Shown here piece after piece: positions 1 through 61,768 of a DNA stretch of 61,768 nt. Below the pieces are notes generated by a model. It saw only the letters and a program-made list of their open reading frames with translations. It was not told the origin of the DNA and did not search any database. A program made the translations under genes and the position numbers. The number at the start of each line of letters is the position of its first letter. Position 1 is the stretch's first letter. The stretch is from NCBI GenBank assembly GCA_007118495.1, contig SKRM01000028.1, positions 1 to 61,768 on the forward strand. Direction: 5' to 3'. The stretch is from Bacteroidales bacterium (GTDB taxonomy: Bacteria > Bacteroidota > Bacteroidia > Bacteroidales > UBA7960).

Positions 1-1
1 A

Positions 2-28
2 ACCGAAGCAACCGAAGCAACCGAAGCA
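2..28 (+). repeat. 9-bp tandem repeat, three copies
   Basis: The unit accgaagca occurs three times in perfect tandem and in frame, coding Thr-Glu-Ala each time. The array touches the window edge, so the true copy number is unknown. Such in-frame 9-mers change length by whole tripeptides and would not disrupt the gene. Confidence 0.9.
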
Positions 29-496
29 AGTTATATCACCGATACGAGTGAACCTGATCTATTGGGGGAAAAAGAAATTAACACCACCATTGCGGCTTAT
101 GTAGATTTCGTAGAAAACAGTGAAGGAATGATGGGTCTGGACCATGCATATACAAATGAAGCGCTGCTAAAACTAATTGATGCGGTAAATGCCAAGGCAG
201 ATGAGGTTGGATATGAAGTTCGTGCAGATTTAGATAAGGTAAGGGAATATGCAAAAATAATTACAGTGGACCCTTATGAAACAACACATGCAGATAACAT
301 CAGAAAGGCGGCTGATATTTTAACCAATGTATTGCTAAATATTCAACTGGCTGAATATTTAGGGTTAACAGCTGAAATGGATGAATTGAAAAGTGCATCA
401 GCATCAATTAATCCTGAGGTGCTTACACTTGCACAAAAAGATGCAGTGAAGAACTACTTTGATAAAGCTTCTGATCTTCTTCAAAAAATGAATTGA
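2..496 (+). CDS. hypothetical protein, 5' end outside window
   Basis: The frame is open from the first bases, so the N-terminus lies upstream; the TTG at 62 is unlikely to be the real start. The visible part begins with a Thr-Glu-Ala tripeptide repeated three times, a flexible-linker composition, and continues into about 145 mostly helical residues rich in Ala, Asp, Glu, Lys and Leu. There is no recognisable catalytic motif and no membrane segment in the visible part. A low-complexity linker before a helical domain would suit a secreted or lipid-anchored protein, but the signal region is not in view. It ends 22 bp before the PRC-barrel gene on the same strand, so the two may be cotranscribed. 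I do not recognise the family. Confidence 0.6.
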   Translation, partial: TEATEATEASYITDTSEPDLLGEKEINTTIAAYVDFVENSEGMMGLDHAYTNEALLKLIDAVNAKADEVGYEVRADLDKVREYAKIITVDPYETTHADNIRKAADILTNVLLNIQLAEYLGLTAEMDELKSASASINPEVLTLAQKDAVKNYFDKASDLLQKMN

Positions 497-518
497 TTAA
501 TCTTTAAAAATTAGAATC

Positions 519-1046
519 ATGACAGACACAAAAAAAAATCTTTTTAACCTGGACGAATTATCCGGTTATAAGGTGGCTGAAAATTACAGCGATGTTCGGG
601 GCTGGGAAGTAAAAGATGCAAATGATCGCATCATTGGGAAAGTGGATCATTTGCTGGTAAATAAAATTGCTGAACGCGTAGTTTACCTTGATGTTGAAGT
701 GGATTCAACCTTGATCGAGGACGGACATAACACGTATCAGGCTGCTGCAGAAAAAGGTGTTCATGAGTTTTTAAACAAGGAAGGGGAAAATCATCTGATT
801 ATTCCAATTGGAATGGCAACCATAGATGAAGAAAACAAATTGGTAACTACCAACCAGATTGATCGTTCAACTTTTGCGAAAATCAAACGGTTCAAAAAAG
901 GAGATGTTCTGGATTTTGGGTACGAATTGGAGGTGGTTCGCAATTACAGGGGAGATAACACGATTCACAGTTCGGATGATGTTGAAGGTTTTTATGACCG
1001 CGAGGAGTTCAACAACATATTTCATATTAAAAAACCTGGTCTGTGA
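519..1046 (+). CDS. PRC-barrel domain protein
   Basis: A 175-residue soluble protein. Residues about 10-95 fit a PRC-barrel domain: a SGYKVAEN segment, then DVRGWEVKD, then a phrase of the type 'identity of the residue and how it is stored' (DRIIGKVDHLLVN), followed by beta strands. The second half (about 100-175) contains a repeat-like IDRSTFAKIKRFKKGD stretch and an acidic tail. PRC-barrel proteins of this class often sit in general-stress or envelope-stress gene groups; their biochemical role is not settled. The downstream hydrolase starts 1 bp after the stop, which suggests an operon. The CsbD and AI-2E genes nearby support a stress context. There is no signal peptide, so it is probably cytoplasmic. 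Confidence 0.8.
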   Translation: MTDTKKNLFNLDELSGYKVAENYSDVRGWEVKDANDRIIGKVDHLLVNKIAERVVYLDVEVDSTLIEDGHNTYQAAAEKGVHEFLNKEGENHLIIPIGMATIDEENKLVTTNQIDRSTFAKIKRFKKGDVLDFGYELEVVRNYRGDNTIHSSDDVEGFYDREEFNNIFHIKKPGL

Positions 1047-1047
1047 A

Positions 1048-1887
1048 ATGGGAACAATAAATACAAGCGCCATCAGACCGGAATATATTGAGGTAGAACC
1101 CAATGTTCGACTTCATGTTACTGACGCGGGTGAAGGCAGACCCATGGTGCTGATCCCTGGTTGGCCACTGAGCGATGAAATGTACGAATACCAATACAAC
1201 GATCTGATAAATAGCCATTTTCGGGTAATCGGAATAACCTTACGGGGTTTCGGCAAATCAGATAAGCCATACGGAAACTACGATTACGATGTACACGTTG
1301 CGGATATCCGGAAGATTTTAAACCAGCTAAAAATAAAGGATGCCGTTTTGGGCGGTTTCTCCATGGGTGGCGCAATTGCAATCCGTTTAGCAGCAGTTGA
1401 CGAAGGTGCTGTTATTTCGAAACTTGCTCTGTTTGGAGCTGCTGCACCAATATGGACAAAACGTGATGATTTTCCTTATAATCTTCCCAAAAGTGATGTG
1501 GATGATTTAATTGCTTTGAACCATAAGGACCGGCCAAAACTTTTATCTGATTTCGCGAAGATATTCTCCGCTACAGAAACCTCGCTCAATGAAGGGATAG
1601 GGAGTTGGCTAAATGGAATTTGCTTGAGCGCTTCTTCTTATGCAACGGCTCAATGTTTAATTGCGCTGCGCGATACTGACCTGAGAGCTGATCTTGCCAA
1701 AATAGTAATTCCATCATTAATCATGCACGGCAAAAAGGATAAAATATGTTCTTTCGACCTGGCTGAGCAAATGAAAGCCGGTATCGCAAATTCGCATATT
1801 GTTGCTTTCGAAAATAGTGGTCATGGTTTGTTCCTGGAGGAAACCCGGAAGTTTAATGATGAGTTGTTAAAGTTTGCGAAGGAATAA
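1048..1887 (+). CDS. alpha/beta-fold hydrolase
   Basis: A 279-residue alpha/beta hydrolase. The frame is open further upstream (to 859), but the ATG at 1048, one base after the PRC-barrel stop, gives the normal length for the family and avoids a long overlap. Visible catalytic parts: nucleophile elbow GFSMGG with Ser105, acid Asp231 after HGKKD, and His259 in NSGHG. The oxyanion region is IPGWP. The layout resembles the non-heme chloroperoxidase / lactone-hydrolase-like branch; the substrate cannot be told. It is cytoplasmic by sequence. A 51-bp stretch of its 3' part (1786-1836) recurs at 6875-6925 with one mismatch. Confidence 0.88.
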   Translation: MGTINTSAIRPEYIEVEPNVRLHVTDAGEGRPMVLIPGWPLSDEMYEYQYNDLINSHFRVIGITLRGFGKSDKPYGNYDYDVHVADIRKILNQLKIKDAVLGGFSMGGAIAIRLAAVDEGAVISKLALFGAAAPIWTKRDDFPYNLPKSDVDDLIALNHKDRPKLLSDFAKIFSATETSLNEGIGSWLNGICLSASSYATAQCLIALRDTDLRADLAKIVIPSLIMHGKKDKICSFDLAEQMKAGIANSHIVAFENSGHGLFLEETRKFNDELLKFAKE

Positions 1888-2003
1888 CTAGCGTCATGTC
1901 AATGTTAAAGGAGTGTCGACATAGCATCAGTTCCCTCTGGCTGTTTTCCGCAAATGTATTTCAATGTAAACCGTAAAAATTTTATTATTTCATTAGGAAA
2001 CAA

Positions 2004-2090
2004 ATGAAAATAATAGACATAAAAGTGATGCGCGGTCCTAATTACTGGTCAGGATACAGGCAAAAACTTGTTGTCATGCAAAACCTATAA
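2004..2090 (+). pseudogene. cphA: cyanophycin synthetase N-terminal fragment
   Basis: The ATG at 2004 opens 28 codons whose product begins with MKI, then RGPNYWSGYRQKLVVM. The RGPNYWS...R.KLIVM pattern is the hallmark of the N-terminus of cyanophycin synthetase (CphA), an enzyme of about 870-900 residues that makes the Asp-Arg storage polymer. The frame stops at 2088, and the sequence from about 2080 onward belongs to an mlaE-type permease gene on the opposite strand. The rest of cphA is absent from this window. It is a remnant left by a deletion or rearrangement, or an assembly join. It follows the hydrolase on the same strand by 116 bp. Confidence 0.7.
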
Positions 2091-2788
2091 CAGCACCAAA
2101 AAAGAAGGTCTTGATCACTGCCGGGATTAAGTCCATAAAACCCACAAATTTGAGTGCCTGAGAAAAAAACAGGGTAAACGTAACGCTACCTTTGATATTT
2201 ACACCGGCCCAGCTTCCCAATATGCCCAATGCATCAGCATATAATACCAAAATGGGTTTCATAAGCGTAGCAGCCAGAACCCTGGTAACCACCAAAAAGC
2301 GTATCGGATTGACAGAAGATACCTCCATGGCATCGATCTGTTCAGATACCTTCATGGAACCCAGTTCTGCCCCCATTCCTGAGCCGACTTTTCCTGCACA
2401 TATCAATGCCGTTAAAACAGGTCCCATTTCCCTGATTATCGACAGGGTTACCATTCCCGGCAGCCAGGATACAGCCCCAAAACTGGCGAGAACGGGCCGG
2501 GATTGAATCGTGAGTACCAATCCAATGATTAGACCGGTTACAGAAATTAGCGGCAATGTTTTGTATCCAATTTGGAAACATTGCCGCATAAATTCCTTAA
2601 ACTCAAATTCGCGTGAAAACGCCTCTTTTGTTATGAGCCAAATAAACAGGAAAAAAATCTGCTACCTGAGAAAGAAAAGTAATGACACTGTGCGTATTTT
2701 CTAAGGTTTGCTCACTGAGCCTGATTACCTGCTTTTTAACATCGGGTAGTTTTGGGAGCTTTCTGCCTACAGTGCTGACACCTTTCAT
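2074..2788 (-). pseudogene. mlaE: MlaE/YrbE-type permease, frameshifted and truncated
   Basis: Two same-strand pieces together give most of an MlaE-family permease, the membrane subunit of the Mla phospholipid-transport ABC system. The first (start 2788, stop near 2603) gives an N-terminal amphipathic region ending at DFF. The second (to 2074) gives the conserved core: SVTGLIIGLVL, then REMGPVLTALICAGKVGSG and ELGSMKVSEQIDAME. Removing one base from the 7-A tract at 2651-2657 joins them without a stop through FLFIWLITKEAFSREF. The protein then ends at GAVIGFA, about 40-50 residues short of normal family length, exactly where the cphA fragment begins. No mlaF (ATPase) or mlaD gene follows. The frameshift alone could be a sequencing or polymerase error; the missing C-terminus is a separate lesion. 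Confidence 0.8.
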
Positions 2789-2798
2789 CCTTTAGCGT

Positions 2799-2984
2799 TT
2801 AATGCCCCGAAAGAATTTTGTCTATTTCTTCCGCTGTTTTACCAAGCTTTTTCTGAAGTTTCCCAAGCATCTCATCTTTCTGGCCTTCTTCATACATCAG
2901 GTCATCATCTGTTAATACGGCAAATTTTTGTTTGAGCCTGCCTTTTTGCTCATTCCAGTTGCCTTTCATTTCTGTCTTGTCCAT
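2799..2984 (-). CDS. CsbD family stress protein
   Basis: A 61-residue hydrophilic protein with the full CsbD pattern: [16 protein letters not shown], then LTDDDL, then repeated short helices ([15 protein letters not shown]). Length and motif order match the family. CsbD-like proteins are small general-stress proteins with no known enzymatic activity. Its stop lies 10 bp before the start of the damaged mlaE gene, so the two probably formed an operon. Upstream, the 240-bp gap to a divergent gene holds an inverted repeat (3108-3130) that could serve both promoters. Confidence 0.92.
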
Positions 2985-3107
2985 TTTCTTAAGTGGTTAT
3001 AGGTTCAACAATAAAATAAAGGTATTGCAGATGAGCATGCTTTCTGTTATATATTTAACACAAACAATTACATGATTTCCATCAGAGAATAACGATACCG
3101 CCATATT

Positions 3108-3130
3108 TTACCCCGCATAGAATGGGGTAA
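3108..3130. promoter_or_regulatory. inverted repeat between divergent stress genes
   Basis: TTACCCC, a 9-base spacer, then GGGGTAA: a perfect 7-bp inverted repeat in the otherwise AT-rich 240-bp gap between csbD (-) and the baeRF gene (+). The G/C-rich arms stand out from their surroundings. It could be a protein-binding site for a dimeric regulator or a small hairpin. There is no T-run, so it is not a classical terminator. Confidence 0.45.
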
Positions 3131-3303
3131 TGCTTTCTCTTAAAAACATGGGATTGATGTAACTCATTTCGGAAAATGTATAACTACTTTCCAGGCAGGA
3201 ATACATACATTTGATTTACTATACCATGCTTCATAGAACAGAAAACCAACAATGGAATAACGGAAGCATTGGTGATTACAAACCCCCAATAAAAAATCCA
3301 GAA

Positions 3304-4464
3304 ATGATTATACCAGATCTGCTGACACAGCGATTGATTCACGAATTGCTGACTTTAAAAGAGGCACCCTGCATCTCGCTTTTCATGCCCACGCATCGAA
3401 GTCGTCCGGATAATATTCAGGATCCGATTCGATACAAAAACCTTGTTAAACAGGTGAAGGCATCATTGCTGAAAAAATATCCGGCTTCCGAAATTCATAA
3501 ATTACTTGAACCTTTAGAAGCGCTTGCTGCCGATACTGAATTTTGGAATAATTCCAGTAATGGCCTTGGTGTTCTTCGTTCAACCGGACTTTTTAAAGTG
3601 GTTCATTTGCAGATACCAGTTGAAGAACTGGTGATTGTAGCTGATAGCTTTCACACCAAACCGCTCAGGCATTTTCTGCAATCGGCAGATCGTTACCAGG
3701 TGTTGGCGATAACCATGGATGCCGTCCGGTTTTTTGAAGGCAACCGGCACGCCCTTTTTGAAGTCGAACTTTCTGATGATTTTCCGAAAACAATCACAGA
3801 TGCACTGGGCGAGGAATTGACAGGGAAACATCTCACGGTTGCTTCCTTTGGCGGCGTGGGTGGCACAAGTGGAAACATGCACCACGGGCATGGTGGCAAA
3901 AAAGATCAAGTGGATGATGATACCAAGCGGTTTTTTCGCATCGTAGCTGGTGCAGTATATGACCGTTATTCGAAACCTTCCGGACTGCCACTTTTACTGG
4001 CAGCGTTGCCCGGGCATCATTATCATTTTAATATGGTAAATAAAAATCCATTCGTTTTGCCCAATGGAATACAGATCAACCCCCAATCCGTTTCGATAGA
4101 AAAACTTGCGGAATTATCATGGGAGGTGATGCAACCGGTGTATTTAGAAAAGCTTGAAACGCTGGCAGGAAAATTTAATCAGGCAAAGTCTGATGGGCTG
4201 GGCTGCGATATTATCGAAGAGGTGGTCGAAGCAGCAGCCGCCGGCAGAGTGGATACACTTTTTATTGAAGAACACCGAATTATAGCAAAGCGTTTACGAA
4301 ACACCGATGGAACATATAAAGTAACGGACCTTACGCAGCCTAAGCTCGATGACTTGCTTGATGATATCGGAGAGTTGGTAAGTAAAAAGGGTGGCAACAT
4401 AATTATTCTGCCAAAAGAAATAATGCCTGTTCAAACCGGCCTTGCAGCCATATTGCGATATTGA
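3304..4464 (+). CDS. baeRF-type (bacterial eRF1-like) protein
   Basis: About 386 residues from the ATG at 3304; upstream in-frame starts at 3226 (ATG) and 3211 (TTG) would add a poorly conserved leader. The opening IPDLLTQRLIHELL followed by PCISLFMPTHR is typical of the baeRF (bacterial archaeo-eukaryotic release factor) families, and the three-domain length agrees. A Gly/His-rich loop (GGVGGTSGNMHHGHGGKK) lies in the middle, near where eRF1-like proteins carry their GGQ-type loop; no GGQ is seen. The C-terminal third has the eL30-like core with AAAAGRVDTLFIEEH. baeRF proteins are proposed to act on stalled ribosomes or tRNA under stress; this is inferred from family studies. Stress neighbours fit this. 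Confidence 0.75.
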   Translation: MIIPDLLTQRLIHELLTLKEAPCISLFMPTHRSRPDNIQDPIRYKNLVKQVKASLLKKYPASEIHKLLEPLEALAADTEFWNNSSNGLGVLRSTGLFKVVHLQIPVEELVIVADSFHTKPLRHFLQSADRYQVLAITMDAVRFFEGNRHALFEVELSDDFPKTITDALGEELTGKHLTVASFGGVGGTSGNMHHGHGGKKDQVDDDTKRFFRIVAGAVYDRYSKPSGLPLLLAALPGHHYHFNMVNKNPFVLPNGIQINPQSVSIEKLAELSWEVMQPVYLEKLETLAGKFNQAKSDGLGCDIIEEVVEAAAAGRVDTLFIEEHRIIAKRLRNTDGTYKVTDLTQPKLDDLLDDIGELVSKKGGNIIILPKEIMPVQTGLAAILRY

Positions 4465-4554
4465 AATTATAATTCCCCATCTTAAAACACAGAAATCGTA
4501 ATTTTACTGCAGCTTATTTCGTATCAACACGAGCCGGATCTTACTTAAAAAAAC

Positions 4555-6003
4555 ATGCATAAAAACCCCCAAACGAAAGTCTTATTAACCGGTGCTACCG
4601 GATATATTGGCAAACGATTACTGCCTGTTCTGGTTGATCAGGGATTTCACGTAGTTTGCAGTGTAAGGGATAAAAACAAATTCCACCCAGAACAATCCAT
4701 CAGGGATAAAATTGAGGTAATCGAAAACGATCTGACCCAAAAGGAAACCATGGAGAATATTCCCCATGATATTGACTTTGCTTATTATTTGGTTCACTCC
4801 ATGGCCGCCACCAAACAATACGAGGCGTTGGAAAAACAATCGGCCGTGCATTTCAGGGAAGCCTTAAACAAAACGAAAGTTAAGCAAGTAATCTATTTAA
4901 GTGGCATTGTTAATTCCCAGACGCTGTCCAGGCACCTTAACTCCAGAAAAAATGTTGAAATAGAGCTGGCCAAAGGTGGGTACGCCCTTACCACCGTAAG
5001 AGCAGGTATTATCATTGGCTCAGGAAGTGCTTCATTTGAAATAATTCGCGACCTGGTGGAGAAGCTACCTGTTATGATTGCCCCCAAGTGGTTGAAAACC
5101 AAATGTCAGCCCATTGGTGTTACCGACGTGATTAACATATTAACCGGGGTTCTGGGCCATGAAAAAACGTATAACAACAGTTATGATATTGCAGGCAATG
5201 AAGTCCTTACCTACAAGGAAATGTTGCTGGGTTTTGCCGCAGTACGTGGGTTGAAAAGGTATATCTGGACAGTACCTGTCATGACACCCAGGCTATCATC
5301 TTATTGGCTGTATTTTGTTACCTCAACCTCTTATAAGCTGGCCACATCATTGGTTGATAGCATGAAAATTGACGTGATCGCCAATGATGACAAAATCAAT
5401 AAAATACTTAAAATCAATCCATTAACATATCAGCATTCCATTAAAAAAGCCTTTGAAAAGACAGAGCAAAATGCGATCATTTCCAGTTGGAAAGACTCAA
5501 CTGTAAGCGGAAGATTAGACTATAGGATATCTGACTATATCAAAGTGCCTGAATATGGCTGTTATAAAGACATTAAAAAGAAGTATGTTGAGGACATCCC
5601 CACCTGTTTGGATAATATTTGGCGCATTGGTGGCGAAACAGGTTGGTATTATGCAAACTGGTTATGGGAGATAAGGGGCTTTCTTGATAAGGTTTTTGGT
5701 GGTGTGGGATTGAGGAGGGGCCGGACAAACCCCCATAACATGCAGGCTGGTGATACCCTCGATTTCTGGCGGGTGCTATACGCCAATAAGCCCGAAGGTC
5801 GCCTCTTATTATTTGCAGAAATGAAACTACCCGGTGAAGCCTGGCTTGAGTTCCGTATCCAAGGCCATGACTTGGTTCAAACAGCTACTTTCAGACCCAA
5901 GGGGTTATTGGGCAGATTATATTGGATGGCTGTATTTCCATTTCATAGCATTATTTTTACCGGCATGATCAATCGGCTGACTTCGCCTGTAAAGAACCAT
6001 TAA
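4555..6003 (+). CDS. SDR family protein with C-terminal DUF2867
   Basis: A 482-residue fusion. Residues about 8-290 form an atypical NAD(P)-binding Rossmann domain, with the dinucleotide motif LTGATGYIGKRLLP near the N-terminus and a YYLVHSM segment; the classical YxxxK pair is not evident, as in NmrA-like members. Residues about 320-480 match DUF2867 (WRIGGETGWYYANWLWEIR, then RGRTNPHNMQAGDTLDFWRV, then PGEAWLEFRI), a START-like fold. The same architecture is known from E. coli YbjT. The substrate is unknown. It starts 90 bp after the baeRF gene on the same strand. Confidence 0.85.
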   Translation: MHKNPQTKVLLTGATGYIGKRLLPVLVDQGFHVVCSVRDKNKFHPEQSIRDKIEVIENDLTQKETMENIPHDIDFAYYLVHSMAATKQYEALEKQSAVHFREALNKTKVKQVIYLSGIVNSQTLSRHLNSRKNVEIELAKGGYALTTVRAGIIIGSGSASFEIIRDLVEKLPVMIAPKWLKTKCQPIGVTDVINILTGVLGHEKTYNNSYDIAGNEVLTYKEMLLGFAAVRGLKRYIWTVPVMTPRLSSYWLYFVTSTSYKLATSLVDSMKIDVIANDDKINKILKINPLTYQHSIKKAFEKTEQNAIISSWKDSTVSGRLDYRISDYIKVPEYGCYKDIKKKYVEDIPTCLDNIWRIGGETGWYYANWLWEIRGFLDKVFGGVGLRRGRTNPHNMQAGDTLDFWRVLYANKPEGRLLLFAEMKLPGEAWLEFRIQGHDLVQTATFRPKGLLGRLYWMAVFPFHSIIFTGMINRLTSPVKNH

Positions 6004-6118
6004 ACGGATAAATGCACACTGATTGTTCCTGTGGTAACACAAATAGTTGTCCTTTGGTTACAACCATTAGGGGCCTTTGAACGTCATATACCTGCAACCC
6101 ATTAAATAAACAGAAAGT

Positions 6119-6829
6119 ATGATAAAGATAAAAACAGTTGTCTTAGCCATTTTCAGTCTCGCCATGATTGGACTCATCTCATGTGAAAAGGAGACCACCC
6201 TCAGAAGCCCAACCTTACAGCTGGTATTTGATACAAAAACATCATCGACAAGCCTTAAGAACACGTTGGCCAATAATATTGAGTTCACAGATGGTCGCAT
6301 TATTCTCGAGAATATATCTTTTGAAGCAGAATCAGATACCGATTCAATTCAATTGGAATTTGAAATAAATGCTTTTATTACCATTGATTTTGCCACTGGT
6401 GAAATAACTCCTGATGTATCGGCTATAGAAATCTTACCTGGTTACTATACCGAAATAGAACTAGAATTTGAACTTTGGGATCAGACTGAACAGCCTTCAA
6501 TTTACCTTGAAGGTACATATACCGATACAAACGGAACGCCCCATCCGGTTAGGTTAATAATGCCCGTAGGCCAGACTTTCTCATTGGAAATAGAGGGTCA
6601 ATTTAACATTCAGGAGCATACCAGCATGATTGCACTGATCACTATTGATCCGGGTGCCTGGTTTATAGGAAAGGCAGGGGAATTGCTTTCTTCAGCCACA
6701 ACCAACAGTGAAGGAGTCATTGTAATCAGTCCTGATCATAACTATGCGATTTATGACCTGGTCAAAGATGCAATTGATGATATGAGCGAAATAGAGATTG
6801 AAATATATGAACATCAAAAATCGCAGTAA
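6119..6829 (+). CDS. hypothetical lipoprotein
   Basis: A 236-residue protein with a lipoprotein signal: MIKIKT, a hydrophobic core, and the lipobox LISC with Cys22. The mature part is predicted mostly beta, with alternating acidic and hydrophobic residues (IQLEFEINAF, TEIELEFELWD), and no membrane segments or catalytic motif. The composition recalls DUF4382-like outer-membrane lipoproteins of Bacteroidetes, but I cannot assign it firmly. The gene stands alone, 115 bp after the SDR gene, and is followed by a scrap of hydrolase sequence. Confidence 0.75.
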   Translation: MIKIKTVVLAIFSLAMIGLISCEKETTLRSPTLQLVFDTKTSSTSLKNTLANNIEFTDGRIILENISFEAESDTDSIQLEFEINAFITIDFATGEITPDVSAIEILPGYYTEIELEFELWDQTEQPSIYLEGTYTDTNGTPHPVRLIMPVGQTFSLEIEGQFNIQEHTSMIALITIDPGAWFIGKAGELLSSATTNSEGVIVISPDHNYAIYDLVKDAIDDMSEIEIEIYEHQKSQ

Positions 6830-6874
6830 ACACTTCCGACTTACCAGCTTAGCCATGGCGGGATAATGACCATG

Positions 6875-6925
6875 GCAAATTCGCATATTGTTGCTTTCGA
6901 AAATAGTGGTCATGGCTTGTTCCTG
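6875..6925 (+). repeat. 51-bp duplicate of hydrolase gene segment
   Basis: These bases repeat 1786-1836 in direct orientation with one difference (T at 1827, C at 6916). The original encodes the region around the catalytic His (SHIVAFENSGHGLFL). Identity ends sharply on both sides: before it there is a GCCATGG / CCATGGC inverted repeat (6852-6858 and 6870-6876), and after it unrelated sequence. It is not translated here. It lies between the lipoprotein gene (+) and the 3' end of the AsmA-like gene (-). Confidence 0.9.
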
Positions 6926-6941
6926 TTAGTAAAGAGAAATT

Positions 6942-8516
6942 CTACAATGACACAAAATCACGCAAAACAGAATTCTTAATACCTGACAGATAGCAGTTCC
7001 ACCAGTAATTAAAAACAAACCGACTGATATCCCGTTCAAAATAAATATCCCCGGTGGGGGATGTGTCTGCATTATCGGGATTCGATTCATGGTATATCAA
7101 TTTTCCCAGAGTATTGGCAATACCTGCGACCACACCACCGGTCTCCGGGGTAAAATCCAGCAAAAGGTCATTCCATTCCATATACAACGCTCCGCTTGAT
7201 TCTACATCATTGCCTGTAAATGAAAATACAGAGCTCTTGTGGGTTCCTTCTTCAACCTTAATGCCGGCAAGAGGATATAGGGCAGAATTGATGGTTTCAA
7301 ACCGGAATTCCGATAACGCTACGTCAGCAGTGTAACCGCCATTAATATCATTGAGATTGTAGATGAAATCGGCCCGAAGAATCGCATCATCAAAAATAGA
7401 TGTCTTTGCACCAATATGCATGATACTGTCCTTTTGCAGCGAGTCGGTGATATTTGTTATGTTTTTCAGGGTAGCTTCCAACCTGTTAAAAGGCACGCTT
7501 CCGGCGGCTTCGTGAAACCCGGATCCGGAACCATCATCCGGGAGTTCCGAATACAGAATATCAAATTCGCTGATATTTATTTCGCCGACAAATAAATCAA
7601 CCGGGGCCGTCTTAATCAACCTTGCTGGCATGGCCGGACGTTGTTCCTCATTAAAAGGGGGTCGCCGGTCACGGGAAACATCCATCATTCCATTATCAAT
7701 ATTGACCTGGGAAATCATCAACCCCCTCCTGCCATGTTTATTGTGTGTCCGCAAGCCTTTAATTTCAATATTGTCCAGGTGTGTTTCTATGCGATCGGTT
7801 TCAATATCAACATATTGGTAAAACTCTTCCTTGGGGTGATTTGGAAGCATTTTGATCTTCTCTATGCTGATGACATTCATGGGGCCGTCAAGCGAAATAC
7901 TGTCAATGTGAAAAGAATACAGATTTTGAGGAAAATAAACAGAGAGATTTGCGGCCTGAAGTGAGTGTTTTTCAAATGTAAGGTTTTCAAGGCCATTGCT
8001 GTCGTTATCAGGCAGCTCAACTCTCCCCTTAAAACGAATTTGTCCGGTCTGGATTTTCTGTTGGTAATTAGATACAAGTCCGGATTCTTCTACAATGCAT
8101 TTGGTGCTGAAATAAACACTATCCACCTGTAAACGCTTCATGTTGAATTTTTTTTGACCCAGGGCAATGAACAAAAGCGGCTTAAGGGAAATTTCAAAAT
8201 TGATAATGCCCGCTTCATAAACATGGTGACATTGCTTGGCAGCCCCATCTTCATTATACACATTGGTTGCTGCGTAAAATGAAATCTCAGGTGTCGACAC
8301 TGTGACGGGAAAAACGTTGAATTTTAGTTTTTGGACATGAACATCAATTACATCACCTGAAGCCTGGTCAAGATGACCACCAATAGCTTCCTCCAGTGAA
8401 TTTTCAACATAGCTTGTAAGGGCACTGCGAAGATATACCTGAACAAATAGAACGCCCAGCGCAAAAATCAGGACGGGGACTGCAAATACAACAAATCTTG
8501 TATGTTTTTTTTTCAT
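6942..8516 (-). CDS. AsmA/DUF748-like membrane-anchored protein
   Basis: A 524-residue protein with one N-terminal membrane anchor (about residues 8-28, VVFAVPVLIFALGVLFVQVYL), then a long beta-rich part expected in the periplasm. The start (short charged N-terminus, anchor, then SLEEAIGG and VHVQKLKFNVFP) and the near-C-terminal phrase FNYWWNCYLSGIKNSV resemble AsmA-like/DUF748-type proteins of Bacteroidetes, which belong to the bridge-like lipid transport group. The function is therefore inferred as envelope lipid handling. It is probably cotranscribed after the AI-2E gene, whose stop is 10 bp upstream of this start. Its 3' end lies 16 bp from the duplicated hydrolase scrap. Confidence 0.6.
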   Translation of the reverse strand: MKKKHTRFVVFAVPVLIFALGVLFVQVYLRSALTSYVENSLEEAIGGHLDQASGDVIDVHVQKLKFNVFPVTVSTPEISFYAATNVYNEDGAAKQCHHVYEAGIINFEISLKPLLFIALGQKKFNMKRLQVDSVYFSTKCIVEESGLVSNYQQKIQTGQIRFKGRVELPDNDSNGLENLTFEKHSLQAANLSVYFPQNLYSFHIDSISLDGPMNVISIEKIKMLPNHPKEEFYQYVDIETDRIETHLDNIEIKGLRTHNKHGRRGLMISQVNIDNGMMDVSRDRRPPFNEEQRPAMPARLIKTAPVDLFVGEINISEFDILYSELPDDGSGSGFHEAAGSVPFNRLEATLKNITNITDSLQKDSIMHIGAKTSIFDDAILRADFIYNLNDINGGYTADVALSEFRFETINSALYPLAGIKVEEGTHKSSVFSFTGNDVESSGALYMEWNDLLLDFTPETGGVVAGIANTLGKLIYHESNPDNADTSPTGDIYFERDISRFVFNYWWNCYLSGIKNSVLRDFVSL

Positions 8517-8526
8517 GCCTGATGAT

Positions 8527-9678
8527 TTAATTCAGGTTTTTTATCCGCTCATTGAATCGTTTTAATATTCTTTTAAACTTGCTCAATTGAATGGAGTGTC
8601 TCCTCATTCCTTCTTGCCCCAACAGAAAAGCATATGGATTCATAAAATCAATGTGCTTGAAGAGTATTCTTAAACTTGCAAGAAACGGAACAATAAGCAG
8701 CATACCCGGTATACCCCATATTATACTGGCAGCAACCAGGCCTGTAATAATAAAAAACGGATTGATGTTGACATTTCCGCCTACGATATTTGGGGTGAGA
8801 ATATTATTTTCAATAAACTGAATGATGATAAAAAGGATGACTACCTTGAATGCAAGAATAGGACTACCTTCCACCAGAAAGGCAAAGGTAAGTGGCACCA
8901 GACCTCCCAGCAATGTGCCAAAGTAAGGTATGAAATTGAACAATGCGGCTGTTACACCCAAAGGAATTGCAAATGGAAGTCCGATAATCAAAAGCCCGAT
9001 TGAGTTAATGAAAAAGAGAATGAAAACAACGATGAAGACCCCACCCAGGTATCGTACCATTACCGCTGCTATTTCGCGCAACATGATCACCATTTCTCCT
9101 CTTCTGGATTTTCCGGCCAGATGAAGCATGAAATACATAAATTTTGTACGGTAGTATAAAAACAAGAAAATATAGACAGGTAATAATCCGAATGCAACGA
9201 TGGTATTGGTGGTGGCAGAAAAGACGGTACCAAGTTGTTTTCCGCCTGCGTCAAAAGCAGATCCAACCTGGCTGCTGATGGTTTCTGCTATGTTGCTCGT
9301 GTCCATGCCAAAATACTGCCCTGCAATGACACTCATTTCGATTAGATTTTCAATGGCCTTGTCAGCCAGATCAGAAAAATTTATCGTTATGGGGGTAATG
9401 ATATGATAAGCCGCTATTGTAAATCCGGCCATTAAAGCAAGCGTGCCGAATATAACAATCAAAATGGCAAGAATGCGGGGTAAGCCCTTCATTTCAAGCC
9501 AATTTGCCAGCGGGTACCCAAGGTATGCCAGAACAAAGCCAAAAGCGATGGGATAAAGAAAATTGCGTGCTGCGATCAGGCCGTAGATAAAAAGAAAAAT
9601 GGCCAGTAAAACCAAGGCTGTTTGTTTGACCAGCAAATATCTTTTTTCTGCCTGGAGTTTTTGATTATTTTCTTCCAT
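8527..9678 (-). CDS. AI-2E family transporter
   Basis: A 383-residue polytopic membrane protein of PF01594 type. About eight hydrophobic segments are visible, with the family signatures LPVYIFLFLYY in the middle and the re-entrant region FNFIPYFGTLLGGLVPL, then QFIENNILTPNIVGG near the C-terminus. Members export small molecules; some (E. coli TqsA) affect AI-2, others are Na+/H+ antiporters, so the substrate is open. It is first in a two-gene unit with the AsmA-like gene. The genes upstream on this strand are decayed. Confidence 0.92.
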   Translation of the reverse strand: MEENNQKLQAEKRYLLVKQTALVLLAIFLFIYGLIAARNFLYPIAFGFVLAYLGYPLANWLEMKGLPRILAILIVIFGTLALMAGFTIAAYHIITPITINFSDLADKAIENLIEMSVIAGQYFGMDTSNIAETISSQVGSAFDAGGKQLGTVFSATTNTIVAFGLLPVYIFLFLYYRTKFMYFMLHLAGKSRRGEMVIMLREIAAVMVRYLGGVFIVVFILFFINSIGLLIIGLPFAIPLGVTAALFNFIPYFGTLLGGLVPLTFAFLVEGSPILAFKVVILFIIIQFIENNILTPNIVGGNVNINPFFIITGLVAASIIWGIPGMLLIVPFLASLRILFKHIDFMNPYAFLLGQEGMRRHSIQLSKFKRILKRFNERIKNLN

Positions 9679-9690
9679 GTCTTCGTAACG

Positions 9691-9851
9691 CTAAATTCGC
9701 CAAATAGAACCATATACAGCAGCAACAAGAGTCACTATCAGAAAAAATATGATCCAACTGACTGCTGGATGATCTGGGTGCCAAAAACTACAATCCCTAC
9801 CATTCCTAAAAATAACAATATGATGGCTGCTGTTCGTATAAGGCTGAGATT
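9691..9851 (-). pseudogene. decayed small two-helix membrane protein
   Basis: Read on the minus strand, one frame gives LIRTAAIILLFLGMVGIVVF and stops at about 9755; another frame then gives WIIFFLIVTLVAAVYGSI and stops at 9691. Each looks like a transmembrane helix, so a single frameshift near 9770 would join them into a protein of about 55 residues with two helices. The second helix resembles the DUF1328 (YtjA) pattern, which would suit a gene group that also has CsbD, but there is no convincing start codon. I regard it as a relic, with low confidence. Confidence 0.3.
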
Positions 9852-10140
9852 TAATTGTTAAACATACAAAAAATATCATTTCGAAAGTAAGGACATTGAC
9901 TCCGGGAAGTGTTACATAATTTGTTTGAAAATGTACGATATTCACACATTTGAATGTCCCAACAGAAATCCTTCAGACACTTCGGTTTTTTCTTTAACAG
10001 GGAATGTGCGAATAACGAAACTCTTCTCAATAATTATGTAAAACCTTACTTGATTAAGATCAATACTCTTAAATTGTAATAACAGGTTGTTTTTTTGCCG
10101 AAAATAAAGACAATCAGATATAAACCAGAGAAGTTCGCAA
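9852..10140. other. non-coding stretch, no gene supported
   Basis: Together with the relic next to it, this is the longest gap in the window. It is AT-rich. An ATG-initiated 41-codon frame (9954-10079) is present but has no recognisable features. It probably once held the first part of the histidine kinase whose tail starts at 10141, but no HisKA motif can be read in any frame. Confidence 0.5.
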
Positions 10141-10590
10141 ATGGATTTCATCTGTGAGTTCTTCAGGCCTGAGGCTGAGTGTAAAGGTCTTGGGGTTACT
10201 TGCCACAAAGATTTGCCATCAAACGAAGTCTTTGTCAGAACCGATCGTGAAAAACTATATGCCGTTCTGACCAATTTGGCCAAAAACGCCATTAAGTATA
10301 CTGATGCGGGAGAAATAGAACTTGGATACATCAAAAAGAGCGAAGTCATTGAGTTCTATGTAAAAGACACCGGTATCAGTATTCCGGCAGATCGGATTGA
10401 AGCGATTTTCGAGCGATTTGTCCAGGCCGATATCTCCGATAGAATGGCCCACCAGGGTGCCGGTTTGGGATTGGCCATCTCCAAAGCCTATGTGGAGATG
10501 CTTGGAGGAGAAATATGGGTTGAAAGTGAAAAAGGGAAGGGATCCACTTTTTATTTCACCCTGCCGCTTACAACTCACCCCGCCGACTGA
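10141..10590 (+). pseudogene. histidine kinase C-terminal fragment (HATPase only)
   Basis: 149 residues covering only the ATP-binding half of a sensor kinase: N box LTNLAKNAIKYT (Asn49), G1 box VKDTGISI (Asp76), F box IFERFVQAD, G2 box GAGLGLAISKAYVEMLGG, and the usual end STFYFTLPL. There is no phospho-accepting histidine domain and no sensor or membrane part. The last six residues (TTHPAD) are out of family and come from the transporter-gene remnant read in antisense. The ATG at 10141 is an internal Met of the former gene. A product could still bind ATP but could not phosphorylate itself in the usual way. Confidence 0.75.
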
Positions 10591-10607
10591 TCAATTCTTC
10601 CTTGATA
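10568..10607 (-). pseudogene. 3' remnant of a GPH sugar transporter gene
   Basis: On the minus strand this encodes IKEELISRRGEL followed by a stop, nearly identical to the last residues of the GPH transporter at 26488-27945 (IKEELIRRRGEL). At the DNA level, 34 of 39 bases match the sequence near 26488. Upstream of this the similarity vanishes, so only about a dozen codons are left. It abuts and overlaps the histidine kinase fragment on the other strand, marking a join of two unrelated genes. The several silent differences mean it derives from a diverged paralogue rather than a fresh copy. Confidence 0.65.
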
Positions 10608-10863
10608 TTGATATGGTATTGACAAGGCCTTTTACTAAAAAAAGGTACAAAAATAATATTCATTTTTAAGCAATACCTAATATTATGCAATACTTTAGTA
10701 TTTGTAAATATGTTGTCCCAAATCGTAAATAAATCGCAACATTTTTCATGTTTATAAATTTTTGTCATAATATTGAATCTTATTTTTATGTCACTGTGGC
10801 AATTCAATAAGCGGAAGCAGAAAAGCTTAAACAGAGTATGCACCATCCACAACCAACATTTTT

Positions 10864-11469
10864 ATGAAAAATAGTTACAAATTTCTGATTGTGTTGCTTT
10901 TACTTGCCTTGATCGGCAGCACCGCACATGCACAATTTCAAGAAGGAGATCGCTTTATAAGCACCCAGCTGACCGGATTGGACATTTCAAAGTGGACTTT
11001 TTCAATGGAAGGCGATTCTGAAAGTTCTGATTTTACCCAGATTGGGCTAAACCTTTCAGGTGGGCAATTTATTCAAGAAGATCTGGCCATTGTGGTTACC
11101 CTGGGTTTTCTGTCGGTTCAGCCTGATGATGGTGATGGTTTAAAAGCGTATTCGCTTACCGGTGGAGTTCGCTACCATTTTGGGGGTCCTTTTTTTGGAG
11201 GAGCAGGACTGAATTACAGTAAAATTGATCTTGACAACGGTTCAAGCACAGCAAATGCCATGATGTTTGCACTTGAAGGAGGCTATTCATACTTTATTAC
11301 TGAAAGGCTTGCCGTTGAGCCAGGAGTAAACTATGCTATCAAATTTGCCGGTAAGATAAAAACAGGTGATAATGATGATATCTGGCTCAAAACTGACCCA
11401 GCCTCAGACGGTATTGGGTTTGACTTGAAGCGAATGGGTTTAACCGTTGGGATTACTTTCTTTTTCTGA
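10864..11469 (+). CDS. outer-membrane beta-barrel protein
   Basis: A 201-residue protein with a classical signal peptide (FLIVLLLLALIGSTAHAQ, cleavage after Ala) and a mature part of alternating beta strands ending in FFF, a typical outer-membrane C-terminus. Repeated patterns such as GGVRYHFGGPFFGGAGLNY and LEGGYSYFITERLAVEPGV place it with the OmpW/OMP_b-brl small-barrel class (8 strands by length). The gap before it (10591-10863) is AT-rich and probably carries the promoter for this gene and perhaps for the ACP gene 26 bp downstream. Whether it serves the following biosynthetic genes is unknown. Confidence 0.82.
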   Translation: MKNSYKFLIVLLLLALIGSTAHAQFQEGDRFISTQLTGLDISKWTFSMEGDSESSDFTQIGLNLSGGQFIQEDLAIVVTLGFLSVQPDDGDGLKAYSLTGGVRYHFGGPFFGGAGLNYSKIDLDNGSSTANAMMFALEGGYSYFITERLAVEPGVNYAIKFAGKIKTGDNDDIWLKTDPASDGIGFDLKRMGLTVGITFFF

Positions 11470-11495
11470 TTTGAATACCTAAAATACCAATACGA

Positions 11496-11861
11496 ATGAC
11501 TGTTGAAAGCAAATTAAGAGAGCTGCTGATGCCCGTTTTGGGTCTTACATCGGTGGATGAAATACAGCCTGATCACGCGCTGGTAAATGATCTGGGTGCA
11601 GAAAGCATCGATTTTGTAGAAATACTCTATGCCATTGAAACCAATTTTGGTGTAAAGATCAGTGTTCAGGAAATCTCCATGACCGATTACGGAGCCCAGG
11701 CTGCAGAGGATGGGGTGCTAACAGCAGAACTGGCCAAACAACTGAATGCTGATTTCAATACGGACCGCTTTCAACCGGGACAAACTGCCCGTGAATTATT
11801 CGAAACTTTCACCGTGCGTGAATTGGGAATAGTTATTCAGCGCAAAATGAACGAGCATTAA
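11496..11861 (+). CDS. acyl carrier protein, extended form
   Basis: 121 residues; ordinary ACPs have about 80. The phosphopantetheine site is clear: NDLGAESIDFVEI with Ser37. Helix II and the YAIETNFGVKIS segment are normal, but about 25-30 residues (roughly 62-92, DYGAQAAEDGVLTAELAKQL) lie between helix II and the C-terminal helix (FTVRELGIVI). It carries the growing acyl chain for the dehydratase, ketosynthase and ketoreductase encoded next to it; the stop and the next start are only about 11 bp apart. It is likely a dedicated ACP for a special product rather than the housekeeping one. Confidence 0.9.
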   Translation: MTVESKLRELLMPVLGLTSVDEIQPDHALVNDLGAESIDFVEILYAIETNFGVKISVQEISMTDYGAQAAEDGVLTAELAKQLNADFNTDRFQPGQTARELFETFTVRELGIVIQRKMNEH

Positions 11862-11872
11862 AGCAGTTGACG

Positions 11873-12352
11873 GTGAGATTTTATTTGATAGACAGGGTCA
11901 ACGAGGTTTGCCCTGAAAAGTACATTGAGGCCGTGAAATGCATCTCCATGAGCGAGGATGTATTCAATGAGCATTTTCCCGGGTATCCCCTCTTTCCTGG
12001 CTCACTGATCCTGGAAGGGCTGGCCCAGATGAGCGGCTTATTTCTGGAGTTCTGCCTGAAGCGGCGGGGAATGAAGGCAAAACGCGCTACCCTGACCCTG
12101 GTGACCCGCATGAAATTCCGTGCAGCGGTCAGACCCGGTGACCGTTTAATATACCGGGGTAGGGTGAAAGTGTTTTATCCGGATGATGGTTATGCGGTAA
12201 TGAAGGTTGAAGCCAGGTGTGATGAGAAACTGTATGCTGAAGGCGAGTTGATGTTTGGTTTTCTTGATGTGATGAACGATGAAATGGAACAAGCCACCGA
12301 ATCCTTGATGAAGATGGCTTTTACGAACGCAAAAATCGTAGAAAACAGGTGA
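11873..12352 (+). CDS. FabZ-like 3-hydroxyacyl-ACP dehydratase
   Basis: A hot-dog fold protein of 159 residues if the GTG at 11873 is used (MRFYLID is a usual family start); a TTG at 11867 is possible. The active-site signature HFPGYPLFPGSLILEGLAQ contains His34 and Glu48, 14 residues apart as in FabZ. It would dehydrate the beta-hydroxyacyl-ACP made by the KR encoded three genes downstream. The stop overlaps the next start (GTGA at 12349), implying coupled translation. Confidence 0.88.
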   Translation: MRFYLIDRVNEVCPEKYIEAVKCISMSEDVFNEHFPGYPLFPGSLILEGLAQMSGLFLEFCLKRRGMKAKRATLTLVTRMKFRAAVRPGDRLIYRGRVKVFYPDDGYAVMKVEARCDEKLYAEGELMFGFLDVMNDEMEQATESLMKMAFTNAKIVENR

Positions 12353-12930
12353 AGGTAATCTATAAGAAATATGCTGCCTCACAGGATATCCCTGTGTTTG
12401 ATTATGTGACCAAACGAAAGTTGACCAAATATCATACCCGCGAAACCATGGCTGCCATGGTGGCCATGGGGGAACTTTACAAAGATCAGAAGCCTCCTGC
12501 TGATATGCCCTTTTTCTACTCGACTGGAGAATTGGAATACCTCGACTATTACAGGGAGTTGGCCATGTCATTTACAGAAGAGGAGCGAAATACCCCTTTT
12601 ACAGGGTTGTTTGCTGTTGACAAAGCCATGCCCCGGATGTCACCCCTTGATCAATTCAAGATTATGCGGAACATGACGCAATGCCTCATATCCATAGAAT
12701 ATGGGTTAAAGGGAGACAATGCCCTGTTTCTGGATTCGCTGCAGGGTTTGCTGCTCGCTGTCAAAATCAGCGATTATGACGGTCCTGTTCTTATTGGTGC
12801 TGGCAAACTTTATTCAGATGGTAGTACAGCATGCGGTTTTGCAGAGATGCTGCCCGATGAGTTGACCAATTTCTCTATGGTATCGCCCCACGATGACCCC
12901 CTGGTATTTTTTAAACAAAACATCCAATAG
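12349..12930 (+). CDS. KS-like (chain-length-factor type) protein
   Basis: 193 residues, about half a ketosynthase. It looks like the Ketoacyl-synt_2 (PF13723) type of stand-alone beta-ketoacyl synthase N-terminal protein found in aryl-polyene and related clusters. The segment that should carry the active cysteine reads DNALFLDSLQGLLLA, with no Cys at the nucleophile place, so it is not expected to condense chains itself. Partners of this type may pair with the true KS to set chain length. The GTG start overlaps the dehydratase stop; the KS gene follows after 2 bp. Confidence 0.72.
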   Translation: MKVIYKKYAASQDIPVFDYVTKRKLTKYHTRETMAAMVAMGELYKDQKPPADMPFFYSTGELEYLDYYRELAMSFTEEERNTPFTGLFAVDKAMPRMSPLDQFKIMRNMTQCLISIEYGLKGDNALFLDSLQGLLLAVKISDYDGPVLIGAGKLYSDGSTACGFAEMLPDELTNFSMVSPHDDPLVFFKQNIQ

Positions 12931-12932
12931 CG

Positions 12933-14135
12933 ATGCGTGTTGTCATTACAGGTCTTGGTGTAAAGTCACCGTTGGGCTGCAACCTGAATGAAGTTTTTGA
13001 AAGTATTAAAACCGGCAAACCCTGTGTCGGGGCTTTAGAGAATATTGATGCCGGTGGTTTCCCCATGACTGCAGCCGGTGAGATACGCCAGCATGGAGAA
13101 GTGGTCAAAACACCTGGCAGTGTAGACAGAAAGATTCACTTTTTGAATCTGGCCATGGAGCAGATGCTGGCAGAACATAACATGTCAGACAAGTATTCGG
13201 GCAATGAGATGCTGATGAACCTGGGTACCGGACTTGACTACCTGGACAGCGAAAACTATTTTAATTCCAGGGAATATATGAAGCCCTTCGGCTCAGCGAT
13301 TGACTCCCACCAAAAGGCTGGTCGTTCAATGCGTGAGCTGGCGATAAAGTTCGGTATAAGTGGTGGTTGCAATATTTTCGTTGCAGCCTGTGCGGCATCT
13401 AGTCAGGCTGTCGGATTCTCCTATAAATTGTTAAAAAAGTCTTTGGCCAAAGCCGTTGTGACTGGTGGCAGTGACTCCATGACATCACACGCTGCTTATC
13501 TTGGTTTTTTTAAATTAGGTGCCATGGCACTGAGCGATGAAGGGCCAGCCACATGTAAACCTTTTGATCGTTACCGTACCGGTACGGTAGTGGGCGAAGG
13601 AGCTGTGACCATGACCATGGAAAGACTTGAATTCGCAACACCTGATCAGGTTATTATGGAAGTGCTGGGATATGGAAGTACGGCTGATGCATTTGCCATT
13701 ACAGATCCCGATCCTTCTGCTGATATGCTTGCCAGGTCAATCGAAATTGCGTTGAAAGATGCCGGTGTATCTCCTGATCAGATTGACTGTGCCCACTTGC
13801 ACGGAACCGGCACCCCAAAGAATGCACCTGCTGAATACCTGGCCCTGAAACGGGTGTTTGGTGACCGGGTAAAAGATTTGCCTGTATATTCAATGAAAGG
13901 ACAGATGGGCCACCTGATAGGAGCATGTGGTGCCATGGAACTGTTGGGTGTTGCTTATTCCCTGCTTTATCAGCAAGTGCCCCACACGGTTAATTTTAGT
14001 GAGTCTGATCCGGATGCCCCACTGTACGTTGTCAGCGACAAGCCATTGAGTATGCCTGTAACACATGTTTTGAAGCTTAATGCCTCATTTGGTGGACACA
14101 ATACAGCACTGATTCTGAAAAAATTTGAAGCATAA
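12933..14135 (+). CDS. beta-ketoacyl-ACP synthase (FabF-like)
   Basis: A 400-residue thiolase-fold condensing enzyme with a complete Cys-His-His triad: Cys153 in VAACAASSQAV, His290 in LHGTGTPKNAPAE, His327 in GQMGHLIGACGAME. It extends an acyl-ACP by two carbons using malonyl-ACP. The length is slightly below housekeeping FabF (about 410-415). With its 2-bp spacing to the preceding KS-like gene, a KS/CLF pair is likely. Its stop and the KR start overlap in TAATG (14133-14137). No malonyl transferase or starter ligase is encoded here, so malonyl-ACP must come from elsewhere. Confidence 0.92.
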   Translation: MRVVITGLGVKSPLGCNLNEVFESIKTGKPCVGALENIDAGGFPMTAAGEIRQHGEVVKTPGSVDRKIHFLNLAMEQMLAEHNMSDKYSGNEMLMNLGTGLDYLDSENYFNSREYMKPFGSAIDSHQKAGRSMRELAIKFGISGGCNIFVAACAASSQAVGFSYKLLKKSLAKAVVTGGSDSMTSHAAYLGFFKLGAMALSDEGPATCKPFDRYRTGTVVGEGAVTMTMERLEFATPDQVIMEVLGYGSTADAFAITDPDPSADMLARSIEIALKDAGVSPDQIDCAHLHGTGTPKNAPAEYLALKRVFGDRVKDLPVYSMKGQMGHLIGACGAMELLGVAYSLLYQQVPHTVNFSESDPDAPLYVVSDKPLSMPVTHVLKLNASFGGHNTALILKKFEA

Positions 14136-14839
14136 TGGAAAAAATTGTGATAACAGGTGCCAGTTCAGCTATTGGGATGGCCATCGCCCGCCGGTTGGCT
14201 GCTTTGGGGCGGCCCATGCTGCTTCATGTAAATAGCAAGCAAATGAAACCAGACAAGGAGCTGTCAAAAGCAGAGGTGGTGGTAGCGGATTTTACCAAAG
14301 AAGATGAATTGAATACATTTTTATCCCGGCTCGATGATGTATATATTTTGGTTCATGTGGCTGCCAGTATTGACACCCAGCTGCTGCCCATGATCAGTGA
14401 GGCATCCATTGACCGGATGATCTGCGTGAATATTTCGGCCTTCACCCGCATATGCCAGCGCGTGATCCCACCCATGGTTTCGCGAAGGAACGGAATCATT
14501 GTCAATGTATCGTCTGTGGTGGCTTCCAAAACTTACCGGGGTCAGTCGGTTTATGCGGGAACGAAAGCCTATATGGAAGCCTTTTCGCGGTCCATTGCCG
14601 CTGAATACGCAGCCAGGGGCATTCGGTGTAATTGCGTAGCTCCGGGTAGTATTGCCGGGGGATCACTTTCTTATCTGATGAAGAACATGGGTGACCGGAT
14701 CAAGGATGTGAATGCGTCAGGCAGGCTGGGTAGCCCGGAGGATGTGGCAGGTGCCGTTGCCTACCTGTGTAGTGCAGACGCTGCCTTCGTGAATGGCGAG
14801 GTGTTGCATGTTGATGGAGGACATTGGATTGGGCTATGA
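14135..14839 (+). CDS. FabG-like 3-oxoacyl-ACP reductase (SDR)
   Basis: A 234-residue short-chain dehydrogenase. Cofactor motif TGASSAIG (residues 7-14), catalytic Ser near 127 (VNVSS), Tyr140 and Lys144 in YAGTKAY, and the usual PGSIAGG and HVDGGHW end pattern. It would reduce the 3-keto group formed by the adjacent KS. It is the last gene of the run; the next gene, on the other strand, ends 51 bp away. There is no obvious terminator hairpin in that gap. Confidence 0.9.
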   Translation: MEKIVITGASSAIGMAIARRLAALGRPMLLHVNSKQMKPDKELSKAEVVVADFTKEDELNTFLSRLDDVYILVHVAASIDTQLLPMISEASIDRMICVNISAFTRICQRVIPPMVSRRNGIIVNVSSVVASKTYRGQSVYAGTKAYMEAFSRSIAAEYAARGIRCNCVAPGSIAGGSLSYLMKNMGDRIKDVNASGRLGSPEDVAGAVAYLCSADAAFVNGEVLHVDGGHWIGL

Positions 14840-14890
14840 TGCTAACAGGCTAAGTTTGTTCAGGATCATTTTCTTCAGGGCGACATCAGC

Positions 14891-15547
14891 CTAGGGGCTT
14901 TTCATCATCCGCTGAAAAAATGAATTATGCTCCTTCTCTTCTGCCATGGAACTTTCCGGTCCATGGCCAAAAAAAAATACCGTATCTTCAGGTAGGCTCA
15001 GGACTTCCTGTTTTAGGGTATGCATCAGTTGCAAGTAACCATCGTGTGAAAACCCAAGGCTGCCTTTGGTCAGTGTATCACCTGTAAACAGCCAATGTCG
15101 TGAAGGTTCGTAAAAACAAACTGAACCCATGGTATGTCCAGGCGTATGGATGACGGTCAGGTTTAACCCACCAAAAGAAAGTTGTTGACCCCCTGAAAAT
15201 GTCTTTGCTGCTGAAAGATCAGATCCATCAAGGTTCACCTTATGCAGGTGTGCATCATACTCGTTTTTACCCTGGTTTATTTCCTCCTTTTCATGGACGT
15301 AGATGTCAACTCCGTAGGTGTTGGAAACAAATCTCGTCCCGGCAATATGATCCATGTGTCCGTGGGTTAGCAAGATGGCCATAGGCTTAATATTCATCGC
15401 CTTGATAAAATCAGATAATATTTTTTGCTCTGCCACATGGTGGCATCCGGGATCGATTACGATACAGTGACCTGCCTGGTTCCAAAGAAGGAAGGAGTTA
15501 ACCTTTAACGGGTTGAAAATAAATTTTTTGAGCCGGATTCGCATCAC
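14891..15547 (-). CDS. metallo-beta-lactamase-fold hydrolase
   Basis: 218 residues with the full metal-binding set of the glyoxalase-II-like MBL branch: THGHMDHIAG, HTPGHTMGSV, FTGDTL and a C-terminal GHG. It is a cytoplasmic hydrolase, probably acting on thioesters or similar. It is the last gene of the long minus-strand operon; its start overlaps the nitroreductase stop by 4 bp. After its TAG the same frame stays open for 17 more codons to a second stop, without family support. A thioesterase-like role on the product of the convergent KS/ACP locus is possible but untested. Confidence 0.88.
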   Translation of the reverse strand: MMRIRLKKFIFNPLKVNSFLLWNQAGHCIVIDPGCHHVAEQKILSDFIKAMNIKPMAILLTHGHMDHIAGTRFVSNTYGVDIYVHEKEEINQGKNEYDAHLHKVNLDGSDLSAAKTFSGGQQLSFGGLNLTVIHTPGHTMGSVCFYEPSRHWLFTGDTLTKGSLGFSHDGYLQLMHTLKQEVLSLPEDTVFFFGHGPESSMAEEKEHNSFFQRMMKSP

Positions 15548-16155
15548 GCTGACCGCTTGTTTAATGGAACCCCAACCGGAATGATGGCTCCGATCTCCTG
15601 GCCGGGAGGTAACTCAAGCATTTTCTGTAGTTTTTGCCCGGCCACCAGCCCACCAGTCATATAGCATGCCCCCAGGCCCATGCTTTGGGCTCCAAGCAAT
15701 ATGAGCATGGCCACACAGGATATCGATTTCACCATGTTATCTCTCTCCATGGTTGCCATTTCAGGGGTGCAATGATTTCCCAACAAAATCTGCAATGTAG
15801 GGGAGACCCGGAAAACCGGGATAAAGAGTGCCGGAGCCTTTTTGAACAGGGAAAAATAGTTGGCGTACCCCCCGAACTTGTCTGCATATTCCGGTAAAAT
15901 ATAATTTTTTAATTGTGCCGATTCCTGATCTACAGCACTGGCCATTCGGTCAATTTTTTCCCTGTCGGTGATCACGTGGATGTTCCAGTTCTTTCTCCCT
16001 GAAGCAAAAGGCGCTGTGCGACCAATATCCACCAGGCGCTGAATTTGTTCATGCGTCAGGGGGGTGGTTGCAAAGTCGCGGATACTTTTTCTGCTTTTAC
16101 AAAGTGTATACAACGAGCAATAATCCATGAGCTGTTTTTTTTGCAATATTACCAT
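15544..16155 (-). CDS. nitroreductase family protein
   Basis: 203 residues (194 if the second Met is used). The N-terminal SRKSIRDFATTPLT is the FMN-binding opening of nitroreductases, followed by GRTAPFASGRKNW and, near the end, the GAQSMGLGACYMTGG segment. These flavoproteins reduce nitro groups, quinones or enones with NAD(P)H. The start overlaps the permease stop by 7 bp, so it belongs to the exporter operon, an unusual partner for an ABC exporter. It could modify or detoxify the exported compound; this is inference from position only. Confidence 0.86.
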   Translation of the reverse strand: MVILQKKQLMDYCSLYTLCKSRKSIRDFATTPLTHEQIQRLVDIGRTAPFASGRKNWNIHVITDREKIDRMASAVDQESAQLKNYILPEYADKFGGYANYFSLFKKAPALFIPVFRVSPTLQILLGNHCTPEMATMERDNMVKSISCVAMLILLGAQSMGLGACYMTGGLVAGQKLQKMLELPPGQEIGAIIPVGVPLNKRSA

Positions 16156-17222
16156 TTTTCAGTTGAACGTATCATCAGTACTACCGCCGTACCTGAAAGC
16201 ATCACCCCCGTTAGAGTCATCAAAACAATCTGGCTGAGCATGGTATGAATTTCAAGCCCTTTTAGTATGATCAATCTGGATGTGTCGACCATGAAATACA
16301 CAGGGTTTATAAAGCGCGTCAGCTGAGCCCATAGCGGCATACTACTCAGGTGTGAGAACATGGTGCTCATCAGAATCATAGTCAGCAGGGTGAAGATAAG
16401 CAGGTAGACTGCTTGCACCTGGTTGCGCGAAATTACTGCAATCAAATAACCCAGACTCAGCAAGGGAAAGGAAAAAAGGATGGCCATCGTGAGGTAATGC
16501 CACACGCTTCCCGCCACTGTGAGTCCATATGTGATCCGGCAAAATACCAGGCTAATGACTGCCACAGCCAGGCAAACCAAAGTCATATAAATGTATTTTC
16601 CCATAATGTAGACAAAGCGGTTTAGTGAGGTGGAATTGAATTGCTGCAATACTCCTGCCTCTTTTTCTGCAACAATATTTAAAGCCATCAGGCAGCTGCC
16701 GATGATGGTCTGCACCAGTACCAGCAGTGACACCAGGTAATAGAAAAGCTGGCTATCTGTCAGGTTGAATAAGCGGTGCACCCTGATCACCTGTTCACCG
16801 TCATCCAGCAACAGCCTGACAGATCTGAATACATCATTCTGCGATTTTTGCGGATGGGTACCATCTGAGAAGAACTTTAACGGCCCGGCATCATCATGCG
16901 CCAGCTGGCGTTCGTAATGTGCGGGAATGACCACTACAATATCCACCTGCCCTGTCCGGATGCCTTCTTCGGCCAGGTCTATACCAGCGTATGCAACCAC
17001 CTTGATGTAATCAGGTGAGTGTGTCAAAAGCGTGGCATAGTGGCGGGAGAGGGTAGAGGAGTCATGATCTACTATCCCCACAGTTATTTGTGTGTTATTT
17101 TCAAGGGCAAGGGGAATCACCCCCAATATAATGAGTGGATTCACAAAAATCATGAAAAGCAGCACCTTGTTCCTGGAAAGTTGCAGGAATTCCTTTTTCA
17201 ATATGCCGGGTATCATGCTCAT
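16149..17222 (-). CDS. ABC-2 type permease (YbhR/YbhS-like), second
   Basis: 357 residues: one membrane helix near the N-terminus (VLLFMIFVNPLIILGVIPLAL), a periplasmic domain of about 130 residues, then five helices, the usual ABC-2 membrane topology. It is paired with the preceding permease gene (4-bp overlap), which suggests a heterodimeric channel, as with YbhS and YbhR in E. coli. It works with the two ATPases encoded just upstream. Confidence 0.88.
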   Translation of the reverse strand: MSMIPGILKKEFLQLSRNKVLLFMIFVNPLIILGVIPLALENNTQITVGIVDHDSSTLSRHYATLLTHSPDYIKVVAYAGIDLAEEGIRTGQVDIVVVIPAHYERQLAHDDAGPLKFFSDGTHPQKSQNDVFRSVRLLLDDGEQVIRVHRLFNLTDSQLFYYLVSLLVLVQTIIGSCLMALNIVAEKEAGVLQQFNSTSLNRFVYIMGKYIYMTLVCLAVAVISLVFCRITYGLTVAGSVWHYLTMAILFSFPLLSLGYLIAVISRNQVQAVYLLIFTLLTMILMSTMFSHLSSMPLWAQLTRFINPVYFMVDTSRLIILKGLEIHTMLSQIVLMTLTGVMLSGTAVVLMIRSTEKW

Positions 17223-18343
17223 ATCCTTTTCAGATAATTCTTTCTAAAACCGATTCTGGCCAGTCCATAGGCCACTGTGCTTTGGATGGTGAGGTTGATC
17301 AATGCCCAGGCATTTTCTGTCAATCCGGTTGCCCTGAACACAACCCCCCGGTAGGCCTCAATAAAGGAAGCACCTGGGGATATTTCAGCCAATGGTTGTA
17401 TGATTTGGGCCATGGTAGATACAGGGAAAATGAATCCCGAAAGAAACAGATTGGGTGTGAATAAAAAGAACCAGCAGCCCACCAGTAACTCCAGTTCGGT
17501 TCTGACCCAGGCAGCAATTAGCAGACCCAGGGCCATGGAGTTAAATATAAATACCAGACATATCAGAATAAACATGGCGGGGCTGCCTGCCACATGTATG
17601 TTGAAAATCCATTCAGTCAACACCCAGATAGAAAACAAATGAAATAGAGAAATACCCAGATAAACCATGCCCTTGCCTGCAACAATTTCGTGGATACCGG
17701 CCGGTGTAAGCATCAACAACCGGTTGGTACCCAGCTCTTTCTCTCTGTTGATGCTCAGAGAAAGCATAATGGCCGAAATAAGTACAAGAATGATCATCAG
17801 TAGCCCCGGAATGGGAACCACCTGGTTTTTAAGGTCAGGGTTAAACAGATATGAAACTTTATAGCCCGCTGCTTGAATGTCGGGGCTGTATTTCTCAGTT
17901 TGCCGGGAGGTGAAATCTCTGAAGATGTTTGCCAGGTTGTTTTCAATGGCTGTTGCCATCAGCGGATCTGTGGCGTCAACGAAAAGGTCAACTTCAGTCA
18001 TGTTATGCATGGCCTGGCTGCTGAATCCCTTTGGTATGAAAAGTACCAGTTTTTCCGTTCCACGGCTCAATGATGCATATATTTCTTCGACCTGATTCAG
18101 ATAACCATTAAAATAAAAAGCGGGTGAAATGTGCATGTATTCAACCAGTTCTTGCGACATGGGGGTGTTGTCCTGATCAAGTACAGTGAAGGGAATCTCG
18201 TTGAGCTCAAATGAGAGTGCATAACCAAACATAACTACGATCACAGCAGGCATGATCAGCAAAATCAGCATGCTGAACTTGTCTCTGCTGATGCTGATGG
18301 CCTCTTTTTTGGCGATGCTTGTTATGATGGTGATCCGATTCAT
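17219..18343 (-). CDS. ABC-2 type permease (YbhR/YbhS-like), first
   Basis: 374 residues with the same plan as the following gene: helix 1 at about 22-44 (MLILLIMPAVIVVMFGYAL), a large periplasmic loop, then helices from about residue 180 (VPIPGLLMIILVLISAIMLSL, INREKELGTNRLLM). The segment REKELGTNRLLMLTPAG is a typical coupling-helix region of this family. Start and stop overlap the neighbouring genes by 4 bp each. With the second permease it forms the membrane channel of a tripartite drug- or metabolite-type exporter. Confidence 0.9.
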   Translation of the reverse strand: MNRITIITSIAKKEAISISRDKFSMLILLIMPAVIVVMFGYALSFELNEIPFTVLDQDNTPMSQELVEYMHISPAFYFNGYLNQVEEIYASLSRGTEKLVLFIPKGFSSQAMHNMTEVDLFVDATDPLMATAIENNLANIFRDFTSRQTEKYSPDIQAAGYKVSYLFNPDLKNQVVPIPGLLMIILVLISAIMLSLSINREKELGTNRLLMLTPAGIHEIVAGKGMVYLGISLFHLFSIWVLTEWIFNIHVAGSPAMFILICLVFIFNSMALGLLIAAWVRTELELLVGCWFFLFTPNLFLSGFIFPVSTMAQIIQPLAEISPGASFIEAYRGVVFRATGLTENAWALINLTIQSTVAYGLARIGFRKNYLKRI

Positions 18344-19056
18344 GGTTGTGACATAAAAAAGAGTTGCACCAGTCCCTTGCCTCCTGCCAGGCTATCAAGA
18401 TATTCCGGACTGCCCTGGGCTTTAATTCGCCCGTTCTCCATCAGAATTAACCGGTCGCAGTACCAGGCCTCGTCCAGGTAATGTGTACTCATCACTACGG
18501 TGGTTCCCTGGTAGGCAGTCCGGTATATTTGCTGCCAGATATCTGTCCGGCTCAGGGGATCAAGTCCACTGGTGGGCTCATCCAAAAAAAGCAGGCGTGG
18601 TGAGTGCAATACTGAAATTACAAAAGCAAGCATCTGACGCAAACCCGAAGGCAGTTCTGAAGCAAGTTTATGTCGGTGGCTGCCCAGATTGACCATTCCC
18701 TGCAGTTCATTCCAGCGGGTGGTGAGCTGTTTCCGGTTCATTCTGTAGATGCTTCCATAGAACTCAATGTTTTCTGTCACGGTCATGTTTTCCAACAACG
18801 ATACCGATTGACTCATGTATCCGATTTGGTGCCGTATAGAGCCACTCTCTGCTGCAATATCAAACCCGGCCACCTGCCCACTCCCTTCATTTGGTTTCAG
18901 GGTGCCGCACAACATTTTGATCAGGGTGGTTTTTCCTGCTCCATTGGCACCCAGTATCCCCAATATCTCACCCTCCTCAACAAACATACTGACCCGGTCA
19001 ACTGCTTTCAGTGAACCAAAACTTTTGCCAAGCTCATGGGTGGTAATTATTTCCAT
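18340..19056 (-). CDS. ABC transporter ATPase, second
   Basis: 238 residues, one nucleotide-binding domain: Walker A GANGAGKTT, Q-loop region GYMSQSVSLLEN, Walker B LLFLDEPTSGLD, and H-loop MSTHYLDEA. The signature motif reads LPSGLRQM instead of LSGGQ; in the other ATPase it is LSGGMKQK. Two ATPases encoded side by side match the two halves of the fused YbhF protein of E. coli. It overlaps the preceding ATPase gene by 10 bp. Confidence 0.92.
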   Translation of the reverse strand: MEIITTHELGKSFGSLKAVDRVSMFVEEGEILGILGANGAGKTTLIKMLCGTLKPNEGSGQVAGFDIAAESGSIRHQIGYMSQSVSLLENMTVTENIEFYGSIYRMNRKQLTTRWNELQGMVNLGSHRHKLASELPSGLRQMLAFVISVLHSPRLLFLDEPTSGLDPLSRTDIWQQIYRTAYQGTTVVMSTHYLDEAWYCDRLILMENGRIKAQGSPEYLDSLAGGKGLVQLFFMSQP

Positions 19057-19973
19057 GATGTAACGGGTTGTTTGATTTGTGAGAGATGGCGGATGAAAAC
19101 ATCTTCTATGCCTGGGCTTACCCGTTGAACCACTGCAGATGTAAGTCGGGCATTACGGCAAAATGACCGTATGTCATCTTCTTTTATCTGATCATCCAGC
19201 GGAATGCGGACACTTTTTCCCGAAAGATAGCAAGTATGCATCTTCGCATTATTTTTCAACTCTGTGAAAAGTTTATAGGGATGCAAACCGGTAACTGAAA
19301 CCAGTTCCCTGTCGTAGTCATCAAGCAAACGTTGGGGGGTATCGAGCAGAAGTTGTTCCCCCTGGTGAAGAAAAAGAACCTGGTCCATGTTGTTTACCTC
19401 GCTGAGGTAATGGGTGCTTGCCAGGATGGTGACTCCCCGCTTGCGCAACTTGCTCAGTTCTTGCCAGAGTTCGTGCCTTGACCGGGGGTCAATGCCTGTG
19501 GTAGGTTCATCCAAAAATAAAATGGCCGGATCATGCACCAGGGCGCAACATACAGCAAGTTTTTGTTTCATTCCCCCTGACAAGTACCGTGTCTGACTGG
19601 CGGCAAAAGGCGACAGGCTTTCCCACAGGGAGGCATGATTTTTATGAATATGTGTCACTGAACAACCGTAAATGCGGGCGAAAAAAGACAAGTTCTCTTC
19701 AGTGGTCAGTTCTTCGTATAAAGAAAAACGTCCAGGCACATATCCGATTACCTGGTGGATTTCCTTTTTGTGGAGACGCACATCCATCCCGCAGATTTTT
19801 AGCTCCCCTTTGAAGTTTGGAAGCAGGGTGGTCATGATCTCAAACAGTGTTGATTTTCCGGCACCATTTGCTCCCATTATTCCGAAAATACTGCCTTCGG
19901 GCACCTGGAAACTGATATCATGAAGTGCCCGTTGTTTGCGGTATGATTTAGATATGTGCCGGGCAACGATCAT
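19047..19973 (-). CDS. ABC transporter ATPase, first
   Basis: 308 residues: Walker A GANGAGKST, signature LSGGMKQK, Walker B ILFLDEPTTGID, H-loop STHYLSEV, and an extra C-terminal domain of about 90 residues (from about 215) often seen in ATPases of ABC-2 exporters. It starts inside the end of the HlyD-like gene (4-bp overlap). Together with the next ATPase it would power the two-permease channel. Confidence 0.92.
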   Translation of the reverse strand: MIVARHISKSYRKQRALHDISFQVPEGSIFGIMGANGAGKSTLFEIMTTLLPNFKGELKICGMDVRLHKKEIHQVIGYVPGRFSLYEELTTEENLSFFARIYGCSVTHIHKNHASLWESLSPFAASQTRYLSGGMKQKLAVCCALVHDPAILFLDEPTTGIDPRSRHELWQELSKLRKRGVTILASTHYLSEVNNMDQVLFLHQGEQLLLDTPQRLLDDYDRELVSVTGLHPYKLFTELKNNAKMHTCYLSGKSVRIPLDDQIKEDDIRSFCRNARLTSAVVQRVSPGIEDVFIRHLSQIKQPVTSWK

Positions 19974-20890
19974 AGACCAGAATTTCTGTTAACGACAAAA
20001 CGCACTTCGCCGGGCATTCCGGGTTTGATGCTGCCGTCGTTCGGTACCCTGATTTTTACCTCATAATGTTGTTCGGTCCGGTTCTCACGTGTTTGCACCT
20101 GGGTAGGAATGAACTGGGGTTTCTGTGCAATGCTTGCCACTGTTCCCCTGTATTGCTTCATGTCTTTTCCGGGAATGTCAATACTGACCTCCATTTCTCC
20201 GCCTATCTCAAGCATTGAAAGCTGACTGCCCGCAAACCATGCCCTGAATATCATTTCATCTATATTGGCCAGTTTATAAAGCGGATGACCAACTGCCACG
20301 TATTGATGTAACCCTGCATAGCGCGTCAGGACGACACCGTTTTCAGGGTTTGCGATAATACAGCGTTGAATCTTATCCTCAAGCAATTGTATCTGCACAT
20401 GCAGTGGCTCCATTTGCGCTCTGATGGCTGATGTCTCTTGCCTTAAGGCAGCAAGGGCAGCTGTAAGCTCACTCCGGGCTATAGCCAGCTGATCATCTAT
20501 CTGATCAAGCATCTGCCGGTCGGCGCTTCCAAGTTCAACCAGCCTGCTGACGCGTTCGCGTTCACGTTCCAGTGCTTCTGTTTTTCGACTTACTGATGCG
20601 GTTTGCATTTCAATGTCAGGGATGGTTGCCTGAAGGGCTGCGATGTTGGCTTCAGCCATCTGTTTTTGCAGCCCAAGCTGTATTGTATCAATCAAGCCCA
20701 CGATCTCTCCCTTTTTGTATGAGATTCCTTCTTCGATATCCAGCCAGACAATCCGTCCGTCACCTTCGGCCGGAATGATCCACTCATCTGCCTCAAAATT
20801 TCCGTACATCACAGGTTCGGATGTCTCAGCGCATCCTGCGAGCAGGGCTGCAATGAAGAAAAGCAAGGGGAATATCTTTGAATATTGCAT
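19970..20890 (-). CDS. HlyD-like membrane fusion protein (lipoprotein)
   Basis: 306 residues with a lipoprotein signal (LFFIAALLAGC, Cys20). It then has the periplasmic-adaptor layout: a first lipoyl half (DGRIVWLDIEEGISYKKGEIV), a long coiled coil of about 110 residues rich in Glu, Ala, Leu and Gln, a second lipoyl half (ANPENGVVLTRYAGLHQYV), and a beta-barrel domain near the end (PGMPGEVRFVVN). It links the inner-membrane ABC exporter to the TolC-like channel encoded 4 bp upstream. The closest known arrangement is YbhG. Confidence 0.92.
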   Translation of the reverse strand: MQYSKIFPLLFFIAALLAGCAETSEPVMYGNFEADEWIIPAEGDGRIVWLDIEEGISYKKGEIVGLIDTIQLGLQKQMAEANIAALQATIPDIEMQTASVSRKTEALERERERVSRLVELGSADRQMLDQIDDQLAIARSELTAALAALRQETSAIRAQMEPLHVQIQLLEDKIQRCIIANPENGVVLTRYAGLHQYVAVGHPLYKLANIDEMIFRAWFAGSQLSMLEIGGEMEVSIDIPGKDMKQYRGTVASIAQKPQFIPTQVQTRENRTEQHYEVKIRVPNDGSIKPGMPGEVRFVVNRNSGL

Positions 20891-20894
20891 AGGT

Positions 20895-22199
20895 TTATTG
20901 CTTTAATTGTTCAATGATGGCATTGTCGCGCCTGAGCGATGCCCTGACCATTTCTACTTCATGACGAACCTTGCTGATGCGGGCCTGCGATTCGGCTGAG
21001 AGTGCCTGTAACAGATCAGAGGCCGAAGCCACACCTTCGGTTAACATAGATTCATATTCTTTACGGATAAGTGTTTGTTTTTCGATCAGCTCAGCATCAC
21101 GGCTGATCAGCCTGTCATATTTAATTACCTCACCATTTAGTTCTTGAAACAGCAGTTGTTCTTGTCTTCGCAAATTGTCATAATAGATTAAAAGTTGACT
21201 TTCCTGCACGGTCAGGGCACGGATGTTTCTCTGGTGGTCGCGCCAGGCTGTAGCAGGCACCCTGAGTGTCATTCCAATGATCCAATAGGTGTCAAATTCA
21301 TTTGAAAACAAATTGAGCCCGGGTCGGGCATATCCGGCCACTGCTGAAGCATCAAGCCGGGGCATGGCTGATGACCTTGACAGTTGCCTGGTCTGTCTAA
21401 GTTTTTGTTTCTCAAGTTTGAGCTGCCTGAACAAGGGATCTTCATTTCTGGTTCCGGACATCTGTACGTCGGGTAGCAGGAGCGAGTCATCAGGGGTGAT
21501 GACCAGGCCTGTCAATGCTGAGAGCATATGACGAAAGCGTTCCTGATCTGCCAGCAGAGCCTCCTGATGTGCCCTGATATCTGCCAGTGCCGCTTCCATT
21601 TCAAGGAGCTCTACCCTGTACACTTTGCCCTCACTGTATAGTGATTCAAGCTGTCTGAACCTGGTCTGAAGTATGTCTTCTCTGACCTGAAGAATTTGTA
21701 TCCCCTTACCCAAAAGGATGGAGTTTAAAAAGAGTTCATCCACGGCGTTTTCAAGTATGCGTTGCTGCCGTTCAACCTTTGATGCGTTTATTTGTCTTTC
21801 AGTTTCTTCAAGTGCACTTTTGCTGTTGTACTCTCCACCGTCATACAGCGATTGCCTGGCGTAGATACCTGTGCGGTACTGGTCTCTTACCATGGGTCTG
21901 AAGTCAATGCCAAAATCATCAGACGATGAAAATCTGGGAACATCTGACAGGTATGAAGCTGTGGCAAACCCTCCTGCTTCAGGTGTGATCAGTTTGCGTA
22001 GCATGATTTGCTGGGCAGCTGCAGCAGATTTAACCAGATTCATCTGTTCTTCAAAAGCGTGGTGTTCTGAGGCTGCTGCCCGGCATTCAGCCAACGAAAT
22101 CAGCCGCTGTGCAGAAAGTGGACAAAATGCAACAAACACCCATAACCAGGGCAGGAGCACTGCAGTTAACAGCAGATTGGGAGCTGATCTGTTATGCAT
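20895..22199 (-). CDS. TolC-like outer-membrane efflux protein
   Basis: 434 residues with a signal peptide (AVLLPWLWVFVAFCPLSAQ) and two long heptad-rich coiled-coil halves typical of the outer membrane factor family, including RQILENAVDELFLN and the mirrored KQTLIRKEYESMLTEGVASAS. It forms the outer-membrane exit of the exporter. Its start lies 7 bp after the preceding lipoprotein gene. The order OMF, adaptor, ATPases, permeases is that of a complete type of ABC-driven tripartite pump. Confidence 0.92.
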   Translation of the reverse strand: MHNRSAPNLLLTAVLLPWLWVFVAFCPLSAQRLISLAECRAAASEHHAFEEQMNLVKSAAAAQQIMLRKLITPEAGGFATASYLSDVPRFSSSDDFGIDFRPMVRDQYRTGIYARQSLYDGGEYNSKSALEETERQINASKVERQQRILENAVDELFLNSILLGKGIQILQVREDILQTRFRQLESLYSEGKVYRVELLEMEAALADIRAHQEALLADQERFRHMLSALTGLVITPDDSLLLPDVQMSGTRNEDPLFRQLKLEKQKLRQTRQLSRSSAMPRLDASAVAGYARPGLNLFSNEFDTYWIIGMTLRVPATAWRDHQRNIRALTVQESQLLIYYDNLRRQEQLLFQELNGEVIKYDRLISRDAELIEKQTLIRKEYESMLTEGVASASDLLQALSAESQARISKVRHEVEMVRASLRRDNAIIEQLKQ

Positions 22200-22206
22200 A
22201 GCTTAT

Positions 22207-22623
22207 TTATTTATTACTTGAATGATTCCGCTGATCAGTTTCATTTGCCCTGATAAACCGCACCTTGGTCAACTGCCCGAACATGGCTGTCTCCAAAACA
22301 AGTACATCGTCAGTCAGGGTTATTATGTTTCCCTTGAAGTTATTGAAGCCTTCATCGGTAAAATTCACGAAAATGCTCTTCCCTTGTGTACTCCAGCTCC
22401 CGGCCACATATGCTTCATTGCAAGAATCAAAGATGGTGAAGTCATTGCTTTTATAAATCCACATCCAGCTTCCTTCATAGCAAGAATCAACATTTTCAGG
22501 AGGACTGGCCTGGTCATATTCCCAGCGACCGGTAAAGTCGGGGATGCTTTCACCTTCATCACAAGAGACATTTACCAGCAAAAAGAAAAGGAATACAACC
22601 AGAGGTGACAGCCGGGAATTCAT
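22207..22623 (-). CDS. small lipoprotein, lipocalin-like
   Basis: 138 residues from the ATG at 22623; an upstream start at 22659 would put 12 extra residues before the signal. Lipobox VNVSC (Cys21). The mature part is beta-rich with a start typical of lipocalin-like Bacteroidetes proteins (DFTGRWEYDQ, then WIYKSNDFTIFD) and two further Cys in short turns. It is the first gene of the exporter operon, suggesting a periplasmic or outer-membrane lipid- or product-binding accessory. That function is inferred from fold resemblance and position. Confidence 0.7.
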   Translation of the reverse strand: MNSRLSPLVVFLFFLLVNVSCDEGESIPDFTGRWEYDQASPPENVDSCYEGSWMWIYKSNDFTIFDSCNEAYVAGSWSTQGKSIFVNFTDEGFNNFKGNIITLTDDVLVLETAMFGQLTKVRFIRANETDQRNHSSNK

Positions 22624-22808
22624 GCAGTCATGTATTCGTTTTATCCTGCAATATAGCAATATAATCTAAAATATAAATGAAAACAAACACTGCAAATATT
22701 GATAAACGCGACAAAAAATTGTATATTTAGTAGAGATATACAGAATTCGTAAAAAACAGGAAACCCAAAAGCTTTTAGAGCAGGTAAAAAAGTAAATAAA
22801 ACAAAACA

Positions 22809-23492
22809 ATGAAATTCAATATAACAATCAAAAGCGTCACCACTGTCGAAGAAATCACTGACTATTGGCATGATCAAGATTTTATCCACTTATTGGAACA
22901 ATTTGATTTTCCCGAAGCCAAAACAGTGAAGCCAGAAAATTTAAGGGAAATGTTATATATGGCTATTACAGATTTTGAACCCAATGAAGCTGCCGGGATA
23001 GTACTAACCTATAAGCTTTCTGAAAGATTAAATGAAGGCCAGATAGATCAGGTTTCAAATGATATGTTACTTGATAAGGTATGTGAAGAGTTTCCTGAAA
23101 TTGACTTACATTATGATTTATTCAATATTAACCAATTGCTGTATAAGGCTTACAATGGAAAATTTCCAAATGCAAAAGCAACTGTTGCAGATTTTTCTAT
23201 GGTTTCAAATAATGGTTACGACAAAGAAATCACGAAAGAAATTGTTCTAAAATCATTCAATAACGGAATCTCTGACAGAAATCTCATTAAAAGGTTATTT
23301 ACCGAACAAATGAGCACAGATAAAGAATTTGCAGAAGCAGAAGCAGTTTTGTGGGAATTAATTAAAAAAGATTCTACTGATTTTACCTTGATCACTTCAG
23401 AATATTGGTTAAAAAAAGAAGATTTTGTAGCTTCTGAATTTGAGGGGGAATGTCTGCTGCCAGAGGAAGATGAAGAACAAAATCCCGAATAA
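22809..23492 (+). CDS. hypothetical protein
   Basis: A 227-residue soluble, acidic protein without a signal peptide or membrane segment. Visible segments: an N-terminal beta strand (MKFNITIKSVTTVEEI), a helical middle (FEPNEAAGIVLTYKLSERL), and an acidic C-terminal tail (LLPEEDEEQ). I do not recognise the family. It is divergent from the exporter operon (185 bp to the lipoprotein start) and 108 bp upstream of the ArsP-type permease gene on the same strand. Its AT-richer codon use compared with the exporter genes is noticeable by eye. Confidence 0.7.
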   Translation: MKFNITIKSVTTVEEITDYWHDQDFIHLLEQFDFPEAKTVKPENLREMLYMAITDFEPNEAAGIVLTYKLSERLNEGQIDQVSNDMLLDKVCEEFPEIDLHYDLFNINQLLYKAYNGKFPNAKATVADFSMVSNNGYDKEITKEIVLKSFNNGISDRNLIKRLFTEQMSTDKEFAEAEAVLWELIKKDSTDFTLITSEYWLKKEDFVASEFEGECLLPEEDEEQNPE

Positions 23493-23600
23493 TTTAATTT
23501 ATGCCATGAGACGGGCTTTTGTCTGAAGTTCTTACTTTTACACTCCAAACCAGAAAACTGAAAGTTATTTCAGGCTGAATTTGAATTAACGCATCGAAAA

Positions 23601-24872
23601 GTGGAGCTTAAAAAGGAACTTAAGATATTTGGATATTTGCTTGCATTTTTCCTGGCCGCTTATTTTTTGCCAATTGGAGAAAGTCGCTTTGATAATGCCG
23701 TGTATGAGGCACTTGAATTGTTGCGGTGGTACGCCCGGGAACATGTGCTTCTATGTTTGATCCCTGCATTCTTTATTGCCGGTGTAATTGCCGTATTTGT
23801 CAGCCAGGCATCTGTAATTAAGTATTTTGGGGCAAAAGCAAAAAAATGGAAAGCTTACATGGTCGCATCTGTTTCAGGAATCATTCTGGCTGTCTGTTCG
23901 TGTACAATTTTACCTTTATTTTCAAGTATCCATAAGCGCGGTGCCGGATTGGGGCCTGCAATAGCTTTTTTATACAGCGGGCCAGCCATCAATATACTTG
24001 CTATCATATTAACGGCAAGGATTCTTGGCTGGGAATTGGGCCTGGCCAGGATAATAGGAGCCGTGGTTTTTAGTGTTGTAATTGGTTTGCTGATGGCTTA
24101 CATATTTAGAAAAGAAGAGCGGCGGCGAAGTGAAGAACAGATGAATATGCCCGATCCCCAAGAGACCAGGCCTTTGTGGCAAACATCTTATCATTTTTTT
24201 GTTCTGGTATTCATTTTAATCTTTGCAAATTGGGGAACAACTGAAATTGGCGGCATCAGCAAATGGCATATTACTGCGTTTTTTGGTGTCTTGTTTCTGT
24301 TTTCTTTAATCTACGTATTGAAAATAAAGTGGCAGCATGTAACACTGGTTGCCCTTCCCGTAATTGTCTCCGGCTTCTTTTTCAATGCTCCTGAAATCCC
24401 ATTTGTATTAGCTGTTGCAGGGCTCGTGTTATTAACGGGCTTGAATAAAGGTGAACCCCGCGAATGGTTGTATGAAAGCTGGGGCTTTACAAAACAAATC
24501 ATGCCCTTGCTGGCTGTCGGGGTATTGGTGGCCGGTTTGCTTCTCGGAACAGAAAGCGGCGAAGGGCTAATTCCCAATAGATGGGTTGAATCACTGGTTG
24601 GAGGAAATTCTTTGCAGGCAAATCTGTTTGCTTCTGTTTTTGGAGCTTTTATGTATTTTGCAACACTTACTGAAGTACCCATATTGCAGGGTCTGATCGC
24701 TTCGGGAATGGGGAAGGGATCCGCCCTGGCTTTGCTACTGGCAGGTCCGGCACTATCTCTGCCCAATATGCTGGTAATCCACAATGTACTGGGGACTAAA
24801 AAGACCACAGTATTTATTATATTAGTGGTAATTATGGCCACCATTTCTGGCTTAATATATGGTGCTGTCTGA
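23601..24872 (+). CDS. ArsP/DUF318-type permease
   Basis: A 423-residue membrane protein (GTG start) of the PF03773 permease family. About ten hydrophobic segments. The hallmark CSCTILPLFSSIHKRGAGLG is present at about residues 98-117, and its second-half counterpart around TLTEVPILQGLIASGMGKG, both followed by GPA-type motifs (SGPAINI, AGPALSLPN). The CSC cysteines and the paired thioredoxin-like protein point to thiol-reactive substrates; characterised ArsP proteins export trivalent organoarsenicals. Here the substrate is inferred only. The mini-thioredoxin gene follows after 81 bp. Confidence 0.9.
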   Translation: MELKKELKIFGYLLAFFLAAYFLPIGESRFDNAVYEALELLRWYAREHVLLCLIPAFFIAGVIAVFVSQASVIKYFGAKAKKWKAYMVASVSGIILAVCSCTILPLFSSIHKRGAGLGPAIAFLYSGPAINILAIILTARILGWELGLARIIGAVVFSVVIGLLMAYIFRKEERRRSEEQMNMPDPQETRPLWQTSYHFFVLVFILIFANWGTTEIGGISKWHITAFFGVLFLFSLIYVLKIKWQHVTLVALPVIVSGFFFNAPEIPFVLAVAGLVLLTGLNKGEPREWLYESWGFTKQIMPLLAVGVLVAGLLLGTESGEGLIPNRWVESLVGGNSLQANLFASVFGAFMYFATLTEVPILQGLIASGMGKGSALALLLAGPALSLPNMLVIHNVLGTKKTTVFIILVVIMATISGLIYGAV

Positions 24873-24953
24873 TCAACCTGATTCTGAAAAAGTATGTAAG
24901 ATGCGGCATCAGGCTACTTTTAAAGTTAATTGAATAACTTATAACCACACAAA

Positions 24954-25190
24954 ATGGAAATTAAAGTTTTAGGCACAGGCTGCATGAAATGCAAGCAGAC
25001 AGAAAAAATCGTTCGTGAAGTTGTTGAAGAAAATAAATTAAACGCCACAATTACCAAAGTTGAGGATATCATGGATATCATGAACTACAATATAGTGTCA
25101 ACCCCGGCAGTGGTGATTGACGAGAAAGTAGTTATCAAAGGGCGTGTTCCGTCAAAAAATGATGTACTCAGTGCTCTTGGATTAACTTAA
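24954..25190 (+). CDS. small CxxC thioredoxin-like protein
   Basis: 78 residues of the TM0996/MTH895-type glutaredoxin-like family: beta strand MEIKVLGTG, active-site Cys10-Met-Lys-Cys13, then a helix, the cis-proline region STPAVVID, and a final helix. This is the complete minimal thioredoxin fold. Genes of this type are often linked with PF03773 permeases, as here, so a redox service to the permease or its cargo is probable. Confidence 0.92.
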   Translation: MEIKVLGTGCMKCKQTEKIVREVVEENKLNATITKVEDIMDIMNYNIVSTPAVVIDEKVVIKGRVPSKNDVLSALGLT

Positions 25191-25221
25191 GTATTGTGGT
25201 TTAAGCAGATTGATTATACAA

Positions 25222-26319
25222 TTACAGATCAACTTTAACCCTTCCAAGTTTTTTCAGCGTCCTTACATGTGACTTAAAGGCTTTGAAAAAATTGTCGTGT
25301 ACGTGATATGGCAGGTTGAATTCACTTGTGGTGGTTTCAACAATTTTAGACAGGGCAGGGTAGTGTACATGGCAAATCTTTGGGAAAAGATGGTGTTCTG
25401 TCTGGAAATTTAAGCCTCCCACATACCACGAAAGAAGCTTATTATTTCTTGAAAAATCACTGGTAGTTTTTAGCTGGTGGACAATAAGAGAATCGGGCAA
25501 ATTGCCGTTTTCATCAGGATTGATCTGCACGGGCCCCTCAACCACATGGGCCATTTGAAAGATCAAACTCAGAATACTGCCGGCTGTAAAATGCATGATT
25601 ACAAAACCAAGCACCACCTGCCACCAGAGCAGGCCTGTGAATATCATCGGAAACCCAAAAATGATCGCAAAGTATAATGTTTTTGACACAATTAACCATG
25701 CCATAGAGCGGCGGTAGGTTTTGGCTGAAATATTGGTAATGCCCATTTTCCGATACCTGATTCGGTTTGACAAATCTCCGAATATCATGGAGAAGCTCAT
25801 CAAAGAATAAAAAATCCAGGCATACAAGTGCTGGTATTTATGGTATTTCTTGAGCGGGGCGGCATAGGCAAAGCGGAGAATAACCCGGCTGTTTATGTCC
25901 TCGTCTTTTCCGTATACATTGGTAAAAACATGGTGCAGTTTGTTGTGCTTTATTTTCCAGTTGTAGGCATCGGCTCCGATCAGGTTCATGGTAAATCCCA
26001 ACCAGCGGTTTGCTTTTTGATTTTTTGCATATCCGGCATGATTGGCATCGTGCATAACCGACATACCAATGCCCGCAACACCAACGCCCATGATAAAATA
26101 TAGCGCAAAAACCAGCCAAAGTGGCATTGGGATGCTCAGTATCAAAATAAAGGGGGTGAAATATATCAGCAGCATAACCATTGTCTTGGCCAGCATGCCG
26201 GGTGTAAAATGCCTTGAAATGCCCTTATCGGTGAAATACTGATTTACACGTCTGAATAACGTTTTTTTGAAATCGGTATCTTGCTCTTTAGAAAATGATA
26301 TTTGCGTATTCATGATCAA
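25222..26319 (-). CDS. membrane fatty-acid desaturase
   Basis: 365 residues (two residues shorter if the second Met is used) with all three histidine boxes of front-end/acyl desaturases: HDANH (90-94), HNKLHH (125-130) and QTEHH (306-310). The Gln-for-His change in box 3 is typical of front-end desaturases. Two pairs of membrane helices flank the boxes. It would introduce a double bond in membrane acyl lipids using O2 and an electron donor, implying at least some exposure to oxygen. It is a single gene, convergent with the thioredoxin gene. Confidence 0.92.
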   Translation of the reverse strand: MIMNTQISFSKEQDTDFKKTLFRRVNQYFTDKGISRHFTPGMLAKTMVMLLIYFTPFILILSIPMPLWLVFALYFIMGVGVAGIGMSVMHDANHAGYAKNQKANRWLGFTMNLIGADAYNWKIKHNKLHHVFTNVYGKDEDINSRVILRFAYAAPLKKYHKYQHLYAWIFYSLMSFSMIFGDLSNRIRYRKMGITNISAKTYRRSMAWLIVSKTLYFAIIFGFPMIFTGLLWWQVVLGFVIMHFTAGSILSLIFQMAHVVEGPVQINPDENGNLPDSLIVHQLKTTSDFSRNNKLLSWYVGGLNFQTEHHLFPKICHVHYPALSKIVETTTSEFNLPYHVHDNFFKAFKSHVRTLKKLGRVKVDL

Positions 26320-26487
26320 CTATATATAAGACAGGGCTTGGGGGTTGAAGCCCTTGGTGGTGATCTGTTTCAGTTACTATAACCACATATAAAGTTACGG
26401 ATTAATCACACCACAATAAAATAATATACCAATAATTACCTGTATGCCCAATCCTTGTCGATAAATATTAGTGAATTGACCATAGGA

Positions 26488-27945
26488 TTACAACTCCCCC
26501 CGTCGCCTGATCAGTTCTTCTTTGATCTCATTTGCCTTTTTCTCGGTAAGATCATATTTCCACATCACCAGAATGGCAAGCCCGGCGGTGAATGCAGGCA
26601 CTATGATGTCGGCAAGCCTCAGACGTATCAGCGTTTCAGTGGTTTGAATGGCAGCATTCTGGTCGAAACCGACCAATTTGAGTATCAATCCACCCAGCAC
26701 CAGGGCCAGGCCTTGACCTAACTTTACCATCCACCAATAAATTGCCCCGAATGTTCCTTCTTTGCGGGGCATCCCATTGTTCAATTCATCCAGGTCGCAA
26801 ACGTCGGCTGTCATGCTCATCATCAGGGTAAACAAACCTCCTATACCAAATACCATCAAAGGTAGTGGCATGAACATCAACCATGGGTTTCCCGGACTGA
26901 AGCCCCACCATTTTAATGCGTATCCAACCATTGATATGGCCGTTGAAATAATAAAAGCATTTCGTTTTCCCCATTTGTTCGCCATCGTGGTGATGATCGG
27001 AATAATCAGAAAGGCAGTGCAAATAGCACTTATTGTTGAAAACCACGCAGGCCAGGTCCCTGCGCTTGCGTAATCACCCCTGAACATATAGAATACAATG
27101 ATAAAATAGCTGAAAGATGCAACCATTTGGTAGCCATTGAATACCAAGAATGTAGCTCCGCAAAGTCTCACAAATGGTGCATTTTTAAAGATCAACACCA
27201 TATTCCTAAACAGGCTTCTAAGGTTTTTAAAGACATTTTTTAAGGTGAGGTCATCTCTGTTGGAAAGGTTTGACTGGTCAATCTCCTTGCAGAAAATCGC
27301 GGGCAGCAAGCCCAGAATCATACAGATAGCTCCAACAATGATAGACAATCTGCGAACACCAATGGCTTGGGTATCAAATACATTTGGATTAGCAATCAGC
27401 ACCCAAAACCAGGGTACCACCATCCAGGCAATTTGCCCGATGGTCTGAGAAAAGCCCATCAACCTGGTACGTTCATTGTAGTCAGAGGTCATTTCATACC
27501 CCAAACCGATGAGCGGTGTTGAGAAAATGGTATTTCCCATAATGTACACAAGGGAAAGTATCAGAAAATACCAAAAATTATACATCTGTGAATTGTCAGG
27601 ATTTAGTTGCCATAATACAGCAAACAGCACGCCGCTCAAAATGGCTCCGGCAAAAATATAAGGCCTTCTGCGTCCAAAGCGTGATTTGGTATTGTCAGTG
27701 ATATACCCCATGATGGGATCGGTAATAGCATCGAAAAACCTTGGCAAACCTCCGAGTAAGCCGGCAAGAAACGGATCCATCCCGAAAGCGGTAAGCAAGA
27801 AAAATGCAAAAACACCTAAAGACCCTGGCAGTAGATTATTGACCAACATACCAGCACCGAAGGCTGCTTTTTGTCTTATTGGGATCCGATACTTTTGCGG
27901 TGTTGCAGATGATGACATGGTTGCCAGGTTTAGGTTATTAATCAA
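26488..27945 (-). CDS. GPH-type MFS sugar transporter
   Basis: 485 residues with twelve membrane helices of the glycoside-pentoside-hexuronide (GPH) cation symporter family: DAITDPIMGYITDNTKSRFGRR in part, the loop motif GRRRPYIFAG, and the C-terminal basic tail (IKEELIRRRGEL). It would bring small beta-glucosides or glucose into the cytoplasm. It is the last gene of the PUL operon, 8 bp after the GH17 gene. A relic of a related gene's 3' end is found at 10568-10607. Confidence 0.9.
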   Translation of the reverse strand: MINNLNLATMSSSATPQKYRIPIRQKAAFGAGMLVNNLLPGSLGVFAFFLLTAFGMDPFLAGLLGGLPRFFDAITDPIMGYITDNTKSRFGRRRPYIFAGAILSGVLFAVLWQLNPDNSQMYNFWYFLILSLVYIMGNTIFSTPLIGLGYEMTSDYNERTRLMGFSQTIGQIAWMVVPWFWVLIANPNVFDTQAIGVRRLSIIVGAICMILGLLPAIFCKEIDQSNLSNRDDLTLKNVFKNLRSLFRNMVLIFKNAPFVRLCGATFLVFNGYQMVASFSYFIIVFYMFRGDYASAGTWPAWFSTISAICTAFLIIPIITTMANKWGKRNAFIISTAISMVGYALKWWGFSPGNPWLMFMPLPLMVFGIGGLFTLMMSMTADVCDLDELNNGMPRKEGTFGAIYWWMVKLGQGLALVLGGLILKLVGFDQNAAIQTTETLIRLRLADIIVPAFTAGLAILVMWKYDLTEKKANEIKEELIRRRGEL

Positions 27946-27953
27946 TTACCATT

Positions 27954-29237
27954 TCATGGGCGATGAAGACGAATTTCCCTTTCTGAGGGAGGAACTTTCA
28001 CGTCTTTCATCAGGGAGTCAAGCTCGCCGTTATATGTTTTGGTGATGGGTTTTCCATCGCGGGTTAATCCGTCAAATGTGCCGTCGTCAACCAACTCCCA
28101 CAAAGCATACTTGGCTTGTGATTTGAGGTTGATCAATCCAAAATGGTTTTCTGACCCCAGGGGGTTTGCAGCATCTTTCCATTGCTCGTCAAAGGCTTCA
28201 AAGTAGAAACAGCTAATGCCTTTGCTGTTGGTCCATTCTCTGATCATCTGGTGATAAAGACCTGATTTGTATTCGTCAGTGGCCCGGGCTCCTTCGCCCC
28301 CGTAAAATTCATTGGACATGGTAGCCCAGCCAGTTTCACCAATATGAACAGGTTTGTCAACGCCAATACTATGCATATAATTTACCACACTTTGATATTG
28401 CGAAATGGCATAGTCTAATGACCTTTGCATGGCGGCATGAATTTTCTCCAGATCAGAAAGATGTTCTTCATCTTCTCTTACTCCCCAGAAATCAGGGTTG
28501 TAATGGGTGTCGTGCATGGGATAGGTATGCATGGAGATAAAATCAACAGCTTTGATCAGTTCATTCAGGTCATCGACGTGGTATTCGGTCGCCCCACCAC
28601 CCCATGAAGCAAAATTATCAGAGCTTGTTATCCACAAGGTTTCCGGCAACTCACCCAGTTGCTTCAGGTTTTGCAAATATTGAACCCAGTTAAGGATGAT
28701 TGCAGGTTCAACATAATAATCCCAGGCCCAATGTACCATTGCTTCGTTGCCTACGGCAATGATTTTTACTATATCAGGATATTGCTGGGTCAACTCAACA
28801 GCCCGGGCAATTTCCACGGCATTTCTTTCACTCTCTTTATCGCGAATGCGGTCAGGTAAATCAGTCCAGGCATTTTTACAGTCAATCCAGGCACCCAGCA
28901 TCAGGTACATTTCAAAGCCCGGATCTTCATCTCTTAATAGCCTGATTGCTTCAAGCAGATTGGCTGTTTCGTCGTAATGTACATTATAGGTCCGCAGCAT
29001 TTTGATCCCCATGGCTGAGAGGATTTTCATGTCTTCTTTCAGTTGGGCGATGGTGGGCTGGATATCGCGGGTTATTTCACGGTAGCCGCCGTATGAAATG
29101 GCCTGATATTCCTTATTAGCCAGTATATCTGCTGCTGTTTTCAGGGAGTGATCTGCTGCTTGTTTTGTTTGCCGGGTACATGACGCCAGCATGATCAGAC
29201 CAGCGAGTGTAATGACAATAGTGCGTAAAATGCTCAT
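27954..29237 (-). CDS. GH17-type beta-1,3-glucanase/glycosidase lipoprotein
   Basis: 427 residues; lipobox LASC (Cys20). A TIM barrel with the clan GH-A pair in GH17-like surroundings: general acid Glu165 in AVGNEAM and nucleophile Glu301 in HIGETGWAT (ETGW is the GH17 signature). GH17 enzymes act on beta-1,3-glucans; bacterial ones trim or transfer laminarin oligosaccharides. The lipid anchor places it in the periplasm or at the outer membrane. It is separated from the upstream phosphorylase gene by 71 bp and followed directly by the GPH transporter. Confidence 0.85.
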   Translation of the reverse strand: MSILRTIVITLAGLIMLASCTRQTKQAADHSLKTAADILANKEYQAISYGGYREITRDIQPTIAQLKEDMKILSAMGIKMLRTYNVHYDETANLLEAIRLLRDEDPGFEMYLMLGAWIDCKNAWTDLPDRIRDKESERNAVEIARAVELTQQYPDIVKIIAVGNEAMVHWAWDYYVEPAIILNWVQYLQNLKQLGELPETLWITSSDNFASWGGGATEYHVDDLNELIKAVDFISMHTYPMHDTHYNPDFWGVREDEEHLSDLEKIHAAMQRSLDYAISQYQSVVNYMHSIGVDKPVHIGETGWATMSNEFYGGEGARATDEYKSGLYHQMIREWTNSKGISCFYFEAFDEQWKDAANPLGSENHFGLINLKSQAKYALWELVDDGTFDGLTRDGKPITKTYNGELDSLMKDVKVPPSEREIRLHRP

Positions 29238-29308
29238 ATGTATATGGTTGTTTGTAAGATGTTTTTTCTGTTCTTATGCAGAAGCACCTTACTGTTTCAT
29301 TATGCGCA

Positions 29309-32300
29309 TTATCTCAAACGCGTTTGGTTCAAATAAACTTCAATGCGGGTGACCTTTCCACTGCGTTGAAATATCTCCCGGCTTGTTTCATGGTCTAAAG
29401 ACAGTATGTCAGTGGTTATTTGTGTCTCATCAGATAAAATCACCTTAAGTTTTTCGGTTTCAGCAAGCTTATAAACCACGGGTGTCTGGCAGTAAGTAAA
29501 GCAAATGGTGCCGGGTTCAAGTTCTACATTGATTTGCTCATTGTTGATGTTGCGGTATTCAGTTGAATGGGCTTGATTGACAAATGCTTCCTTTCTCAGC
29601 AAACAGGGATTAAAGTATATGCGTCCGTTTGTCACAAACACTCCCATTTCACCAAAGCGAACAAGGATATCTTCTTTAACCTGCCCGGTCATACCAGGTT
29701 GCTGGGCGCCCCTGTGTTTTGGAGTGTGCGAATAGGGGTCGGTTGGAAACGCCCCATACAATTCGGGTGGTTTATGCACCCCGATTCCGGCATCAATTTC
29801 GTAATAGTGTTCCAATAGCCTGCCTGTGATTACCTGATCAGTGCCTTCTTCGACGGCCTTCAGGCAACATTCCTGAGTGGCCAGAAGCAATTTGGAAACC
29901 ATATGCCAATAGATTGAACCAAGCCCTTCATAGGCGAAAAAGGTGCCCGACCGGCCGGTAAAGGTTTTATGGCTAAATAACTTTTCGAAAATACCCAGCA
30001 ACAACTTTCTTTCTTTTACCAAAAGGTCTTTGTAGGTAGCTTCAGGCAGTTTATTCAGTGCATCATCAAGATCAGTCGCATTTTTGAAAGCGCCATTAAA
30101 ATGGAAGGCTCCAAAAACATCCTGTTCAATGATTTCTTTGTTTCTGTTCTTAACCAGGAAGCTGATAAGTTCAGAGGTTTCTGCATCAGCAGCCGGGATG
30201 GTGTTTTTATTCAGAAAACGCGGCAGTTCTTTGTTGGGATATAAGATGTAACTATACTGATCTTCTCTAAAAAGGGCACTTCTTTTTAATGCATCCAGCA
30301 CCTCCAGGGCCTCTTTCGAGCTTAAATGTCCAGAACTAAGAACAGCTACCTGGCCTTCAAGCATTTCATGCAGGTGTTCTATCGAAACTTCTGATTCATT
30401 AATGGTTATCAGATTGTATGCATGGTATAGCTTATCTTTTCTCTGGTTGCTTTGTATTGAATGCCCGATAAAATCAAGACAGGCACTTGTAAATGATTGC
30501 AGCCCTGATAAGGAGATACTTCTTTTTTTCCCCCTGAACCCATGTGCATAGATATGCTGCCTGTATTCAGATGCCGCCATACCCATGCGGTCGATCATGT
30601 TTTTTCTGTTTGTATCGCCCATGTTTATTGCCAGTAAGGGCTTGAACGCGTAGAGTGTTTCGCGGATAGTATGATAATACTCTGCCAGTTCACTGGAAAC
30701 TTTAAAGCTCTCACTTGTCGATTCTGCCACGATCTTTTCAAAAAGTTTCATAAAGCGACGCAGATGGTATAGAGTAACCATTGAAACACCGTTACCTACC
30801 AGTGCATTGTTGGCGTCATTCCATTCAGGGCGTTGGGTGTTTAGCCAGATGCCTGCTTCATGTATATAGTTTGAAATTTTTGCCAGGACGGTTGCCAGTA
30901 TTTTTTCGAGCAAACCCACATGGTAAATATCTTTGTTGGTATTGGTCAGTAAAGCTCCGTCTGCTCCCAGTTGTTGGCGGCGTTCTCTGATGGCTTTGTC
31001 ATACTGAAAATCAAACACGATGGTATCTTTCGGGTTTTGCACTATTTGATCATAGGGTTTGATGATGTATGGAACTGCGGCATAAACAAACCATTCTTTA
31101 TCAAAATAGGTTTGCAGTTTACCGGGTTGATGCCTGTCAAGTATCTCTAAAAACTTCAGCAGGTAAATAATTTGGTGGTCACCCCAATAGCCTATGTACG
31201 ACCAGGGGTTGTCAGCTTCTAAGGTTTCCCAGTCAAAGCCATCTTTGGTCACCCTGTAGGGGTTGTACCCGTCAAAAGTAGAAGCGTTCACGAACTTAAA
31301 GATCATCCCCTCAATAAAATCAGGATATGAACAGGCCAGAGCCTCCCAGTTTTGAAACAAATCTCTCCAGTTGCCTTCATAGTCAAGAATCTTTGAGCCA
31401 TCTGTTTCATTTTGGGTATTGATGGTGAAATAGTTCCAGGGCCGGCTTGGGTCACCGTGTCGTCGACTGAATTTCAGGGGCAGGTATTCTATTGAAAGTC
31501 TGATAAAATCACTGTCGTGGCATGTTGACAGCACATTTCTAAGTTCAGGCAGACTGAAAATATTTTTCAGTTCACCTATTAATTGTTGGTTTCTTAAAAT
31601 AACCTCTTTGTTTGCTTTTTCAAGGTAACCCAAAAAGTCTTCTTTTTCAATGCGGTAATTGTGGTCAAATGTACCACCGCGCATGATGTTGTAAAGCACA
31701 TTTGAAAAGTGCCGTGTATCACTAAGCTTGTCGGCCGTGCACTGCAAACCGTCGGCGCCTGCTACCAGCTGTATCAGGCTTTGTGTTCCGGAGTCAATAT
31801 CCTCCTGAATTTCCTTTTCGATTTGCTTAACATGCTGTATAGACTGTGACAGATTGATGATTTGTGCATGACCCTGGTTTACATTCGAAACGATGGTCCA
31901 TTTTTTGTTATCCCCTGCAGGCAACCTGATCTCAGCAGATACAAAATATGCTCCCTTTTCTCCTTTAATGTCATGTTCCTGCATGACCTGTTGTTTCTGT
32001 CTAAAATCATTCAGCTGCAATGATGAGAGCAGATATTTGGGATCTTCAAGCCCCACCGACCAGGCAATGTTTGCCTTGAGTGCCTCGCTTGGCTCTGGTC
32101 TGTCGACAATGATGGCACTGAGTGCATAGATTCCAATGCCTGCCGCTGGTTCCAATTCACTTCTTTTATAGGCGTCAACAAGGTTGCTGCTTGACCTTTG
32201 CAAGTCAGATGGCACACCATAGGGCATGATATTCTGCATGCCGTCTAAAAGGGTAATCTGATAATTAGCGTCAGAGGTATTGATCAAGAATGCTTTTCGG

Positions 32301-32716
32301 ATAAAGCCAAAAACTTTTCCGGTATTCCACTGATACCTGAATACCAGGCCCAGGTCAAGGTTGATCTCTTCGAATATGATTTTATTTCCATAGATATTCT
32401 TGTAGAGATTCCGGCTGATGCTATACTTGTCACAATATCTTTCTGAAAAGGGTTCCCAGATCAGGCAGTGGTGGCCTGTATGGATCTGGAATATGGTTTT
32501 GCTACCGGTAATGTCTGCAGATTCAGTGATTTTATCCTCAGTATAATATGGGAACAATGCATATTCAGGATTTTTCCGGCCGGCAGTGAGGCCTCCATTA
32601 CTTGAAATAAACATCCAATGATTGGCGTCGCTTACAATGCTCATAAAAAAAGGACGCATCGCATCGTGATGCGCGATTTTAAAGTAGCTCTCATGATCAA
32701 TTGTTACGATATTCAT
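29309..32716 (-). CDS. GH149-like beta-1,3-glucan phosphorylase (probable)
   Basis: A giant 1135-residue protein with no signal peptide, so cytoplasmic. An N-terminal beta-sandwich half of about 330 residues is followed by an (alpha/alpha) helical half, as in inverting disaccharide phosphorylases. RPEWNDANNALVGNG (Asp634) sits where GH94-type enzymes carry the catalytic Asp in a WNDG context, and NWRDLFQNWEAL and HTPKHRGAQQPGMTGQVKEDI are further strongly patterned segments, the latter a likely phosphate/active-site region. Size and layout agree with GH149 (or the related GH161) beta-1,3-glucan phosphorylases, which split beta-1,3-glucans with phosphate to glucose-1-phosphate. The beta-1,3-glucan context supports this. 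The start overlaps the GH3 stop by 4 bp. Confidence 0.65.
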   Translation of the reverse strand: MNIVTIDHESYFKIAHHDAMRPFFMSIVSDANHWMFISSNGGLTAGRKNPEYALFPYYTEDKITESADITGSKTIFQIHTGHHCLIWEPFSERYCDKYSISRNLYKNIYGNKIIFEEINLDLGLVFRYQWNTGKVFGFIRKAFLINTSDANYQITLLDGMQNIMPYGVPSDLQRSSSNLVDAYKRSELEPAAGIGIYALSAIIVDRPEPSEALKANIAWSVGLEDPKYLLSSLQLNDFRQKQQVMQEHDIKGEKGAYFVSAEIRLPAGDNKKWTIVSNVNQGHAQIINLSQSIQHVKQIEKEIQEDIDSGTQSLIQLVAGADGLQCTADKLSDTRHFSNVLYNIMRGGTFDHNYRIEKEDFLGYLEKANKEVILRNQQLIGELKNIFSLPELRNVLSTCHDSDFIRLSIEYLPLKFSRRHGDPSRPWNYFTINTQNETDGSKILDYEGNWRDLFQNWEALACSYPDFIEGMIFKFVNASTFDGYNPYRVTKDGFDWETLEADNPWSYIGYWGDHQIIYLLKFLEILDRHQPGKLQTYFDKEWFVYAAVPYIIKPYDQIVQNPKDTIVFDFQYDKAIRERRQQLGADGALLTNTNKDIYHVGLLEKILATVLAKISNYIHEAGIWLNTQRPEWNDANNALVGNGVSMVTLYHLRRFMKLFEKIVAESTSESFKVSSELAEYYHTIRETLYAFKPLLAINMGDTNRKNMIDRMGMAASEYRQHIYAHGFRGKKRSISLSGLQSFTSACLDFIGHSIQSNQRKDKLYHAYNLITINESEVSIEHLHEMLEGQVAVLSSGHLSSKEALEVLDALKRSALFREDQYSYILYPNKELPRFLNKNTIPAADAETSELISFLVKNRNKEIIEQDVFGAFHFNGAFKNATDLDDALNKLPEATYKDLLVKERKLLLGIFEKLFSHKTFTGRSGTFFAYEGLGSIYWHMVSKLLLATQECCLKAVEEGTDQVITGRLLEHYYEIDAGIGVHKPPELYGAFPTDPYSHTPKHRGAQQPGMTGQVKEDILVRFGEMGVFVTNGRIYFNPCLLRKEAFVNQAHSTEYRNINNEQINVELEPGTICFTYCQTPVVYKLAETEKLKVILSDETQITTDILSLDHETSREIFQRSGKVTRIEVYLNQTRLR

Positions 32717-35010
32717 TTCAACCCTCCTTTCAGATTCAGAAAAAATCGCTCTGTGAGCATATCATCCGGATTTCCGCCGATAAGGATATTAAAGTCACCA
32801 TGCTCGACAATCCATTCATTATCAAGGTTTACAAATTTCAAATCTTCATAGGCCACAATAAAATCAAGGGTTTTAACCTGCCCGGGTGCGAGGTATACTT
32901 TTTCAAAAGCGATCAGTTTTCTGTGGTCAGGGGTTATGCTTGCTACCAGGTCGCGGATATAGAGTTGCACAACTTCTTTTCCGGGTTGGTTTCCGGTATT
33001 TGTAAGCCTGACACTCAGATGCAGCGCTTCTCCTGCTTGAATGGTGTCTGCAGAAAGCTTTAGCGCATCGTACTGAAAAGTGGTATAGCTTAAGCCATGA
33101 CCAAATTCCCATTGCGGATTAAAACCATCCATATCAAATGTCTGTCCCAGCCGCTCGCTGCCTTTGTGCTGATAGGTGTAAAGCGAGCCACTGTAACGCG
33201 GCCACGTATATGGAAGTTTGCTGCTTGGGTTTTCACTGCCAATCAGTAAACTTGCCAGGGCCCTGCCCCCTTCGTGTCCGGGCCAGTATGCCATCAAAAT
33301 GGCATCTGCCAAAGGTTCAATCTTTCTGACGACACGGGGTCGTCCCTGTAAAAACACCAGGATGACGGGTTTGCCGCTTTTGTGCAGGCGCTTTACCAGT
33401 TCAATCTGGTTTGGTTGAAGGTCAAGTTCATTGATGTCCGAAGGCTTTTCAGTAGCGGGTCTCTCACCAAGGGCCAGCACGATAACATCAGCATTCCTTG
33501 CCAAATTCAGCAGATGTCGTTCACTTTCAACATCCCCCTCATAGTCAGTGCCCGGTGTGTACATGACATGCTGCTCGCCAAAGGTATGCTGCAAAGCCTC
33601 GAACAAGGTTTTTTTCCCGGGATCGTCGTACGACGGGTCATCGCCTGCCCAGGTACGGCTCCACGGGCCGTTTAGTGCAGTCAAAGCATTTGCTGCCGGT
33701 CCGGTAACCAGTATTTTTGTTCCGTATGCTAATGGCAAAATCTGATCCTGGTTTTTTAGCAGGGTAATACTTTCCAGTGCGGCCTGGTAACTGAGTTCTG
33801 CAAACTCAGCTGACCCAAACTTGTCGTATCCGGCAGGGTCGTGGTAGGGTGTTTCAAACAAACCCAGCTTAAACTTTACATACAGAATCCTGCGCACGGC
33901 ATCATCAATGCGGCTCATGGGAATCTCGCCTGCATTGACCAGATCAACTACATGCTTTGCGAAGTCTGCGTCATAAGGTGTCATACTCATATCCAAACCC
34001 GCCATTACGGCAATTTTTACAGCTTCTCTACCGTCTTTTGCCACATGATGCATGGTTTCAAGGCGATCCACATCCTGCCAGTCTGAAAGCACAAACCCCT
34101 TCAACCCTAACTCACCTTTGAGTATATCGGTAATAAAGTAATGGTCAGCGTGCCCCGGAACACCATTTACTGATCCGGAGTTCAGCATAACAGTGAGGGC
34201 CCCTGCGTTAATGGCGTGCCTGAAAGGTTCAATATAATATTGCCTGAGATAGTGTTCGGGGATATAGGCCGGGCTGCGGTCTTTTCCACTAAAAGGTGTA
34301 CCATAGCCCACAAAATGCTTCAGGCAAACCGCAACACGTGTGGTGTCTGATATTGATTCACCCTGCTGGCCTTCAATAAAAGCCACCCCCATCACATTGT
34401 TCATGTGTGTGTCTTCGCCGAAGGTTTCAAAAATGCGACCCCACAGGGGTTGCATGCTTACATCCAGAACGGGTGCGTAGTTCCAGGCCTGTGATGATGC
34501 GCGCATTTCATAGGCTGTGACCTCTCCGGTTAGCCTGGCCAGTTCGGGGTTCCAGCTTGCTGCCAAACCGATCTGATGTGGAAAAAGGGTAGAACCGGCA
34601 GTATAGTTGGCGCCATGAACCGCATCCATGCCATAAATCACCGGAATGTTGTGACGTGCATGCCGGGCAATATAATCCTGGATGGTTTTAATGATACGGT
34701 GCCATTCTTCTTTAGGGGGTGGGTATATGCCTTTGTTCTGAATGGAACCAATGTGATTCTCAAGCAAGTAGTAGCGAAGTTTGGCTGTATCCAGCTCAAG
34801 GGTGTCAAAGTCATTCCAAAAAGGCCCCTGGGTAATTGCTGTCAGCCCAATGTTGGTCATCTGACCAGCCTTTTCTTCAAGGGTCAGCAATTGCAGCAAA
34901 CTGTCAGCCCGCTGAAAGTAAATGTCAGACGACACTTCCTTATCAAGCGGGCGACAGCTACCAACCAAAATAAACACACCAATAACGGGCAGAATGTGCA
35001 AGTACTTCAT
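32713..35010 (-). CDS. GH3 beta-glucosidase (lipoprotein)
   Basis: 765 residues; lipobox VGSC (Cys19). A complete three-domain GH3: TIM-barrel with KHFVGYG and the nucleophile Asp310 in GFVLSDWQD, an alpha/beta sandwich (VIVLALGERPATEKPSDI), and a C-terminal fibronectin-like domain (GKEVVQLYIRD). GH3 enzymes cut terminal beta-glucosyl residues, here most likely laminari-oligosaccharides in the periplasm. The gene starts 9 bp after the GH158-like gene and overlaps the phosphorylase gene by 4 bp, showing tight coupling of hydrolysis and phosphorolysis. Confidence 0.92.
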   Translation of the reverse strand: MKYLHILPVIGVFILVGSCRPLDKEVSSDIYFQRADSLLQLLTLEEKAGQMTNIGLTAITQGPFWNDFDTLELDTAKLRYYLLENHIGSIQNKGIYPPPKEEWHRIIKTIQDYIARHARHNIPVIYGMDAVHGANYTAGSTLFPHQIGLAASWNPELARLTGEVTAYEMRASSQAWNYAPVLDVSMQPLWGRIFETFGEDTHMNNVMGVAFIEGQQGESISDTTRVAVCLKHFVGYGTPFSGKDRSPAYIPEHYLRQYYIEPFRHAINAGALTVMLNSGSVNGVPGHADHYFITDILKGELGLKGFVLSDWQDVDRLETMHHVAKDGREAVKIAVMAGLDMSMTPYDADFAKHVVDLVNAGEIPMSRIDDAVRRILYVKFKLGLFETPYHDPAGYDKFGSAEFAELSYQAALESITLLKNQDQILPLAYGTKILVTGPAANALTALNGPWSRTWAGDDPSYDDPGKKTLFEALQHTFGEQHVMYTPGTDYEGDVESERHLLNLARNADVIVLALGERPATEKPSDINELDLQPNQIELVKRLHKSGKPVILVFLQGRPRVVRKIEPLADAILMAYWPGHEGGRALASLLIGSENPSSKLPYTWPRYSGSLYTYQHKGSERLGQTFDMDGFNPQWEFGHGLSYTTFQYDALKLSADTIQAGEALHLSVRLTNTGNQPGKEVVQLYIRDLVASITPDHRKLIAFEKVYLAPGQVKTLDFIVAYEDLKFVNLDNEWIVEHGDFNILIGGNPDDMLTERFFLNLKGGLK

Positions 35011-35019
35011 GAATATAAA

Positions 35020-36342
35020 TCAATAAACATAGAATGGCACATTCGCCGCACCAGCATTATTAAACTTATCTGTTACGTATACCAAAATGCGGTATTCTCC
35101 AGGCTCAGCAGGTGCCTGGAAGGTGACTCCGGAAATATCAGCTGATATAATCAACCCTTCAATACTTTCGGGTCGCGGTTCGTAATCACCACCATCGCTA
35201 AGCACTTCGGGTTCGGGCATGATTTCAGCCCTGACGCTCAATTGCTCCATACGGGCATATTCAAAATCGATCTTTACTGTATATTGTCCGTTGCGAACCA
35301 ACTCCACGTCATCAAAACGTCCGCCCTTACCAACTATAGAGATGTCATAGACCCTGGGAGCCTTATTCTCAGGCCATTGTCCCGTCCAAAGATATTCCAT
35401 CATCTGCACATGCTCCATACTTTCACCTGCTTCGGTAAAAAAGCCATACCACGACGGAGTGCGTTCCTGTTTTTGTCCCCACAGAAAAACGTATGAACCC
35501 ATGCAATTGGCTTCATCAGCCAGGATTACATTCTGGTAGCGGATTCTGATGGCTTCAGCTTTTTCTGATGAGGTTTGCTCAATGGGTCTGCCCCACGATG
35601 TCCGGGGCATCTCCCAGTGTCCGGTCATGCCCCATTCTGTGACCAGGTAAGGACCATCGTATCCGGCATTGCTGAGATATTGCTGCAAATTAATAAGTTC
35701 ACCATACATTTGAATGGACAGAAAATCAATATCAGGACAATTGGCTGCTATATACTCCACCTCATTGGGTCCGATGCCCGCAAGCATGGTGGTTGTAACA
35801 TGGTTTCCGTCAACCTCTTTGATCATCCGGGCAATATCGTTCACCGCATCCCAAACTTTAAAATTGGTATAGCGGAGATTGAGCTCATTGCCGATGCCCC
35901 ACCCAAGCAGTGCAGGATGGTCTTTCATTTCCATGACCTCATTGCGAATACGTTCGAGCTGCTCTGCTACGGCAACTTCGTCGTCATAATCGAACCCGTG
36001 CCGTTCACGTGCCACCTCAAGACCCATCATCACCATGAGACCATGCTCATAAGCTTCGTCAAGAACTTCAAGCCCTGAGCGCTGACTGTTGTCAGTGCGC
36101 CAGGTGCGGAATGAGTTGCCACCATGGGCTGCAATCTGGTAACAAGGTCCAAATTCACAACCTGCGCCTTTTACATAAAATTCTTCACCATTTACAAAAA
36201 GCCTGAATTTGCCGTCAACTTGCAGCATTTCAACATGAGACGGACCTTCTGCAAGGTACTTGCTTGCGGGCTCCTGTGTTGGGGTGCATGCGTAAAGCAT
36301 CATGACAAAAAGGACTAGCAATACTGTTGTTAGGTTTTTCAT
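35020..36342 (-). CDS. GH158-like / GH2-TIM-type glycosidase lipoprotein
   Basis: 440 residues; lipobox LYAC (Cys19). A clan GH-A barrel with acid/base Glu153 (GWGIGNELN) and nucleophile Glu236 (YLVTEWGMTG), then an Ig-like C-terminal domain from about residue 335. The 83-residue distance between the two Glu, the length and the Ig tail are as I recall for the GH158 beta-1,3-glucanase of human-gut Bacteroides; general tools may label it GH2 TIM-barrel or GH5. Family assignment is therefore moderate, catalytic capacity fairly sure. In the PUL it would be a surface or periplasmic endo-glucanase. Confidence 0.68.
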   Translation of the reverse strand: MKNLTTVLLVLFVMMLYACTPTQEPASKYLAEGPSHVEMLQVDGKFRLFVNGEEFYVKGAGCEFGPCYQIAAHGGNSFRTWRTDNSQRSGLEVLDEAYEHGLMVMMGLEVARERHGFDYDDEVAVAEQLERIRNEVMEMKDHPALLGWGIGNELNLRYTNFKVWDAVNDIARMIKEVDGNHVTTTMLAGIGPNEVEYIAANCPDIDFLSIQMYGELINLQQYLSNAGYDGPYLVTEWGMTGHWEMPRTSWGRPIEQTSSEKAEAIRIRYQNVILADEANCMGSYVFLWGQKQERTPSWYGFFTEAGESMEHVQMMEYLWTGQWPENKAPRVYDISIVGKGGRFDDVELVRNGQYTVKIDFEYARMEQLSVRAEIMPEPEVLSDGGDYEPRPESIEGLIISADISGVTFQAPAEPGEYRILVYVTDKFNNAGAANVPFYVY

Positions 36343-36416
36343 ATTTTCTAGCTTACTATTTGTTTTACTGCCTGTTGTTCTCAGTAAGTTTTAGCAACAG
36401 GGGTGTATTACCTTTA

Positions 36417-38006
36417 TCAGTCTGCCTTTTTTGGTATCGAATGAGTTAACTGTTCTTCAAGTTCTTCGAGCGACTTGCCTTTGGTTTCTGGGATAAAGCG
36501 CCAGACAAAGACAAAGGTTAACAGTCCGAAAATGGCGTAAATCAGATAAGTGCCGGCTGAACCCAACAGTTCTAATTGAACCGGAAATACAGTGGCTACC
36601 GAGAAACTGACAATGGAATTCCAGAAACCCATGATAGAGATGGCCAGTCCGCGCAGCTTGTTGGGGAAAATCTCTGACAGCAAAGCCCACATCACTGGCC
36701 CCAATGAAATAGCAAAAGAAGCCACAAACAACAAAAGCCCTATCAATACCCAAATGGAGTGGATGCTGATGGAGTGCTTCAGGATTATCTCTTTGAAACT
36801 ATTATAGGTGTCCTGACCCACTTTATCTTTGATAATGCTGAAAAAGGCTACTTCGTTTTCAAATTCCACCCCTTGAAGCTCAGAGAGTGAACGGATATTG
36901 TCAATATGGTGTGTCTCTGTGTGCATTGACTCAACTTCTTCCATCAGTAGCTCCATGGTTTGTGCATCGATGGTATAGGTGGCATTCTTGAAAGAGACAC
37001 TTACAATAAGCATTGAAATACAAATGCCCGCTGCTCCGATATACAGCAATGGTCTGCGGCCAAGCTTATCAATGACCAACATGGCTAAAATGGTCATCAC
37101 CACATTGGTAACTCCCAGAATGGCTGCCTGCAAGAAAGCTGCGTCTTTACCTCCACCAGCCATTTCAAAGATCATGGGGGCATAGTAGAAAATGGCATTG
37201 ATGCCTGTAATTTGCTGAAAGAATGCAATCCCGAAACCAATGATCAATACGGTTTTCATACGCGATGAGAACACATCTGACCATTTGGCTTTCTCAAGGG
37301 TATTCTCCTCTTCGAGCAGGCTTGTCTGGATTTCTTTGTACACAACCAACGACTTGTCTGCTCCATTGATTTTTGCCAATACCCCGAGTGCTTCTTCATC
37401 CCGACCTTTTTGCATAAGCCAGCGCGGGCTTCTGGGTACCAAAAACAAAAGTGCCAGATAAAGCAGGGCAGGTACGGCCTCAACCCCCAACATAACCCTC
37501 CATTTTAAATCAGGATCGGCAATGGTCTGTTGAAAAAAGTAGTTTGAGAAATAGGCCATTGATATACCAACCACGATATTAAGCTGATTGAAGGTGACCA
37601 GTTTGCCACGCATTTTTTTAGGGGCAATTTCAGCAATGTACATGGGTGCAACCAGAATGGCCATCCCAACTCCCAAGCCACCCAAAATTCTTGCGAAAAG
37701 AAAGATCACGATATCAAATGACAGGGCCGTGATTATGGCACTCAGGGTGAACAATACAGCTGTTAGCTTCAGAATGTTACGCCGGCCATATTTGTCAGCC
37801 AGACGCCCTGCAATGATGTTCCCCATGATAGCTCCCAGAATGAGCGAGCTTACCGAAAAGCCAATCAGCACCGATCCGGAATCAAGTCCGAATGTACCGC
37901 GATAAAATGGTGTAGCACCTGAGATAACTGCGCTGTCAAACCCCAACAGGAACCCACCCAGGGCTACAATCAGGCTGATGAAAATTGTATAGGCTTTCTG
38001 ATTCAT
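36417..38006 (-). CDS. MFS sugar porter with enlarged loop
   Basis: 529 residues, sugar porter family: GRLADKYGRR (loop 2-3), PMYIAEIAPKKMRG, PRSPRWL, QQITGINAIFYYAP, DKLGRRPLL and the end PETKGKSLEELE. Twelve helices. The loop between helices 9 and 10 (about residues 340-413) is about 70 residues, acidic and His-containing; ordinary sugar porters have a short loop there. It is a likely glucose or small glucoside importer in the inner membrane, encoded between susD (26 bp) and the GH158-like gene (74 bp). Confidence 0.92.
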   Translation of the reverse strand: MNQKAYTIFISLIVALGGFLLGFDSAVISGATPFYRGTFGLDSGSVLIGFSVSSLILGAIMGNIIAGRLADKYGRRNILKLTAVLFTLSAIITALSFDIVIFLFARILGGLGVGMAILVAPMYIAEIAPKKMRGKLVTFNQLNIVVGISMAYFSNYFFQQTIADPDLKWRVMLGVEAVPALLYLALLFLVPRSPRWLMQKGRDEEALGVLAKINGADKSLVVYKEIQTSLLEEENTLEKAKWSDVFSSRMKTVLIIGFGIAFFQQITGINAIFYYAPMIFEMAGGGKDAAFLQAAILGVTNVVMTILAMLVIDKLGRRPLLYIGAAGICISMLIVSVSFKNATYTIDAQTMELLMEEVESMHTETHHIDNIRSLSELQGVEFENEVAFFSIIKDKVGQDTYNSFKEIILKHSISIHSIWVLIGLLLFVASFAISLGPVMWALLSEIFPNKLRGLAISIMGFWNSIVSFSVATVFPVQLELLGSAGTYLIYAIFGLLTFVFVWRFIPETKGKSLEELEEQLTHSIPKKAD

Positions 38007-38032
38007 ACGTAACAGTCTATCAGGATGGGTTA

Positions 38033-39589
38033 CTAATAACCGGCATTTTGGTTGAAGACACCGGCAGACAAGTCAATCTCAGTTAGGGGTATGGGCAAGA
38101 ATCCCCTGGTTGCCTGATTAAATGAAACGTTAAAGGTTTCTTGTTCTCCAACATAATTAGGCCCACGAATACCTGAATGGCTTAATTCCTGACTGGCGTA
38201 GGTCATACCCCGCCTTAATACGTCGAAATACCTGATTCCCTCAAGCGAAAGCTCCAGCCTTCGCTCTCTCCATATGTTTTCGGGTGTTGCCGGTACGGGA
38301 TCCAGACCAACCCTGGCCCTGACCCTGTCAAGATACACCTGTTTGTTTGGACTGTCGAGTTCAGCAGCCATCAGCAAAACGTCTGAAAAGCGTATTACGC
38401 GGAAGTTGGTGGTGCGGTTAAGCTCAAACTGTCCGCCTCCGCCCCAATGTTCTGCATCAGAGGTGTATTTTCTTGAAAAATAACCCGTGTGCTGATAGCC
38501 CTTGCTCAGGGTGCCATCCAGATCTTGTTCACGGAGAATGGTATGTTGAAAGCGTGGATCACCTTCCATAAACTGAGCAAGTTTATGACTAACAGTTCCA
38601 AAACTCCACCCCCTGTTCCATTTGGTCGATCCGGTTACCCTTGGTCCCTGCATCTGTGAAGCCAGGTTGCCGGCACCTCCACGCGGATAACCCCAGTCCC
38701 ACCAAGTTGGAGTGTCGCCGTGCGCTATCTCGAAAACCGACTCTGCCCCAAATTCACCTGCAAGCCTGAAATTATTTTCATATTTAGGCAAAAGATCATG
38801 GCCACTGTTGGCAATCATGTCTTCAAGTTGTGCAAGTACATAGGCTCGGTTTACAGTTGTACCTCCTGCCACAAGCTCAGCTCCGTATACCCCGTTATAA
38901 AACAGATATACCCTGGCAAGTAATCCCTGGGCGGCCCATTTTGTAATTCGTCCGGTTTCTGCAGCAGGCACCGATTCAGGCAGATCAGCAATGGCCTCAA
39001 CCAGGTCAAGGGCAATTTGGTCATATACTTCTTTGGGGGTGCTTTGCGGCTGACTGTATTCTGATGGGCCCGACAAGGTTCTTGTAAGAAGTGGAATATT
39101 TTCAAAAAACCTGACTTGCTCAAAGTAGAAATAGGCCCGCATGAATTTCACCTCTGCTACAGTCCTTTTTTTGAAGCTTTCTGGTGCTTCGATATCGTCT
39201 ATAACCTCGAGATACAGGTTAGCCCGGTAAATGCCAATGTAATTCTTTATCCATGTGGCATGTACAACCGGGTTGGCCGGTGGAATGTTATGTTCGTTTA
39301 ACTGATTGAAATTAAGTCCGTCATTGGCATCTGAACCACCACCAAATGCATCATCTGAAAGCACATCAGCCACAGTTACAAAAGGAGCCCAGCTGACACC
39401 GGGGGTTGACTGATAGGTGAGTACATCATAAACAGCTACCAGAGCCTGAAATGCGTCTTCCTGTGTTTTGTAAAAGTTTGAACTTACAACCTGATCCAAA
39501 GGTTTAAGGTCAAGAAAATCTTCGCTGCATCCCACTAAGAAGATGGCGATTAGGAAAACCGGGATTGATTTGATCGATATATTTTTCAT
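38033..39589 (-). CDS. SusD/RagB family glycan-binding lipoprotein
   Basis: 518 residues from the ATG at 39589; the frame is open to 39682, but that start would place 31 extra residues before the signal peptide. Lipobox LVGC (Cys21). SusD family features: DFLDLKPLDQVVSSNFYKTQEDAFQAL at the mature N-terminus (in part), a TPR-like helical body (EVKFMRAYFYFEQVRFF), and RRLELSLEGIRYFDVLRRG near the end. It caps the SusC channel at the cell surface and binds the oligosaccharide. The gap to susC is 19 bp. Confidence 0.93.
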   Translation of the reverse strand: MKNISIKSIPVFLIAIFLVGCSEDFLDLKPLDQVVSSNFYKTQEDAFQALVAVYDVLTYQSTPGVSWAPFVTVADVLSDDAFGGGSDANDGLNFNQLNEHNIPPANPVVHATWIKNYIGIYRANLYLEVIDDIEAPESFKKRTVAEVKFMRAYFYFEQVRFFENIPLLTRTLSGPSEYSQPQSTPKEVYDQIALDLVEAIADLPESVPAAETGRITKWAAQGLLARVYLFYNGVYGAELVAGGTTVNRAYVLAQLEDMIANSGHDLLPKYENNFRLAGEFGAESVFEIAHGDTPTWWDWGYPRGGAGNLASQMQGPRVTGSTKWNRGWSFGTVSHKLAQFMEGDPRFQHTILREQDLDGTLSKGYQHTGYFSRKYTSDAEHWGGGGQFELNRTTNFRVIRFSDVLLMAAELDSPNKQVYLDRVRARVGLDPVPATPENIWRERRLELSLEGIRYFDVLRRGMTYASQELSHSGIRGPNYVGEQETFNVSFNQATRGFLPIPLTEIDLSAGVFNQNAGY

Positions 39590-39608
39590 GACAATATTCC
39601 TTTTTGTT

Positions 39609-42600
39609 CTAGAATGAAATACTTGTACCCAGGCGGAAAGTTCTTGCCTGTGGGTAAATACCCCTGTCAATGCCAATATCAAATGAGCTAAGGGCTCCGA
39701 TTTCCGGATCAGCTCCTGAATACCTGGTCAGTGTAATGAGGTTTTCAGCAGATATATAAATCCGGAAGTTTCTTGCATGGATCCTGTTTAGTACCCTGGC
39801 CGGAATTGTATATCCTATCTGGATATTTTTAAGCCTGACAAATGAAGCATCTTCAATATACAGGTCAGATATCCTGTTGTTGTTATTGCGGTCGCTGAAG
39901 GTAAACCGGGGGATTGTATTTGACGTACCCTCACCTGTCCAGCGGTCTAGCATGTCTGCTGAAAGGTTGGTGTTGTTCAGATCGCGTCTTCTTATCCCGT
40001 TAAATACATCATTTCCGTATGTTCCAATAACCAGGAAACCCAGATCAAATTGTTTGTACTCGAAGTTTCCATTCATGCCGAATGTCCAGTCAGGTGTGGG
40101 TTTGCCAATCATTGTACGGTCATCAGCGTTGATCACGCCATCTCCGTTCACATCTACAAAACGCACATCGCCCGGCCGGGCATTGGGTTGAAGCCGTTGA
40201 CCATTTTGGTTAATATGGCGGTTAACATCATCCCAGGTCTGAAATATCCCATCTGTAACATATCCATAAAAATATGCTATGGGTAAGCCCAGCTCGGTAC
40301 GTGTTACCATACCTGCCACAGCCCAGTTTGCACCCGGAAGCACACCTTCTGCGTTTCCGATTTTTGTCATCTGGTTTTTGTTGTATGCTCCGTTTATGCC
40401 AATCGAATAGCGAAAGTCCGGGCGGTAGTGACGCCAGTTAAGCGATAACTCCACACCCCTGTTCTCTACACTTCCGACATTGGCAACAGGCGGATCATTG
40501 CCTACATGCCCGGGAATGGGGATGACTTCGAGCAGGCCTTTGGTGGTTTTAATGTAATAGTCAATGGTACCGGTTAACCGGTTGTCATAAGCACCAAAGT
40601 CAATGGCTATATCAATTTGTTCAGATTCTTCCCACCTGATATCCTGGTTGGCAATGAACGATGGCGAAGCACCAAAGGCCCTGCCCCCTCCAAAAATATA
40701 CCCCCTGCTTCTGTCAATTGTTGAGATGAATTGGTAGTCACCGATTTCCTGGTTACCATTAACTCCCCAGGATGCCCTCAATTTGATTACCTCAAGTGGA
40801 CCCAGTGATGGGAAGAAATTTTCTTCGCTGATCATCCATGTTACCCCAACTGATGGAAATGTACCGAAGCGGTTGTTGGGACCAAACTTTGAAGAACCAT
40901 CTCTGCGTATCGTGGCATTAAAGGCGTATCTGGCCTGGTAGTCGTAAGTGATACGTCCAAAAAGCGAGAGGATGGCTGCATGGGATGCGCCGCCATAGGC
41001 TTGCCAGACTGTATCTGTGGCCATATTCAGATAAACATGGTTGGGATTGCTTACATCAACATCGGCATTGAATCCATATAGGTTTTCGAAGTTAAATTTG
41101 CTGGCCGTGGTACCGACGAGTGCCGAAAAATTGTGGTCATCAATTTGCTTTGCGTATGAAAGGGTGTTTTCAAATTGCCAGGTGAAATACCTGTTAATGT
41201 TTTTCTGTACAGTGGTTTTTTCCGTATTCAACTGGGCGCCATTGAGGTAAAACAAAGGCTGAAAAGAGTCATCGAGAACATAAGCCAGATCAACGCCCAG
41301 TGATGTTCTGAATTTTAAGTTATCCAGGGGTTCAACTTCGCCAAATATATTCCCCACGATTTTATCCACCCTGGTTTCCGCATTTTGAATTTCAAGCAAT
41401 GCCAATGGGTTTACGATTTCTGCTCCCACATACTGGGATATACCATACATTTTTCCCTCAGCATTGGTTACCACCGGTTGATTGGAATAGGGAGGCAGGG
41501 AAAGTAAGTTTTCATTTTGTTCGAAAACGGGTGTAAGCGGGTCGAGGTTAAGGGCACTGCTGTAAGCTGCATTGAATGATGCATTACTGGCAATCCCTCT
41601 TCTGATAATATGTGTATAGGCCAAATTGTTCCCAAATTGAATGAAGTCATTCACCTGGTGACGGGTATTAAGCCGTGCGGTAATACGGTCAAACTGTGAC
41701 CGGTCACCTCCGATGATACCCTGTTGTGTAAAATAAGACAATGAAGAAGCATATGTTGATCGCTCTGTGCCACCGTTTACTGACAGCTCATGGTTGGCTA
41801 TGGGCGCATTGCTTTCAAACAATTCTTTTTGCCAGTTGGTGTCAAATTGAGGGATCTCATTTAAATCAAATGGTTCGGGCCTGCCTGCGTTTCTGGCGCC
41901 TTCATTCATCATCATTTTGTATTGCTCAGCGTTAAGTACGTCAAGCATGCGCGCCACATTTTGAACGCCCTGATAGAATGAATAATTCAGACTAAGATCG
42001 CCCTTTGTTCCACTTTTGGTTGTAATGAGCACGACACCATTGGCTGCCCTGGCACCATAAATTGCTGCAGATGCTGCATCCTTCAATACATCAATTGACT
42101 CAATGTCGCCAGGATTAAGAAAATCAATACCGCTAACAACCATGCCGTCTACAACATATAGGGGTTCTGCATTGCCCGTTGTTCCTGCACCGCGTATGCG
42201 TACCGTGGGTGCTTCACCAGGCTGGCCTGACAGGTTGGTGACCTGTACGCCGGCAGCTCTGCCCTGCATGGCTTGTTCAATGCGAAGAACCGGCGTAGAA
42301 GTGATTTCTTCAGCATCTATACTGGAGATTGCTCCGGTTACAACCTTTTTTTGTTGTGTGCCATAGCCCACCACCACAAATTCTTCAAAAGTGGTGATGT
42401 CAGGTTGCAATTGTACGTTGCGGGTAATTGTTTCACCTGGCTCAAAGGTGATTTCAATCTGCTGAGCCATATAGCCTACATAACTGTAAACGATGATAAA
42501 TGTGCCGGCATCAAGGCTTAGCTGATAATCACCGTCTATACCGGTTACTGTTCCCCTTGTGGTTCCTTGTACCATGATGGTAGCTCCTGGAAGTGATTCG

Positions 42601-42707
42601 CCCGTAACCCGGTCAGTCATAACGCCCTGCAGGGTCTGGGCCTGAAGCGTGCTGGTCAGGAACATTCCCGGGATCAGCAGCAATAATGATAATACTATGC
42701 TCTTCAT
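39609..42707 (-). CDS. SusC/RagA family TonB-dependent transporter
   Basis: 1032 residues: signal peptide, a CarboxypepD_reg-like beta domain (GVMTDRVTGESLPGATIMV), a TonB-box-like region before VVVGYGTQQKK, the plug with the RIRGAGTTGNAEPLYVVDG motif and IESIDVLKDAASAAIYG, and a 22-strand barrel with a typical terminal strand. It imports oligosaccharides across the outer membrane with TonB energy. The gene is sandwiched between GH16 (11 bp) and susD, whereas many PULs place susC first. Confidence 0.95.
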   Translation of the reverse strand: MKSIVLSLLLLIPGMFLTSTLQAQTLQGVMTDRVTGESLPGATIMVQGTTRGTVTGIDGDYQLSLDAGTFIIVYSYVGYMAQQIEITFEPGETITRNVQLQPDITTFEEFVVVGYGTQQKKVVTGAISSIDAEEITSTPVLRIEQAMQGRAAGVQVTNLSGQPGEAPTVRIRGAGTTGNAEPLYVVDGMVVSGIDFLNPGDIESIDVLKDAASAAIYGARAANGVVLITTKSGTKGDLSLNYSFYQGVQNVARMLDVLNAEQYKMMMNEGARNAGRPEPFDLNEIPQFDTNWQKELFESNAPIANHELSVNGGTERSTYASSLSYFTQQGIIGGDRSQFDRITARLNTRHQVNDFIQFGNNLAYTHIIRRGIASNASFNAAYSSALNLDPLTPVFEQNENLLSLPPYSNQPVVTNAEGKMYGISQYVGAEIVNPLALLEIQNAETRVDKIVGNIFGEVEPLDNLKFRTSLGVDLAYVLDDSFQPLFYLNGAQLNTEKTTVQKNINRYFTWQFENTLSYAKQIDDHNFSALVGTTASKFNFENLYGFNADVDVSNPNHVYLNMATDTVWQAYGGASHAAILSLFGRITYDYQARYAFNATIRRDGSSKFGPNNRFGTFPSVGVTWMISEENFFPSLGPLEVIKLRASWGVNGNQEIGDYQFISTIDRSRGYIFGGGRAFGASPSFIANQDIRWEESEQIDIAIDFGAYDNRLTGTIDYYIKTTKGLLEVIPIPGHVGNDPPVANVGSVENRGVELSLNWRHYRPDFRYSIGINGAYNKNQMTKIGNAEGVLPGANWAVAGMVTRTELGLPIAYFYGYVTDGIFQTWDDVNRHINQNGQRLQPNARPGDVRFVDVNGDGVINADDRTMIGKPTPDWTFGMNGNFEYKQFDLGFLVIGTYGNDVFNGIRRRDLNNTNLSADMLDRWTGEGTSNTIPRFTFSDRNNNNRISDLYIEDASFVRLKNIQIGYTIPARVLNRIHARNFRIYISAENLITLTRYSGADPEIGALSSFDIGIDRGIYPQARTFRLGTSISF

Positions 42708-42718
42708 ATTCGTTTGTT

Positions 42719-43840
42719 TTAGAGTTGCTGAAAAACGCGCACATAATCAACACGCATTTGTTGGGGAAAGACTGTGGTTGCATCCGGACTCCCCGGCCAA
42801 TTACCACCGACAGCCACATTAAATAAGAAGAAAAACTCCTGGTGAAATTCAGTCATATGACTGGGGGTAATGTCAATTTGATAGAATTGGATGTCATTGA
42901 CATACCAGGTGATCCGGTTCTGATTCCAGATAATGCTGAAAACATGGTACTCAGAACCAAAAGTGCCTGTGGGTAAGGTATACGATCCACCTGCATGCAC
43001 ATGGCCATTCAGATGCCAGTGCAGTGTGCCGTGAACCGTATTTTCCCTTCCATTGCCACCAATCATTTCCATGATATCAATTTCACCGCATCTGGGCCAT
43101 CCCACAGTGGTAATGTCATTGCCCAACATCCATAATGCCGGCCAGATGCCCTGCCCGGCAGGCAGCAATGCCCTGATATCAATGCGGCCGTACCTGAATG
43201 ATTGTTTGCCTTGTGTTTTCATCCTGGTCGATGTAAACTGGCGGCCGCCAAAATTCTCCCTGCGGGCTTCGATAGTCAACACCCCATCTTCAACCCATGC
43301 ATTTTGCTCGCGGTAATACTGTAGCTCATTGTTGCCCCACCCGCATAATTGGGGGCAACCATCTCCGATTTCAAAAACCCAGTTGTCTGCATTGATTGAA
43401 TTGCCCTCAAACTCGTCATGCCAAACCAACTCCCACCCCTCATAATGCATTGGTGTTGTGTAACCCTGATGGGGTGGTACATCCTGCCCTATTACAATGG
43501 TGACGGGCACAACCTGCCGTAAAAACCGGCCGGATGAGCCATAGGCCCTTATATCCAGTTCAAAATTGCCCGGTTGGATAAATGTATATTCAAAAGTACC
43601 AGTGATGTTGGTTTCGACGGGCTCACTAGTTGCTGAACCAATGCGCAACTGAAATTCAATTGCATGATCAGCCCAGGCCTGGATGTATACACGTCCACTT
43701 TTGTCATCTGCAATCTCTACTTCAACTATTAAATTGGCAGGATCTCCTGTGTTTAGTGATTTATCATCCTCACAGGCATACATCACCAACATGGTGACTG
43801 TAAAAAATATGGCAGACACGGTCAACTTAGGTGTTGGCAT
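42719..43840 (-). CDS. GH16 endo-beta-1,3-glucanase (laminarinase type)
   Basis: 373 residues; lipobox MYAC (Cys23). After a beta-sandwich region of about 100 residues, the GH16 jelly roll begins near WELVWHDEFEG. The active site GEIDIMEMIG has Glu253 (nucleophile), Asp255 and Glu258 (acid/base), with the extra Met of the beta-bulge form typical of laminarinases. WPALWMLG and the C-terminal FNVAVGGNWPG are further family marks. It is lipid-anchored, probably at the surface, and would cut long beta-1,3-glucan. A strong hairpin separates it from the upstream PKD-protein gene. Confidence 0.93.
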   Translation of the reverse strand: MPTPKLTVSAIFFTVTMLVMYACEDDKSLNTGDPANLIVEVEIADDKSGRVYIQAWADHAIEFQLRIGSATSEPVETNITGTFEYTFIQPGNFELDIRAYGSSGRFLRQVVPVTIVIGQDVPPHQGYTTPMHYEGWELVWHDEFEGNSINADNWVFEIGDGCPQLCGWGNNELQYYREQNAWVEDGVLTIEARRENFGGRQFTSTRMKTQGKQSFRYGRIDIRALLPAGQGIWPALWMLGNDITTVGWPRCGEIDIMEMIGGNGRENTVHGTLHWHLNGHVHAGGSYTLPTGTFGSEYHVFSIIWNQNRITWYVNDIQFYQIDITPSHMTEFHQEFFFLFNVAVGGNWPGSPDATTVFPQQMRVDYVRVFQQL

Positions 43841-43856
43841 TGAAGTTTACAGTATA

Positions 43857-43886
43857 GACAATGGCCGGCGATTGCCGGCCATTGTC
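43857..43886 (-). promoter_or_regulatory. perfect 13-bp stem hairpin between PUL genes
   Basis: Two 13-base arms (43857-43869 and 43874-43886, top strand GACAATGGCCGGC and its exact complement) with a 4-base loop. It lies in the 61-bp gap between the PKD-protein stop and the GH16 start. It is GC-rich and not followed by a T-run on the minus strand, so it is more likely an RNA processing, stability or attenuation element than a full terminator. It could set the ratio of the abundant surface binder to the enzymes downstream. Confidence 0.7.
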
Positions 43887-43901
43887 AAAAGGTTATGTAA
43901 T

Positions 43902-45383
43902 TTATTCAAATTTAAAGTTACGGATGTAGAAAGTTCCTTCAACCTCGTGTCCCCCACTACCGATTGAGATAGCAAAGAAGTTCAGGTCTGTCCGGGTAAG
44001 TGGATTACCTTCACCGGGACCGCTGGTAGGCTCAGCTAGCTCGAAAGTGAAAGTTTGCCACTCATCAAGTTTAACTTCTTCAGGATCAACATCATATTGC
44101 AGATGGTGGTTCCACCACTCTGGGGTATCATGGTTATTGGCAATGATGATGGCAATGTCTTTTGTCAGGGCACCTGAAAAATCATTTGAGCTCGGAATAT
44201 AAACATCAATCGATACTTTGGTAAAGTTGTCAAACTGGATGTAATATTCAGTTGCAAACTGAAGTTCCTGATAGAGGGATGCTACCCTTCTGTAACGTCC
44301 AACCTTTGCTGCGTCAGCATCAGCAGGATCATCTACACCAACTGTTAGTTCAACTGTTGATTCTGTCGGTACAAGAACTTTAACATCATCTTCACTTGTT
44401 GAAGCAAATGTGTTGAACATTTCTGTGGGAGTCAGTTCATCAAGTGGGTCAATTCCCTCTTGTTCCGTAACAACTTCAGGTTCTAATGAAGGATCATAAT
44501 AATGTGCATAAGAGAATGTCCAGAATACCTCACCATAATCAAAGGTTACAAGCATATAATCATAGCCATCGCGTTCTTCAATTTGGGTTTTGAATGAAAC
44601 GCTGCTTTGCGGCACGTTCACCTCACCGTCTGTAGCTACCTTGACAATGCCAATCCAGGCACCTAATCCGTCAAGGGTAACCATGTTTGTGGTTGGGTCA
44701 AATTCAAAGGAGTGGGTTTTACCCAACCAAGCGGAGAGGTCCTGACCATCAGGGCCAACCATATTTGCAGGGATGGCCTCAAGGCATTCTCCAACCAAAT
44801 CAGGGTGGAATACGCCACCTTCACCCCACATATATCCTTTATCATCAAAGATATATTCGCCCTGCCTGTTGAAGGTAAATTCATGGAAATACTTACAAGG
44901 TCTTGACCCATCGTTCAATAATGACCACCATTCTCTTGATCCAGCACTTGGTCCCACACCCATACTGGTTTCAACACGGTATAGTTTCCAGGTTTTGGAT
45001 TCTTGTCCTGCAAGTAGTCCTAATGCTACAAACGGATCTTGCAGATCAATAACTTCGGTAAAGCTTCTGCTTACACCGTCGACATTGGTAGCTGTCAAAA
45101 CAACTTCATAGGTATCAAAATTCTCATAGGTATGTGTGGGATTTTCAAGCGTTGAGGTGCTTCCATCACCGAAATTCCAACTGAAGGTTTCGGCATTCAG
45201 GGAGAAGTTGCTGAATATAACGGTCAATGGGTCATCTTCGCTGACTGCATACTGGAAACTGGCAATTGGGTCTTCTGCTGGCTCTACTTCGTCATCGCTG
45301 CATCCTGAAAATGCGATGAAAGTAAAGGCTCCGATAAACAGTAAAGCCCATGTGAAGTGATTTTTTGCTTTGTTCTTTTTCAT
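43902..45383 (-). CDS. PKD-domain surface lipoprotein (glycan binding)
   Basis: 493 residues from the ATG at 45383; lipobox FSGC (Cys28). A PKD domain follows the signal (FSWNFGDGSTSTLENPTHTY, then YEVVLTATN). The middle part (about 130-290) looks like a beta-rich module with many Trp, Gly and Tyr; the C-terminal about 160 residues resemble a carbohydrate-binding jelly-roll (QTFTFELAEP, then IRNFKFE). It has no catalytic motif. As the first gene of the PUL operon it is a probable surface glycan-binding protein, the role often played by SusE/F-like products. Confidence 0.8.
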   Translation of the reverse strand: MKKNKAKNHFTWALLFIGAFTFIAFSGCSDDEVEPAEDPIASFQYAVSEDDPLTVIFSNFSLNAETFSWNFGDGSTSTLENPTHTYENFDTYEVVLTATNVDGVSRSFTEVIDLQDPFVALGLLAGQESKTWKLYRVETSMGVGPSAGSREWWSLLNDGSRPCKYFHEFTFNRQGEYIFDDKGYMWGEGGVFHPDLVGECLEAIPANMVGPDGQDLSAWLGKTHSFEFDPTTNMVTLDGLGAWIGIVKVATDGEVNVPQSSVSFKTQIEERDGYDYMLVTFDYGEVFWTFSYAHYYDPSLEPEVVTEQEGIDPLDELTPTEMFNTFASTSEDDVKVLVPTESTVELTVGVDDPADADAAKVGRYRRVASLYQELQFATEYYIQFDNFTKVSIDVYIPSSNDFSGALTKDIAIIIANNHDTPEWWNHHLQYDVDPEEVKLDEWQTFTFELAEPTSGPGEGNPLTRTDLNFFAISIGSGGHEVEGTFYIRNFKFE

Positions 45384-45442
45384 AGTTCTGAGGGTTTTGG
45401 TTGGAAGTATTGAGTTAAACAATTTTTAATGATTTGATAACA

Positions 45443-45470
45443 CAAACTTAAAATTAAACCAGTCATACAA
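45443..45470 (-). promoter_or_regulatory. candidate PUL promoter (Bacteroidetes type)
   Basis: Reading the minus strand, TAAGTTTG (45450-45443) fits the Bacteroidetes -7 box TAnnTTTG exactly, with ATTG upstream (about 17 bases away) as a possible -33 box. It lies about 60 bp before the start of the PKD-protein gene. The match is to a short consensus in AT-rich DNA, so chance is possible. Confidence 0.45.
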
Positions 45471-45535
45471 TAAATATTAAAATACAGCAATATTACAGCA
45501 AAGATATTTTTGACCACATCATAAGTACATCATGG

Positions 45536-45549
45536 GGTTTTTAAAAACC
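45536..45549. promoter_or_regulatory. 14-bp palindrome upstream of the PUL
   Basis: GGTTTTTAAAAACC is a perfect palindrome about 90 bp upstream of the candidate PUL promoter, in the 260-bp gap after the regulator gene. It could be a binding site for the LuxR-type domain of that regulator, or part of the regulator gene's 3' end. There is no second copy in the gap. Confidence 0.3.
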
Positions 45550-45645
45550 TGATAATATGATTAATAAATAAAAATACCTGAAAAATTCAAGTTTCTCATT
45601 CACGAACACGCTGCGTTCTTGACAATGGTCCAAACCATGCGCAAA

Positions 45646-48597
45646 CTAGAAAGAGATGATATAGTTTGTCAGATTTTCTTTTGGGTCGAGCTGCAGTTTT
45701 TTTCTGAGTCTGTAACGGCTTATTTCTACGCCCCTGACAGAAATATTCATCAGAGGAGCAATTTCTTTGGTGGAAAGGTTCATCCTAAGGTAGGCACAAA
45801 GCCGTAATTCTTTGGGCGATAGGTCGCTGTGGGTAACTTTAAAACGGGTTATGAAATCGTGATGCACATCATCAAAGTAACTGTTAAACAGTTCCCAGTG
45901 TTTTTCATTTTTCAATTCTTTGTTGATCTTTTTCAGAAGAACATGGATGTTGTGTTTTTCTGGATTACTGTCGGGCAGACTCTTTAACAGACGCCCCAGA
46001 TCACTCTTCAGCGCATTAAGGGTTTTGTTTTTTTGAATAAGGTGCATGGTAGAGTTTGCCAATTCCTTATTCTTGTGTTGCATTTCACTCGCCAGGCTTT
46101 CGTTGCGCAACTTCATGATTTCTTTTTCACTCAATGCTGTTTGTTCACGGAATATCTGTTCTTTTCGTGCAAGTCTTTTTTCGTGCCTGATTTTTTCTCT
46201 GATCCGTATTTTCATGATTCTTTTTCTCACCAGGTACAAGTTGCTGCCAATGACTAAAACCAGGATAAATGCATAAAGCGAATAAGCTGTTACTGACCTG
46301 AAAAATGGAGGCTTGACGTCAAAATGAAAAGAACTCACATGTGTTTCTTGCCCAAACGGATTAAGCGCTTTAACCTCAAACGTATAGCTGCCTTCACGAA
46401 GGTTTGTGTATTCTTTGAAGTTCAGGTCGTTCCATTCAGACCATGAGGTTTCAAATCCTTTTAGCATATATGAATACCTGATGGCCTGGGGGTTTTCATA
46501 AAGGGGTGCTGTAAACCTGAACACCACTGAATTCAATGCATGCGGCAATTGGGGTATTTGTTGTAGGTTGTCTGCAATTTCTTTGCTGAAAGTTTGGTAA
46601 GCAAGGCTTTGCTGTTTTCCGTAAAACAGAATTTCGGTAAAGTATACATCTTCAGCACTATGATAATCATTGATGATGTTTGGGTCGTAGTGCACAAGCC
46701 CTTGTTGGGTTCCGATAAAAATATGGTTTGACGAATCAACAAAAATGTTCTGGAAGGCATTGATCATTATATCATTAATTCGTGCAAACGGTGAGGTGAT
46801 ATCGCGAAATGTTCCGTCTTCAAGTTTTCGCATAACACCCATCAGGTCGTCTTTGAAATACCATAGATTTCCGTTTGAATCTTCATGGATGATATCAATA
46901 AATCCTTTATTGGCAAATAAACTTTCCATGGTCGTTTCTGGTAGAAAGGCATTTTGTCTGTGGTCAAAATATTTAAACCCGTCGCGTGTTGTGATGACCA
47001 TGCGGTTGTTGACTCTTTGAATGTTATAGGGCAGTTCGCCGGGTAAACCTGCATCACCATAAAACAACTGCACATGATTCACCTGTGCAAAGTCTTCAGT
47101 AAGTTCAAGTCTGTAAAGCCCTCTGTAACCGTGCGATATCCAAAGATAGTTGTTGTCATAAAACAGGTCTCTGCTTGATTCTCTGAAACCCTCAACTTCA
47201 TCAAGAAAATACCAGTTGTTTCCTTTTTTTTCAAGCCTGACAAGCCCGGTATATGTTCCGGCTATTATCAGGTTGTCAGTATCAGGTGGTGCAGTGAATG
47301 ACCAAAATCCGCGGATGTCAGATATTTTTCTTGCCGTGAATTCTTCTACCTGAAAGCTTCCAAAATTATGGCCACAAAGCAGGGTGTTGTCAATAATCTG
47401 CAGGCTCCAGACTTGTCCTTCTGTTCCTTCAACCAGATGGAAGGCTTGTTGATGATTTTTTCTGCTGCTGATACTGTCAATATGCCTGGCAAACAGACCC
47501 TGGTTTGTGCCCACATAAAGGATATCGTTATGCACCACTGTTGCATAGGTGCTTTCGATGTTGTAGTTGTAATCAAATAATGTCAGTGGCGACCTGATCT
47601 CAATAAAATCAATGCCATTGTCGAGCCCTGACCATAAATTACCACGTTTATCCTCAAATAAAGCCAGTATTGTGTTGTTCTGAAGCCCTTTCGACCTGTT
47701 CAAATGCTGGAGGATGTTTCCTTCAGAATCGCTTATATACACGCCATTGCTAATGCTGCCGAAGGCAATGTTTCCGTCTGAAAGCCTGATTCCGCAAAAT
47801 AGGTCATCCTCTTGCAGATTTTCACTGGCCTGGGTTTTCCACCTATTGACGTTATGCCCATCCCACAAATAGAGGCCTTTATTGGAGGTTCCTATCAGCA
47901 GCTCACCACGTTTTCGTGATATAATCGCATTTATCTCATTTGTTTTGAACAATAGATCGTCTGAAATAAGAACCAGACTGTCGTTTTGCAATGACATCAG
48001 TCCGTGTGCCCTGTCTACAATATAGTATTGGTTGTCAGGGGCAAACATAAAGCCAAATATATCGGTTGGTTCGATAACCTTGATAGCATTATCCTCTAAA
48101 ATAAACAAGGCATAGAACGATTGAAAAATGATTCTGCCTTCATCCTGAAATATATTCCAGACTTCGTCAAAATACTTGTATTCATCAGCCACTAAGTGAT
48201 TGAGTGAATGCCATACCAGTTTCCCATGGGTGTCAGGAGCTAAAAAACCTATTTCTTCAAATGCACCGGCATAGATCGTGTCGCCGATGGCGAGCACAGA
48301 TCGTACCACTGAAGCATTGGGAACGGCATAGTTTGTCCAGTTTGACCCATCATATTCAAGGATGCCATCATTGTTGGCAAAATAGATAAAGCCTTTGTTA
48401 TTTTGCGTAATTGACCAGTTTTGGGAGCTTGCTGCGTAGCTGTAGCGAGAGTGGTTAACAATAAAAGGGCTTCCCACATCTTTGATCTGGCTGTGGGTGT
48501 GGGCAGAGACCAGGACAAGAAAGCCAATTAAGACTGGCTTCAGAATTGTTGATGCCATCAGTAAACAATAATTGCAAATCTGGCGAGCTTTTTTCAA
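45646..48597 (-). CDS. membrane-spanning propeller/Y_Y_Y/LuxR-type regulator
   Basis: 983 residues (970 from the ATG at 48558, which places the signal/anchor at the very N-terminus). It has a periplasmic beta-propeller with repeats such as NKGFIYFANNDGILEYDG and EDKRGNLWSGLDNG, a Y_Y_Y domain at about 690-765 (YSYMLKGFETSWSEW), one membrane helix at about 773-790, a cytoplasmic coiled coil, and a C-terminal LuxR/GerE helix-turn-helix at about 923-983 (LSPKELRLCAYL, STKEIAPLMNIS). It senses a ligand outside and acts on DNA inside, without a kinase. By position it should control the adjoining PUL, comparable in logic to SusR. Confidence 0.9.
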   Translation of the reverse strand: MKKARQICNYCLLMASTILKPVLIGFLVLVSAHTHSQIKDVGSPFIVNHSRYSYAASSQNWSITQNNKGFIYFANNDGILEYDGSNWTNYAVPNASVVRSVLAIGDTIYAGAFEEIGFLAPDTHGKLVWHSLNHLVADEYKYFDEVWNIFQDEGRIIFQSFYALFILEDNAIKVIEPTDIFGFMFAPDNQYYIVDRAHGLMSLQNDSLVLISDDLLFKTNEINAIISRKRGELLIGTSNKGLYLWDGHNVNRWKTQASENLQEDDLFCGIRLSDGNIAFGSISNGVYISDSEGNILQHLNRSKGLQNNTILALFEDKRGNLWSGLDNGIDFIEIRSPLTLFDYNYNIESTYATVVHNDILYVGTNQGLFARHIDSISSRKNHQQAFHLVEGTEGQVWSLQIIDNTLLCGHNFGSFQVEEFTARKISDIRGFWSFTAPPDTDNLIIAGTYTGLVRLEKKGNNWYFLDEVEGFRESSRDLFYDNNYLWISHGYRGLYRLELTEDFAQVNHVQLFYGDAGLPGELPYNIQRVNNRMVITTRDGFKYFDHRQNAFLPETTMESLFANKGFIDIIHEDSNGNLWYFKDDLMGVMRKLEDGTFRDITSPFARINDIMINAFQNIFVDSSNHIFIGTQQGLVHYDPNIINDYHSAEDVYFTEILFYGKQQSLAYQTFSKEIADNLQQIPQLPHALNSVVFRFTAPLYENPQAIRYSYMLKGFETSWSEWNDLNFKEYTNLREGSYTFEVKALNPFGQETHVSSFHFDVKPPFFRSVTAYSLYAFILVLVIGSNLYLVRKRIMKIRIREKIRHEKRLARKEQIFREQTALSEKEIMKLRNESLASEMQHKNKELANSTMHLIQKNKTLNALKSDLGRLLKSLPDSNPEKHNIHVLLKKINKELKNEKHWELFNSYFDDVHHDFITRFKVTHSDLSPKELRLCAYLRMNLSTKEIAPLMNISVRGVEISRYRLRKKLQLDPKENLTNYIISF

Positions 48598-48846
48598 GCA
48601 ACAAGATACTAATAATTATTTATTTGCCCTGTGTCTGGCACAAAGTACAATGACTGTGATGATTGCATCAGCTTGTTGCAGGGCATGCCTCCGTGAAGCC
48701 TGATCTGGTAGTTCGACTTGTTGAATGGATGAAAATTTTCTGGTGATTAAGTGTAGTCGCTGGATTATTTCTATATTTAATCACTTTATATATGCTTCCA
48801 AAGCTAAACTGTTGTAAAATCTACTTTTTTCAGCACTCCAAATTGT

Positions 48847-51144
48847 ATGATCATGCATCGTCGTATTCGCCTTAAGTATTGGATGACAATTTCAGTTCTT
48901 GTTATTTGTTTGCAGGCCTGCACTCCTGGTAAACAAATAACCACTACACACTACCAAAGGGCCGAAGCCCTGCTTGCCCCCAATATCCGTAAACTGGTGT
49001 ATCATTTGGAGGTAAACCCCAACTGGATTGAAAATGGAGAGGGATTCTGGCATGTTACCCAGACCCGTGAAGGGAAACGATTTTTTCTAAGCCAAATTGA
49101 CCAGGCGTTAACGCAACCTGCATTTGATCACGTGATGCTTGCAAACGCATTGGCCGAAAAAACCGGAAAGGAGATCGATGAGGCGAATCTGCCTTTTAAC
49201 AGAATCAACTATCTGAACAGACAGTTGATATCTTTCAGTTTCGACAATGCCCATTGGGAATATGACACTGAAAATCAGTTCTTAACCCTTAAGAACGTAG
49301 TAAATGATACCCCCCGCCCCAGAGGTGTATCACCTGACGGTAAATGGCAGGCTTTTATAAGAGAATACAATCTGTTTTTACGTGAACTTGAAACCAACGA
49401 AGAAATACAGCTCAGCACCGATGGCCGCTACCATTACGAGTACGCAAACACATATGGTTGGTCTGACCTGATGGTAGGTGAGGGGGCAAGCCGCCCAGAA
49501 AACCTTTTTGTTAACTGGGCGCCAGACTCGCGGAAGTTGCTTACCTATGTCGCAGATCTTGGAATTGCTGAAAAGATGTATCTGCTCGATTTTTCAATCG
49601 ATACCCTTTACAGGCCCAGGTTGCTAAGCTACTACCGTGGTTCGCCGGGTGATACCACTGTGGTTTGGTACAGACCAGTGATTTTCGATCTGGATAAAGG
49701 CACAGAGGTTCTTCTGGAAATGGATCCCATACCCCATTTTTTTGGAGTATCTTTCAGCTGGACAACACAGTCAGACAGCTTGTTTGCCCTGATTCCGCAA
49801 AGGGGTTACAAACAGGCAGATGTGCTTGAAGTTGACGCTGCAACTGGTCGTATCAGGGTGGTGGTATCAGAATACAGTGATACTTCAGTTGAATACCGGA
49901 ACATGATCATGCAACGCATTGGTGATGATTTGCTTCTGCTCAGCTCTCAGGCCAGTGGCTGGCACCATTTGTATCTGTATAACCGGAACACGGGAGAGCT
50001 TATCAACCCGGTAACATCCGGTGACTATGTGGTAAAAAGTGTCTTTCATATTGATGAGGAGAATGAATTTATCTATTTTATGGCTGGTGGAAAAGAACCT
50101 GGCAGAAACCCCTATTATGATCACCTTTACAGGGTTGGGTTTGATGGGAGCGATGTCACCCTGCTTACACCAGAAAATGCCCACCACCAGGTGAGTTTAT
50201 CTCATTGTAAACAGTATTTTGTCAATAACTATTCGCGGGTAGACCTCCCCACCGTTTCTGTGCTCAGAGAAATGGAAATCGGCAGGATTTTGTTTGAGAT
50301 AAGCCGTGCTGATGCAGATGACCTGATGGCCACCGGATGGACACCCCCTGTGCCGTTTATTGCCAGGGGACGCGATGGTGTAACCGATATATATGGTGTT
50401 ATCTATCACCCTGAAGATTTCAGCCCCCGAAAAAAATATCCCATCATTGACTATACCTATACCGGCCCGCATACTTCAACCACCCCGAGATCTTTTTCAC
50501 AGGCCTTGTTCAATATTCAGAATCCATTCAGGGCGTTTGGTTTTGCAGTAATTATTGTAGATGGGATGGGCACGGCTCACCGTTCAAAAGCATTCAGGGA
50601 TGTCTCCTATATGAATATGGGCTATAACCTGGAGTGCCATGTAACGGCCATTCGGCAGCTGGCCGAAAGACACAACTGGATGGATACCACCCGTATAGGC
50701 ATCTATGGGCATTCAGCCGGTGGTTATGATGCGGGAAGGGCCATGCTTTTATATCCTGATTTTTATAAGGTTGGGGTGGCCTCAGCAGCTGACCACGACC
50801 ACAGGATGGAAAAGGCCTGGTGGCCCGAGATGTATATGGGTTATCCGGTGGGTGATTTTTACCATGAACAGTCAAATATTACCAATGCACATAAACTGCA
50901 GGGACATTTGCTCATTGCCCATGGAGCCATTGATGAGAACGTGAACCCATCGGCAACTTATAAGCTGGCTGAATACCTGATCAGGGCAGGTAAAGACTTT
51001 GACATGCTGATCTTGCCGGGTACCAACCACAGTTTTGGCAGGGCAGACGGGGATTATTTTACCAAAGTAAGGTGGAATTATTTTATCAGGCATCTGCTGG
51101 ACGCTGAACCTGTGTTGCATTATCAGTTTCAGACCATTGAATAA
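48847..51144 (+). CDS. S9 family (DPP-IV type) peptidase
   Basis: 765 residues with a lipoprotein-like signal (LVICLQAC). An N-terminal beta-propeller (DPPIV_N), then an alpha/beta hydrolase domain with Ser623 (YGHSAGG), Asp696 (GAIDENV) and His728 (TNHSFG). It cuts dipeptides, often after Pro, from peptides. The signature Gly-His-Ser-Ala-Gly-Gly differs from the usual GWSYGG of dipeptidyl peptidase IV but matches related S9 members. It is divergent from the regulator gene; the 249-bp gap must contain both promoters. Confidence 0.9.
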   Translation: MIMHRRIRLKYWMTISVLVICLQACTPGKQITTTHYQRAEALLAPNIRKLVYHLEVNPNWIENGEGFWHVTQTREGKRFFLSQIDQALTQPAFDHVMLANALAEKTGKEIDEANLPFNRINYLNRQLISFSFDNAHWEYDTENQFLTLKNVVNDTPRPRGVSPDGKWQAFIREYNLFLRELETNEEIQLSTDGRYHYEYANTYGWSDLMVGEGASRPENLFVNWAPDSRKLLTYVADLGIAEKMYLLDFSIDTLYRPRLLSYYRGSPGDTTVVWYRPVIFDLDKGTEVLLEMDPIPHFFGVSFSWTTQSDSLFALIPQRGYKQADVLEVDAATGRIRVVVSEYSDTSVEYRNMIMQRIGDDLLLLSSQASGWHHLYLYNRNTGELINPVTSGDYVVKSVFHIDEENEFIYFMAGGKEPGRNPYYDHLYRVGFDGSDVTLLTPENAHHQVSLSHCKQYFVNNYSRVDLPTVSVLREMEIGRILFEISRADADDLMATGWTPPVPFIARGRDGVTDIYGVIYHPEDFSPRKKYPIIDYTYTGPHTSTTPRSFSQALFNIQNPFRAFGFAVIIVDGMGTAHRSKAFRDVSYMNMGYNLECHVTAIRQLAERHNWMDTTRIGIYGHSAGGYDAGRAMLLYPDFYKVGVASAADHDHRMEKAWWPEMYMGYPVGDFYHEQSNITNAHKLQGHLLIAHGAIDENVNPSATYKLAEYLIRAGKDFDMLILPGTNHSFGRADGDYFTKVRWNYFIRHLLDAEPVLHYQFQTIE

Positions 51145-51182
51145 ATGCAGGGTTTTTGCACCCTTTTACTGAATGCTTTCGC

Positions 51183-51392
51183 TTATTTTTTTCTGCCCAG
51201 CAAAAGCACAACCACCCCGCCTGCAATTACGGCGATACCCGCCCAGCGTGGCCAGGTGATGTCTTTATCCTCTTCTCTGGTGAGTTCGAATTCACCTGCT
51301 TCAACCACGGTTTCCTCTTTTTTGAACGAAATCCCACTAAAGATTGTGACAACAATTCCTAAAATGATTAAACCTATACCAAGCTTTTTCAT
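51183..51392 (-). CDS. small two-helix membrane protein (DUF3185-like)
   Basis: 69 residues: helix 1 at about 4-20 (LGIGLIILGIVVTIFSG), a charged loop with KKEETVVEAGEFELTREEDKD, and helix 2 at about 48-66 (WAGIAVIAGGVVVLLLG), ending RKK. The two-helix plan with a loop starting right after a GISF segment resembles DUF3185 family proteins. It is a single gene between two plus-strand genes; the opposite-strand frame over it is a shadow. Confidence 0.75.
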   Translation of the reverse strand: MKKLGIGLIILGIVVTIFSGISFKKEETVVEAGEFELTREEDKDITWPRWAGIAVIAGGVVVLLLGRKK

Positions 51393-51435
51393 ATTTGCTA
51401 TTTTTGTGGTTTAAGCATAAATATAAGCATTTTCA

Positions 51436-52797
51436 ATGAAAAAACAACTGTCATCTATCCTGCTGTTTTTTACCTTGTCATGCCAGGTGGCCGGACAGGT
51501 AAGCATGCTATCTGTGGATAGCCTCTTTTTGGGGAGTATTGCGGGGTTCTATGAACAGGTAGAAGAAGCCACCGCAATGATCTGGCCGGGAATGAAACCT
51601 TCACCTGTATGCCTTTACAGGGTCAACGGCCCTGCCATACTTTACAACCATCCCAGCCCGCCGGAATCTTTCGTGAAAGTTGCTGACCAAACCTACCTGG
51701 GCACCCAGGCTGAACTACAATTGATGGGGTCGACCATTGCAAAGATCAATGGGGTTGCAACAGCCATTGCTGACTATGGGTATGCATCCTATATGGATAA
51801 AGACCAGGTTTATGCTGTGCTTTTCCATGAAATGCATCATGCATATCAGTTCGGTCATTTAAAAGACATTGAATATGACAATCCGGCTGTATTGCTTGTG
51901 TACCCTGAAGACCCTGTAAATGATGCCATCAAATTATTTGAACAAAAGCTACTGTATGAAATGGTGTTCACTTCAGACGAGGAGCGATTCAGCGAATTGC
52001 TTAATTTGCTTTACAGCAGCCGTATACAGAGGGAAGGCATCATAGGAAGCGTTTTCATGAACTACGAGAAAGCAGTTGAGAACCTTGAGGGGCCTGCCTA
52101 TTTTTGTGAGTACCGTTTTTATAACTTGTATGGATCAGCTTCTGCCGGGATCAAAATGAACTATAACCATAAACATTTCTGGGCAATACTGAATACACCC
52201 TTTTATGGGCGGCAAGACCTGCGCAAAAGACATTTGGCTGCCGGCATGGCCATGTGTTATATACTTGATAAGTATAGTGATGGCTGGCAGGAAGCATTTT
52301 ATGCAGGCGGGTCACATTTGTATGATTTTTTCATGTCTCAGTTTGATGTGCAACAAGTCGAATTGCCAGGCTTGGATGTTTACCAGGCTCTAAGCAACCT
52401 CCATACACCACAGCTTGCGGAACAACGGCAAGCCAGGTATCAGGCTTTCCTTGACCAGGCAGGGGTGAAAGTGGTGCTTCAGTTTGAATCCTTCCCGCAG
52501 TTTCGGGGGTTTGACCCCATGAATGCCGAAGCCATATCTGATAAGCTGATATTTCACAAAACCTCACTCAATCTGGTCAAGGCAGACAATCAGTTGTTTG
52601 TGGCCAATGAAGATGTTGTTACATTGATTCAGGACCAGTTGTGGTTTGTCAGGGAGGCTATGTTTTTTGTTGAAAGCAGGGAACATATTCAATTTGAAGA
52701 GGGCAGGGTAAGGGTGACGGTTCCCGGTATCACCTTGCAGTGGGCCGCCGAACTGATCTCAGATGAGGATGGGGAAATGGTTTTTGTTTGTAAATAA
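51436..52797 (+). CDS. putative secreted HExxH metallopeptidase
   Basis: 453 residues with a signal peptide (SILLFFTLSCQVAG). It contains VLFHEMHHAYQFG with HEMHH at 131-135, the zinc-binding signature of gluzincin or minigluzincin peptidases; a third ligand could be the Glu in TSDEERFSELL, some 55 residues further. The C-terminal third is beta-rich, unlike known peptidase families that I can name. I do not recognise the family as a whole. It follows the S9 peptidase region, which suggests a group of secreted proteolytic functions. Confidence 0.65.
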   Translation: MKKQLSSILLFFTLSCQVAGQVSMLSVDSLFLGSIAGFYEQVEEATAMIWPGMKPSPVCLYRVNGPAILYNHPSPPESFVKVADQTYLGTQAELQLMGSTIAKINGVATAIADYGYASYMDKDQVYAVLFHEMHHAYQFGHLKDIEYDNPAVLLVYPEDPVNDAIKLFEQKLLYEMVFTSDEERFSELLNLLYSSRIQREGIIGSVFMNYEKAVENLEGPAYFCEYRFYNLYGSASAGIKMNYNHKHFWAILNTPFYGRQDLRKRHLAAGMAMCYILDKYSDGWQEAFYAGGSHLYDFFMSQFDVQQVELPGLDVYQALSNLHTPQLAEQRQARYQAFLDQAGVKVVLQFESFPQFRGFDPMNAEAISDKLIFHKTSLNLVKADNQLFVANEDVVTLIQDQLWFVREAMFFVESREHIQFEEGRVRVTVPGITLQWAAELISDEDGEMVFVCK

Positions 52798-52810
52798 AAG
52801 AAACAATTGT

Positions 52811-53654
52811 ATGGAAAGAACGGAGATATTGATCAATGTTGAAAACGCATTCAGAAAACAGGTTCAAAAAGACAAGCGGGTAAGGAACGCTTACCTTTTG
52901 GTGCATTCAGAAAAACTGGGTGTGGATATGAATCTGGCTGAGGGGAAAACCGGAGACCTCCCTGCCAGTGCGGAAAGACCCGTCATTTTCCATCCAGACA
53001 CGTGAAGCTGTATTGTGGGGCAAGGCCAACATGAAACCAGTGGCGGTGCCTGGCAAAAAACATCATTATACCGATACCAATTATTACCTGTTGGGATTCA
53101 TTATTGAGCGTGTTACCGGTATGAAGTTTTACGAGGCCATGCATCAATACATCTTTGATCCACTGGGCATGGAGCATGCTTTTTGTTATGGATTTTCCAA
53201 ACCAAAAACCGAATCACCAGTTCCCATGGCAGGCCTTTATTTTAAAAACACCAATTTTATTTCAGTTGAGGGAGTTCACCAGATTGACCATGCCGGAGGG
53301 AGTATTACTGCTCCGCTTTCGGAGTATTTATTATTCATCAAAGCACTTGTGAATGGGCAGATCATCAAAAAACAGACCCTTGATATTATGTTGAATGATT
53401 TTGTCAATATGGGTTTTCCAAGCATTGCATTCAACTATGGGTATGCCATCTGGAAAATGAAAACCATCCCGGTGCTGATGCCCAAAAATACTACCAGCTG
53501 GGGATGTGTGGGCGTTACCGGAGCATTTATGTTTTACCATCCATTAACCGAATCATTTATCATTGGGTCATTCAATGATTTTGCATACAGGGGCAAAGCC
53601 CTGGATTTTATGGTAAACAAGGTGATCAAACCATTGCTGAAGCTGCAGCAATAA
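52811..53654 (+). pseudogene. serine hydrolase (beta-lactamase class C type), internally deleted
   Basis: The ATG at 52811 gives a usual N-terminus (NAYLLVHSEKLGVDMNLAEG) that ends in a frameshift near 53000. A second frame then resumes at VLWGKANMKPVAVPGKKHHY with the YTDTNYYLLGFIIERVTG Tyr region and goes to the normal end (GSFNDFAYRGKALDF). The SxxK nucleophile segment and about 80-100 residues between are missing, and the two parts are out of frame. It cannot be active. The intact gene would be a penicillin-binding-protein-like peptidase or esterase. It lies 13 bp after the HExxH gene. Confidence 0.85.
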
Positions 53655-53733
53655 ATACTTGTTTCAATTTAACGGGTCATTTTGTAACTTACAGCCGGGT
53701 TAAACGTCTTTCATTTTTAACAAAACAGAAAAA

Positions 53734-54576
53734 ATGAAAAAGTTTATCTTCTTAATGTGCAGCATTTTGGTGGCTTCATCCATTTTCGCGCAACCCGTTG
53801 AATCAATAGTTCAGGTTCCGGTTATGACCATTGGCACTTTTCACTTCAGTTATCCCAACCTGGATTTGGTACAGACCAGACCAGAGGATCAGATATCCGT
53901 GCTGGATGAACCCTTTCAGTCAGAAATCGTGGCCATCAGCAAGGCCATACTGGAGTTTCAACCCACCATCATCGCCATTGAGTTAACCCCGGCCAGACAG
54001 GCCCGTATTGACTCTTTGTACCTGCTATACCTGGATGATCGTTTTCAACTGCCCACCGGGGAGCATTATCAGTTGGGTTTCCGCATCGGTAAAATGGCCG
54101 GTGTGGACAGATTGTGGTGCGTAGATGATTTTGGAAGGGCCTATGATAATATCCTGGATATTTTTGATGATGAAGAAAGACGGGCAAGGCTTGGTGATTA
54201 CATGAGGCAAGTCTTGCGTGACCTGGGACGTGAGGACGCCAAACCAAGGGTTACCGGGATCATTGATGAGCTTGAAAAACGCAACCAGCCGGAACGCGTC
54301 AGAGATTGCCTGGCTGGTTATTTGTATGGAACTTTCGCCTATGAAGAGGAACCCGGAGATTTTACCGGTGTGGATTTTGAAAGTGGCAGGTGGTTTAACC
54401 GCAACCTGCGTATTTTTCGTAACGTACAGCGTATCCCCAGAGGCCCTGATGACAGGATTTTAATGATTGTAGGCGCCGATCACCTGAATTTGCTGAATAT
54501 ATTTTTTGATACTTCCTGGGAGTTTGAGCTGGTTTCACCCCTGCCTTACCTTGAAAAGGCCCGGGATATACTTTAG
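53734..54576 (+). CDS. DUF5694 domain protein
   Basis: 280 residues with a signal peptide (FLMCSILVASSIFAQ). The motifs TIGTFHFSYPNLD near the N-terminus, AIELTPARQ, and GADHLNLL near the end match DUF5694, related in fold to TraB/TIKI-type (erythromycin-esterase-like) proteins in which paired GxxH and GxxHL motifs form a metal site. The function is not known. It starts 79 bp after the broken serine hydrolase and ends 18 bp before xseA. Confidence 0.8.
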   Translation: MKKFIFLMCSILVASSIFAQPVESIVQVPVMTIGTFHFSYPNLDLVQTRPEDQISVLDEPFQSEIVAISKAILEFQPTIIAIELTPARQARIDSLYLLYLDDRFQLPTGEHYQLGFRIGKMAGVDRLWCVDDFGRAYDNILDIFDDEERRARLGDYMRQVLRDLGREDAKPRVTGIIDELEKRNQPERVRDCLAGYLYGTFAYEEEPGDFTGVDFESGRWFNRNLRIFRNVQRIPRGPDDRILMIVGADHLNLLNIFFDTSWEFELVSPLPYLEKARDIL

Positions 54577-54594
54577 ATAAAATGCAGATGGCTT

Positions 54595-55941
54595 ATGCCT
54601 GAACAATTACAAGGCAGAACAGTACTGTCATTATATGAAATAGCAGCTGGCATTCAGAAAACTGTGAGCGAGCACTTTGGTCATGCAATGTGGATCAAGG
54701 CCGAATTGAACAAGCTGAATTTCTACCGGCAGTCTGGACATTGTTATCCTGAACTTGTTGAGAAAAAAAACGGAAAAGTCATTGCCCAGATAAAGTCTAA
54801 TCTCTGGAGTGATGATTACAGGCAGATCAATGCAAAATTTATCCAGGTACTGAATGAACCCCTGAAAGACGGGATCAAGGTTTTGATTCTGGCCACTGTG
54901 AGCTACCATCCCATATATGGTTTGGCTTTGCGGATCATGGATATAGATCCGGCCTATACCCTGGGTGACCTTGAAAAAGAAAAGCAGGAAACCATCAACA
55001 GATTAAAGCAAGAGGGTATATTCGACCAGAACAAAAGCCTGTCATTTCCTCTGCTTCCCAAACGGATAGCCTTAATCTCAGACCAGACAAGCAAGGGGTA
55101 TGCAGACTTTCTGCAGGTATTGTCGCAGGCCAATCAAAGCTGGGGTTATGTCTATAACCATATCTTGTTTCCTTCTGTGCTGCAAGGCGACAGGGCAGTT
55201 CAGGCCATGATAGAACAGTTGGGAATTGTCCGAAAGGTTATCCAACATTTTGACGTGGTGGCCATTGTAAGGGGGGGTGGGGGAGATGTAGGTCTTTCGT
55301 GCTACAACCACTATGACCTGGCCAGGGAGATTGCCTTATACCCTATACCTGTCATTACTGGTATAGGCCATGCCACCAATGAGACAGTGTCAGAAATGGT
55401 TGCATCTGAAAATGCCATAACGCCCACCAGGCTGGCTGAATTTTTGATCCAGAAATTTCACAATTTTGCCGTCCCGGTGAAGGAGGCGGAGAATAAAATT
55501 ATTGATGCCTCCAGGCGGATCATTGCAAATGAGCGGTCGGGTTTTCGTGCTGAGGTAAGATTGTTTTTCACAGTTACCCGCAGCCTGTTTTCAAGGCAGA
55601 GGATCGAACTTATGGGTGCTGCACGCAGCATTCGCAAAGACATCAGGGCACATACCCGTCAGGCTGCATTCATGTTGATGCAAAGCAATCAGCGTCTGGG
55701 CAGTGGTTCACGGTTGCTACTAAAAAACCAGCAGGCCAAATTGAAAGACCTGGATAAGCATGTACAGAATATGAGCCCGGAGAATGTGCTGAAAAGAGGG
55801 TATAGTATAAGCAGTCACAATGGAAAGGCTATTTGCAGCACAAAGGGTCTGAAGCCGGGAGATATCGTTCAAACCAGGCTATATCAGGGAAGCCTGGAAA
55901 GTACCATCAAGTCAATAACCAAACCTAAAAACAATGGCTGA
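54595..55941 (+). CDS. xseA: exodeoxyribonuclease VII large subunit
   Basis: 448 residues. N-terminal OB-fold (FGHAMWIKAELNKLNFYRQSG in part, then HPIYGLALRIMDIDP), a catalytic domain with RIALISDQTSKGYADFL and the strongly conserved AIVRGGGGDVGLSCYN and GHATNETVSEMVASENAITPT region, and a C-terminal coiled coil. With the small subunit it degrades single-stranded DNA in both directions to oligonucleotides. It overlaps xseB by 8 bp. Confidence 0.95.
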   Translation: MPEQLQGRTVLSLYEIAAGIQKTVSEHFGHAMWIKAELNKLNFYRQSGHCYPELVEKKNGKVIAQIKSNLWSDDYRQINAKFIQVLNEPLKDGIKVLILATVSYHPIYGLALRIMDIDPAYTLGDLEKEKQETINRLKQEGIFDQNKSLSFPLLPKRIALISDQTSKGYADFLQVLSQANQSWGYVYNHILFPSVLQGDRAVQAMIEQLGIVRKVIQHFDVVAIVRGGGGDVGLSCYNHYDLAREIALYPIPVITGIGHATNETVSEMVASENAITPTRLAEFLIQKFHNFAVPVKEAENKIIDASRRIIANERSGFRAEVRLFFTVTRSLFSRQRIELMGAARSIRKDIRAHTRQAAFMLMQSNQRLGSGSRLLLKNQQAKLKDLDKHVQNMSPENVLKRGYSISSHNGKAICSTKGLKPGDIVQTRLYQGSLESTIKSITKPKNNG

Positions 55942-56146
55942 AAAAATAAACTACGAAGACGCATTCAATGAGCTGCAAACCATTGTTGGAGAAATTGAAC
56001 AGGGAGAGATTTCTGTGGATGAGCTTTCTGAGAAAGTCAAAAGGGCTGCCGCGCTCATCAAGGTTTGCAAATCAAAACTGACAGCAACTGAAAAGGATGT
56101 GAGCAAAATTCTCGAAGAACTTGATGCAACGGATGCTGATTCATGA
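55934..56146 (+). CDS. xseB: exodeoxyribonuclease VII small subunit
   Basis: 70 residues with the full XseB pattern: NYEDAFNELQTIVGEIEQGE, then SVDELSEKVKRAAALIKVCK and KLTATEKDVSKILEEL. It forms helical hairpins that bind the XseA coiled coil. The start lies inside the end of xseA (8-bp overlap), so the two are co-translated. Confidence 0.95.
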   Translation: MAEKINYEDAFNELQTIVGEIEQGEISVDELSEKVKRAAALIKVCKSKLTATEKDVSKILEELDATDADS

Positions 56147-56221
56147 CATATCATCCTTTTGTCAATATTAATTGGGTAAATACCGAATTAATTCCTATTT
56201 TCGGCTGATACATTTTCAGCC

Positions 56222-57457
56222 ATGTCATTTTATCTGAGAAAAGGCTTCAATATGGGCCCCTTGAGGCTAAACCTGTCAAAGAGTGGATTGGGTTTGTCTG
56301 GTGGGGTTACGGGTGCACGTGTCGGGCTGGGCCCCAAGGGGCCCTATGTCCATGGAGGCAGGCATGGAATGTATTACCGGAAATTTGCCAGCAGGGGCAA
56401 GGCTACAAGTCAAGGTGCGGAAGCTGGCGAGCAAAACTTTTTCGTTGATACGGGTTTAACCTTTCGTCCGGGGAATCTGCACAAAGCTGAAGAAATGCCA
56501 TCTCTGGCAGAAACACCCAAACGTCCAAAAGTCATTTTATTTCTTATGGTGGCTGCTGCCATCCTGATGCTCGCAGCTTTGTCAGGCGTGGGGTCTGCTG
56601 CCTGGGTTATGTCTGTTGCTTTATTGGCATTTGGAGTCTTTATCATGCTTAAGCACCGCCAGGATGGCACCCAGGCAAGAGAAACCCTTCAGTTTATTGA
56701 GCAAGGGCTGGAGGATAAGATAAATGTGACAGAACTGTTGGGCAGGCATCAGCAGACAGCTATCGGGGGAAACTGGCGTTTTTGGATGGATGATCATCTG
56801 TATGCCTGCTATATGGATGCCTTTTTTGAAGATCCTGATTATATTCTGCCTGCTGAGGTAGAAGCATTGGAGCAACAGTTGGTGATACCCCCTAAGCGAA
56901 TCGCGCAGATTAAGCTGGCCATGTATGCTGCTTTTGTTGATGCGGTGATTGAAGACCATATGATATCAGCTGAAGAAGAAGATCAATTACGAAGCCTACA
57001 GAAAGATTTGCGCATACATGATGAAGGGGTGGCCTTTCGGATGCATCTGGTCAGACAGCTTGCCGTGTTGCGGGATACCTTGCAGGCTTCTCTTGATCCG
57101 CAAGAAGTGGATATATCCCTGAAAAGGGGTGAGGTTTGTTACCATCAAACTGTTGGACGTTTTTTGAAAGAGAGGATCATGAACCAATTCCAGCGAAACC
57201 GGATCAGGTACAAGGAAATTGGTTATGATACAGATATGGAGGGTGATATATACCTGACCAACAGCCGCATCCTGATTGTGGGTGAGGGTAGCCGGTCATA
57301 TCCGGTAAATCGTGTGCTTGACACCACCCTTTCAATAGAAGATCATACACTGCATCTTGTGCTGGATAACCGCAAAACCCCGCTGATCATCAGCGTACCA
57401 GACCTGACACCACTCGCCGCCAAAATCCAGGTCATTAATACAACCACCAACTCCTAA
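56222..57457 (+). CDS. DUF4236 protein with membrane helices
   Basis: 411 residues. The first 50 match DUF4236 (RKGFNMGPLRLNLSKSGLG, then GPKGPYVHGGRHGMYYRK). Two adjacent hydrophobic helices follow at about 103-145. The rest is mainly soluble: a helical part with AEEEDQLRSLQKDLR, similar to tellurite-resistance-B-like folds, and a beta-rich end (YLTNSRILIVGEGSRSYPV) like a lipid- or protein-binding GRAM/PH-type domain. The function is unknown. It follows xseB by 75 bp. Confidence 0.8.
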   Translation: MSFYLRKGFNMGPLRLNLSKSGLGLSGGVTGARVGLGPKGPYVHGGRHGMYYRKFASRGKATSQGAEAGEQNFFVDTGLTFRPGNLHKAEEMPSLAETPKRPKVILFLMVAAAILMLAALSGVGSAAWVMSVALLAFGVFIMLKHRQDGTQARETLQFIEQGLEDKINVTELLGRHQQTAIGGNWRFWMDDHLYACYMDAFFEDPDYILPAEVEALEQQLVIPPKRIAQIKLAMYAAFVDAVIEDHMISAEEEDQLRSLQKDLRIHDEGVAFRMHLVRQLAVLRDTLQASLDPQEVDISLKRGEVCYHQTVGRFLKERIMNQFQRNRIRYKEIGYDTDMEGDIYLTNSRILIVGEGSRSYPVNRVLDTTLSIEDHTLHLVLDNRKTPLIISVPDLTPLAAKIQVINTTTNS

Positions 57458-57488
57458 ACTTACAAACCCATTAAACTTTAAACGCGGT

Positions 57489-57550
57489 GCAGCCGCCAAA
57501 CTTTTCAACCCATGAACCCACAAACACAGCGCAGCCGTCAAACCTTCAAA
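57489..57550 (+). repeat. imperfect 20-bp direct repeat across a start codon
   Basis: gcagccgccaaacttttcaa (57489-57508) and gcagccgtcaaaccttcaaa (57531-57550) are similar copies (17 of 20 identical). The first is just before, the second just inside the following lipoprotein gene. The surrounding Pu/Py strings (aaacttta, aaaccttc) are typical Bacteroidetes intergenic filler. The duplication seems to have contributed the first codons of the gene. Confidence 0.55.
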
Positions 57551-58567
57551 CTTTTTCTAATCAGCCTTATCCTGCTTTCTGGCTGTGCCTCTGATCGTAA
57601 TAAGGTGGTCATTACCGGAGAATTTACCGGTCGCATTCCTGAACAGATTATTTCTACTGTCCCCGTAAACGGAGCCGTTCATATCAGCTTTCAGGAGAGA
57701 GAAAATCTGTATCCCAATGAGAATTTCACGATTGTCAGGCGCACAGACAGGCCGGCGTTTGTCAGTTTTATCTACTACGCTTCTCCCCCTTTGATCATTG
57801 AACCGGGCCAGAAGTACAACCTGCACCTGAACTTTGACCCTTCTGTTGGGTTTGAAATGGGAGGTGAATTATCGGATGTGCAGTTGTTTTACAATTCTTT
57901 TAACCATGAAAGCCCACGTTCATGTATCTATGATTATGCCGATGATATTTCCAATTATGCAATTGTCAATGAGGGCCTGTTGGCCGACTTGCAAATTGAA
58001 ATGGAAATGATCGATGACTTTTATAGTAGCGGTCAATTGTCAAGAGAGGTATATGAATTAATCAAAACAGACAGGCAATTGTATTACCAGGTAGCCAGGA
58101 CCGTTGTCGCTTCGGCCAATTATCTGCGTTTTATGTCAGACACCAGAGAGGTTCCAGGTGAGATTATTGACCTCTGGCATGATGCCACTAAAGCCGTCCC
58201 GACAGAGAACCCCTACTTTTTTACCTCATATAATGCGTTTGATTACCTTCTTTTTACCTATTGGTATCATGTCTATACCAGTCCTGACTTTGACTATGAT
58301 GATTTTGTAAAAACCAGGTCTGAAAAACGTGAAGCCCTTCAGGTTCATGCCCATACATTGAGCTATGCAGAAAGTATATTCTCAGGAAAAACACTTGAGT
58401 TTTTCAAGGCAGCTTATATCGGTGAGCAAAGTGGAGCGGTCAGACAGCCTCAAGATGAGCTGCCAGTAGTGATTGAAAAATTCAGGCAAGACTATCCAAA
58501 CAGCGATTATCTTATCTTTTTGGATAGGATCAGTGAGTCTGTGAAGAAACGTTTAGCAGCCGGCTGA
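57512..58567 (+). CDS. hypothetical lipoprotein (DUF4369-like start)
   Basis: 351 residues; signal with lipobox LLSGC (Cys25). The mature N-terminus (VVITGEFTG, then SPPLIIEPGQKYNLHLNFD) resembles the DUF4369-type beta domain that precedes TlpA/thioredoxin modules in Bacteroidetes. Here it is followed by about 200 helical residues and no thioredoxin CxxC. The function is unknown, probably periplasmic or outer-membrane. It ends 12 bp from the convergent regulator gene. Confidence 0.7.
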   Translation: MNPQTQRSRQTFKLFLISLILLSGCASDRNKVVITGEFTGRIPEQIISTVPVNGAVHISFQERENLYPNENFTIVRRTDRPAFVSFIYYASPPLIIEPGQKYNLHLNFDPSVGFEMGGELSDVQLFYNSFNHESPRSCIYDYADDISNYAIVNEGLLADLQIEMEMIDDFYSSGQLSREVYELIKTDRQLYYQVARTVVASANYLRFMSDTREVPGEIIDLWHDATKAVPTENPYFFTSYNAFDYLLFTYWYHVYTSPDFDYDDFVKTRSEKREALQVHAHTLSYAESIFSGKTLEFFKAAYIGEQSGAVRQPQDELPVVIEKFRQDYPNSDYLIFLDRISESVKKRLAAG

Positions 58568-58579
58568 TAATGTCATCTG

Positions 58580-59686
58580 CTATTTTTTATTTTTCTGTGT
58601 GTGTGGTTCTCCGGGAAACACCACCCTTACAAGGGTCCCGTCGCCTGCCTTGCTTTCAACAGTGAGGCTGCCATCATACAGTTCGGTAATACGCTTACAC
58701 AGGATCAGGCCCAGGCCTGATCCCTGCTGTTCGTACTCGTGTCTGTCAAATTGCATATAGGCTCCAATCTTTTTTATATCCTGTTTATTGATTCCTCTTC
58801 CGCTGTCAGAAACTGCCAGGTAAAATTGGTCTTTGTCTGAACCACAAACCACCACCACCTCACTGCCGGGTTGTGAAAACTTGAATGCGTTGTCGGTAAG
58901 TTCTTCCACAATTTTTTTAAACTCCTGCATGCCTACAAATACGGTGCCTTCCCCAAGCTCCAGGGTCAGATCATGGTCACGGCCATATTTTTTCGCAATT
59001 TGTTCTGCTACTGTTTTGCATGCTTCATGGGCCTTTTTGTAATTTATTTTTTTGGGGAAGACCGATTCTTTTTTCAACTCAAGTTGTGCATAAAGCAGAT
59101 AATTCTGTATTAAGCGGTACAGACGCATGCCACTTTCATAAATATGATTGCCCATATCTGCAACTTCCTCATGGTTGTAGTCTTCTGCTTTTGATTGTAA
59201 AAGCTGGCCAAAACCAATAATGCCATTCAGTGGCGTTCTGAGTTCATGTGGGAGGCTGCGGATGAGCTTTGACCTTAACTCGTCAACCGATGATTCAGCG
59301 TGGGCTTTCAAAACTTCAGCCCTTTTCAGATGCGTGGTCACGGTATTGATCAACTCATCTTTTTTGAAGGGCTTGATAAAATAATCATCAGCCCCATTGT
59401 ACAGGATGTTTCGCAGATGTTTTCGTTCTTCATTTGAAGTAATCATGACGAAGGGCGTCAGGGTGTTAGACCCCTGCTGCCGTATAGCCTCGAGGACGCT
59501 GTACCCACCCTTTTCAGGGATCATCATATCACACAGAATCAGTCCGGGAGCTTGTCTGGCAGCCAATTCAATACCCGTAGGCCCGTCGGCAGCCTGTAAT
59601 ACTTCATAGCCTGCAGCGTTGAGGGTTTCTTTGATGTCCAGGCATAATGAATGATCGTTCTCAATAACTAGAATCTGGTATTTCAT
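58580..59686 (-). CDS. response regulator-histidine kinase hybrid
   Basis: 368 residues, soluble. An N-terminal receiver (Asp53 in LCDMMIP, Lys105 in FIKPFKK), then HisKA with His147 (SLPHELRTPLNGI) and an HATPase domain (VEELTDNAFKFSQPG, VSDSGRGI, GSGLGLILCKRITELYDG). Receiver-first hybrids usually take a signal from a partner kinase and pass phosphate to another protein. The tail is Lys-rich. A lipoprotein gene lies 17 bp upstream on the same strand. No output regulator gene is adjacent. Confidence 0.92.
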   Translation of the reverse strand: MKYQILVIENDHSLCLDIKETLNAAGYEVLQAADGPTGIELAARQAPGLILCDMMIPEKGGYSVLEAIRQQGSNTLTPFVMITSNEERKHLRNILYNGADDYFIKPFKKDELINTVTTHLKRAEVLKAHAESSVDELRSKLIRSLPHELRTPLNGIIGFGQLLQSKAEDYNHEEVADMGNHIYESGMRLYRLIQNYLLYAQLELKKESVFPKKINYKKAHEACKTVAEQIAKKYGRDHDLTLELGEGTVFVGMQEFKKIVEELTDNAFKFSQPGSEVVVVCGSDKDQFYLAVSDSGRGINKQDIKKIGAYMQFDRHEYEQQGSGLGLILCKRITELYDGSLTVESKAGDGTLVRVVFPGEPHTQKNKK

Positions 59687-59703
59687 TCATTCCCCCTTTT
59701 ATT

Positions 59704-60285
59704 TTAAAATGGATTGGTCAGATCAAAATCTGCCCTGAAAATCTTGGTCTCTCCGGCAAACAGGCTGTAGCTGAAAGAGCTAAGATCTTCAGCAAGCTCC
59801 ACGATCCAGATGCTGCTTGGGCTACTGATACGGTTTTCAATGGTGTAGTCGTCAGCGGGAAAATATTGTTTGTATGCGGTACCGTTGCCATCAGCGTATC
59901 CTCCATACATGGTGGCACGTTGAGGAGTCCCGTCAGGATCTCTGTGGTCATGGCGGAACCGGAGTTTTCCGTCTTCAACCAGAAACATCCATGTGCGGGA
60001 GTGGTCTTCATCAAGGTGGAATGGTATGTGTATCCTGTCATCTTCACAAACGGTAACATGCATAACAAAATGCATATGATCCCAGCTTTCTCTGCCCTCA
60101 CGCATATAGGCTTGTTCACCTTCAAAGCTTTGTCCGCAGAAAACGGCCAGGTTATTGAAGAATGCTTTTTCAGCCGGATTGATCAACTCGCTTCCGAGTG
60201 ATCTTTTTTTACTGCCACCGCAGCTGTATAAACCAACGGCCAGAAAACACAACAATACAAGACTAACGGATCTCAAAGATTTCAT
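59704..60285 (-). CDS. hypothetical lipoprotein
   Basis: 193 residues; lipobox LYSC (Cys22). The mature part is beta-rich with many Phe, Asp and His (HMHFVMHVTVCEDD, then IPFHLDEDHSRTW, RHDHRDPDG). Cys residues suggest one disulfide. I do not recognise the family. It could be a heme- or ligand-binding sensor accessory to the flanking kinases, but that is a guess from position. Confidence 0.7.
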   Translation of the reverse strand: MKSLRSVSLVLLCFLAVGLYSCGGSKKRSLGSELINPAEKAFFNNLAVFCGQSFEGEQAYMREGRESWDHMHFVMHVTVCEDDRIHIPFHLDEDHSRTWMFLVEDGKLRFRHDHRDPDGTPQRATMYGGYADGNGTAYKQYFPADDYTIENRISSPSSIWIVELAEDLSSFSYSLFAGETKIFRADFDLTNPF

Positions 60286-60337
60286 AAAAGAGTTTTTAAG
60301 TATGAAGAATTAGATTGTTTGCCGAAAATACAAGTTT

Positions 60338-61768
60338 TTATTTGATAGGAAGCGAAAAAGAGAATATACTGCCTTTTCCGAGGGTGCTATCTACCCAAAT
60401 CTCCCCCTCATGTTTTTCAACAAACTCTTTGCAAAGAACCAGTCCAAGCCCGGTGCCTTTTTCGTTTGAAGTATCTTTTGTTGAACCGTTTGAACCTGGC
60501 AAAAACAATGTTTTCAGATGTTCACTATCTATGCCGATGCCATTATCTTTTACTGAAACAATTATAAAGGGTGTCTCGATGCTGGCAGAAACATAAACCC
60601 TGCCTCCCTGCTTGGTAAACTTAATGGCATTGCAGGTGAGATTGCGCAGTATGGTTGTTAGCATGTCTTCATCTGCAAACACCATCATACCTGGTGAGGT
60701 TTGGTTTATAATCTCTATACTTTTACTTTCAGCCAGGGGTTTGCATATTGATATGATTTTTTCTGTAACAAGTTTTAATTCAAGTCTCTTTGGGTTGAAG
60801 AATACCTGGTCTCTTTGCAATCTGGCCCAGTCTAAAAGATTATTCAGCAAATCCATGGTTTGAACTGATGCCACATAAATCCTGTCCGTAAACTTCTGGA
60901 TATCCTCCTGTCCATAATTATGACAACTACCCCTTAGAAGCTCGCTATATCCCATTATGGCCTGGAACGGGCTCTTGAGATCATGGGCGATAATGGAAAA
61001 CAACCTGTCTTTCGAACTGTTTGACTCTGTTAGCTCCCGGTTTTGTCTTTTAATGACCAGGTTTTTATTGTTCAGCTCTTCAAGTAGTTTCCATTTTTCC
61101 CGGTTTTTAATTACCAGTATGATCACAAAAACAGAAACAGTCAGAATGAGCATACCACCCATGATGCCGGTACGAATCAGTTGTTTCCTTCTCAATGCAA
61201 TTTCTGTTTCTTTTTGCAAGAGTTGGAATGTAAATTCCTTTTCGCTGATTTTGATGGCCAGCATGTTCCTTTGGGATAGCTCAAGTATTTCCTTGGTGAT
61301 TCGATAATACTTGTAAGCTTCTTTGTAATTGTCCAGGGCCAGGTAGTTGTCGTGCAACACGATACTGGCCATCAATATATATATGTTTATGTTGTTTTGC
61401 CGGGCCATTTCCAAGGCTTCAGATGCCATTTCAATGGCAAGTTCAGGCTGATTCAACCGGTTTACCCCGTATATTCTGCTGAGATGGATTAGGGCCAGTG
61501 GCATGTCTTCTGTATAGCCTGTTTCAAGCATCAAATCAATGGTTTCATTGTATTTAACAATGGCCATGGAGGTTTTGTATTCAGCATAATATAAGGTGGC
61601 CTGAATGATATTCGTTGATATCGTGACCTCGTGCTGATTAATTTTTCTGGAAATGGCCAATGTGCTATCGATGTAAGCCTGTGTCTGTTGACTGAGTGCG
61701 TACAACTCAGGGTGTTTTTCAACTGCTCCCCGGAATGCCGTTACACTGGGTTCAATGGACTCGTAAAT
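60338..61768 (-). CDS. TPR-type sensor histidine kinase, 5' end outside window
   Basis: The frame is open to the window edge; the TTG at 61705 is not a likely start. The visible 476 residues have tetratricopeptide-like repeats (LIHLSRIYGVNRLNQPELAIEMASEALE and others, here described only in part), one membrane helix at about 180-199 (numbered from the TTG), a short coiled coil, HisKA with His241 (SIIAHDLKSPFQAI) and a complete HATPase domain (RNLTCNAIKFTKQGG, VKDNGIGI, KGTGLGLVLCKEFV). Bacteroidetes kinases with periplasmic TPRs of this kind often control growth or polysaccharide genes. The partner regulator is not in view. Confidence 0.88.
   Translation of the reverse strand: MYESIEPSVTAFRGAVEKHPELYALSQQTQAYIDSTLAISRKINQHEVTISTNIIQATLYYAEYKTSMAIVKYNETIDLMLETGYTEDMPLALIHLSRIYGVNRLNQPELAIEMASEALEMARQNNINIYILMASIVLHDNYLALDNYKEAYKYYRITKEILELSQRNMLAIKISEKEFTFQLLQKETEIALRRKQLIRTGIMGGMLILTVSVFVIILVIKNREKWKLLEELNNKNLVIKRQNRELTESNSSKDRLFSIIAHDLKSPFQAIMGYSELLRGSCHNYGQEDIQKFTDRIYVASVQTMDLLNNLLDWARLQRDQVFFNPKRLELKLVTEKIISICKPLAESKSIEIINQTSPGMMVFADEDMLTTILRNLTCNAIKFTKQGGRVYVSASIETPFIIVSVKDNGIGIDSEHLKTLFLPGSNGSTKDTSNEKGTGLGLVLCKEFVEKHEGEIWVDSTLGKGSIFSFSLPIK

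Follow-up and report, generated by a model that had tools for sequence, protein, structure and literature searches.

A putative biosynthesis-and-export cassette for a fatty-acid-like or polyene product in Bacteroidales

Aryl polyenes and flexirubins are described as located in the outer membrane, and are the best-known Gram-negative products of the chemistry considered here (PMC8253772, PMC3992019). The aryl-polyene core (ApeO-ApeC, ApeQ, ApeI/ApeP and ApeE/ApeF) joins a ketosynthase (KS) and a half-size partner to a ketoreductase (KR), a FabZ/FabA-like dehydratase (DH) and an acyl carrier protein (ACP), and aryl-polyene synthases are reported to have a half-size chain-length factor with a single thiolase fold (PMC8358021). 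AmcG, of the cispentacin KS-CYF pair AmcF-AmcG, is likewise reported as a truncated KS partner (PMC10698177); there too the partner lacks the KS motifs, the system has its own ACP and a hot-dog enzyme, and malonyl transfer is thought to come from FabD. The rhizobial VLCFA cluster (the acpXL region) is reported with the gene order ACP, DH, KS-like, KS, reductase (PMC11901934), and carries two full-length KS genes and the acyltransferase LpxXL.

Here we describe a locus at positions 10864-22623 of a 61,768-nucleotide stretch of Bacteroidales DNA (the window). Every ORF that the initial annotation named in this region was recovered in place and uninterrupted, most with Pfam support. The forward strand encodes an outer-membrane beta-barrel protein of 201 aa (10864..11469; PF13505, OMP_b-brl), a 121 aa ACP with a conserved C-terminal extension (11496..11861; PF00550, PP-binding, which covers residues 6-60 only), a FabZ-like 3-hydroxyacyl-ACP DH (11867..12352; PF07977, FabA-like), a half-length KS-like protein of 193 aa that we call ORF4 (12349..12930; distantly similar to FabF in its first half), a dedicated beta-ketoacyl-ACP synthase, the KS (12933..14135; PF00109 and PF02801, ketoacyl-synt N and C), and a 3-oxoacyl-ACP reductase-like SDR, the KR (14135..14839; PF13561 and PF00106). 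A separate ACP, a KS with Cys-His-His, a KR and a DH are all present, as in the general type II PKS/FAS-like line, and the KR and DH are of FAS type. Relatives of the cassette occur in two further genomes, G632 and the more distant G467, which belongs to another family of the same order. All three copies keep the KS active-site Cys, His, Lys and His, the serine of the ACP motif LGAESID, and the DH motifs HFPG and LEGxAQ; the ACP is 76% identical to that of G632 and 63% to that of G467. The KR carries TGASxxIG, SSV and YAGTK. Its best Pfam model, PF13561, is named for enoyl-ACP reductase, which counts against our preferred explanation, while its best NCBIfam model is 3oxo_ACP_reduc (below cut-off); because of this model and the YxxxK motif, we favor a role as ketoreductase.

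By score the KS is nearest FabF, yet its clade is distinct both from FabF and from the Bacteroidia KSs that adjoin PF13723-type partners. This placement bears on whether the locus is a reduced cluster of the aryl-polyene or flexirubin kind, with its remaining genes elsewhere in the genome. The core of KS, candidate half-size partner, KR, DH and ACP is shared with such clusters (PMC8358021, PMC8253772), and no dedicated enoyl reductase was recognized in the cassette, a further likeness to the aryl-polyene core. However, the 22 KSs that neighbor PF13723-type partners (in clusters not identified as aryl-polyene or flexirubin) form a clade that excludes this KS, and a PF13723 search of the genome that carries the cassette gave nothing at E 1e-8. 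Neither ORF4 nor the KS is close to Bacteroidia PF13723-type partners or their KSs, a comparison that took in ApeO/ApeC only as KS PDB hits (6qsp). The locus has a single ACP, and the second ACP, second KS, acyl-ACP synthetase, methyltransferase and acyltransferases of aryl-polyene clusters are absent from it. No ORF of the acyl-ACP synthetase or aryl starter ligase type lies in 10864-22659, and a Pfam scan of that locus found neither tyrosine ammonia-lyase nor coumarate ligase. Where aryl-polyene clusters are described with RND and LolA-like export (PMC8253772), the cassette has no RND exporter with LolA/LolB-like proteins and instead carries an ABC-2/HlyD/TolC pump. We consider a reduced cluster of this kind very improbable. 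The initial annotation had proposed one biosynthesis and export system with a gene content unlike aryl-polyene, flexirubin and dialkylresorcinol clusters, and this description stands. It had also listed an ammonia lyase, starter ligase, acyltransferase and thioesterase as missing; the first three are indeed absent from the locus (the acyltransferase by Pfam scan of the cassette), while a candidate for the thioesterase is present.

That candidate is an MBL-fold, GloB-like hydrolase on the reverse strand (14891..15547; PF00753, Lactamase_B). Because MBL-fold thioesterases are described in type II PKSs (PMC10265476), it is the likely release enzyme. It resembles ActIV/MrqD, as these are described (PMC10265476), in its MBL fold, its THxHxDH motif and its type II PKS setting. 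It differs in being nearest to a hydroxyacylglutathione hydrolase model (GSH_gloB, best in NCBIfam, below cut-off), and its thioesterase role is putative. THGHxDH, GDTL and GHG are found in the window and in G467, and the G632 copy is cut off. At 45% identity to G632 and 32% to G467 it is the least conserved enzyme of the cassette, which counts against our preferred explanation. The adjoining nitroreductase-family flavoenzyme (15544..16155, reverse strand; PF00881) is 72% and 48% identical to its G632 and G467 counterparts.

ORF4 was initially annotated as KS-like, a label that holds as distant kinship, seen over the initial half of a KS only, and finds no support in Pfam; neither Pfam nor NCBIfam gave a significant match. 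The resemblance is to the N-terminal half of FabF only. Against a FabF profile, 10 of whose 11 members had been found via the ORF4 profile itself, ORF4 scored 54.1, where the highest of 100 column shuffles reached 22.5, and against two FabFs picked independently of it 32.8 (shuffle, 21.2). Comparisons with the KS partners that PF13723 retrieves in Bacteroidia (19.3, best shuffle 21.1), with the KSs adjoining PF13723-type partners (21.5, best shuffle 24.0) and with its neighbor KS were not significant. Leu or Gly occupies the column of the KS nucleophilic Cys. An invariant Cys112 lies away from that place, and ORF4 may on this account retain some catalysis. Identity is 67% to G632 and 48% to G467. 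AlphaFold models were poor (pLDDT 45.5 and 45.9), and fold searches with them gave no match at E 0.001. The non-significant comparisons, Cys112 and the structural results count against our preferred explanation. We judge that ORF4 is probably a half-size, Cys-less KS partner within a reducing type II PKS/FAS-like core, and liken it to the chain-length factor, also half-size, that aryl-polyene synthases have.

A truncated partner might alternatively serve a single condensation and ring closure, the part played by AmcF-AmcG in the case of cispentacin and, probably, of coronafacic acid. That system likewise has an ACP, a DH-like enzyme, a KS and a small partner devoid of the motifs (PMC10698177), and the AmcB, AmcE and AmcF models do score the ACP, DH and KS of the cassette. 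These scores are far under cut-off, however (29.7 against 80, 42.3 against 140 and 176.9 against 325), and ORF4 matched no AmcG model in a library whose content of such a model is unconfirmed. The locus has no AmcC, no AmcH or AmcH-like adenylating acyltransferase/ligase and no aminotransferase, while it adds a KR, a nitroreductase and an exporter. A ring-forming role is quite unlikely.

The E. coli exporters YbhGFSR and YhiI-RbbA-YhhJ combine an HlyD adaptor, two ATPase domains and two ABC-2 permeases. The same make-up, with an outer-membrane factor, is found on the reverse strand of the window: ABC-2 permease 2 (16149..17222; PF12698, ABC2_membrane_3), ABC-2 permease 1 (17219..18343; PF12698, matching the permease part of RbbA), ABC ATPase 2 (18340..19056; PF00005, ABC_tran, signature LPSGxRQ), ABC ATPase 1 (19047..19973; PF00005, signature LSGGMKQ), an HlyD-family adaptor (19970..20890; PF13437, HlyD_3) and a TolC-like outer-membrane factor (20895..22199; PF02321, OEP). 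Unlike in the E. coli systems, ATPases and permeases are separate genes here, the adaptor is lipoprotein-like, and the pump is tied to biosynthesis. All four permease and ATPase proteins hit the RbbA model, though short of NCBIfam equivalog cut-offs. The best models for ATPase 2 are DrrA/RbbA and that for the adaptor is NF002939 (PRK03598), which we take to be the YbhG model, all below cut-off. By eye, the adaptor has a lipobox-like N-terminus, with AGC in the window and SGC in G467. Permeases 1 and 2 are each 66% identical to those of G632, and 43% and 39% to those of G467; the TolC-like factor is 33% identical to that of G467. The lipocalin-like lipoprotein of the initial annotation (22207..22623, reverse strand, with its ATG start at 22623, the end first assigned) does belong to the window's gene run, but its PF13648 score of 19.5 bits is under the Pfam cut-off of 22.4, TolC in G467 has no neighbor of this kind, and we place it outside the conserved set.

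The ABC machine could instead move a VLCFA-type lipid. The order of carrier, dehydratase, KS-like gene, KS and reductase is nearly identical to that reported for the rhizobial cluster (PMC11901934), the KS is FabF-like by score, and the barrel and lipoprotein-like adaptor suggest an envelope setting. Against this, ORF4 is half-length where fabF2XL spans 1,197 bp by the paper's coordinates (PMC11901934), the cassette has neither LpxXL nor any other acyltransferase and includes an exporter, the TolC-type channel suggests release outside the cell, and the MBL hydrolase would free the acid. We regard a VLCFA-type lipid as unlikely, though it is the most probable of the alternatives considered.

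The initial annotation held that the two halves were linked by adjacency alone, and in the window they lie on opposite strands, a layout that counts against our preferred explanation; by consensus, no terminator was found between the convergent operons. The relatives, however, point to linkage. In G467 one strand carries, in order, TolC, HlyD, two ATPases, two ABC-2 permeases, nitroreductase, ACP, DH, ORF4, KS and KR, with small overlaps such as the nitroreductase stop over the ACP start. Relative to that run the MBL hydrolase is convergent and the barrel divergent, the latter beside TolC and weakly similar (26% identity) to the window barrel. G632 has the KS arm on one short contig, with a barrel adjoining the ACP (59% identity to the window barrel), and permease, permease, nitroreductase and MBL hydrolase in window order on another; that its two halves are on separate contigs also counts against our explanation. 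In draws of 247 genomes from this order, the same three carry ORF4 and a close homolog of permease 2, the latter scoring 761, 508 and 224 bits against 150 for the next match, and a cassette found in only three genomes is a further point against. Independent occurrence in relatives had been named as grounds for abandoning the link; the one-strand run in G467 and the shared set of three genomes are the opposite outcome, and on the G467 run we reject chance adjacency of the halves. The association exceeds chance, since the relatives preserve both gene order and sequence, and we hold with high confidence that synthesis and export form one linked system. A general multidrug pump lying by accident beside an acyl synthesis operon is the least probable alternative: such pumps are common (a permease match at E 1e-30 is seen in 97 of the 247 genomes), but this particular lineage of pump came up only alongside the KS set (3/3) and runs together with it in G467.

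Flanking genes differ between G467, where gene names were read by eye from translations, and the window. Two of those in the window (6942-8516 and 22809-23492) were found in its own genome only, among 21 genomes of the genus, and because both are absent from the others searched, the cassette borders cannot be read from an empty site. The G+C content is 0.47 in the cassette against 0.407 and 0.44 in the left and right flanks, and 0.566 in G467 against 0.536 and 0.551, which is not decisive. A mobile or phage origin was rejected: no ORF4 relatives were confirmed in viral contigs (13 stretches fitted a pattern) or found on plasmids, the best PHROGs match had E 0.34, and the 10 of 15 cassette proteins scanned gave no defense family. 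KS relatives on plasmids comprised 20 records, all under 60% identity, with the six listed at 31-33%; the one Streptomyces region examined bears annotations of fabD, acpS and three genes of the KS family. Two other KS candidates were set aside by eye, a Zixiibacteriota match (L007) whose ORF is unlike a KS and a 215-bit KS match (G064) whose gene is FabF-like and has an RNase III-like neighbor. Word searches of one literature collection returned no paper matching such a Bacteroidales polyene-type ketosynthase gene cluster.

We favor, at a probability of roughly 0.6, a self-contained biosynthesis-and-export cassette for a fatty-acid-like or polyene product, with its own carrier and exporter. 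The observed basis consists of the genes present, their active-site motifs, a co-occurrence that is conserved, and the co-directional run in G467. The cassette would be transcribed as one unit. FabD of primary metabolism would supply malonyl to the dedicated ACP; the genome has one FabD-type match, one PPTase match and one other KS, and since one FabD-type gene is present, loading is possible without a cassette enzyme. The KS, presumably paired with ORF4 as a chain-length-factor-like subunit, would carry out condensation, after which the KR would reduce and the FabZ-like enzyme dehydrate. As the set has no dedicated enoyl reductase, repeated cycles would leave double bonds, giving a polyene or an unsaturated or hydroxy acid; that the product is polyene-like is a tentative reading, with the odds somewhat against it. 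The short acyl compound suggested in the initial annotation finds no support, as we see no sequence feature that would fix chain length. The nitroreductase-like flavoenzyme may set or remove a double bond or otherwise modify the product, the MBL hydrolase would cleave the ACP thioester, and the lipoprotein-like adaptor, the two-ATPase, two-permease pump and the TolC-like channel would export it. The cassette has no starter ligase, which counts against this explanation.

At close to even odds, the cassette may represent a separate type II PKS/FAS-like lineage, marked by the ORF4-family half-size partner, a long ACP extension, an MBL enzyme for release, a flavoenzyme and a coevolved tripartite exporter, and transferable among Bacteroidales as a unit that makes an undescribed secreted unsaturated or hydroxy acid. 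ORF4 would join ApeC and AmcG among truncated KS partners, with bearing on how chain length or cyclization is controlled, and ACP, DH, ORF4, KS and KR would be a minimal set suited to reconstitution in vitro. Secretion is what one would expect of a compact synthase served by a TolC-type pump of its own, and a secreted product would contrast with the aryl polyenes and flexirubins, which are described in the outer membrane.

The cassette (10864-22623) is real and conserved, and is very probably one functional system. The window is an entire contig from a 78-contig genome assembly of 2.63 Mb (completeness 98%). On the plus strand, the synthesis half runs barrel, ACP, FabZ-like dehydratase (DH), ORF4, KS and KR, with successive intergenic spacings of 26, 5, -4, 2 and -1 bases. 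The exporter half, on the minus strand, comprises in reading order lipocalin-like, TolC, HlyD, ATPase 1, ATPase 2, permease 1, permease 2, nitroreductase and MBL-fold hydrolase (MBL) genes, and terminates with the MBL hydrolase 51 bases past KR. Pfam assigns every cassette gene but ORF4 (12349-12930, 193 aa), a half-length KS-like protein, and the lipocalin-like match falls below the cut-off. The ACP (11496-11861) carries a conserved C-terminal extension (FETFTVR region) past its Pfam match.

The initial annotation linked the two halves by adjacency only, and the decisive locus for their linkage is a 35 kb contig of G467, an order relative from another family. There, the exporter, nitroreductase and synthesis genes are co-directional from TolC through KR, with overlaps or small gaps: TolC (start 7209, 33% identity to the window), HlyD (8618, 46%), ATPase 1 (about 9517, 46%), ATPase 2 (10431, 51%), permease 1 (11141, 43%), permease 2 (12382, 39%), nitroreductase (13461, 48%), ACP (14096, 63%), DH (14461, 57%), ORF4 (14934, 48%), KS (about 15514, 57%) and KR (16720-17424, 56%). 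MBL (17497-18195, 32%) is convergent to this run and the barrel (6533-7099, 26%) divergent from it; identity is weak for these two and for TolC, so their orthology leans on position as well. The same-genus relative G632 has the KS arm on one short contig and a permease-permease-nitroreductase-MBL run on another (4,324 and 3,261 bases), and thus gives no distance between them.

The gene set is rare, as low counts in order, phylum, family and class draws attest, with absences that are soft because many sampled genomes are incomplete drafts. ORF4, our marker of the synthesis half, occurs in 3/247 order genomes (own, G632 and G467) and in one of 395 genomes drawn phylum-wide, its own. Permease 2, the exporter marker, has matches in 97 of 247 order genomes at E 1e-30 and stands out only in own, G632 and G467 (761, 508 and 224 bits; next best 150); where both searches list genomes, the identities agree. 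At E 0.01 an ORF4 profile reaches 17 of 393 genomes of the order; outside own, G632 and G467 its 14 matches are short and weak, 10 of them in FabF-like ORFs. KS is found at E 1e-50 in 2/47 family genomes, both within the genus (21 genomes), and its profile at E 1e-62 in 2/295 class genomes, the second match being FabF-like. The co-occurrence that the initial annotation proposed looking for is thus borne out at the level of the order, ORF4 and close permease 2 matches being confined to the same three of 247 genomes, and together with the co-directional run in G467 this takes the linkage beyond adjacency.

By raw score, FabF is nearest to the cassette KS. A rapid tree, with SH-aLRT support only, covered 37 KSs (3 cassette, 12 FabF, and 22 next to partners of the PF13723 type). 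It unites the cassette KSs in a single clade (support 100), whose branch has a length of 2.8 and which falls outside the FabFs (94) and the PF13723 neighbours (99), a placement for which the program flags a possible meeting of long branches. ORF4 is harder to place. Single-sequence searches, Pfam included, gave no significant match, and profile comparison matched it neither to Bacteroidia partners nor to KSs collected via PF13723; it does not match the adjoining cassette KS either. A three-row profile aligns residues 86-130 with a mitochondrial KS (E 0.037) and also lands on FabF-like ORFs of 10 genomes. Comparison with 11 FabFs, 10 of which had been found through ORF4, scored 54.1 (probability 93%; best of 100 column shuffles 22.5); because of that provenance it was repeated with two FabFs chosen independently (own and genome G064), scoring 32.8 (probability 29%; at most 21.2 in 100 shuffles). 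In an ungapped alignment read by eye, the shared stretch stops just short of the nucleophile, and at the Cys column two ORF4 proteins have Leu and one has Gly; 19 residues before that column lies an invariant Cys. Both AlphaFold models are poor (pLDDT near 45), and little weight attaches to their strand-helix order, which would fit one thiolase-type half.

Gene neighbours of the cassette differ between G467 and the window. Translations read by eye place helicase- and ValRS-like genes upstream in G467, and downstream (stretch L010, 103-16652) a regulator of AraC type together with many successive genes that resemble those for polysaccharide degradation. Neighbours in the window are a histidine-kinase piece, an AI-2E transporter, an ArsP permease and a desaturase. 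The kinase piece, a 149-aa ORF just upstream of the barrel gene (10141-10590), has the ATPase part only (PF02518) and looks like a remnant. An ArsP_1-type permease (PF03773) and, after it, a 78-aa Thioredoxin_3 protein (PF13192) occupy 23601-25190, and the fatty acid desaturase (PF00487; 25222-26319) lies ~3 kb past the cassette, with none noticed beside that of G467. Two proteins without a Pfam match, one of 227 aa (22809-23492; AT-rich, G+C 0.329) and one of 524 aa (6942-8516), were found among 21 genus genomes in the own genome only. A single run of MFS_2 transporter, weak GH17-like lipoprotein and 1135-aa ORF (26488-32716) perhaps serves glucan use.

Residues that are catalytic in their families are retained: Cys, both His and Lys in KS, the His and Glu motifs in DH, the Ser-Tyr-Lys motifs in KR and Ser in ACP, each in 3/3. 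MBL has THGHxDH, GDTL and GHG in G467 as in the window, while in G632 its copy is truncated. Elsewhere in the own genome there is a single FabD-type match and a single PPTase match. The best Pfam model for the SDR is named enoyl-ACP reductase; its YxxxK motif and best NCBIfam model favour ketoreduction, so by our reading the set includes no enoyl reductase, and unsaturated products are a guess made on that footing. The sequence does not dictate chain length, and the short acyl compound suggested by the initial annotation is thus one possible product among others. A housekeeping FabI could act here, as is reported for cispentacin (PMC10698177). The role of the nitroreductase is the least certain. 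Two ATPases and two permeases, with RbbA-like parts, define the kind of exporter. The cassette is best read as type II PKS/FAS-like synthesis in compact, variant form, coupled to a known kind of pump.
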